NCBI GenBank assembly: GCA_007134215.1 | Contig: SLLG01000086.1 | Location: 1-34,250 of the forward strand | Source of the DNA: Opitutales bacterium | GTDB taxonomy: Bacteria > Verrucomicrobiota > Verrucomicrobiia > Opitutales > Oceanipulchritudinaceae | Direction: 5' to 3' | DNA length: 34,250 nucleotides | Shown here: piece by piece, positions 1 through 34,250 of the stretch | Numbering within the stretch: position 1 is the stretch's first letter | Layout: every line of letters begins with the position of its first letter | Notes under the pieces: generated by a model | Database searches by the model: none | What the model was told of the DNA's origin: nothing | What the model saw: the letters and a program-made list of their open reading frames with translations, nothing else | Program-made: the position numbers and the translations under genes

Positions 1-276
1 CCGGAGCCGGTCGCGGCGGAGGCGCGTGAGCGCGGGGGCCGCCTGCCCGCGCACGAGTTGCTCCTGCGCAAGACCCGGCAGTTCAGCGAAGGTCTGGTGC
101 TGGGCACGCGGCCATTCGTCGAGGCGGCGCTGCGCGCAGGCAATGGGCTGCGCTACCGGCGCAAACGCGTGCCGAAGCCGGTCCCGTCGCCCGCCGGGGA
201 GGAGTCGCTGGCCTGTGCCCGGCAGTGGTTGCACCCGAAACATGCCTCCAAGGCGGAGGGCGAGCAGAAGGGCTAG
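1..276 (+). CDS. REP-associated tyrosine transposase (RAYT), C-terminal part
   Basis: The frame is open from base 1 to a TAG at 274-276, so the gene enters from the left and only about 91 C-terminal residues are visible. The run LLLRKTRQFSEGLVLGTRPF followed by VEAAL and a basic YRRKR segment resembles the conserved C-terminal region of Y1/IS200-like RAYT proteins as I recall them from Verrucomicrobia (R.RYFSDG..LGS..FVE...KRK). RAYTs are housekeeping relatives of IS200/IS605 transposases; they act on short REP palindromes carrying a GTAG/GTGG foot. The catalytic HUH motif and Tyr would lie upstream, outside the window, so activity cannot be judged. Two REP-like elements elsewhere in the window (8194-8256, 26977-27042) carry such a foot, which supports the call. 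The family assignment rests on one motif block. Confidence 0.6.
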   Translation, partial: PEPVAAEARERGGRLPAHELLLRKTRQFSEGLVLGTRPFVEAALRAGNGLRYRRKRVPKPVPSPAGEESLACARQWLHPKHASKAEGEQKG

Positions 277-758
277 CACTTCCGCTCACTGCGAAACCCG
301 GCAATTCACCGCACGGCATTGGAGATCTGCTGCACCGACAATGAGCCACGGCAGCTTTCCGGTATACCACATGCCCATGGTTCATAGTGCTCCTGCTCTC
401 CCGGAACTCGCGGATCGATCATCCGACCGCCGCACGCACCAGTGGCACAGACCGCGCCCTCCCTCGACTTTCCCGACAGCCGACATCCAACTCTCGGGCG
501 TCATCCCATGACGCAGCAAGGTTCGCATCATACCGTCGCAAATAGTTTAATCCAGAGATTTATAGTCGTATTAATTATCTCCGGGTTGAATAACTTCCAG
601 TGTCAGCTGAGAGGAGCGCGCGGGGAGTTGTCCGGAAGCGGGGAAGGCTTGCCCTCGATGCGGATGCCTCCATCCTTCCGCCCTTTTGCCATGGACCTCT
701 CCCGCCGCAACCCGCTGCCGGGTGCGCAACGGGGGGCACTAAAATCCCAAATTAAATT
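277..758. other. Intergenic region, no gene seen
   Basis: These 482 bases hold no convincing coding frame on either strand; the frames that stay open have basic, Pro/Ser-rich shadow composition. Two things stand out. A perfect 7-bp inverted repeat with a 3-base loop lies at 498-514. A distinctly AT-rich patch lies at about 535-595, containing TATTAATTAT at 570-579. The patch may hold promoter elements for the DAHP synthase gene, but it is about 160-220 bases upstream of that start and no convincing -35/-10 pair could be fixed. No tRNA-like cloverleaf was found. Confidence 0.5.
498..514. repeat. Perfect 7-bp hairpin in the leader region
   Basis: GCGTCAT, then CCC, then ATGACGC: a perfect stem of 7 bp with a 3-base loop. 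No T-run follows on either side, so it is not a standard intrinsic terminator. It lies just before the AT-rich stretch upstream of the DAHP synthase gene and could be a protein-binding palindrome or an RNA hairpin. No function can be assigned. Confidence 0.35.
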
Positions 759-1829
759 ATGAGTCTTTCGTCACCGCTTGTTTCTGACATCAACGTCGTT
801 GATTCCGCCGTCCTGCCCGCGCCGGAATACCTCGGGCGCGAAATCGTTCGCGACGATGCCGCCGCACAGACTGTGGTGGGTGCGCGCGAGGCGCTGCACC
901 GCATCATTTTCGGCGACGACCGCCGGGTCATGGTCGTGGTCGGGCCCTGCTCGATCCACGATGCCAAAGCCGGGCGTGAATACGCCGAGCGCCTCGCCTC
1001 GCTCGCGGCGGAGATCGGCGACCGCATCTACCTTGTGATGCGAGTATACTTTGAGAAGCCGCGCACAACCGTGGGCTGGAAGGGCCTCATAATGGACCCC
1101 GGGCTCGACGGCACGTGCAACATCCCCGAGGGCCTCAAGGCGGCGCGCCGGTTTCTCCTTGAAGTGCTGCGGCTCGGCCTGCCGACGGGCACGGAGTTGC
1201 TCGACCCCATCACGCCGCAATACATCGCCGACCTTGTCTGCTGGTCGGCGATCGGCGCGCGCACCACCGAGTCGCAGACTCACCGGCAGATGGCGAGCGG
1301 TCTCTCCATGCCGCTCGGCTTCAAGAACTCGACCAGCGGCAACATCGAAGTCGCCATCAACGCCATCAAAGCGGCGGCGCAGCCCCAGACCTTCCTCGGC
1401 ATCAGCCACCAAGGCCTTGCCAGCGCCATCACCACACGCGGCAACCCCAACGCGCACATCATCCTGCGCGGCGGCGAGAGCGGAACCAACTACGATGCCG
1501 CGAGCATCACGAAGACGGCGGCGCGCTTACGCGACCGGGGGTGCATTCCCGCCATTATGGTCGACTGCAGCCATGCCAACAGCGCAAAGGACCACAACCG
1601 TCAGGGCGACGTCTTCCGCGAGGTCATCGCGCAGGCCGCCGACAATCCGCAGAGTCCCGTCATCGGTTTGATGCTCGAAAGCAACTTGCGGGAGGGCAAC
1701 CAGTCTTTCCCCCGCCCACGCGGCGAATTAACCTACGGCCAATCCATCACCGACGCCTGCATCAACTGGGAGACGACCGAAGCCCTCCTCCGCGAGGCGC
1801 ACGAAGCCCTCGCGCCGCGCTTTGCCTGA
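759..1829 (+). CDS. aroG: 3-deoxy-7-phosphoheptulonate (DAHP) synthase, class I
   Basis: Condenses phosphoenolpyruvate and erythrose 4-phosphate to DAHP, the first step of the cytosolic shikimate pathway to aromatic amino acids. The 356-residue product has the usual length of the AroF/G/H (type Ialpha) family and its full set of motifs: VVGPCSIHD (about 60-68, with the metal-binding Cys64), YFEKPRTTVGWKG (97-109), PTGTELLDPITPQY, GARTTESQTHRQ, GFKNSTSGN, HIILRGG, MVDCSHANS and a C-terminal MLESNLREGNQ. Family members are metal-dependent and usually feedback-inhibited by Phe, Tyr or Trp; which one applies here cannot be told by eye, so the symbol stands for the family. The start is an ATG preceded by AT-rich sequence without a clear Shine-Dalgarno. 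The downstream SMP-30 gene begins 59 bases after the stop on the same strand. No other aromatic pathway gene is nearby. Confidence 0.96.
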   Translation: MSLSSPLVSDINVVDSAVLPAPEYLGREIVRDDAAAQTVVGAREALHRIIFGDDRRVMVVVGPCSIHDAKAGREYAERLASLAAEIGDRIYLVMRVYFEKPRTTVGWKGLIMDPGLDGTCNIPEGLKAARRFLLEVLRLGLPTGTELLDPITPQYIADLVCWSAIGARTTESQTHRQMASGLSMPLGFKNSTSGNIEVAINAIKAAAQPQTFLGISHQGLASAITTRGNPNAHIILRGGESGTNYDAASITKTAARLRDRGCIPAIMVDCSHANSAKDHNRQGDVFREVIAQAADNPQSPVIGLMLESNLREGNQSFPRPRGELTYGQSITDACINWETTEALLREAHEALAPRFA

Positions 1830-1888
1830 ATGCCTGAACGCAAACCGAATCCGGTTGCCATTCCGCGCCACGCTGCAAGGAATGCGAC

Positions 1889-2773
1889 ATGCAATCCGCA
1901 AAGGCTGACTTATTCGCCCGCGCCGACGCGAAACTCGGCGAGGGCCCCGTATGGATCGACGGCGCGCTTTGGTATGTCGACATCCTCGGCGAATGCATCG
2001 GGCGCGTCCGCGCCGGGGGTGACGGCAAAGCCCTCGGGATCGACCACTGGTCTGTCGGCGACATGGTCGGCGCGCTGGCCCCGCGGCGCGGCGGCGGGCT
2101 TGTCCTCGCACTCAAAGACCGGTTCGCCGCTTTCGATCCGGAAAGCGGCGAAATCGCTGAACTCGCCCGCCCTCCGGGCATCGGTGACAACGTCCGCTTC
2201 AACGACGGCAAGTGCGATCCGCGCGGGCGGTTCCTCGCCGGAACAATGGGCCTCAAGGGCGAGCCGGAAGTCGGGCACCTGTATTCCCTCGGCCACGACG
2301 GCTCTGTCCGTACCCTCCTCGACAAAGTTTCGTGCTCCAACGGCCTGACCTGGTGCCGCGACGGACATATTTTCTACTACATCGACACCCCCACGCGCCG
2401 CGTGCGCGCCTTCGACTACGACATCGAAACCGGCGCGATCTCGAACGAACGCGCGGTCGTGACAATTCCCGAACGCCTCGGCATGCCCGACGGGATGACG
2501 ATCGACCAAGAGGGCAACCTTTGGATCGCCCACTTCGGCGGATCCGGGGTGGGATGCTGGGGACACACCACGGGCGAACTCGTCGAGTGGATAGAGGTCC
2601 CCGCCCCCCATGTGACGTCCTGCACCTTCGGTGGTCCCGGTCTCGACCGGCTTTACATCACCACGGCAAACTTCAAGAAAGGCGGCGAAGGACCCGCGGT
2701 GGAAGGCGCCGGGTCGATTTTCGTCTGCACCCCCGGCGTACGCGGCTACGCTCCGGCGTCTTACGCGGGCTAA
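1889..2773 (+). CDS. SMP-30/gluconolactonase/LRE family protein
   Basis: A 294-residue six-bladed beta-propeller of the SMP-30/regucalcin family, which hydrolyses sugar lactones such as gluconolactone using one divalent metal ion. Visible family signatures are LGEGPVW (16-22, metal ligand Glu18), RFNDGKCDPRG (around Asn105), SNGLTW (Asn151), MPDGMTIDQEGNLW (Asp201) and AHFGGSGV. Glu18, Asn151 and Asp201 correspond to the Glu/Asn/Asp metal ligands known in SMP-30. There is no signal peptide, so it is probably cytosolic. An AAGGAA at 1877-1882, six bases before the ATG, is one of the few good ribosome-binding sites here and fixes the start. It may be read with the DAHP synthase gene. Its substrate (gluconolactone, arabinolactone or another lactone) cannot be settled from sequence. 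Confidence 0.93.
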   Translation: MQSAKADLFARADAKLGEGPVWIDGALWYVDILGECIGRVRAGGDGKALGIDHWSVGDMVGALAPRRGGGLVLALKDRFAAFDPESGEIAELARPPGIGDNVRFNDGKCDPRGRFLAGTMGLKGEPEVGHLYSLGHDGSVRTLLDKVSCSNGLTWCRDGHIFYYIDTPTRRVRAFDYDIETGAISNERAVVTIPERLGMPDGMTIDQEGNLWIAHFGGSGVGCWGHTTGELVEWIEVPAPHVTSCTFGGPGLDRLYITTANFKKGGEGPAVEGAGSIFVCTPGVRGYAPASYAG

Positions 2774-2939
2774 AAGGCGGGGCCCGGCTTCACCCTGCAA
2801 CCGACCCCCACCGTATTCGAGCTGATTCATCGCCCGACCCCGCGACGGTCGCAGCCCCGCGCCTCTCATTGCACCGGCGGGGCCGTTTTGCCCTCGCCGG
2901 GATTGCTACGGCGCGGCACTGCCCCTACTTTCACGAAAA

Positions 2940-4217
2940 ATGAAATCAGCATCCCGCATCCCGCCCCTTCGGCGATTGTCGGCCGTCGTCGCACTCCTCG
3001 CCGTCTGGACGTTGCCGACGACCGCCGCCGCCGAGGGCCGCGCCACGGTCTTTCTCATAAGTCTTGACGGCATGCGCGCCGACTACTTCGAGCGCATTGT
3101 GACACCCTTCTTCGACGAGCTGGCCACACGCGGCGCTTACTCTATGGAAACGACCGCTGTCTTTCCGAGCGTGACCTTCGCCAGCCACGTATCGATCTCC
3201 ACGGGGGCAAAGGCGGACGTTCACGGCATCACCCTTAATTCCTTCTACGACACCCGCACGCGGCGGCTGCACCGCTACGCGGGCGACCAGGCCCTCCTTG
3301 AAGCCGAACCCTTCTGGACGACGGCGACCCGCCAAGGCGTGCGCACGCTCGTGCTCGACTGGGTCAACGCCCACAACCAGACCGGACCCCACGCCACCGC
3401 CTACTTCGGCGATAGCTACACGCGCGGTATCGACGACGAAGAGCGGATCGGGCGCGTCCTCGACACCTGGGAGCACGACGACACCGACGAGCCCCTGCGC
3501 TTTATTCTCGCCTACGCCGAGTCTCCGGACAAAGAGGGGCACCGCGGCGGACCGGACAGCGCTCTCGTCGACCACCGTATGGAGGTGCTGGATACACTGA
3601 TGCGCAAGACGACGGACCGCGTGCGCGGTCTCTGGGAGCGCACCGCCGGACCGGATGATACCCTCTACATCATCATCATGTCCGACCACGGCATGGCCCC
3701 GGTCGAATACCACGTCGACCTGCGCAAGGGACCGGAAACCGACGAGCGCGTGCGCACCATCACGTCCTCCGCCCTCGTCCACTTTTTCTTCGACGACATC
3801 GAAGACCCCGCCGAGCGCGCGGAGATCAAAGCCGGGCTCAAGCGCGACCTCGGCGCACTCGAACCCATCACCGTCCACACCCGCGAAAGCATGCCGGCAG
3901 AGTGGCGCTACAGCCATCCCTACCGCACGGGCGGCCTCGTCGCCACGGTGCCGGTGCCCTACGCCTTCTTCCGCCACAACGGCGAAGAGATGATCCAGCC
4001 CGCCTCCGATACCGGGCGGTTTTTCGGCGCGCACGGCTACGATCCCCGCGACCACCCAGAGATGAACACCGTCCTCTTCATGCAACGCTGGCCCGAGCCC
4101 CTCGGCGGCATCGACCTCGGGGAGATCTCTCTCCTCCAGATCCACGCCACCGTCTGCGCCCTCCTTGGCATCGACCCCGCCCCGACCGCCCGCGCCGATC
4201 CCTTTTTTGAACCGTAA
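2940..4217 (+). CDS. Secreted ectonucleotide pyrophosphatase/phosphodiesterase (ENPP type)
   Basis: An alkaline-phosphatase-superfamily enzyme of the nucleotide pyrophosphatase/phosphodiesterase group, which cleaves phosphodiester or pyrophosphate bonds of nucleotides or lipids with two zinc ions. The N-terminus (RRLSAVVALLAVWTLPTTAA) is a signal peptide, probably cut after TTAAA, so the enzyme is periplasmic or extracellular. All expected ligands are present: Asp43 in SLDGMRADYF, the nucleophile Thr79 in FPSVTFASH, Asp197 and His201 in ESPDKEGH, Asp249-His250 in MSDHGM, and His365 in GAHGYDP. At 425 residues it is the length of a bare catalytic domain. It is preceded by a 166-base gap and ends 57 bases from the convergent histidine kinase. 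The natural substrate is open; bacterial relatives prefer phosphate diesters. Confidence 0.93.
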   Translation: MKSASRIPPLRRLSAVVALLAVWTLPTTAAAEGRATVFLISLDGMRADYFERIVTPFFDELATRGAYSMETTAVFPSVTFASHVSISTGAKADVHGITLNSFYDTRTRRLHRYAGDQALLEAEPFWTTATRQGVRTLVLDWVNAHNQTGPHATAYFGDSYTRGIDDEERIGRVLDTWEHDDTDEPLRFILAYAESPDKEGHRGGPDSALVDHRMEVLDTLMRKTTDRVRGLWERTAGPDDTLYIIIMSDHGMAPVEYHVDLRKGPETDERVRTITSSALVHFFFDDIEDPAERAEIKAGLKRDLGALEPITVHTRESMPAEWRYSHPYRTGGLVATVPVPYAFFRHNGEEMIQPASDTGRFFGAHGYDPRDHPEMNTVLFMQRWPEPLGGIDLGEISLLQIHATVCALLGIDPAPTARADPFFEP

Positions 4218-4274
4218 GGGCAACTGCGCTGCGCGCTCCGTGCCCCCCCTGCGGACGCAGCCCGCCGTCCACGC

Positions 4275-6503
4275 TCACGCCTTCGGAAGCCGCAGCCCGA
4301 AGACCGCGCCTCCGCCTTCGCGGTGACGGTGAAACACTTCGCCGCCCATGCGCTCCATGAGGCGCTTGACGATGCTAAGGCCGATCCCGGAAGTTGACTC
4401 GCCCGCTGTCGGTTGGGCCGAGAGACACGTGAATGGTATGAACAATTTGGGGACGTCTCCGGGGGCGACACCCGGCCCTTCGTCTTCGACGAGCAGGGCG
4501 GCTCCCGCGCCGTCGTCAGCGGGCTCCACACACAACCGCACCCGCGAGCCCGGAGGCGAAAACTTGAGCGCATTCGAAACGAGATTGCGCGCACATTGCC
4601 GCAGTCCCTTCGCATCGGCGAGCACGCTCACAGCCACAGCCGGCGGAACGGTCTCCAGCGTGATCTCCTTGCGCATGGCGTGCGGGGTGCCCGCCCGAGC
4701 GACATCACCGAGGATTCCGGCGAGGTCGACGGTTTCCAGCACAGGGCCGCCGGAATCACCGGAGCGCAGCCGCTCCAAATCCAGCAGATTGGCCACCAAA
4801 TCCATCATCCCCTCCGAGGTGCGGCGGATTTCGCCGAGCCACTCCGCCCTCGACGAAGGTTCCGTTTCGGGATCTTCGAGGATATCGACGATGGAGCGGA
4901 TGGCGGCGGCGGGTGAACGGAGATCGTGCGCGACGACGCGCAAAAGCGCGTTTTTCTCGCCGTCGATGCGCCGCAGCTCGGCCTCGGTTTCACGGCGGCG
5001 CTCCACTTCGCGCTGGAGCGCCTCGTTTTCCCGCACCATGTGTTCGTTTTCGATCCGGCTGAGGCCCGCTTCGAAACGCAGTTCGAGCAGCGCGCGCGAG
5101 CGGGCGTCGCTCCGGCGTGTCTCCGCTTCGGTCTCTTCGAGAGATCGCTCGAACTCCGCGCAAGCCTCCGCGTGCCGCCCCTCCGCGGCGAGCGCCTGCG
5201 CGAGTTTGCGGCGCAGCCGGGCGGCGGTCCGGTCATTCGCCTGCGCGGCACGGCCCGCCGCCGCCGCGTAGACGCGCGTCGTCAAACCCGCCACCTCGTC
5301 CGCCGCGTCCTCAATCCATTCGTCCAAAGCCGTTCGGACCTTTTCCGCCGCCTCTGGTACGGCCGCGGGAAATTCGCACATGACATCGCCCACACACTCC
5401 AGAAGTTCGATGAGTTTCTGTTCGTTTCCGGAATCGACGGCGAGACGGCAACCTTCCAGACCAACGGCCACCGCCTCTCCGGGGCGGTGCTCGGCGGCAA
5501 AGAGGCGCGTGCGCAGCGCGGCGTGGTCCACGCGGGTCTGCACGCGGCAATGCGGATCCGCGCCGGGGTCGACGGCGTCCGCGAGCGCGCGAGCGCCGGC
5601 GGCGTCACCCGAGCTGAGGGCCACGGTTGCCTCGAGAACCCGTCCCGCCGTGAGGATGCCGGGCTCGAGGCGGTCCGGCGGCAGGCGGAAAAGCTTGCCC
5701 AGAAAAGCGCGCGCCTGCGCGTGGTTGCCCAGCACGTTATGTGTGTGCGCCATGTTGAGGCAGCCGACCGCCACCCCGGGAGAGCCGGGTATCGTCTGGC
5801 TCAGCCGAAGACTCTCGTGCCGGTGCTTCAAGCTCTCTTCATGCGCGCCGAGGCGGGCGTGGGCGTTGCCAAGATGGCCCTCCGCAACGGCACGAAGGTG
5901 CGGATTGCGCCGGACCTCCGGGTGCTGCGTCAGCGCCATCGCGCGCTTCACAACCTCCATGTAATCACCGCGGTTGAATACGCAGATGAGCGCGTTGAGC
6001 TCCGCGAGCACCCACTGCCTGCCGTCGCCGAGATCCTCGAAAATCCGCTTTGCGGCGGCAAAGTGTTGCTCCGCCTCTTTCGAATTACCATGGATTTTCT
6101 TGAAGTTGCCGAGGACCAGCTCGCAGCGGCCGACGGCCTCCGCCGGGCCCTGAGCGACCGCCTCGCCGAGGGTCGCTTCCGCAAGGTCCGCCGCCGCCTT
6201 GCGTTCCGCGAGAGCAAACATTGCCGAAGCCCGCAAGGCCCGCCAGAGCAACCCATGCTCCGCCCAACCGGCGTCCCCGTGCCCCGCCCTGCACGCTTCC
6301 GCGCGCTCCAGCGAGTTCAGCGCTGCGCGGTTGTCTCCCGCCAGCAACTGCGCCCAAGCGCGGCAGCTCCAGTTCAGCGGCGCGCCGGTCTCCACCTCCA
6401 AAGCATGCGCCATGGCCTCCGCCACTCCGGACGGATCGGCGTTGAGGGATTGAAGGCGGGTTTCCGGGATGAGGCGTCTCATAACTAAATTTAGGTATAA
6501 CAC
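4275..6503 (-). CDS. Soluble TPR sensor histidine kinase
   Basis: A 742-residue histidine kinase without signal peptide or membrane segments. Residues 40-450 are Ala/Leu/Glu-rich helical repeats of TPR type, for example around 205-235 and 330-365. A charged coiled coil follows (about 455-515), then a HisKA domain with the phospho-acceptor His526 in VVAHDLRSP, and a HATPase_c domain with N-box NLVSNALKF, G1 box DEGPGV and G2 box GIGLSIVKRL near the end. TPR-kinases of this shape usually sense an intracellular or protein partner and phosphorylate a separate response regulator; none is encoded in this window. The ATG at 6479 (MRRLIPE) is an equally possible start, eight codons in. It lies convergent to the ENPP gene and follows the photolyase gene on the same strand after a 94-base gap. 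Confidence 0.93.
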   Translation of the reverse strand: MLYLNLVMRRLIPETRLQSLNADPSGVAEAMAHALEVETGAPLNWSCRAWAQLLAGDNRAALNSLERAEACRAGHGDAGWAEHGLLWRALRASAMFALAERKAAADLAEATLGEAVAQGPAEAVGRCELVLGNFKKIHGNSKEAEQHFAAAKRIFEDLGDGRQWVLAELNALICVFNRGDYMEVVKRAMALTQHPEVRRNPHLRAVAEGHLGNAHARLGAHEESLKHRHESLRLSQTIPGSPGVAVGCLNMAHTHNVLGNHAQARAFLGKLFRLPPDRLEPGILTAGRVLEATVALSSGDAAGARALADAVDPGADPHCRVQTRVDHAALRTRLFAAEHRPGEAVAVGLEGCRLAVDSGNEQKLIELLECVGDVMCEFPAAVPEAAEKVRTALDEWIEDAADEVAGLTTRVYAAAAGRAAQANDRTAARLRRKLAQALAAEGRHAEACAEFERSLEETEAETRRSDARSRALLELRFEAGLSRIENEHMVRENEALQREVERRRETEAELRRIDGEKNALLRVVAHDLRSPAAAIRSIVDILEDPETEPSSRAEWLGEIRRTSEGMMDLVANLLDLERLRSGDSGGPVLETVDLAGILGDVARAGTPHAMRKEITLETVPPAVAVSVLADAKGLRQCARNLVSNALKFSPPGSRVRLCVEPADDGAGAALLVEDEGPGVAPGDVPKLFIPFTCLSAQPTAGESTSGIGLSIVKRLMERMGGEVFHRHREGGGAVFGLRLPKA

Positions 6504-6507
6504 CCTA

Positions 6508-6537
6508 CTTCATTTAGCCGGAGCGCGCCCCTGTCAA
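6508..6537 (-). promoter_or_regulatory. Candidate promoter of the histidine kinase gene
   Basis: Read on the minus strand, a perfect TTGACA (6532-6537) is followed after 17 bases by AATGAA (about 6509-6514), a weak -10 match. This would place transcription start shortly before the kinase start codons at 6503/6479, in an AT-rich gap between two GC-rich genes. The -35 is perfect but the -10 is poor. Confidence 0.28.
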
Positions 6538-6597
6538 CCCACTAAAGCCGGAAAACCTCCGCCGCACCGAAACGAACCTCACAAACTCTTCCGCGCG

Positions 6598-8145
6598 CTA
6601 CCTGCCGCGCAGACGGTCCGCCGCCTTGCCGATGGCCGTGCGCCGGTCCGCGGAGAGGCGCCCTAGATTGCGTAGCTGAAGAGACATCCGCTGGTTGCCG
6701 CGCAGGCGCTTCTCGTTGCGCAGGAGAAAGTCCCAATACAGCGTCGTGAAGGGGCAGGCGTCATCACCCGTCGCTTCGGCCGGATTTTTCGGGCAGTCCG
6801 CGCAGTAGTTGCTCATGCGCTGGATGTATTTGCCCGTCGCAGCGTAAGGTTTCGAGGCCATGAGACCACCGTCGGCGTATTGCGACATACCGAGCGTGTT
6901 GGGCAGCTCGACCCACTCCACGGCATCGACATACACGGCGAGGTACCACTCGTGTACGTCGCGCGGGCGCACGCCGAGGAGGAGTGCGTAGAGGCCCGTG
7001 ACCATGAGCCGCTGGATGTGGTGCGCGTAGCCGTGGCGGAGCGTCTGGCCGATGGCAGCGCGCAGGCAGGCGAGGCCGGTATCGCCCGTCCAATAGAAGT
7101 CCGGCAAATCCGCGTCCGCGCCGAGAGCGTTCTCCTTGAGGTATTCCGGCATCTTCCACCAGTAGATGCCGCGCACATACTCCCGCCAGCCGAGGATCTG
7201 GCGGATGAATCCCTCCACGGCATTGAGCGGCGCGGTGCCCTCGGCATAGGCCGCCTCCGCCGCGCGGATGACTTCCATGGGGCGGAGCAGCTTGAGGTTG
7301 AGCGCCGCCGAGAGGAGCGAGTGGTAGAGGAAGGGTTCGTCCGTCCACATCGCGTCCTGGAAGTCGCCGAAGATCGGGAGGCGGTCGCGTATGAAGGCGT
7401 CGAGGGCCGCGAGCGCGTCCTTCCGCGTCACCGGCCAGTTAAAGTCATCGCACGAGCCGGGGTGGTCGGCGAAGCGGCCGTTCACCAGACGAAGGACGGC
7501 GCGGGTCGTCGTGTCGGGTCGGAATCGCGGCGGCGCGGGCAGGTCGCCGCCGGGGCCACCCTTGCCGAAGCTTGCGCGGTTTTCTTTGTCATAATTCCAG
7601 TCGCCGCCGACGGGCGAGCCGTCGTCCTTCAGCAATACACCGTGACGGCGGCGCATTTCCCGGTAGAAATACTCCATGCGGACCGACTTGCGCCCCGCAG
7701 CCCATTCGCGGAAATCCTCCGGAGAGCAGAGAAAATGCGTGTCCTCCACGAGGCGCAGGGGCACGTCCATCTCTCTTGCCAGCTCCTCCAGTCCGCGCCG
7801 CACCCGCCACTCGCCGGGATGGACAGCAATGATCTCCTCCGGCCCGAGCGATTCGACACAAGCCCGCAAGGCATCGGAGAAAGAGCGCTTGGTGGACCCG
7901 ACATCCAGCGCGTCGTAGACGACGCGAAATCCCGCCCCGCGCAGGGCCTCCGCGAAGTGGCGCATGGCGGCGAAGAACACCGCAATGCGCATTTTCGACG
8001 ACCACACGTAGTTGGTCTCGCCGTCGGCCTCGGCCATGAAGACGGCGTCGCGGCACTTGTCCAGGGCGGCGAGGGCCGGACTCTCAAGATCCAGTTGGTC
8101 GCCGAAAACAACGGCGAGGCGGCGGGCGTCGCGCACGAATGGCAT
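6598..8145 (-). CDS. FeS-type (6-4) photolyase/bacterial cryptochrome (PhrB/CryB-like)
   Basis: A 515-residue 'deoxyribodipyrimidine photolyase-related' flavoprotein of the prokaryotic FeS-BCP branch, whose members repair (6-4) UV photoproducts or act as blue-light sensors. The start chosen (MPFVRDARRLAVVFGDQL) gives the usual N-terminus of the antenna domain; an upstream in-frame start at 8193 would overlap the repeat at 8194. Four cysteines at 360, 448, 451 and 464 (LACLRAA; YCADCPKN; DDACPF) sit exactly ten residues after the four FeS-cluster cysteines of Agrobacterium PhrB as I recall them, and His376 in YAHHIQRLMV fits its essential active-site His. All four are present, so a 4Fe-4S cluster is expected. 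The gene is divergent from the Nudix gene; a REP-like inverted repeat lies only about 50 bases upstream of its start. Confidence 0.94.
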   Translation of the reverse strand: MPFVRDARRLAVVFGDQLDLESPALAALDKCRDAVFMAEADGETNYVWSSKMRIAVFFAAMRHFAEALRGAGFRVVYDALDVGSTKRSFSDALRACVESLGPEEIIAVHPGEWRVRRGLEELAREMDVPLRLVEDTHFLCSPEDFREWAAGRKSVRMEYFYREMRRRHGVLLKDDGSPVGGDWNYDKENRASFGKGGPGGDLPAPPRFRPDTTTRAVLRLVNGRFADHPGSCDDFNWPVTRKDALAALDAFIRDRLPIFGDFQDAMWTDEPFLYHSLLSAALNLKLLRPMEVIRAAEAAYAEGTAPLNAVEGFIRQILGWREYVRGIYWWKMPEYLKENALGADADLPDFYWTGDTGLACLRAAIGQTLRHGYAHHIQRLMVTGLYALLLGVRPRDVHEWYLAVYVDAVEWVELPNTLGMSQYADGGLMASKPYAATGKYIQRMSNYCADCPKNPAEATGDDACPFTTLYWDFLLRNEKRLRGNQRMSLQLRNLGRLSADRRTAIGKAADRLRGR

Positions 8146-8193
8146 GCTAAGCGAGTCGAAGCATTGGGCGGACGCTACTAACGCAGAACCCAA

Positions 8194-8256
8194 AGTGGAA
8201 GCGGCGTCTCGCCGCTTTTCGCGATGCCGGGCAAGCGGTGAGACGCCGCTTCCACT
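8194..8256. repeat. Bipartite REP-like inverted repeat (copy 1)
   Basis: Two 24-base arms (8194-8217 and 8233-8256) are inverted copies with one mismatch, separated by 15 bases. Each arm is a small unit: a GTGG foot, one A, then a hairpin AAGCGGCG / TCT / CGCCGCTT. This is the architecture of REP elements paired as a BIME. A second copy lies at 26977-27042. It sits in the divergent gap between the photolyase and Nudix genes, 49 bases upstream of the photolyase start codon. Confidence 0.82.
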
Positions 8257-8434
8257 CCCGCAGACGGGTATTCTTCAATCGGTCCATCATTTCAAGAGGA
8301 TCAATCACGCCCATGACCGTCGCCGCAGTCCGCCGCGCGCGCAACCGCTTCCGCCGCGAACGGCGCAAATCGGATTTGACTGGTGCAAGACCGCTCTTGG
8401 CATGGGCACCCGCCCTCTGCTACCGTCCCGCCCC

Positions 8435-8875
8435 ATGCTTTTCGAGAAGCCACCGTCCGACTTCGACCCGGCCTTTGAAGCGGTCTCCTGCCTGATCCAC
8501 GAGGGCGACGCGTTCCTCTTTCTCCACCGCGCGCCCGAGACGCTCCACCCGGGCACATGGGGATGCCCCACCGGAAAGATCGACCCTGGCGAGGACCGCA
8601 CCGCCGCCGTGCGCCGCGAAGTCCGCGAGGAAACCGGCATCGATCTGCCGGCGGACGCCTTCACTTTCGTGGAAACCCTCGCCGTCCGCTTTCCGGAGTT
8701 CGATTTCGTCTACCACTTCTACACCGCGCGGCTCACGGACCGCCCGAAAATCCGCCTCAACCGCCGCGAGCACATCAACTACGCATGGCTGCCCCTCGAA
8801 AAAGCGCGCCGCCACAATCTCGTCCCGGACATGGAGGCCGTCCTCGACCGCTTCGAAGCCCGCTCCGCCGACTGA
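8435..8875 (+). CDS. Nudix (MutT-type) hydrolase
   Basis: A 146-residue Nudix protein, the normal size of a single-domain member. The Nudix box GX5EX7REUXEEXGU is complete: Gly47, Glu53, and REVREETGI at 61-69, which binds the metal for cleavage of a nucleoside diphosphate linked to another group. Preceding PGTWGCPTGKID is the usual strand leading into the box, and YAWLPLEKA near the end is typical of the fold. The ATG at 8435 is chosen because the protein then begins just before the domain (MLFEKPPSDFDPAFEAV); an in-frame ATG at 8402 is possible. The substrate cannot be predicted. It is followed after 31 bases by the RNA methyltransferase gene, and the two are probably co-transcribed. Confidence 0.92.
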   Translation: MLFEKPPSDFDPAFEAVSCLIHEGDAFLFLHRAPETLHPGTWGCPTGKIDPGEDRTAAVRREVREETGIDLPADAFTFVETLAVRFPEFDFVYHFYTARLTDRPKIRLNRREHINYAWLPLEKARRHNLVPDMEAVLDRFEARSAD

Positions 8876-8906
8876 CCGGCGCGCCCCCGCCCGCTCTCAT
8901 CACCGC

Positions 8907-10103
8907 ATGAAAAAACCGCTTCCCCCGCCCTCCGCCGCCAACGTGGACCTCGAAGGGCTCGTCACCTGCCGCGCCGGCCTCGAGCGCGTCGTTGCCGACG
9001 AACTCCGCGAACTCGGTATCACGGTCGACCGCCCGGGTCGCCGCGCCGTCTTCTTCCGCACGGACAAAGCGGGCGTCTACCGCGCCAACATGGCCCTGCG
9101 CTCCGCCATCGCCGTGCTTCTGCCCATCCGCACCTTCAACGCGCGCAACTACGACATGCTCTACTACCAGGCGCGCAAAACCAACTGGCACAAACTCTTC
9201 CCCGTCGACCGAACCGTCCGCATCGACGTCAACGGTGGTTCCGACGCCCTCACCAACACCCAATACGTCACCCACCGCATCAAAGACGGCATCGTCGACA
9301 CCTTCCGCAAACTCACCGGCGGCACCCGCCCCTCCATCGACAAGCGCGACCCCGACATCCACGTCGTCGCCCACCTCGACGGCAAACGCGTCACCCTCTG
9401 CCTCGACACCTCCGGCACGCCCCTCTTCAAACGCGGCTACCGCGCCGCCCACGGGCTCGCCCCGCTCAAAGAAGACCTCGCCGCCGGCATCCTCCGCCTC
9501 GCCGGGTGGGACGGCGGAACACCCCTCCTCGACCCCCTCTGCGGGTCGGGTACCTTCCTCTTCGAAGCCTGGATGCTCGCCGCCGGCATCGCCCCCAACC
9601 TCGACCGCCGCTTCGCCTTCGAATCCCTCTTCGACTACGACCCCGCCCTCCACGCCGCTGGGCGCGAAGCCCTCGCCGCCGCCCGCAGCGACCCGCCCCC
9701 CGGCTTCCGGCTCACCGGCCTCGAAAACGACGGCCCCACCCGCGCCGTCGCCGAATCCATCCGCCGCAACCACTTCCCCGACGCCCCGCTCGAAATCGCC
9801 GCCGCCGATTTCCGCTCCTGGACCGGCCCCGCCGAGGGCACCTTCATTGTCACCAATCCGCCCTACGGACACCGCCTCGGCGACCACGGCGAAGCTGTCG
9901 CCCTGCACTGCGACCTCGCTCGCTTCGTCCGCACCCGCTGCGCGGGCGGCACCGCCGCCGTCTTCACCGCCAACCCCGAAGGCGCGGCCCTCCTCGACGA
10001 CCGGCCCGAAGCCACGTGGACCCTCTACAACGGCCGCCTCGAAGGCCGCCTTGTGAAATTCGCCCCCGGCCTCGGCGACGCGTCCGTCAAAACACCCGAT
10101 TGA
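8907..10103 (+). CDS. THUMP-domain class I SAM-dependent rRNA methyltransferase (RlmL N-terminal type)
   Basis: A 398-residue RNA methyltransferase of the YcbY/YpsC group. The N-terminal part (1-160: LVTCRAGLERVVADELRELG, then the THUMP region) binds RNA. The Rossmann methyltransferase part carries the SAM-binding DPLCGSGTFLFEAWMLAAGI (about 212-231) and the catalytic TNPPYGHRLGD (about 314-324), the NPPY motif of N-methyltransferases acting on guanine or adenine exocyclic amines. E. coli RlmL methylates G2445 of 23S rRNA with its N-terminal half; this protein equals that half and lacks the second (RlmK) half, as in many bacteria. The start ATG follows the Nudix stop by 31 bases. It ends 25 bases from the convergent TonB-C frame. 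Confidence 0.93.
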   Translation: MKKPLPPPSAANVDLEGLVTCRAGLERVVADELRELGITVDRPGRRAVFFRTDKAGVYRANMALRSAIAVLLPIRTFNARNYDMLYYQARKTNWHKLFPVDRTVRIDVNGGSDALTNTQYVTHRIKDGIVDTFRKLTGGTRPSIDKRDPDIHVVAHLDGKRVTLCLDTSGTPLFKRGYRAAHGLAPLKEDLAAGILRLAGWDGGTPLLDPLCGSGTFLFEAWMLAAGIAPNLDRRFAFESLFDYDPALHAAGREALAAARSDPPPGFRLTGLENDGPTRAVAESIRRNHFPDAPLEIAAADFRSWTGPAEGTFIVTNPPYGHRLGDHGEAVALHCDLARFVRTRCAGGTAAVFTANPEGAALLDDRPEATWTLYNGRLEGRLVKFAPGLGDASVKTPD

Positions 10104-10128
10104 GCCGCAGGGACGCTACGCCCGTGAT

Positions 10129-10533
10129 TCAAAATTGGATACGCCCCCGGTACCGGAACGGGATCCGTATCCGCACCCGCGTGGCGACCGTCCGGCCGTC
10201 CTCTTCCAGTCCCGGCTCGAATTTCCAACTTGCCACAGCATCGCGCACTGCGTCCGTGAAGTCGGGATGCGGTGTGGAGATGATCTCGATATCCTCTCTT
10301 CTCACATCTCCATCCGGTCCTACGATGAATTGAGTCACGACATTGCCCGACAACCCGATACGGCGCATCGAATGCGGGTAAATGGGTTCCGGCTGAAATA
10401 CCGGGCGGGGAGGTGAGCTGAGTTCGGCAATCTCGACAATCGAAACATCGGGTGCAAACCGCAGCGGCAACCGCGCGCGCACTCCCGAAACGCCTTCGGG
10501 TAAGGCGGGAGGTTCGAAGCGCCAGAAACGCAA
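10129..10533 (-). pseudogene. TonB C-terminal domain tail of the ankyrin gene, in a shifted frame
   Basis: A 134-residue frame beginning at a TTG, with no ATG and no plausible ribosome-binding site; the frame is open from 10542. It holds a TonB-C domain: FQPEPIYPHSMRRIGLSG, then VVTQFIVGPDGDV, then AVASWKFEPG and TRVRIRIPFRYRG. The domain normally contacts TonB-dependent receptors from the periplasm, so it needs an export signal or anchor, and this frame has none. The upstream overlapping ankyrin frame has a signal peptide and loses sensible sequence exactly where this frame begins (about 10531-10545). One -1 shift joins them into ...DIPEVFE / QLRFWRFEPP..., a sensible single protein. I therefore read it as the C-terminal part of one frameshifted gene. 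Close paralogue: the TonB-C domain at 26221-26934, with an identical TRVRIRIPFR ending. Confidence 0.75.
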
Positions 10534-12170
10534 TTGGTCATCTCAAAAACCTCCGGGATATCGTAGCGGAACGCATCTTCCATCAAATCCAGCGCCGTCT
10601 CCTCTGTAAAATCGCATTCGGCTCCGGCCGCCACGAGGCTTTTCACTGCCTCCCGCTGCGCAAGGCGCGTCGCCAGCCAAAGAATGTGCTCCCCTCGATG
10701 GTCGGTTGAATTCGGATCCGCTCCAGCCTCCAACAATGCGAGAACCCCGTTGACATTACCCGCCGCCAATGCCGACGCCATCGGCGTCGCCCCGTTATCC
10801 GCGCGCGCCTCCGGTTCGAATCCCTGTTCCGCAAGCCATCCGACAAGGGGCGGATTCGAGGCTGCCGCAATGTGCATGAGCGTGAAGCCGCCGGCGAGAT
10901 CCGCTTCCAGCGAGGCACCTTGCGCCACCAGATACTCCACCAGTTCCACGGATCCGTTCTCGGCGGCAATGACAACCGGAAACTCCCCCGCAACCGGTTC
11001 CGACACGCTCTGCCCCGTCCGCTCCACAAAGTAGCGCACGATCCCCAACCGGTCGTTCCGCAGGCGTGAGGCAAACACCCAATCCGCGTTCTCCCGCACA
11101 AAGCGGAAGCGCCGTCCGTGCTCAATGAAAAGATCGGCGAGGTCGTCCCGCAACTCGTTGATCATCGCCAACGTCGGACACGTCTGCACCAATGGTCCGC
11201 TTCCGATGGTGCGGGCACCGTTCTCCATCAAAAGCTCCACTAATTCGGGCGGAGAACCGCCCACCGCGATATACAGCGGAATCGAATTCGTGCGGCTGCT
11301 CGCGTTCACCCGCGCCCGCCGGTCCAGTAGGATACGCGCCGCTTCCACGTTGCCGCGTGAGGCCGCGTAATGCAGCGGCGTAAAGCGTTCACTGTCCGTC
11401 GCGCGTGGATTCGCAGACTCACTGCGCAACAGCATCATGGCCGCCTCGTTGGACAACGTCGCGGCGGCGTGCACTGGCGACCAACCGTCCGGCCCGTCCG
11501 TGTTGGGGTCCGCCCCGGCAGCAAGCAGCACCGTCACCCCCTCGGAATCGTTACGCAGCAGCGCCCGGAGCATAGGCGCAGCCTCCCCATGCCGCGGGCT
11601 CGCGTCCACGAAACCTTCGCCCTTGCGGTAGAACCAAATCACCGGCACACCACGACCGAATGGCTGCTCCGGAGCGGACATCGAATGCAACGGCACCCGC
11701 GCGCGCTCTCCATCCGGCTCTCTCCGCAACGGGACCACCCTCAGCACCGCCGACCCCTCCGCGTACAGGCCCGCCAAAGCGACAATTCCGCCCTCCGCTT
11801 CCTTGCCTGCCGCGAGTTGATCCACCCACGCCATATCGATCCGCGACCAGCCGCTCACCCTTACCCGCGCCGAGCCCTCCCGGTCCTCGGGCCGTCCGCG
11901 CGGACCCAAACTGAACGACATCCGCGGCGGTAGAAACGCCTTCGCCAAGAGCGCGTCGGCCGACTCACCAAATTGGAACACCCCGCCCCGCGGCAATCGC
12001 TCCGCCTTCCCGTCGACCTCGCTCACGGGCCCCTTCGCCTCGAACCGATCCACCCGCCACTCGTGCCCGCCGAGGACGTAGGTCAACCCCGGCCCGCCGC
12101 CTTCCGCCCACGCCCCCCACGGCAGCGTCCACAGTGCCAATCCAATGAACAAATACCTTCCAAACTGCAT
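10335..12170 (-). CDS. Secreted ankyrin-repeat protein (5' part of an apparent ankyrin-TonB-C gene)
   Basis: The ATG at 12170 gives a signal peptide (MQFGRYLFIGLALWTLPWGA, cut near AWA). About 170 residues of unrecognised sequence follow, then roughly eight ankyrin repeats over the next 330 residues, e.g. GWSPVHAAATLSNEAAMMLL, RFTPLHYAASRGNVEAARIL, GGFTLMHIAAASNPP and GADPNSTDHRGEHILWLA. Ankyrin repeats mediate protein binding, here in the periplasm or outside the cell. After IPEVFEMTN (about 10530) the frame turns into Cys/Arg-rich shadow sequence (FRECARGCRCGLHPMFRL...) up to the stop at 10335, while a TonB-C domain appears in the other frame. Real coding in this frame therefore probably ends near 10531. 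Either the gene is recently broken, or the sequence has a one-base error. If unbroken it would encode an ankyrin-TonB-C fusion of about 680 residues. Confidence 0.82.
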   Translation of the reverse strand: MQFGRYLFIGLALWTLPWGAWAEGGGPGLTYVLGGHEWRVDRFEAKGPVSEVDGKAERLPRGGVFQFGESADALLAKAFLPPRMSFSLGPRGRPEDREGSARVRVSGWSRIDMAWVDQLAAGKEAEGGIVALAGLYAEGSAVLRVVPLRREPDGERARVPLHSMSAPEQPFGRGVPVIWFYRKGEGFVDASPRHGEAAPMLRALLRNDSEGVTVLLAAGADPNTDGPDGWSPVHAAATLSNEAAMMLLRSESANPRATDSERFTPLHYAASRGNVEAARILLDRRARVNASSRTNSIPLYIAVGGSPPELVELLMENGARTIGSGPLVQTCPTLAMINELRDDLADLFIEHGRRFRFVRENADWVFASRLRNDRLGIVRYFVERTGQSVSEPVAGEFPVVIAAENGSVELVEYLVAQGASLEADLAGGFTLMHIAAASNPPLVGWLAEQGFEPEARADNGATPMASALAAGNVNGVLALLEAGADPNSTDHRGEHILWLATRLAQREAVKSLVAAGAECDFTEETALDLMEDAFRYDIPEVFEMTNCVSGASNLPPYPKAFRECARGCRCGLHPMFRLSRLPNSAHLPARYFSRNPFTRIRCAVSGCRAMS

Positions 12171-12193
12171 CACTCCGACCCTAAGAGCATCTC

Positions 12194-12222
12194 TCCACAA
12201 AAATCAATGCCTCCATTGTCAA
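12194..12222 (-). promoter_or_regulatory. Candidate promoter of the ankyrin gene
   Basis: On the minus strand a perfect TTGACA (12217-12222) lies 47-52 bases upstream of the ATG at 12170. At 17 bases spacing the -10 position reads TGTGGA (12194-12199), a poor match. The surroundings are AT-rich compared with the genes. Confidence 0.25.
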
Positions 12223-12588
12223 CGCACCGAATATGCGGAGATTAGAGCCTATCAATATGTCTGAAATTTGAAAAGTCTTAAAATTTACGCCGCTCTATTT
12301 ATGAGAGAAAAACCAAGTTCCGATTTGAATGGATGAAATAACGGCAGTCTACCATTAAACAGATCTAGAATGTCCGGCATTTGCTTTTGCTCAGATCTTT
12401 GACGGGATTTTCCGGATACATGCATCGGAGATTCTACTCCTTGCATCACGCGCACAGAGGTGGGATCCGGAGACTACCACCGCCATTGCAATGGGCGGGG
12501 TGGGCCCACGGAGCGGCGGGTGAAGGGCGGGTGAAGGGATAACAAAGCCACCGACAGCTTCGCCTCCGTAACGGGAGCGGCCTAGACG
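12201..12588. other. Intergenic region, partly AT-rich, no gene seen
   Basis: About 390 bases separate the ankyrin gene start from the end of the AsmA-like gene. From 12240 to about 12440 the composition is clearly more AT-rich than the coding regions, with many stops in all frames. From 12475 it becomes GC-rich again, with an imperfect palindrome centred on ATTGCAAT (12478-12504) and a short tandem GCGGGTGAAG repeat around 12515-12535. No RNA gene, intact repeat element or small gene could be supported. The ankyrin promoter probably lies at its left end. Confidence 0.5.
12478..12504. repeat. Imperfect palindrome downstream of the AsmA-like gene
   Basis: CCACCGCCATTG and CAATGGGCGGGGTGG form an imperfect inverted repeat (extra G residues in the right arm). 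On the minus strand it lies about 85-110 bases beyond the stop of the AsmA-like gene. It could form a hairpin acting in 3'-end formation, but no T-run follows. Confidence 0.3.
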
Positions 12589-13341
12589 TCAGCGGTCGAA
12601 GATGCCGCGGAGGCGTTCGCCGACACCCTCGGCGGCACCGTCGAGCGCCTCGGTCCCCCGCTCGCCGAGGTCGCGCCCGAGGTCACGGAGGTTGCCGTCC
12701 ATCCCGCCAAGGACGCCACCGGCGTTGCGCAGGACTTCGCCGAGGACGATGGCAACGATATCCTTCACGGGGATTCCGTCTTCACCGGTGCCGATGTCCT
12801 CCAGTTGGATCCGCGGAAGCGCGGCGCTGATAGACTGGCCGAGCGCTGATCCGCGCAACTGTCCGCCCTCGATGACCAACTCGCGGATAATGACGTCACG
12901 GGCGGCGCCCTCCCCTTTTTCGACGTCCTCGGGCGGCGGCGAGTAAGCCTCGATGTTGGCCATGAGTCGCCGCAGGTTGTTTCCGGCGCGGGTTTGTTCG
13001 ATGAGGATATTCGGCGCGTTGATGTGGACCTTTTCGATGACAACTGTGTCCGTCAGCAACGACCGCGGGGAAATGCGCACGTCGATGGAATCGACGGAAA
13101 TGATGTAGTCGTCGGAAAAGCCCTCGGGATTGCCCACGCGGAGGCGGTCGAGCGCACCGGAGCCGCCGAAGAGGGAAAGGCCGACGGCGTCCAACTCCAC
13201 GGTTGTGCCCGTCACCTCGGGGCCGACCGTCTCCACCGCGCGCTTGACCGCCGCATTCAGCCAACCGCCGCCGAAGACAGCGAGGACAACAACGAGAACA
13301 ATGAAAAGGCCGAGAACAAATAAAAGGAACTTTTTCAACAT
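12589..13341 (-). CDS. AsmA-like single-pass membrane protein
   Basis: A 250-residue protein that begins MLKKFLLFVLGLFIVLVVVL, a single N-terminal membrane segment with most of the chain outside the cytoplasm. The following pattern (TVELDAVGLSLFGGSGALD, RLRVGNPEGFSDDYIISVDS, RISPRSLLTDTVVIEKVHIN, APNILIEQ) is the repeating beta-strand pattern of AsmA/DUF748-type proteins, which relate to envelope lipid-transfer and assembly proteins. The C-terminal 60 residues are Gly/Asp/Arg-rich (GGMDGNLRDLGRDLGERG). The ATG at 13341 is preferred because upstream in-frame codons encode no hydrophobic start. It stands alone, divergent from the secreted-protein/receptor unit. The role is inferred from the family only; it is much shorter than classical AsmA. 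Confidence 0.72.
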   Translation of the reverse strand: MLKKFLLFVLGLFIVLVVVLAVFGGGWLNAAVKRAVETVGPEVTGTTVELDAVGLSLFGGSGALDRLRVGNPEGFSDDYIISVDSIDVRISPRSLLTDTVVIEKVHINAPNILIEQTRAGNNLRRLMANIEAYSPPPEDVEKGEGAARDVIIRELVIEGGQLRGSALGQSISAALPRIQLEDIGTGEDGIPVKDIVAIVLGEVLRNAGGVLGGMDGNLRDLGRDLGERGTEALDGAAEGVGERLRGIFDR

Positions 13342-13430
13342 GCTCCGAGTAAAACCCGCCCGCGCGCCAATGGCGAACCTAAACGGCAGGGTCCGCCGCA
13401 AATACATGGAAGCACAATCCTTGTCGGAAT

Positions 13431-13447
13431 TTGGCACAAATACGGCG
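13431..13447 (+). promoter_or_regulatory. Weak sigma-54-like site upstream of the secreted-protein unit
   Basis: TTGGCAC at 13431-13437 is a perfect -24 element. The invariant GG and GC dinucleotides have the required 10-base spacing (13433-34 and 13445-46), but the -12 element reads CGGCG rather than TTGCA. No enhancer-binding regulator is encoded nearby. A sigma-70 reading (TTGGCA, 19 bases, TGTATT at 13456-13461) is equally weak. It lies about 160 bases before the protein A start. Confidence 0.2.
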
Positions 13448-13605
13448 TGATAAGGTGTATTCATAAACGGGAAAAAACTGTATTTTACAACTAAAGACGC
13501 CCTCTAAAATCACTCCGGAACACGACGCCCTGCGTGTCTTTCAGGTAGGAAGGGCGCGTTTGTTCCGTGGAGACCAACCCCATAAATCCCCGAAAATCTC
13601 CGCCC

Positions 13606-16326
13606 ATGAAACCGCCCTTCCCCCGTTGCGCGCACCCCTCCCGAATGCTGCTGCCCCTACTTGCCGCCTTGATCACAACGGGTCTTCAGGCCGCTCCGCG
13701 TGTGCACGACTTTCAGGCGTTGAGCCTCGGCCCTGCCGACGGCCAAGGATTTTGGACCTATGCCGCGGGTGCGCCGCTGCCGCAGGACGGGGTGTTGGTC
13801 GCGCCGGGCGGTCTTTACTGGATCGGAGAGGACGACGGGATCATCACCGGAGGCACCCAATACCTGCGCACCCGCGCGGGCCTCGACGGAAGCGGGCGGA
13901 TGAGCAACTGGTTGAGCCTCGGCGGAGCCGGGACGGCCGGGCCGGTGTATGTCCGTTTTCTCCTGCGGCTGGACGAACGTCCGCCGGGCATGTTCGGGCT
14001 CGAGGAATACGAGATGTTCTTCGGCTTCGCGGCGGGTACGGGCGGTCCGTGGGACGCCTACGCCGGACTGAAGATTCCGGCCACCGGCGACAACCGCGTG
14101 GGCACGCTGGAGACGAGCGGCTCCGGCGGTGCGCATCCGAACAACAAACTGGCGCTGGGCGAAACGATGCTGGTTGTGGCCCGCTACGACGTGAACGGCG
14201 AAGGTGCGCTGACGGGTATCCAGGTTTGGGTGAATCCGGCGGCGGCGGACGCAGGATCCCCCGACCTCTCAGCAGCCTTCGACGAGCCGGGCGCCGTTCT
14301 GGCCGATTTCGAACGCTTCAACATCGCAGCCCGCAACATGCCGATGGCGCTCGACAACCTCGTGTTCGCGGAAGAATGGGAGCAAGTCGTGCCCCCGCCT
14401 TACGACGGGACGCCGCGGCCTCCGGTCGTGCTTCTTCCGCCCGCCTCGCCCGAGGGCGAGATCGGCGACATCCTCGAGCTTTCACCGCTTCTCTGGGACC
14501 AACCCGGAAATCCGGTGACCGGGTATCAATGGGTCGCAAACAACTCACTCGACATTCCCGCCCACCTCGGCGGAACGGCCGATCGCCTCGTCTTTCAAGT
14601 GTGGACTTCCACCGCAGCCCACGACCCGGTACGCCTCGCGGCGCAATCGACGGGACGATCCGGCGCGTTGATCCGGGTCCTCGTGAGCAACGACGCCGGC
14701 ACGACGGCGACACCCAATGTGCGGATCCGCGAGAGCCAGACCCCGGAACCGCCGGAGATCACGCGCCAGCCGCGCGACACTTCGTTCATGGGAGGGGATA
14801 CGGTGCGGTTGTCCGTGCAGGTGTTCAGCCTGATCGACCTCACCTACCAATGGTTCTTCAACGGTTCCCCGATCCCCGGCGCGGCGGACGACACCCTCGT
14901 TTTGTCCAACGCCAGAGAAGCCGACGTCGGGACCTACTTCGTCGAAGTGACAAACGACCTTGGCACCGAGCGCAGCGCCGACGCCGCGCTCACCTTCGAC
15001 GACGGCTCGTTCCCCGAAGACTTCCGCGTGCTCCGCCTCGAACGCGGCGCAGAACTGGGTCCGAACATTGCCGCCATCGGTCAGGCTGACGACCAGACCG
15101 GCGGCGACCTCAGCCCCCACGATCCCGGCGAAGAGCCGCCGACAACCGCCTCGATACCGGTGGAGACATTCAACACCCGCATCGGGCAAGCCTACGCCGG
15201 AGGACGCGGCGGAGTCTTCGATTTTTCCTTCGACCGCGCCACGCTCCTCTCGGGTCGTCCGCTCACTCCGGAAGAAGCGGAGGCCAACCAGATCGGCTCC
15301 ATCAAAAGCCTGCGCCTTGACCTCGGAGCGTCCGAGATCGAGGTCGTACCCATTGTCCGCGACACAGGGGTCGAAGGGTTTGCCGGACGGGACACTCTCC
15401 TGCCGCCGAACTTCCTCGTCCCTACCGGCCTTTTGCCCCGTTATCCTTCCGAAGGCGGAGACCCCAACAGCGCGACCATCTCAAGACCCAACGACGGCCC
15501 GCCCGATTTCTATCATCCAAACCACAATCTCGGCACGGCGCTGCCTTCGTCGCCGGACTTCGCCCTCGCGGCGAGCACCTACCTCAAGCTTCTCTTCGAC
15601 CCGGCGGACAAGATCGAGCTGGCGGGGTTCGTGTTCGTCAACCGCGACTATTTCCAGAGCCACCGGGAGACAAAAGCCTACCCGGACAAGCCCAACGTCC
15701 GTGCCACCGCCCGCTTCAGCAACGGCCCGGACGTCATTACGCTCATCTCCACAGGAACCACGCGGCAGCCCGGAGGCGTAGGCTACAACACGTTCTTCGG
15801 TTTTGAGAGTCCGGGCGACAGCTACTACCTCATCGATCTCGAAGTCTGGGCACTCGGCAACAATTTCCGCTGCCACTTCTCCATCGACGACCTTGCCGTC
15901 GCCGTGGCCGAAGGCACCGATCTTCCCGCCAGTCCGATGAAGCTCTGGTTGACTTCCGCCGGCGTGCCTTCCGGGCAGACGGACCCGACCTACCGCCACG
16001 GTCCGCTTTCGCTCACAAACCTCGAAGCCTATGCGATGGGAATTCCGCCCTTCGAAGGCACGGCGGCGGATCTTCCACGCATAGTGAGCGACAAAGCCGG
16101 ACCGGGACAAGTGACTCTCCACTACCGCCTCAACACCGCGGCGCAGGGCGTAGCTCTATCCATCGAACAGTCGGCGGAGCTCGAACCCGGCGGCTGGCAC
16201 CCCGCCGAAGGGCTCACGGACACCATACTTTCCGAGAGCGGCGGTATCCAGTGGCGCAAAGCTTCCTTCGGCGCGGGGGCAGGCGCTCCGCTCTTTCTCC
16301 GCGTCAAGGCGGAACTTCTGCCGTGA
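13606..16326 (+). CDS. Secreted protein A with Ig-like domain and unrecognised shared domain
   Basis: A 906-residue exported protein. The ATG at 13606 gives a signal peptide (RMLLPLLAALITTGLQA, cut before APRV). Residues 35-260 look like a beta-sandwich, possibly LamG/concanavalin-like (VYVRFLLRLDE..., PWDAYAGLKIP, NMPMALDNLVFAEEW). An Ig-like domain follows at about 383-463 (ITRQPRDTS..., YQWFFNGSPIPG, VGTYFVEVTNDLG). Residues 520-768 form a domain also present in protein B beyond the receptor gene, with matching blocks GRGGVFDF, LLFDPADKIELAGFVFVN and NTFFGF...FSIDDLAV. The last 120 residues (SLTNLEAYAMG, LSIEQSAELEPGGWHP, PLFLRVKAELL) match a C-terminal region also found in the large subtilase at 27175. 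It is first in a unit with the TonB-dependent receptor, whose start lies 24 bases on. Probable surface or periplasmic binding protein; ligand unknown. Confidence 0.85.
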   Translation: MKPPFPRCAHPSRMLLPLLAALITTGLQAAPRVHDFQALSLGPADGQGFWTYAAGAPLPQDGVLVAPGGLYWIGEDDGIITGGTQYLRTRAGLDGSGRMSNWLSLGGAGTAGPVYVRFLLRLDERPPGMFGLEEYEMFFGFAAGTGGPWDAYAGLKIPATGDNRVGTLETSGSGGAHPNNKLALGETMLVVARYDVNGEGALTGIQVWVNPAAADAGSPDLSAAFDEPGAVLADFERFNIAARNMPMALDNLVFAEEWEQVVPPPYDGTPRPPVVLLPPASPEGEIGDILELSPLLWDQPGNPVTGYQWVANNSLDIPAHLGGTADRLVFQVWTSTAAHDPVRLAAQSTGRSGALIRVLVSNDAGTTATPNVRIRESQTPEPPEITRQPRDTSFMGGDTVRLSVQVFSLIDLTYQWFFNGSPIPGAADDTLVLSNAREADVGTYFVEVTNDLGTERSADAALTFDDGSFPEDFRVLRLERGAELGPNIAAIGQADDQTGGDLSPHDPGEEPPTTASIPVETFNTRIGQAYAGGRGGVFDFSFDRATLLSGRPLTPEEAEANQIGSIKSLRLDLGASEIEVVPIVRDTGVEGFAGRDTLLPPNFLVPTGLLPRYPSEGGDPNSATISRPNDGPPDFYHPNHNLGTALPSSPDFALAASTYLKLLFDPADKIELAGFVFVNRDYFQSHRETKAYPDKPNVRATARFSNGPDVITLISTGTTRQPGGVGYNTFFGFESPGDSYYLIDLEVWALGNNFRCHFSIDDLAVAVAEGTDLPASPMKLWLTSAGVPSGQTDPTYRHGPLSLTNLEAYAMGIPPFEGTAADLPRIVSDKAGPGQVTLHYRLNTAAQGVALSIEQSAELEPGGWHPAEGLTDTILSESGGIQWRKASFGAGAGAPLFLRVKAELLP

Positions 16327-16350
16327 ACGTAAACGCCGGAATCAACAGAC

Positions 16351-19002
16351 ATGCCACAATCCCCGAAATCCCTGGCCAAGTATCTCTTTCTTGTATCCGC
16401 CGCCGTCTTCGGTTCCGCCCTTCACCCGCTCGGTGCGCAAGTCGAAGATCCGCCGGACGAAGACGTGCATATTCTCGACACACTCGTCGTGGATGCGCGG
16501 GACCAGCGCGGGTATGTCGCCTCGACTTCCATGTCGGGCACACGCCTTGCTCAGCTTGTGAGGGATCTTCCGATACCGATCGACATCATCACGGAGGACT
16601 TCATCCGCGACACCGGCGCGCTCACCGTACGCGAGGCACTGCAGTACTCGGCAGGGCTCGAGGTGGCGGAGGACTTCGCAAACCTGTCGCCCGGACAGAG
16701 CACGCTCATGAGCCAGCAGGCCGGCGAAAACCCCTCCCCGACCGGCACGTCCTTCCGGCTGCGCGGGTTCGTCACGCAGGCCGTGCTCCGCAACGGCTTC
16801 CGCCGGGAGGGCAGTTCCGACACCATCAATGTAGTGCAGGTGGATGTCGTGCGCGGCCCCAACGCCCTCCTTTACGGGATCGGCAACTTCGGCGGCGTGG
16901 TCAACTATGTCACACGCCAACCCTACGGTGAATTCGGCTCGAACCTGCGGGTGAGCGTCGGAAGCAACGCGTTTTACCGGGCGCAGGCGGACGTGACAGG
17001 ACCGATCGCCGAAGGGCTCAACTTCCGGCTGCCCTTGATGTACCAGGACCGCGAAAACTGGTTCGACCACTTCCGCGAACGCCGTCGCGGCGTCGCGCCT
17101 GTCATCACATACAAGCTCGGCTCGCGCACCCGCGTGCAGCTGGAATTCGATTATTATGAAACCGAGCGCACGCTCCCGGAGAACCCGCTCAGCCAGAACC
17201 TCCGCTCGCAGGAGACGCTCCCCTTCGTCGACGGCACGCACCATCCGGTGAACCTCGGATTCCTCGAGTATCCGCACAGGTCGTTCCGCTATGCGGGCCC
17301 TGATACCTACAACAACCAGGAGGATCTCGGAGCGCTCGCGCAGGTCACCCACGCTTTCACCGGAGAACTCGCCCTGAACATCGGGTACTACTGGAGCCGC
17401 ACACGCGTCCGCCAGCTGCACAGCGGCCTGAACCTCCGCCCCATCGCGGACATGCTCAGCCCGACACCCGCCGGAGAGATCAACCGCGCGCGGTATCCGT
17501 GGGCCTATGTCCGCGCGCACGAACGCCACGACGAATGGAGCGCAGAGGAGTTCTACGCCCTGCAATACAATTGGAACCGCTCCGAACGCCGGCGCTGGCG
17601 CAACCAGGCGCGGGCCGAACTGGTCTACAAACCGGAATTCGCCGGCCTCGGCCACACGTTTATGTCCGGCTACACTTACGACCGGTTGGAACAGTCCATC
17701 CTGCCGTGGAGCCTGAAAGACCTCACCCGCGAAACGACGTCGCTGCAGACAAACGATTTCACCGGGCTGCAGGGTTCACGGGCACGCTACCAGTCGATCT
17801 ATAATTACGCGCCCATCCGCTTCAGCCTCTTCCCCGGCGAGGAGTTCATGCTCACAGCCGATCCCGTGAAGAGCTTTATCGGCGAAGCGCACGGGGCCTA
17901 CCTCATCCACCAGACAGCTTTCTTCAATGAACGCCTGCGCACAGTCGGGGGCCTCCGCTACGACCGCTTCCAAATCCTCCGCGAGACGCGCTACAACGCG
18001 GCGGAGTCCAACGCAGCCGTCGGCGATCTCAGCCTCATTGCCCGCCGGAAACCCTTCAAGACCCGCCAGAATCCCACCTCCCAATGGAATTACTCCCTTG
18101 GCGTTTCCCTCACCGCGACCGACGCGCTCTCGCTCTTCGCCCTCACGGCGAGCGCGCTGGATCCGGAAACGACCGGCGGCCAGCGCACTCCCGAGGGATT
18201 CGTCGCGGATCCGCAGAGCGGCCAAAGCTATGAACTCGGGATCAAGGCCGATTGGCTGGAAGGAAAGATTTCCGGCTCCTTCTCCCTCTACCGCATCAAT
18301 CGTGAGAATGTGGCCGTTTCTCCCCATCCGGGGACCCGTGCCGACTCCGGGGAGCGCATCCTTCCGCCCTCCGGTATCCACAACCCCGGATCGACCGCCT
18401 ACGATCCCGACTGGACCGCCTCCGGGCGGGACGCCCCCGGCAGCAGCGCCCTGCGCGAGGACCGTTCGGAAGGGATCGACACACAAATCTTCCTTATCGG
18501 CCTCCTGCCTAATTTTGAAACGATTCTCAGCTTCAGCTACAACCGCTACTCGATCCGCGACGCCGTCTTTTTCCTCTACGAGGGAAAACAGGACGGTGAG
18601 TTTCTCTTCAAACGCGTGAAGGCGCGCGCATTCAATGAGGCAACAGGCACGAGCCTTCCGTGGGACGACTCCCGCCTCAACAACGACACACCGAAATACT
18701 CTTTCCGCGTCTGGAACAAATATACCTTCCGCGACAACGCACTCGACGGTTTCAACATCGCGCTCGGCGTGCGCTGGTCAGACCGTCGCGAAGCCTCGTT
18801 CAGCTTTGCCGACAACCCCTCCTACAAGATCATCCCCGACCGGACTTCCGTCGATCTCGCACTCGCCTACGCGCTCAATCTGCGTGATCTCGAAATCGAC
18901 CTGCGCGTCAATATCTACAATCTGCTCGACGACGACAAAGTCTACGGTTACGCCCACACCGAGCCGCGCCACTGGCGCATGTCCGCCTCGGTCCGGTTCT
19001 GA
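16351..19002 (+). CDS. TonB-dependent outer-membrane receptor
   Basis: An 883-residue TonB-dependent receptor. A signal peptide (KYLFLVSAAVFGSALHPLGA, cut before QVED) is followed by a TonB box (ILDTLVVDARD, 41-51). The plug domain has GTRLAQLVRDLPIPIDIITE, TVREALQYSAG, VDVVRGPNALLYG and GGVVNYVTRQP. A 22-strand barrel follows, rich in aromatic strand ends and closing with HWRMSASVRF, whose terminal Phe is the barrel-insertion signal. The family takes up scarce nutrients such as Fe-siderophores, cobalamin or glycans using TonB-ExbBD energy. The plug is of the siderophore/FhuE-like type common in Opitutia, but no iron regulator, siderophore or CAZyme gene lies nearby, so the substrate is unknown. 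It lies between secreted proteins A and B with gaps of 24 and 34 bases, implying one transcript. Confidence 0.95.
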   Translation: MPQSPKSLAKYLFLVSAAVFGSALHPLGAQVEDPPDEDVHILDTLVVDARDQRGYVASTSMSGTRLAQLVRDLPIPIDIITEDFIRDTGALTVREALQYSAGLEVAEDFANLSPGQSTLMSQQAGENPSPTGTSFRLRGFVTQAVLRNGFRREGSSDTINVVQVDVVRGPNALLYGIGNFGGVVNYVTRQPYGEFGSNLRVSVGSNAFYRAQADVTGPIAEGLNFRLPLMYQDRENWFDHFRERRRGVAPVITYKLGSRTRVQLEFDYYETERTLPENPLSQNLRSQETLPFVDGTHHPVNLGFLEYPHRSFRYAGPDTYNNQEDLGALAQVTHAFTGELALNIGYYWSRTRVRQLHSGLNLRPIADMLSPTPAGEINRARYPWAYVRAHERHDEWSAEEFYALQYNWNRSERRRWRNQARAELVYKPEFAGLGHTFMSGYTYDRLEQSILPWSLKDLTRETTSLQTNDFTGLQGSRARYQSIYNYAPIRFSLFPGEEFMLTADPVKSFIGEAHGAYLIHQTAFFNERLRTVGGLRYDRFQILRETRYNAAESNAAVGDLSLIARRKPFKTRQNPTSQWNYSLGVSLTATDALSLFALTASALDPETTGGQRTPEGFVADPQSGQSYELGIKADWLEGKISGSFSLYRINRENVAVSPHPGTRADSGERILPPSGIHNPGSTAYDPDWTASGRDAPGSSALREDRSEGIDTQIFLIGLLPNFETILSFSYNRYSIRDAVFFLYEGKQDGEFLFKRVKARAFNEATGTSLPWDDSRLNNDTPKYSFRVWNKYTFRDNALDGFNIALGVRWSDRREASFSFADNPSYKIIPDRTSVDLALAYALNLRDLEIDLRVNIYNLLDDDKVYGYAHTEPRHWRMSASVRF

Positions 19003-19036
19003 GCCACAACCTTCCCCATCCCCTTCTTCCGCAGCC

Positions 19037-22000
19037 ATGCTCCCTAGACTGAAGCCCGCCTTCCTTCCCGCCCTGCTCCTCCCCGCGGTGCTCGCCGGGC
19101 AGTCCGCCGATACATCGAACTTTGTGCGGGAGTCCGCCACCTTCCTCACGACCGGAAGCATCGCGGCGGGAAACAATCCCATCAACATCTTCGCCACCGA
19201 GGGCGGTGAGTTTGCAGCTGGTATTCCCTTCGACGAGTTCATGGAACTCTTTACCGCAGCGCGCGCCGAGGGCCGGGGCGGGGTCATCGATTTCGACAAT
19301 CCGGTATACGGTGACCCTGTCCTCGACTACGACCGCACGGGCGTGCGGGCATTCGTCGAAGGGCAGGTCCGCGGACGCAGTTTTGACTCGCAGGCCGAGG
19401 CGCAGGCCGCCATCGACAAGGCGCGGGCGCTCGCCTATGAAAGCGGCATTGTCGACCGGTCGGCCCGCGGCCCGGTGATCAACCGCCTCGACCCGTCACT
19501 CGACGACCCGTCACCCGGCGCTCCGGGGGAGGAAATCCTCTTCGACAAGACCGTCGGCCTCTTCGGTCACGCAGGCGAGCGCCGGCTCGTCCTCCGGCGC
19601 GGGCCGCGGCATTACATGGAGGGCGATCTCGCCTCACGCGAAGCACCCGCCTCGGAGAACCTGCAGACGGTCAACGACAACTATTTTACCCATGTTGCAC
19701 GTTCCACCTACGGTGACGGCGGCCGGCCCGGACCGCTCCCCGTTTCTCTGCCCTTTTCCCGAAACGGCGGCATCACCGACCTGTTGATCGATCCGCGCGA
19801 CAATGTGACCGCCGTCGGTTTCGTCCTTCTCAGCGCGGGAAATTTTCAATACTGGCAGGGGCTCGGCGCCTTACCCGACAACACGGACAACAAGCGGGTC
19901 CACGTTGAGTTTTCGGATGGTTCGACGGATCTGCTCACATCGACCACGCTGGACTCCAGCGGCGGCGGCGACACGTTTTTCGGCATACGCGCCCCCGAAG
20001 GCACAAGCATTGTCCGCCTCAAAATGCGCGCGATCGGCCGCAACTGGCGCACGAGGACGTTCCTCGACGACTTTGCATTTGTCACGGAACCCTCCGCGCC
20101 CTTCGTGGCGGGCGCGCGTGAGGTCCGCGGCTCGGCGGGCGCCGCCTTCTACCACCGTCTGCTCACCGCGCAGGAGCCCGACGAAGTCACACTCGACGGT
20201 CTCCCCCCCGGCCTCGCCTTCGCCGCGGACACCGGACTCATCTTCGGAACTCCCGTCGAGCCCGGCGACTATGCCGTCACCGTCACGCTGACAAATGAAG
20301 TGGGGACGACCGAAGATACGGTCCACTTCCACATCGGACCATCTGTGCAAGAAGAAAGGGTCCCCCGGATTCTGAGCGTTCCGGAGATCGCGGTCACCGT
20401 CGGCCGCGAACTCACCCCCGCGCAGGTCGTCACATCTCTCGACGGCACAGTGCTGCCCGGCGAACTCAACTACTTCACCCTCGTCTACCGCATCGGCGAC
20501 GACGGCACGCGAACGCTTCTCCCGCTCGAAGCAACGGGCCTGGGCATTGGCGCGGGCGTGTTCTCGGGTACTCCAGACCAACCCGCGCAAGTCGGCACCT
20601 ACGATATCGAAGTCTTCGTCACAAACGAGAGCGGCGGCGACCGCGCCACCACGGTGCTCAACATTTTTCCCGTCGTTCCGGGACCGAATTTCGCGGGTGA
20701 CGAGGCGACCGATCTCATGTGGCGCGATAACGCCTCCGGCCGCGTCTACACCCTCAACGCACGGGGCAACTACCTTGATGGCGACGGGATGTTCAGCGTG
20801 CGTTCCCATTGGATCCCGCACGACACCGGACTCACCGTCGAAGCCACGACGTTTCTCGGCACAGGCGATCTCGACGGAAACAACCACACCGATATCGTTG
20901 CCCGCACGCCCGGCACAGGACATATCGATTTCCGTTTTTTCCATGCCGGGGATACTGCCCGGGCACACCGTGTCGATGAATTGAGCGGCGGCTGGGAGGT
21001 CCTCATGGCGGGCGACATGCGGGGCGACGGCCACCTGAGCCTGTTGTGGCACCGCCCGGCGACGCACGACTACGATATCTGGCACATCGTCGACCGCGAC
21101 CTGCGGTGGTCGGGGATTCTCTTCGCGGACGGTATCGCGCGCGAGTTCGTTCTCCACGGTGATTTCGACGGCGACGGCACACGCGACCTCCTCTTCCGGC
21201 TGTCGCCGGGGGTCTACGAGTTGGTGAACATACGCATCCTCACGGGAACGGGCGTCGTCGATTATGTATCCGAGAGCTTCGCTATGCCCTCTTCCGAATG
21301 GAAGCCGCACATGGCCGCCGACCTCACGGGTGACGGATCCGACGATTTGTTGTGGAAAAACCACTACTCCGGGGAGGTGACAGCGTGGATCATGTCGGGG
21401 GTGACCGTACCGACGGACGCCCGTCCACCCGCCGCGCAAAACAATGAGAACGACTCGCCGGGCACTGCCCTGCCGGGCGTGACGCTGCTGCCCTTCGGCA
21501 CTCGCTTCGAGGTTCTTGCCGCGCTCGACGTCGACGAGGATCAACGCAACGACCTGATCCTCCAGCACCGCGAAACCCGCAATCTGCACCTGATGCTCAT
21601 GGACGGGCCCGCGCCCAAGGCGCCTCTGGTCACCCTCGACGCCGACGGAGAACACCTCGAGGTTGTCGCGGCGGGCGACTACAACGCCGACAAACGGGAA
21701 GATCTCCTCGTCCGCAACACCGCGACCGGCGAGGTCGAGTTTTTCCTCATGGGGCCCTCGGGCATTGCCGGGAGGCATACTTTAGGCGTCTTCGGCGACG
21801 GAGTCGAAATGATCACACCCCGCGTTCTATCCCGCGACCTCACGCCCCCGCCGGGACGTGATGCGCCGGTGCCGCCGTGGACTCAAGCCACGCCGCTCGG
21901 CGGGCGTTTCTTCCACCTCGACGGCTTCGGCACCTTCTACGATCCCCCCGGAGGCGGATGGATTTACCACGACGATCACGGCGTCATCGGTGTCGCCGGG

Positions 22001-22204
22001 GACGACCCGGAGGGCTTTTGGCTCATCGATTTCGACCTCGGTTGGTTCTGGACCAACACCAGTGTCTATCCGTGGATGTACTATCCCAACCCCCTCCAAA
22101 ACACATGGATCTACTTCGCACGCGGCACGCGGAATCCCCGCTGGCTCTACTTCAACGCTTTCGGCGAGTGGATCACCGACGAGGAACTACTTGAGTTTCT
22201 ATAA
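19037..22204 (+). CDS. Secreted protein B: shared domain, putative Ig domain, FG-GAP/VCBS repeats, Trp-rich C-terminus
   Basis: A 1055-residue exported protein; the ATG at 19037 opens a signal peptide (FLPALLLPAVLAGQSA). Residues 60-350 correspond to the shared domain of protein A (RGGVIDF, DLLIDPRDNVTAVGFVLLS, DTFFGI, TFLDDFAFV). Residues 355-430 are a putative Ig domain of He_PIG type (VTLDGLPPGLAFAADTGLIF, GTPVEPGDYAVTV). Residues 435-940 hold FG-GAP/VCBS-type repeats: FLGTGDLDGNNHTDIVART, HGDFDGDGTRDLLFRL, AADLTGDGSDDLLWKN and AAGDYNADKREDLLVRN, probably a Ca-binding propeller. The last 100 residues are a Trp/Tyr-rich module (GGGWIYHDDHG, FDLGWFWTNTSVYPWMYYP, RWLYFNAFGEW) also found at 26221. 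It follows the receptor by 34 bases and precedes the subtilase by 22. A cell-surface or secreted binding role is inferred. Confidence 0.88.
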   Translation: MLPRLKPAFLPALLLPAVLAGQSADTSNFVRESATFLTTGSIAAGNNPINIFATEGGEFAAGIPFDEFMELFTAARAEGRGGVIDFDNPVYGDPVLDYDRTGVRAFVEGQVRGRSFDSQAEAQAAIDKARALAYESGIVDRSARGPVINRLDPSLDDPSPGAPGEEILFDKTVGLFGHAGERRLVLRRGPRHYMEGDLASREAPASENLQTVNDNYFTHVARSTYGDGGRPGPLPVSLPFSRNGGITDLLIDPRDNVTAVGFVLLSAGNFQYWQGLGALPDNTDNKRVHVEFSDGSTDLLTSTTLDSSGGGDTFFGIRAPEGTSIVRLKMRAIGRNWRTRTFLDDFAFVTEPSAPFVAGAREVRGSAGAAFYHRLLTAQEPDEVTLDGLPPGLAFAADTGLIFGTPVEPGDYAVTVTLTNEVGTTEDTVHFHIGPSVQEERVPRILSVPEIAVTVGRELTPAQVVTSLDGTVLPGELNYFTLVYRIGDDGTRTLLPLEATGLGIGAGVFSGTPDQPAQVGTYDIEVFVTNESGGDRATTVLNIFPVVPGPNFAGDEATDLMWRDNASGRVYTLNARGNYLDGDGMFSVRSHWIPHDTGLTVEATTFLGTGDLDGNNHTDIVARTPGTGHIDFRFFHAGDTARAHRVDELSGGWEVLMAGDMRGDGHLSLLWHRPATHDYDIWHIVDRDLRWSGILFADGIAREFVLHGDFDGDGTRDLLFRLSPGVYELVNIRILTGTGVVDYVSESFAMPSSEWKPHMAADLTGDGSDDLLWKNHYSGEVTAWIMSGVTVPTDARPPAAQNNENDSPGTALPGVTLLPFGTRFEVLAALDVDEDQRNDLILQHRETRNLHLMLMDGPAPKAPLVTLDADGEHLEVVAAGDYNADKREDLLVRNTATGEVEFFLMGPSGIAGRHTLGVFGDGVEMITPRVLSRDLTPPPGRDAPVPPWTQATPLGGRFFHLDGFGTFYDPPGGGWIYHDDHGVIGVAGDDPEGFWLIDFDLGWFWTNTSVYPWMYYPNPLQNTWIYFARGTRNPRWLYFNAFGEWITDEELLEFL

Positions 22205-22226
22205 GGGGTCGGTTGTTCTCCGCGGC

Positions 22227-24089
22227 ATGAAGTTTCGTCAATTCCCATGCTTGTTTCTCGCCTTCGTTTGCCTCCCCGCAGCCGCCCAGGCGAACGCCGA
22301 CAACAGCGAACGCATTGTCATCGAACGCCTGGACGACCTGCCGCGCCTCACCTATGCGGCGGAGATGCCGCTGGAGGACTGGATGGAGGACCGCGGCGCG
22401 CTCCTCGACCTTGCGCGGCGGGTGGGGGCCGACATGCGCGAACGCCTCGAACGCTTCGACCTCCGCGACGCCTCCACCCTGCGCAGCACGCACAACACGC
22501 TGCGCACAATCGCGTGGCTGCGGGGAGACGGCGACGAGGCCCTGCGGCACATTGAGGCAATCCGTGAACTGCAGGAAAAGCCCGGTGACCGCCTGACGAA
22601 CGGACTACTCCTCGAAGCGATCATCAAGGCGGAGCGGCGAGGCGAGGCCTTTGCCGATGTCTACGCCGCCAAACTCGCCGACCTGCCGTGGTCCGTCGTC
22701 AACGAGAGCATCCTCGACCTGCGCGCCGGGCTCCAGACGATGGGCGAAGGGCTCTACCGCGGGGCACTGCGCTCGCAGATGCAGCCGGTTGTCGACCAAT
22801 CCGGCGAACTCAGCCTCGGCATCGCCACCTCCCTAATCAGCTTCCGCTACATGTTCGACGCCATACTGCCGCGCCGCGACGCCGCCGTGAACGTCCTCAC
22901 CGAATACATCGAGGCAAACCGCGAGGACAAGCCCGACATCTGGGCGGACCGCTCCGTCGACCTCTCCGGACGCGACGGCCTCACGCCCGTCATCGTCGCG
23001 GTGTGGGACAGCGGATTCGACCCCGGGGTCTTCGAGTCCATGGGCAAGCTCTGGCGCAACGCGGACGAGACGCGCGACGGCGCCGACACCTCGGGCAACG
23101 GCTGGATCGACGACGTCCACGGAATCGGCTGGGACAAACACTACCGCCGCGAGGCCGGCGATCTCCTGCCCCTCTCCGACGAAGAGCGCGCCCGCTATCC
23201 GGAAAGTGTCGCCCTGACGAAGGGCTTCACCGATTTGCAGGCGGGCGTCGACAGCCCCGAGGCGCAGCTCGTGCGCGAACGCATGTCCGGCCTCGAACCG
23301 GAAGCCTACGAAGAATTCGTCGAAAACCTCAGCCTCTTCGGCTCCTACGTGCACGGGACCCACGTCGCCGGCATCGCGGCGGAGGGCAACCCCGCCATCC
23401 GCCTCCTCAACGCCCGCATCACCTTCGGGCACAAGCTCCTCCCCGAAGAGCCGACCCTTGAACTCGCCGTGCGCTCCGCCCGCGCCACGCGCGACGCCGT
23501 CGCCTACTTCCGCAAGCAAGGCGTACGCGTCGTCAACATGAGCTGGGGCGGCACCCAGGCGGGCTACGAATACGCCCTCCAGGCCAACGGCGTGGGCGAC
23601 GATGCCGAGATGCGCGCGGAGATGGCGCGGGTGCTCTTCGGCATCGGCTACCGCGCACTCGTCGAGGCCATGGAGGAGGCCGACGACATTCTCTTTATCC
23701 CCGCCGCCGGCAACAGCGACGACGATGTGGAATTCACCCAGGTCATTCCCTCCTCCATCGACCTGCCCAACGTCCTCGTCGTCGGCGCCGTCGACCAAGC
23801 GGGCGACGAAACGGGCTTCACCAGCCACGGGCGCAATGTCGCCGTGCATGCCAACGGCCACGCCGTCGAGAGCTGGTTCCCCGGCGGCGAGCGCGTCGCC
23901 ATCTCCGGCACCTCCATGTCCGCGCCCAACGTCGCCAACCTCGCCGCCAAGCTACTCGCCGTCGACCCCTCGCTCACGCCCGTCGAGGTCCGCGAGATCA
24001 TCGTCTCCACCGCCGAACGCACCGAAGACGGCCGCCGCAACCTAATCCACCCACGCCGCGCCATGGAAGCCCTCGAAGCACGGCGCTGA
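22227..24089 (+). CDS. Secreted subtilisin-like serine protease (S8) with N-terminal helical extension
   Basis: A 620-residue S8 peptidase. The ATG at 22227 gives a signal peptide (FPCLFLAFVCLPAAAQANA). The catalytic triad is visible: Asp261 (VIVAVWDSGFDPG), His376 (VHGTHVAGIA) and Ser563 (ISGTSMSAPNVA), with the oxyanion Asn496 in IPAAGNSDDD. Residues 30-245 are a helical region with charged repeats (RERLERFDLRDASTLRSTHN) that resembles no standard I9 propeptide. About 115 residues separate Asp from His, long for the family, including DGADTSGNGWIDDVHGIGWD, a possible Ca site. It is the last gene of the 13606-24089 unit, 22 bases after protein B. It may process or degrade surface proteins feeding the receptor; this is inferred from context only. 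Confidence 0.93.
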   Translation: MKFRQFPCLFLAFVCLPAAAQANADNSERIVIERLDDLPRLTYAAEMPLEDWMEDRGALLDLARRVGADMRERLERFDLRDASTLRSTHNTLRTIAWLRGDGDEALRHIEAIRELQEKPGDRLTNGLLLEAIIKAERRGEAFADVYAAKLADLPWSVVNESILDLRAGLQTMGEGLYRGALRSQMQPVVDQSGELSLGIATSLISFRYMFDAILPRRDAAVNVLTEYIEANREDKPDIWADRSVDLSGRDGLTPVIVAVWDSGFDPGVFESMGKLWRNADETRDGADTSGNGWIDDVHGIGWDKHYRREAGDLLPLSDEERARYPESVALTKGFTDLQAGVDSPEAQLVRERMSGLEPEAYEEFVENLSLFGSYVHGTHVAGIAAEGNPAIRLLNARITFGHKLLPEEPTLELAVRSARATRDAVAYFRKQGVRVVNMSWGGTQAGYEYALQANGVGDDAEMRAEMARVLFGIGYRALVEAMEEADDILFIPAAGNSDDDVEFTQVIPSSIDLPNVLVVGAVDQAGDETGFTSHGRNVAVHANGHAVESWFPGGERVAISGTSMSAPNVANLAAKLLAVDPSLTPVEVREIIVSTAERTEDGRRNLIHPRRAMEALEARR

Positions 24090-24220
24090 CCCAGCGACGC
24101 TTTCCGCAAAGCGTCGACCCGCCCGCAAACCCCGCGCCTGCTCGCAGATCTTGTCATTCATCCCCAATCCCACCAATCCACCGCAACCCGCCGCCTCACG
24201 GCGGCACCTACGAGGACGGT

Positions 24221-25033
24221 CTAAAGCCTCACGGCTTCGGCTACGCTGTCTCCGCTCCGCTCCCGCGCGGCGGCGACCAAGGCGTGGAAGAGGCGTTGCT
24301 GGCGGCGCGACTGCGGGAGGTATTCGGGGTGCCACTGGATGCCGACGGCGAAGGGATGCTCCGGGATCTCGATGCCCTGCGCGATGCCGTTTTTTTCACG
24401 TGCGACAACACGCACACCTTTGCCCAGCCGGTTTACGGCCTGGTTGTGCAGGCTGTTCACCAGCGCCTCCTCCGTGCCAAGGACGGCGGCGAGCCGGCTG
24501 TCCGGTTCGAGCAGGACCGGCTTGCGTGGAAACACGGTATCCACTTTCGGTGACTCCGTGTAAAAGGTCCCGATATTCTGGTGCAGGTCGCCTCCGCGCA
24601 CGACATTCATCAGTTGCGCGCCGCGGCAGATACCAAGGACCGGGATCCCGTGCGTGATGGCGTCGTCGAGCAGCCGCCGCTCCAAAGCGTCGCGGCCCTC
24701 GTCGACGCCCGCGCGGTGGCCGAGGCTGAAGAGTTTACGCGAGAAAAAGATGGCCAGCCCCCAGAAGACGACGGTCCACCGCGAGCGGCGCCGCTCCCTG
24801 CGCGCCGCCTCGCGCAGGGCCTCCATCGTCACGCCGCCGTAGAGTTTCGGATCGACGTCTGCCCCGCCTCCGATGACCACGGCGTCAAAGGCCGGCACGC
24901 GGTGTACCTTCGCCGGTCTCGCCCGCAGCGCCCGTCCGCCCGCGCGCCAGACCGCGAGCCGCGCGAAGAACCACGCGATGTATCCGCCACGGTCCGGCCC
25001 CGTTACCAACACCCTCGGCCGCCGTCCCCTCAT
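24221..25033 (-). CDS. Glutamine amidotransferase class I / gamma-glutamyl-hydrolase-like peptidase C26
   Basis: A 270-residue class-I glutamine amidotransferase-like protein of the C26 group (PuuD type), which hydrolyses gamma-glutamyl amide bonds. Visible: VIGGGADVDPKLYGG, the nucleophile elbow GIPVLGICRGAQLMNV with the catalytic Cys, HNQAVNRLG, and AVGIQWHPEYL with the catalytic His and Glu. A hydrophobic insertion (WTVVFWGLAIFFSRKLFSLG) between the first two blocks is unusual. The ATG at 25033 overlaps the TGA of the upstream amidoligase gene by four bases (ATGA), indicating translational coupling. Paired genes for a GS-like amidoligase and a C26 peptidase are a described neighbourhood (Iyer, Aravind and colleagues), thought to build and trim gamma-glutamyl-like amide adducts. 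The true substrate is unknown. Confidence 0.92.
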   Translation of the reverse strand: MRGRRPRVLVTGPDRGGYIAWFFARLAVWRAGGRALRARPAKVHRVPAFDAVVIGGGADVDPKLYGGVTMEALREAARRERRRSRWTVVFWGLAIFFSRKLFSLGHRAGVDEGRDALERRLLDDAITHGIPVLGICRGAQLMNVVRGGDLHQNIGTFYTESPKVDTVFPRKPVLLEPDSRLAAVLGTEEALVNSLHNQAVNRLGKGVRVVAREKNGIAQGIEIPEHPFAVGIQWHPEYLPQSRRQQRLFHALVAAARERSGDSVAEAVRL

Positions 25034-26043
25034 GCAAACCACTCCCGGATCTTCGCCGCGATCCGCCCGACGACAACCTGAGCGGGGTGGTCCAGCCAAT
25101 GCAGCCACGACTCCGCGAGGTGCGCCAGCCGCTCCTTGTCGGCCGCCACACGCTCGACCACCACCCATCGGTTCCACTCCGAGGCGAGCGTCCACGCCGG
25201 GTCATTGAGTGAGCAGTTGGGCAAGCGGTAGTGGTAGGCGGGCCGCGGCGACACGAGCTTGGGCGCAAAGTCTTCGAAAACAAGTTCTTCACGCAGGTAC
25301 GCGAAGAGCGGGAGCATATCGAGCGGGCGGTTCCGCGTTGGGTTGTACCGCACGTAGTCCCGGATGAGCGTTTCCAGATCCGGCGCGTAGTCCGGGGCAA
25401 GGACGAGGCGCGCGTAGTCGCACGGAAACGGATCAATGAAAGGCGTCAGGCGGCGCGAAATATTAACATCGAGCTTTTCCTTCAACCACTCGTAGAGGAT
25501 TAAGAACGCTCGCAATACATCGCGGATTTCATCGACCTCAAACGAAGGCACCCCGGGGTTCAGATGTGTCCCGAAGGCATGGAAGATAGAGGCGCGCGTG
25601 TCCTTGGCTGCGGAGGCCGAGAGCGCGGCGCGCAGTCGCTCGATATCCGGCAACCGGCTGACCGGCACGGGCGGCACCACAATCTCCATGGGGACAATGT
25701 GCCGAGCCGAGCGCACGACGAAATCCTCCACCGAAGAAAACGTCTCCGCCTTTTCCACTCCGAGTTCGGCGAGGTAACGCTCCAGCTTACCCTCCTTGAG
25801 GAGCGAGGCGTCCAGCTCGATGACGAAGTCGCCGAACTCCGCGAGCGAGGTGCCGCGCACCTTCCCGCTCCACACGTCCTTCCTTTCCAGCCGCCCGCCG
25901 TAGACACCCGCGATGATCTCCGCGATAGCCTCCATGTCCAAACCGGCGAATTCCAGCTCCACCCCCACGACACGCTCGCCCCCGCCGGGCGCGGCAGTCT
26001 GCGGCGGCTTCCAGAAAACGGGGGTCGGCGGACTCAAAACCAT
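25030..26043 (-). CDS. Glutamine-synthetase-like amidoligase
   Basis: A 337-residue protein of the amidoligase family (Amidoligase_2 type), ATP-dependent enzymes related to glutamine synthetase that join amines or peptides to carboxylates. The opening VVGVELEFAGLD carries the Glu residues that ligate metal in this fold. Later blocks VIELDASLLKEG, VPMEIVVPPV and SIFHAFGTHLNPG correspond to the further metal/nucleotide-binding strands of the family, and NPTRNRPLDMLPLFAYL and FEDFAPKLVSPRPAYHYRLP are typical of this subgroup. The ATG at 26043 is chosen because sequence before it is basic and unconserved in look; the in-frame alternative at 26190 would add 49 residues. It is first of a two-gene operon with the C26 peptidase. 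Confidence 0.88.
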   Translation of the reverse strand: MVLSPPTPVFWKPPQTAAPGGGERVVGVELEFAGLDMEAIAEIIAGVYGGRLERKDVWSGKVRGTSLAEFGDFVIELDASLLKEGKLERYLAELGVEKAETFSSVEDFVVRSARHIVPMEIVVPPVPVSRLPDIERLRAALSASAAKDTRASIFHAFGTHLNPGVPSFEVDEIRDVLRAFLILYEWLKEKLDVNISRRLTPFIDPFPCDYARLVLAPDYAPDLETLIRDYVRYNPTRNRPLDMLPLFAYLREELVFEDFAPKLVSPRPAYHYRLPNCSLNDPAWTLASEWNRWVVVERVAADKERLAHLAESWLHWLDHPAQVVVGRIAAKIREWFA

Positions 26044-26220
26044 TGGATCTAGACCGTAGCACGGACGGACGGAAGATGGCAACTTTTGGCGTGGACGAAT
26101 CACGAGCCCAAACAAAGAACTCTTTGACAATATTACAAAAGCAGCAAGCCTAAGCGCCATACGCCCGCGGCCTTCCATGGACTCGAACACTTCAAATCTT
26201 CGTCAATCCCAGGCATCACA

Positions 26221-26934
26221 ATGTTTTCTCACTGGATGCGCCATCTCCGCCTGTTCCTGCGCTTCCTGGTCCTAACGGCAGCAGTCGGGGTTTCATCGGC
26301 ACCTGCAAACCCCGCCGCCTCCAAAACGTCCAATGCCCCATGGTCCGGTGCATATGTCGACTTCGGCGACTGGATCTTTCACGCCCGCCACGGCTGGCAA
26401 TACTGGCCCGCGCAATCTACAGATGAGCGTTACTTCTACGATTCCGGCATCGGTGTCTGGGGATGGAGCACTCCCGATGCATGGCCTGCGGTCTACTTCT
26501 TCCATGAACCCATGGCAGGGTGGTACATCGTCGACAAAACGCAAACCAGCCAAGGACGGCTCTTCTTTCATCCGCGGACGGGTTCGCTTTTTTCGGAAGA
26601 ATTTCTGAAGTCAACCCGAAGGTTCAATGAACAAAAGGTCCCGCCCCGTCCCATCTACCAACCCGCTCCACATTATCCGCCTGAGCTGCTGCACGCGGGG
26701 ATCATCGGCGAGGTCACTTTGGAATTCGTCGTGACGTATGAAGGCACTGTTCGGCACAAAGAGATTGTCGAGGCGTCTCACGACGGATTCATCGACCCGG
26801 TCTTAGAGGCCGCAAGCCAATGGCTGTTTCTTCCTGGAGAGGTCGACGGGGCTCCCGTCAATACACGCGTCCGCATCCGTATTCCTTTCCGCATTGCCCC
26901 TGAACCCGAGCCGCCGCCGGACCCGCCGAGCTAA
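26221..26934 (+). CDS. Exported protein with Trp-rich module and TonB C-terminal domain
   Basis: A 237-residue protein. A hydrophobic start (LRLFLRFLVLTAAVGVSSA) serves as signal peptide or anchor. Residues 44-130 are a Trp/Tyr/Phe-rich module (GDWIFHARHGWQYWP, YFYDSGIGVWGWSTPDAWPA, GRLFFHPRTG) matching the C-terminal 100 residues of secreted protein B. Residues 145-228 are a TonB-C domain (PIYQPAPHYPPELLHAGIIG, EVTLEFVVTYEGTV, TRVRIRIPFR), which in energy transducers contacts the TonB box of receptors. The Pro-rich periplasm-spanning spacer of classical TonB is missing, so true energy transduction is doubtful. It stands alone; divergent to the amidoligase operon and followed by a REP-like element. 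The TonB-C domain closely resembles that of the frameshifted ankyrin gene. Confidence 0.85.
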   Translation: MFSHWMRHLRLFLRFLVLTAAVGVSSAPANPAASKTSNAPWSGAYVDFGDWIFHARHGWQYWPAQSTDERYFYDSGIGVWGWSTPDAWPAVYFFHEPMAGWYIVDKTQTSQGRLFFHPRTGSLFSEEFLKSTRRFNEQKVPPRPIYQPAPHYPPELLHAGIIGEVTLEFVVTYEGTVRHKEIVEASHDGFIDPVLEAASQWLFLPGEVDGAPVNTRVRIRIPFRIAPEPEPPPDPPS

Positions 26935-26976
26935 TGATCGGCATCCTAAACTGCATCTCTGAGAAGTGGGAATGAC

Positions 26977-27042
26977 AGTGGAAGCGGCATCTTGCCGCTT
27001 TACCACCAGCGGCTCATTAAGCGGCGGGACGCCGCTTCCACT
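26977..27042. repeat. Bipartite REP-like inverted repeat (copy 2)
   Basis: Arms at 26977-27000 and 27019-27042 (24 bases each, three mismatches between arms), separated by 18 bases. Each arm has the same AGTGGAAGCGGC start, and the right arm differs from that of copy 1 (8233-8256) at only two positions. The GTGG foot plus GC-rich hairpin architecture is retained. It lies between the TonB-C gene and the large subtilase gene, which run in the same direction, about 130 bases before the latter's start. Confidence 0.82.
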
Positions 27043-27174
27043 CTGGCAATTGCAGTTTTGAAATCACCACCGCAGATTCGTTACCTCCGCCCGTGAGGGA
27101 AATGTCAATTCCGCAGGCGGATTGCGCGGGGCGTTGACGGGGTTACTGTGGCACCTTCGGATTTCCCCGTGTTC

Positions 27175-30100
27175 ATGAAACGCCCCGCCGTAAACGCCCT
27201 TATTCCGGCCGCCGTCCTTGTCTTGGCGGTTTTCGCCCTGCTGTTTTTCCGACCGGCGGAAGACATTGCGGACAACGCCGCAGCGCCCACGGCACCAGCG
27301 CAGGCTATAATCAACAACGAAGCCGCCGAAGAATCGGCGGAGGAAGATGTATCCACGCTTACCGCGCCCGACGAGGCGGAACCCATTGCTCCGCCGCCCG
27401 CCCCGCCCACGCCCCGCCCCGGCGCTTCCATCGCGGACATTCTTGAAGAGACGGGCGACCTGCGCGACCCGGAGGCGCGGGCGCGCGTCGTCGAAGCCAT
27501 CCGGGAATTGGAAGACGCCCGGCTCAAAGAAGCCCGCGAGCGCGCCGAAGCGCTGGGCCTGCCCACCCGCATTGAACTGCCCGACGGGACCGTCAAAGAA
27601 ATCTACGGCTTCGAGGGCGACACTCCCCTTTACCGCATCACACACAACGTGAACGCCGCGATCTCCGCTGCCGTCGACCGCATCCGCGACGATCCCGCCG
27701 CACCGCTGCGCGGGGAGGGCGTCACCATCGGAATGTGGGACGGCGGCACGGCCCGCGCCTCCCACCAGGAGTTCGGCGGCCGCATGCGGCTCATGGACGA
27801 TGCCTCCGCCATCACCCACGCCACTCACGTGGGCGGTACGCTCGCCGCCGCCGGGGTCGACTCCCGCGCCCTCGGCATGGCACCCTTCGCCACGGTCGAT
27901 TCGTATGACTGGAACAACGACAAGTCGCAGATGACCGCGCGCGCCGCCGCCGCCCCCGGCGAGGAAGGCAAGCTCTACATTTCCAACCACAGCTACGGAT
28001 TTGTCGCCGGGTGGTTGCGCACGGGCCGGTCCTCCCCCCGGTTCGAATGGCACGGCGGCAGCGGCTCCGTGGAAACGCGCTTCGGTGCCTACCACGCGCA
28101 AGCACGCGATTCCGATGCCATCGCCCACGCCGCGCCCTACTACCTCATGTTCCGCAGCTCGGGCAACGACCGCACCGAGAATCCCACCGAGGGCGACAGC
28201 GTGGCCCTCTCCCCCGGCGGCACGGTGGTCAGCTACGACAGCGCCGTCCATCCGGCGGGCGACGGCATCTACCGGGGCGGCTACGACACGATCAGCTTCG
28301 ACGCCGTCGCAAAAAACGTCATCACCGTCGGCGCCGTCGACGACGCCGTCGCCGCCGGGCAGCGCGACCTTTCCCGCGCCGACATTGCGCCCTTCTCCTC
28401 TTGGGGCCCGACCGACGACGGACGCATCAAGCCCGATATCGTCGCCAACGGGGTCACCCTCGTTTCCGCTTCCGCCGGTTCGGACACCGGCTACGCCACG
28501 CTCAGCGGCACAAGTATGTCCGCCCCCAACGCGGCGGGCGCGGCCGCTCTCCTCATCGAACTCTACGGCACGCTTTTCCCCGGCGGGGCCATGCGCTCGA
28601 GCACCCTCAGGGGCCTCCTCATCCACACCGCCGACGACCTCGGCAACCCCGGCCCCAACTACCGCTTCGGCTGGGGGCTGCTCAACGCCGAAGCCGCCGC
28701 CGGCCTCATCCGCGATTTCGCCGCCGAACCCGCCACCCGCCGTATGACGGAAGACACCCTCACCACCGGCGACCCCACGCACACCCACTCATTTGTGTGG
28801 GACGGCGAGTCACCCCTGCGCGCGACCCTTGCATGGACCGATCCCGCGGGCGCGGCCACCACCACCCACGACCTCCGCTCCCCGCGCCTGCGCAACAACC
28901 TGCACCTCCGCGTCGAGGGGCCGGACGGCGAAGTATTTCATCCCTACGTCATGCCTTTTGTCGGCACCTGGACGCAGGAATCCATGTCCTTGCCCGCCAC
29001 GACAGGCGTGAACAACACCGACAACGTCAATCAAGTCTATATCGCCGCACCGCCCTCGCCCGGCGTCTACACTGCCGTCGTCTCCCACACCGGCACCCTC
29101 GCGAACAACCAGCAAGTCTACTCTTTGCTGATCTCCGGTTCCTCCGCGGAGGAACCGCCCCCGCCCGCGCTGCGCATTGTCTCTGTATCTCCCGCGTCGG
29201 CCCTCGCCGGCGAAACCGTGAGCCTCCAGATCGAGGGCACCGGGTTCACCGCCGGCACCTCCGTGCGCCTCACCCGCCCCGGAATGTCTGACATTCCGGG
29301 AACAGACTACGAAGCCCTCGGCGCGGGCGCGCGCGCACGCTTTGACCTCGACGGAGCGGTCGGCGGGCCGTGGGACCTCGTCGCCGCGCGCGACGACAGT
29401 GAAACCGACACGCTCGCCGCCGCTTTCTCCGTCGTCGACGCGGTGTGGAGCGAAAACTTCGACGGCGAAGCCGAAGGATGGACCACGCAAACACCCGTCG
29501 GCGCCAACACATGGTCCCTTACCACCGCCCGTAGCCATTCGCCCGATACATCGTACTTTGCCCCCGGCGTGGCACAACGCTCGCTCGCCGTCCTTGTTTC
29601 TCCGGACGTCGGAATCCCCGCCGACGCCACGGACCTCCAGCTCCGCTTCTGGCAGCGGCGGTCGCTCCACTCCAACCGCGAGGGCGGCACCATGGAACTG
29701 AGCGTCAACGGCGGGCCGTGGACCGACATCGCCGATCCGGCCTCCGGCGCCTCGTTTTTGAGCAATGGATACAATGGAACCGTTTCGGATATCGGACGCC
29801 CCGCCGACCGAAACCCGCTCGACGGCAAGGCGGCATGGACCGGCAGCACCTCCGCATTTGTTGAAACCATCGTCGGCCTGCACGACACGGACACCTTCGC
29901 CGGCGCTACCGTCCGCTTCCGCTGGAGCCTCGGGACGAGCAGTCGGTCGAGCGGCGAGGGCTGGTGGATCGACAGCCTCGCCCTCCTCGGCGACAGCGAC
30001 ATGACGGGATCGCCGCCGGTCATCACCGCCGGTCCGGATGCAACCGTCTCTTTTTTCGATACGGAAACCGAACGCGGCGTCATCGAGGGCGTCTCCACCG

Positions 30101-31269
30101 ACCTGTCCGTCGAGGCGGATTCCGCCGACGGCGACGGCACCCCCCTCGTTTATGCGTGGAGCGTGGAGGGCCCGCCCGACGCACCGGTCGACTTCTCTGA
30201 AAACAACAGCACTGCCGCCGCCGTGACCACCGCCGTGTTCGCCGCCGCCGGTATCCACACCTTCACGGTCACCGTCACGGATGCCCATGGCCTCATCACA
30301 ACCGCCAGCATCGAAGTCGAGGTGCGCGCCGTGCCGGGGGGCCTCGCTGTTTCGCCTGCGGCGGCCACCGTCACGATCGGCGACACGCTCACGTTCGCAG
30401 CCACAGTCCACGACCAGTTCGGCGCACCCCTCGAATCGCAGCCCGCTTCCTTCGCGTGGGCGGCAAGCGGCGGCGGCACCATCGACGGCAACGGCACGTT
30501 CACCGCCACGACCGTGGGCGACCTCTTTTCCATACAGGCCGAATCCGGAGACCTCTCCGGCACCGCCGCCGTGACTGTCGCCCCCCTCTCCGCCGCAGTC
30601 ACGCTCGGCAACCTTGTGCAGACCTTCGACGGCTCGCCCAAATCCGTCACTGTCACCACCGACCCCCCCGGTCTCGCTACGCAGGTCACTTACGACGGCA
30701 GCGAAGATCCTCCCGCCGCCGTCGGCAGCTACGCCGTGCGCGCCGCGGTAACCGACCCCGGGTACCGCGGCGACGCCGAAGGCACGCTCATCATCGAACC
30801 GGCGGACGACGGCGACCCGCCCGCCACCCTCGAAGACCTCGTCGCCCGCTACTTCCCGGACGCCGACCCGGCCTCACTCGATCTCACCGCCGACTTCAAT
30901 GGCAACGGCCTCCCCGCCCTCGCCGACCTCGCCTTCGGCAACCACCCCGCCGAACCCCGCCACCCCGCCTTCCGCCCAAGCCTCGAGGTCACATCCGCCG
31001 GCCTCGTCCTCACGCATCCCCGCAGCCGCGAGGCTGCGGAAATCCTCACGCTCTCCGCCGAGCGTAGCGAAAACCTCACGACATGGCACCCCCTCGATCC
31101 GGAGTCCGACAGCGTCACCCGTGAAGTCATCGAAGGCGCATTCCGCACAACAAGCGATACTGACGGCGACCCCGAACCAACCGTCGACGCCGTCCGCTAC
31201 ACCCTCCCCGCCGACGACCATCCCGTCCTCTTCTTCCGCACACGCATCCGCCCGGCGCACGGCGGATGA
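27175..31269 (+). CDS. Giant multidomain subtilisin-like protease (S8), membrane-anchored or secreted
   Basis: A 1364-residue protein. The ATG at 27175 precedes a hydrophobic segment (ALIPAAVLVLAVFALLFF); an upstream GTG at 27148 is less likely. A Pro/Ala-rich linker (to about 85) is followed by a charged helical part and the S8 domain: Asp189 in VTIGMWDGGTA, His215 in THATHVGGTLA, Asn331 in FRSSGNDRTE, Ser447 in LSGTSMSAPNAA. Then come a beta-sandwich usual after this S8 type (ATLAWTDPAGA..., about 510-660), an IPT/TIG-like domain (670-760), a jelly-roll (SENFDGEAEGWTTQ..., 765-950), a PKD-like domain (to 1060), a BIG2-like domain (VSPAAATVTIGDTLTF), an MBG-like domain (QTFDGSPKSVTV) and a C-terminal region (LADLAFGNHPAEP, LSAERSENLTTWHPL) shared with protein A. 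Probably a surface or secreted degradative enzyme. Confidence 0.93.
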   Translation: MKRPAVNALIPAAVLVLAVFALLFFRPAEDIADNAAAPTAPAQAIINNEAAEESAEEDVSTLTAPDEAEPIAPPPAPPTPRPGASIADILEETGDLRDPEARARVVEAIRELEDARLKEARERAEALGLPTRIELPDGTVKEIYGFEGDTPLYRITHNVNAAISAAVDRIRDDPAAPLRGEGVTIGMWDGGTARASHQEFGGRMRLMDDASAITHATHVGGTLAAAGVDSRALGMAPFATVDSYDWNNDKSQMTARAAAAPGEEGKLYISNHSYGFVAGWLRTGRSSPRFEWHGGSGSVETRFGAYHAQARDSDAIAHAAPYYLMFRSSGNDRTENPTEGDSVALSPGGTVVSYDSAVHPAGDGIYRGGYDTISFDAVAKNVITVGAVDDAVAAGQRDLSRADIAPFSSWGPTDDGRIKPDIVANGVTLVSASAGSDTGYATLSGTSMSAPNAAGAAALLIELYGTLFPGGAMRSSTLRGLLIHTADDLGNPGPNYRFGWGLLNAEAAAGLIRDFAAEPATRRMTEDTLTTGDPTHTHSFVWDGESPLRATLAWTDPAGAATTTHDLRSPRLRNNLHLRVEGPDGEVFHPYVMPFVGTWTQESMSLPATTGVNNTDNVNQVYIAAPPSPGVYTAVVSHTGTLANNQQVYSLLISGSSAEEPPPPALRIVSVSPASALAGETVSLQIEGTGFTAGTSVRLTRPGMSDIPGTDYEALGAGARARFDLDGAVGGPWDLVAARDDSETDTLAAAFSVVDAVWSENFDGEAEGWTTQTPVGANTWSLTTARSHSPDTSYFAPGVAQRSLAVLVSPDVGIPADATDLQLRFWQRRSLHSNREGGTMELSVNGGPWTDIADPASGASFLSNGYNGTVSDIGRPADRNPLDGKAAWTGSTSAFVETIVGLHDTDTFAGATVRFRWSLGTSSRSSGEGWWIDSLALLGDSDMTGSPPVITAGPDATVSFFDTETERGVIEGVSTDLSVEADSADGDGTPLVYAWSVEGPPDAPVDFSENNSTAAAVTTAVFAAAGIHTFTVTVTDAHGLITTASIEVEVRAVPGGLAVSPAAATVTIGDTLTFAATVHDQFGAPLESQPASFAWAASGGGTIDGNGTFTATTVGDLFSIQAESGDLSGTAAVTVAPLSAAVTLGNLVQTFDGSPKSVTVTTDPPGLATQVTYDGSEDPPAAVGSYAVRAAVTDPGYRGDAEGTLIIEPADDGDPPATLEDLVARYFPDADPASLDLTADFNGNGLPALADLAFGNHPAEPRHPAFRPSLEVTSAGLVLTHPRSREAAEILTLSAERSENLTTWHPLDPESDSVTREVIEGAFRTTSDTDGDPEPTVDAVRYTLPADDHPVLFFRTRIRPAHGG

Positions 31270-31301
31270 ACCCGGCTTCTATGACATTTCCGCTGCCATC
31301 T

Positions 31302-31913
31302 TTACCCGGCCAATGCCTCCGCCAAACCGCGGCGCACGCGGTTGACAACCGTAACCACAAGCAACACGCAGACAAGACCAAGAAGCGGGTCGATCCACGG
31401 AGCGAGGGGCACCCCGAGCCCGCCGAGCAGTCCGGTGAGCCCGAACACCACGGCGCGGTCGCTCTTCCCCATGGGTCCGTCGTAGCGGCGGGAACCGCCC
31501 GCCAGCTTCGTGAGTACACCCGCAAACTCAGTCGTGCCGGCAAGAACGACGACGGACACAACCAGCCATCCCGACACGCCCGCGACAAAGCAGAGGGGCA
31601 GATATAGCACCGCGTCGGATAGGACGTCTCCCAGCTCGTTTAGGACTGCGCCGAGTCGGCTCTCCTGCCCGTGCTCGCGCGCAAGCATCCCGTCGACCGC
31701 GTTGAGCGCCATGCGCACGAGAAGAACCGCGGGCAGGAGGAGCAGGATTTCTTTCCGCTCCGTGCTCAGAGCGACAGCCGCCCCGGCCGCGGACGAAAGC
31801 ACGAAGGCGGCCACGGTCACTTGGTTCGCGGTCACACCGCGCGCGGCCAGCCACCGCACGGTGGGACGCAGGAGATTCTGAAAAGCTGGCTTGAGGTCGT
31901 AAATGCTGGCCAT
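31302..31913 (-). CDS. ynbA: CDP-alcohol phosphatidyltransferase, YnbA-like
   Basis: A 203-residue membrane enzyme of the CDP-alcohol phosphatidyltransferase family, which transfers a phosphatidyl group from CDP-diacylglycerol to an alcohol. Several hydrophobic segments are evident (TVAAFVLSSAAGAAVAL, LLLLPAVLLVRMAL). The signature runs N71-x2-DG-x2-AR-x8-G88-x3-N92-x3-D96 (NAVDGMLARE...LNELGD). Two of the usual metal-ligand Asp residues (first and third) are Asn here. From memory, E. coli YnbA has the same MALNALDGMLARE...LNE.GD pattern and similar flanks (LLRPT..W....VTAN), hence the symbol. The acceptor alcohol is unknown. It is third in the acyltransferase-cytidylyltransferase operon, 27 bases after the CdsA-like gene, echoing E. 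coli ynbA-ynbB. Confidence 0.9.
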   Translation of the reverse strand: MASIYDLKPAFQNLLRPTVRWLAARGVTANQVTVAAFVLSSAAGAAVALSTERKEILLLLPAVLLVRMALNAVDGMLAREHGQESRLGAVLNELGDVLSDAVLYLPLCFVAGVSGWLVVSVVVLAGTTEFAGVLTKLAGGSRRYDGPMGKSDRAVVFGLTGLLGGLGVPLAPWIDPLLGLVCVLLVVTVVNRVRRGLAEALAG

Positions 31914-31940
31914 AGGTGTCTCTGCTCAGTCGATACGAAT

Positions 31941-32879
31941 TCATGTGAAGTAGAAGCGCACGAGGTGGAAAAACAGCGGCGCGGCGAAACAGAGCGAATC
32001 AATCCGGTCGAGGATGCCGCCGTGGCCCGCGAGCGTGCTCCCGTAGTCTTTGATACCTCGGTCGCGCTTGATCGCCGACATTACAAGCCCGCCGAAAAAG
32101 CCGAACAGCGTCACCAAAGCTGCGAGGAGCGCCGCCTGCCATGGCGCGAAAGGCGTCGCCCACCACAACGCCGCGCCGACAAGGGCCGCGCTGAGCGCTC
32201 CGCCGGCAAACCCTTCGAGCGTCTTGTTCGGGCTGAGCGCGGGCACAATCGGCCGCCGCCCGCACAGCTTTCCCCACACGTATTGCAGCACGTCGCTCAA
32301 CTGCACCACCGCGACGAGAAAGAAAAGCAGGTTGGCATTGTGCCCGTCGAAGCCCGGAATCTCAAGCGTGAGCAAGGCCGGCACGTGGCTCACGAAGTAG
32401 ACGCATACCATGAGCCCCCATTGCAGTTTCCCCGTGCGCGCGAGATATTCCGTCGTGTCGCCCGCCGCCGCCGCGCGAATGGATAGCAACGCAAACGCAT
32501 ACACCGGGATGAATACACTGAACAACCCGTACCACTCCACATAGATCAGAAAATACTGCAACGGCAGCACGACGAAAAACGCGAGGAAAAGCGCGCGATG
32601 GTCCCCCGGCCGTGTCGGCGTCAGCGTAACAAACTCGCGCAGGGCGAGAAACGATGTCAGCGCGAAGAGGATCACCGTGCCCGGTTTGCCCACCGCCAGC
32701 GCAACAGTAAAGATGATGACCATCGCCCACCACGCCTGGACCCGCGCCGAAAGATTGTTGATCACCGGGTCGCGGCGGTCCGGATCCTTAAGGCGGCGAA
32801 GCAACCAAGTGACGACAGACGTAGCAATAAGAAGGGCGTATGTGCCGCCGGCAAGAAACAAGGTGTCATTCTGAAGCAT
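31941..32879 (-). CDS. cdsA: Phosphatidate cytidylyltransferase (CDP-diacylglycerol synthase)
   Basis: Makes CDP-diacylglycerol from CTP and phosphatidate in the inner membrane. The 312-residue protein has about eight hydrophobic segments and near its C-terminus the full family signature: SAIKRDRGIKDYGSTLAGHG followed by GILDRIDS. It starts 12 bases after the acyltransferase stop and is followed by the YnbA-like gene, so the three steps phosphatidate, CDP-diacylglycerol and phospholipid lie in one transcript. By context it may be a YnbB-type paralogue rather than the housekeeping CdsA; the sequence alone does not decide. Confidence 0.94.
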   Translation of the reverse strand: MLQNDTLFLAGGTYALLIATSVVTWLLRRLKDPDRRDPVINNLSARVQAWWAMVIIFTVALAVGKPGTVILFALTSFLALREFVTLTPTRPGDHRALFLAFFVVLPLQYFLIYVEWYGLFSVFIPVYAFALLSIRAAAAGDTTEYLARTGKLQWGLMVCVYFVSHVPALLTLEIPGFDGHNANLLFFLVAVVQLSDVLQYVWGKLCGRRPIVPALSPNKTLEGFAGGALSAALVGAALWWATPFAPWQAALLAALVTLFGFFGGLVMSAIKRDRGIKDYGSTLAGHGGILDRIDSLCFAAPLFFHLVRFYFT

Positions 32880-32891
32880 GGACGGAAATAT

Positions 32892-33632
32892 TCAGGATTG
32901 TGGCGCGGTGCCGAGTGCAACGACAGCAGCGCGGGCCCGCTCCAGAAAGGCGTCCTTCGGCTCGTCCGGGCGCATCCGGATCGCCGCGCCGACAAAGAGA
33001 TTCGCGATAAAGGGCACCGGCAGCAGTTCCCCCTTCGGAAGGATGCGGCTCAGGTTGTCGAGAAACACAGGAACAAGTGGCACCTCCGGCCGGTCCCGCA
33101 CAAGGTGATGCAACCCGCTCCTGAAAGCACCCACCGTCCCGTCCGGTGAGCGCGTGCCCTCCGGAAACAGAATGAGACTCTCGCCGCGCCCGAGCGCCTC
33201 CCGCAACGGTGCGAGCGGATTGTTCCGTGCGGAGATTTTCCGGCGCTCAATCAACACCGCGCGGAGCAACCGTCGGGACACAAAGCGCCGCACCGCCCCT
33301 TCCTCCCAATAATCACGCGCGGCGACGGGACGCGTGACCGCACGCCAATCAGCGGGCAAAGCCGCCCAGATCAGCGGGGCGTCGAGGTGGCTCCCGTGGT
33401 TCGCGAAAAACACCACAGGCCGCTCGCGCGGAAGCAACCCCTCCGGCACCGGCCGGACGCCCGTCGCCAAACGCACCAGCCCCGCCAGTGCCGTCGGCAA
33501 AAAAGGGGCCGCCAACACCGGCGGCGGTTCGTCACAGTCAACCGCTCCGCCGTCCACCGTCATAACCTCGAGAAAACCGTCTCCGCCCGTCCTCCGCAAG
33601 CGGAACCTTTCCACCGGCATCGGCGTCTCCAC
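32892..33632 (-). CDS. 1-acyl-glycerol-3-phosphate acyltransferase (PlsC-like)
   Basis: A 246-residue PlsC-superfamily acyltransferase, expected to acylate lysophosphatidate or a related glycerol derivative to give the substrate of the next enzyme. Catalytic motif I, HX4D, is at 79-84 (FFANHGSHLDAP), and motif III is at 156-161 (LILFPEGTRSPDG). VPLVPVFLDN near residue 200 is motif IV. There is no long N-terminal membrane segment; the first 40 residues are polar. It is first in a three-gene operon (12-base gap to the cytidylyltransferase gene). A start four codons in (33620) is also possible. Confidence 0.92.
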   Translation of the reverse strand: METPMPVERFRLRRTGGDGFLEVMTVDGGAVDCDEPPPVLAAPFLPTALAGLVRLATGVRPVPEGLLPRERPVVFFANHGSHLDAPLIWAALPADWRAVTRPVAARDYWEEGAVRRFVSRRLLRAVLIERRKISARNNPLAPLREALGRGESLILFPEGTRSPDGTVGAFRSGLHHLVRDRPEVPLVPVFLDNLSRILPKGELLPVPFIANLFVGAAIRMRPDEPKDAFLERARAAVVALGTAPQS

Positions 33633-34130
33633 CGTTCCGCGCCATACACAACCAATTCAAAGTGCAGAGGATCCGATAATACAGACTCACACAAAAACGG
33701 ACCAAACTCCAGTCGGCTACGCGCAAAGTCCGCCCGGAGCAAACCAGCAACCGTTATAGATCTCTGAGATAAACAAAATTACATCCTATCATTCATCGAA
33801 GCCTCATAAATCGACCCTCCGGTTCACATCTATTTACCCGCTGTTTACCACTCCTAAGTCACGAGTACACGCACAGCCACTGCGGCAACCGGTTGCTCCT
33901 CCCCCGCCGTTCCGAAACCGAATCCCTCCGGTCGGCTCGTCCCCTCCACACTTCCCGTTGCTGCCAATGCTCTCACGCACCTTGTCCGCCCCAACCCAAA
34001 CAGGCCGGATACAACCGGAAGATGCAGGACCAACGGCAAACAGCCGCCGCCCGCCTCCGAACAGTGCAAGCGCGACCGACCGTTTCCATCGAGCGCAATC
34101 GATTCTACGAAACCTACATGGTCATCCGGT
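33633..34130. other. Intergenic region, no gene seen
   Basis: About 500 bases lie upstream of the phospholipid operon. The first part holds its likely promoter. 33760-33855 is AT-rich with stops in all frames. 33856-34069 can be read as an open minus-strand frame of 71 residues, but its composition and lack of any motif or ribosome-binding site argue against a gene. No RNA gene or repeat was recognised. Confidence 0.45.
33676..33705 (-). promoter_or_regulatory. Candidate promoter of the phospholipid operon
   Basis: On the minus strand TTGGTC (33700-33705), an 18-base spacer and TATTAT (33676-33681, 5 of 6 matches to the -10 consensus) lie 44 bases before the acyltransferase ATG. The -10 is good, the -35 poor. 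Confidence 0.35.
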
Positions 34131-34250
34131 TCAATGATTCGCCGACAAGAGGTCCGGCACAGGAAATTCCGGGGCCGGTGCCTCTACGCTCCCCGCCCCG
34201 CTCCCGCTCCCCGCCACGGCGAGGTCCGTGTGCTTTAGCACTTCCACCGG
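34131..34250 (-). CDS. Possible C-terminus of a gene entering from the right edge
   Basis: Read on the minus strand, the frame is open from the window edge to a TGA at 34131-34133: 39 residues beginning PVEVLKHTDLAVAGSGSGAG and ending PVPDLLSANH. The short helical-looking start followed by a Gly/Ser linker and Pro-rich tail is plausible for a protein C-terminus, but 40 open codons are weak evidence in GC-rich DNA. No family is recognised. Confidence 0.35.
   Translation of the reverse strand, partial: PVEVLKHTDLAVAGSGSGAGSVEAPAPEFPVPDLLSANH

Follow-up and report, generated by a model that had tools for sequence, protein, structure and literature searches.

A lineage-restricted unit of a TonB-dependent receptor and two domain-sharing partner proteins in Opitutales, with a separable subtilase neighbor

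A TonB-dependent receptor gene that is flanked on both sides by genes for related secreted proteins, and followed by a protease gene, raises the questions of which of these genes belong together and what the receptor imports. The locus lies in a window (the whole stretch of DNA analyzed, 34,250 nucleotides, 64.8% GC) that corresponds to contig C100 of genome G000, which spans 4.4 Mb and is 97% complete. Its relatives are Opitutales metagenome genomes including Super_Day6_Bin.11, CSSed162cmA_196 and BM_Day8_Bin.4; going by these names and two published accounts (PMC13274419, PMC8880816), the bacterium is probably a soda-lake haloalkaliphile and may belong to the family Verruconatronumaceae.

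The four genes are all on the plus strand, separated by 24, 34 and 22 nt. They encode the secreted-looking protein A (13606..16326; 906 aa), the receptor (16351..19002; 883 aa, with a Plug domain at residues 70–183), the secreted-looking protein B (19037..22204; 1055 aa) and an S8 subtilase (22227..24089; 620 aa). These open reading frames were verified at the coordinates and strand given for them in a preliminary description of the locus. That description also assigned signal peptides to all four products, in agreement with the Sec-type signal-like hydrophobic stretch that can be seen by eye at every N-terminus; a lipobox, also judged by eye, is present in none. An AsmA/DUF748-like gene (12589..13464, minus strand) forms a conserved upstream flank. 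A search for promoter-like sites found none, and the number of terminators is about that of shuffled controls. Downstream, at 24221–26190 on the minus strand, an Amidoligase_2 gene overlaps a Peptidase_C26/glutamine amidotransferase gene, a pair that is kept at contig C63 of the related genome G002.

The four-gene arrangement exceeds chance, as its order and spacing recur at G002:C63, where the gaps are 25, 35 and 23 nt, the proteins are 83–91% identical to those of the window, and synteny is complete including both flanks. The dN/dS values between the two loci (A, 0.18; receptor, 0.07; B, 0.11; S8, 0.13) indicate that all four genes are maintained. The protease is a clear Peptidase_S8 member (1.9e-32) with the Asp/His/Ser triad and D261, H376, N496 and S563 in place. 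One reading of this arrangement, put forward in the preliminary description, is peptide or protein uptake, in which the subtilase would digest extracellular protein and the receptor, together with A and B, would import the peptides. The B–S8 gap of 22–23 nt kept in G000 and G002, the intact active-site residues under purifying selection, and a second S8 protease in the window at 27148–31269 all fit such a role; the wider comparison of receptor loci does not.

We read eight loci of the receptor clade: the window, G002:C63, G000:C179, G002:C142, G001:C259+C222, G006:C114, G005:C39 and PLM2 L033. B is the next gene after the receptor at all eight, so its homologues do co-occur with this clade. 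A lies upstream of the receptor at six, which belong to the window genus and one sister genus; it is absent from the two more distant loci, G005:C39 and PLM2.Bin11, where only receptor and B are found, and A is thus not indispensable. At G000:C179, G002:C142 and G001:C259+C222, the last a paralogous-type unit divided between two contigs, the order is regulator, GH26, A, X, receptor, B, and at G006:C114 it is GH26, X, A, receptor, B. Protein X (L021:9938-11791 in the paralogous unit) has about 617 residues, no Pfam match and two halves that look similar by eye; it occurs in four units and is absent from that of the window. G006 also carries a second copy of A (L042:270-3176, contig C99), which lies close to the end of its contig and is interrupted by a TAA stop.

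The subtilase has a different distribution. It lies beside the clade unit at two of the eight loci and is missing from the other six, and orthologues with 52–63% identity occur away from A, receptor and B in G006 (on a separate and short contig of 3.5 kb), G007, G012 and G019. In the congener G001, at L063, the AsmA-like gene directly adjoins S8 with no A-receptor-B in between. The sequence before S8 there encodes WIIEKELLEFL, a homologue of the end of B in the window (WITDEELLEFL-stop), and is followed by the same leader; the corresponding window segment, comprising the final codons of B and the S8 leader, is 22166..22226 on the plus strand. What is left of B is thus a stretch of ∼35 nt matching its 3′ end, ahead of an intact S8 (L063:5450-5640, contig G001:C450). 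Since this C-terminal motif is kept in B paralogues, the simplest reading of the junction is that an ancestor had B beside S8 and that G001 deleted A-receptor-B while keeping the protease, although, the contig being from a metagenome bin, this could reflect an assembly error; against such an error, the junction lies within a single contig. G001 still carries the paralogous unit. The deletion scar and the orthologues elsewhere rule out S8 as an obligate fourth member; it is a separable passenger with an independent history, syntenic with the core and dispensable for it, although it may be co-transcribed with it.

The proposed A-receptor-B-S8 order therefore holds in one other genome, and what is conserved more widely is A-receptor-B without the protease, a three-gene unit rather than a four-gene unit. 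This unit is lineage-restricted. Of 384 genomes sampled from the class, only three have a match to A at E ≤ 1e-30, and likewise for B, and a pattern scan for B across 84,980 species genomes returned six loci, all within the window's own group. The five unit-bearing genomes are close relatives, and the co-occurrence of their genes does not represent five independent cases.

The feature that sets the unit apart is the relationship between A and B. Residues 662–860 of A align with residues 249–440 of B (BLASTP of the A–B pair, E = 4e-12), and a domain profile finds both proteins, bearing out the earlier observation of a common domain; by sequence and profile comparison it is encoded at 15010..15909 in A and 19115..20104 in B, both on the plus strand. 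In A, a signal-like N-terminus is followed by a lectin/LamG-like beta-sandwich at residues ∼30–270 (a weak fold match), an Ig-like region, an Ig_3 domain (382–450), the shared domain (∼469–768), and a C-terminal domain that recurs in other secreted proteins encoded by the genome. B consists of a signal-like N-terminus, the shared domain (27–356), a He_PIG Ig domain (386–429), FG-GAP repeats (∼550–900) and a W-rich C-terminal domain (940–1055). This W-rich segment of ∼115 aa (21854–22201, plus strand) has a counterpart (E 3e-9) within the N-terminal half of a small TonB_C protein that looks secreted and is encoded 4 kb downstream of B (26221–26934, plus strand); L028 and L029 encode large secreted proteins that contain it as well.

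Ig, FG-GAP, He_PIG and W-rich domains are found in surface adhesins, and one of the solved-structure matches of B is an adhesin. A and B could accordingly be adhesins or matrix components by which the cell attaches to the surface of algae or cyanobacteria, with the receptor merely co-expressed. We consider this improbable, in that B adjoins one receptor clade at eight loci whose flanks have diverged, and the shared domain is distributed like the receptor. In five related genomes with ∼109 Plug domains there are 14 copies of the shared domain scoring above 200 bits, and 13 of these are inside A/receptor/B units, the fourteenth being at a contig end; A and B are, as had been proposed, dedicated neighbors of this receptor clade.

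Fold models of low to middling confidence gave generic matches. The N-terminal domain of A (pLDDT 68) weakly matches lectin-type folds (best E 2.5e-5, TM ∼0.4), and the shared domain (pLDDT 56) is a generic sandwich (Foldseek best E 1.4e-3; VIA Z at most 5.9) whose matches include several xylan- and mannan-binding, CBM-like modules together with unrelated proteins. We do not claim the shared domain as a carbohydrate-binding module, as unrelated adhesins and toxins score equally. These modeled folds are consistent with carbohydrate binding, without demonstrating it. The idea of a SusD-like partner concealed in A or B was dropped, there being no Pfam or NCBIfam match.

The receptor is a general TonB-dependent receptor by its Plug domain (PF07715, 46.5 bits against a cut-off of 23.9) and its matches to solved TonB receptors. 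It is not SusC-like, scoring 10.9 bits against SusC/RagA (TIGR04056; cut-off 368). No SusD/RagB homologue lies next to it, and A, B and S8 have no SusD match in Pfam; PF07980 is also undetected in G001, G002, G005 and G006. The sole PF07980 match of the window bin falls on a contig of 3.1 kb (L074, G000:C111) with a GC content of 38.6%, which is probably contamination. The unit is thus without SusD, as first described.

The best profile match of the receptor is to siderophore receptors (TIGR01783, E 3.5e-41), and the solved enantio-pyochelin receptor matches at 3e-35, so it might instead import a siderophore or xenosiderophore, with A and B being co-opted surface proteins that have another role. 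Like TIGR01783 members, the window receptor shows similarity in the plug and N-terminal barrel, the region covered by most of its solved-structure matches; unlike them, it scores below the curated cut-off (141.6 against 223.5 bits) and has no recognized iron-uptake genes nearby. No Fur-box-like site occurs in the window at up to three mismatches, and Fur regulation was set aside on this basis. Two large partner proteins, and the genes described below that accompany the paralogous unit, are also a misfit for iron-chelate uptake, which we regard as unlikely.

Clues to the substrate come from the window genome itself, in which the nearest relatives of A, the receptor and B all lie in one second unit, on contig C179 (60%, 62% and 54% identity, respectively). 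This paralogous unit has no S8. It has a divergent regulator combining a LacI-type sugar-binding domain with an AraC domain, for which the best solved match is E. coli XylR (1e-39), and a 313-aa GH26 enzyme with best solved matches to AlXyn26A (5e-65) and the beta-1,3-xylanase XYL4 (3e-23). The catalytic Glu motifs YECNGPWNGY and MIGECTPR align to AlXyn26A, and by sequence the enzyme qualifies as a GH26 xylanase. AlXyn26A cuts mixed-linkage and beta-1,3 xylo-oligosaccharides (PMC12706835). No signal peptide is visible on the GH26 of the paralogous unit, suggesting that cleavage follows the import of whole oligosaccharides.

Among 37 relatives, GH26 is present in exactly the five that have receptor-B; in G005 it is on a different contig from receptor-B, and none was detected in the PLM2 genome, where receptor-B is present. 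No xylosidase was seen in the stretch around the paralogous unit. The window genome encodes xylA, but xylose isomerase is found across the family and was dropped as discriminating evidence. The paralogous unit thus combines a carbohydrate-active enzyme with a sugar regulator; beside the window copy no glycosidase or sugar regulator was recognized. Upstream of the two units we found no common motif that was convincing beyond shuffled controls.

With xylanase-like and XylR-like genes rather than a protease accompanying the paralogous unit, neither the protease as a unit member nor a peptide or protein substrate, as first suggested, is borne out, and we now consider peptide uptake quite unlikely; it is more likely that the window unit imports sugars. 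On balance we favor A-receptor-B as a SusD-independent TonB uptake module for oligosaccharides, with S8 outside it. The best reading of the sequences is that the substrate of the paralogue is of xylan type and that the window copy takes up a glycan, possibly a xylo-oligosaccharide or related oligosaccharide, the latter being deduced from the ∼54–62% identity between the units; the ligand may have changed after duplication.

In such a module A and B would be exported and then presumably reside at the cell surface or be held at the outer membrane. There they would bind oligosaccharide through their beta-sandwich and lectin-like domains and, probably through physical contact, pass it to the TonB-powered receptor, the role that SusD has in Bacteroidota. 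In the case of the paralogous unit the oligosaccharides would enter before being cut. More tentatively, A and B may represent a new type of TonB-receptor partner: a related pair of surface proteins, not lipoproteins, that takes the place of SusD in one family of Verrucomicrobiota and allows xylan-type oligosaccharides to enter intact and be cleaved in the cytoplasm.

Like the SusCD systems of Bacteroidota, the unit joins a TonB receptor to dedicated, adjoining surface-type proteins, and its paralogue adds a glycosidase and a sugar regulator. The window unit departs from SusCD in that its receptor is not SusC-like, A and B are neither SusD homologues nor lipoproteins, and two related partners flank the receptor. 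TonB carbohydrate loci without SusD include the CUT loci of Xanthomonas and Caulobacter; to our knowledge none flanked by a pair of related large secreted proteins has been described. Shared with such loci is a TonB receptor near sugar-degrading genes and a sugar regulator with no SusD, although the window copy differs in having no adjoining carbohydrate-active enzyme. PUL-like TonB clusters without SusD have been described in Verrucomicrobiota (PMC11980603). We found no description in the open-licence papers searched of a domain-sharing pair on both sides of a TonB receptor, and these paired partners are the distinctive part of the unit. The GH26 and XylR-like regulator of the paralogous unit resemble a described GH26/XylR xylan system, with the difference that the described strain has an ABC transporter where here there is a TonB unit. 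The published survey lists Bacteroidota, Pseudomonadota, Actinomycetota and Thermotogota, and Verrucomicrobiota are not among them (PMC12125979).

How polysaccharide fragments cross the outer membrane of Verrucomicrobiota in the absence of SusCD has been explicitly posed as an open question (PMC8857213, PMC11980603). The unit supplies named candidate partner proteins for such SusCD-free uptake. These proteins, two paralogous units of which one has xylan genes and the other lacks them, and a natural deletion that spared the protease bring the question within reach of testing. With the paralogous unit, Verrucomicrobiota, a phylum without an entry in that survey, would also gain a GH26/XylR-type xylan locus.
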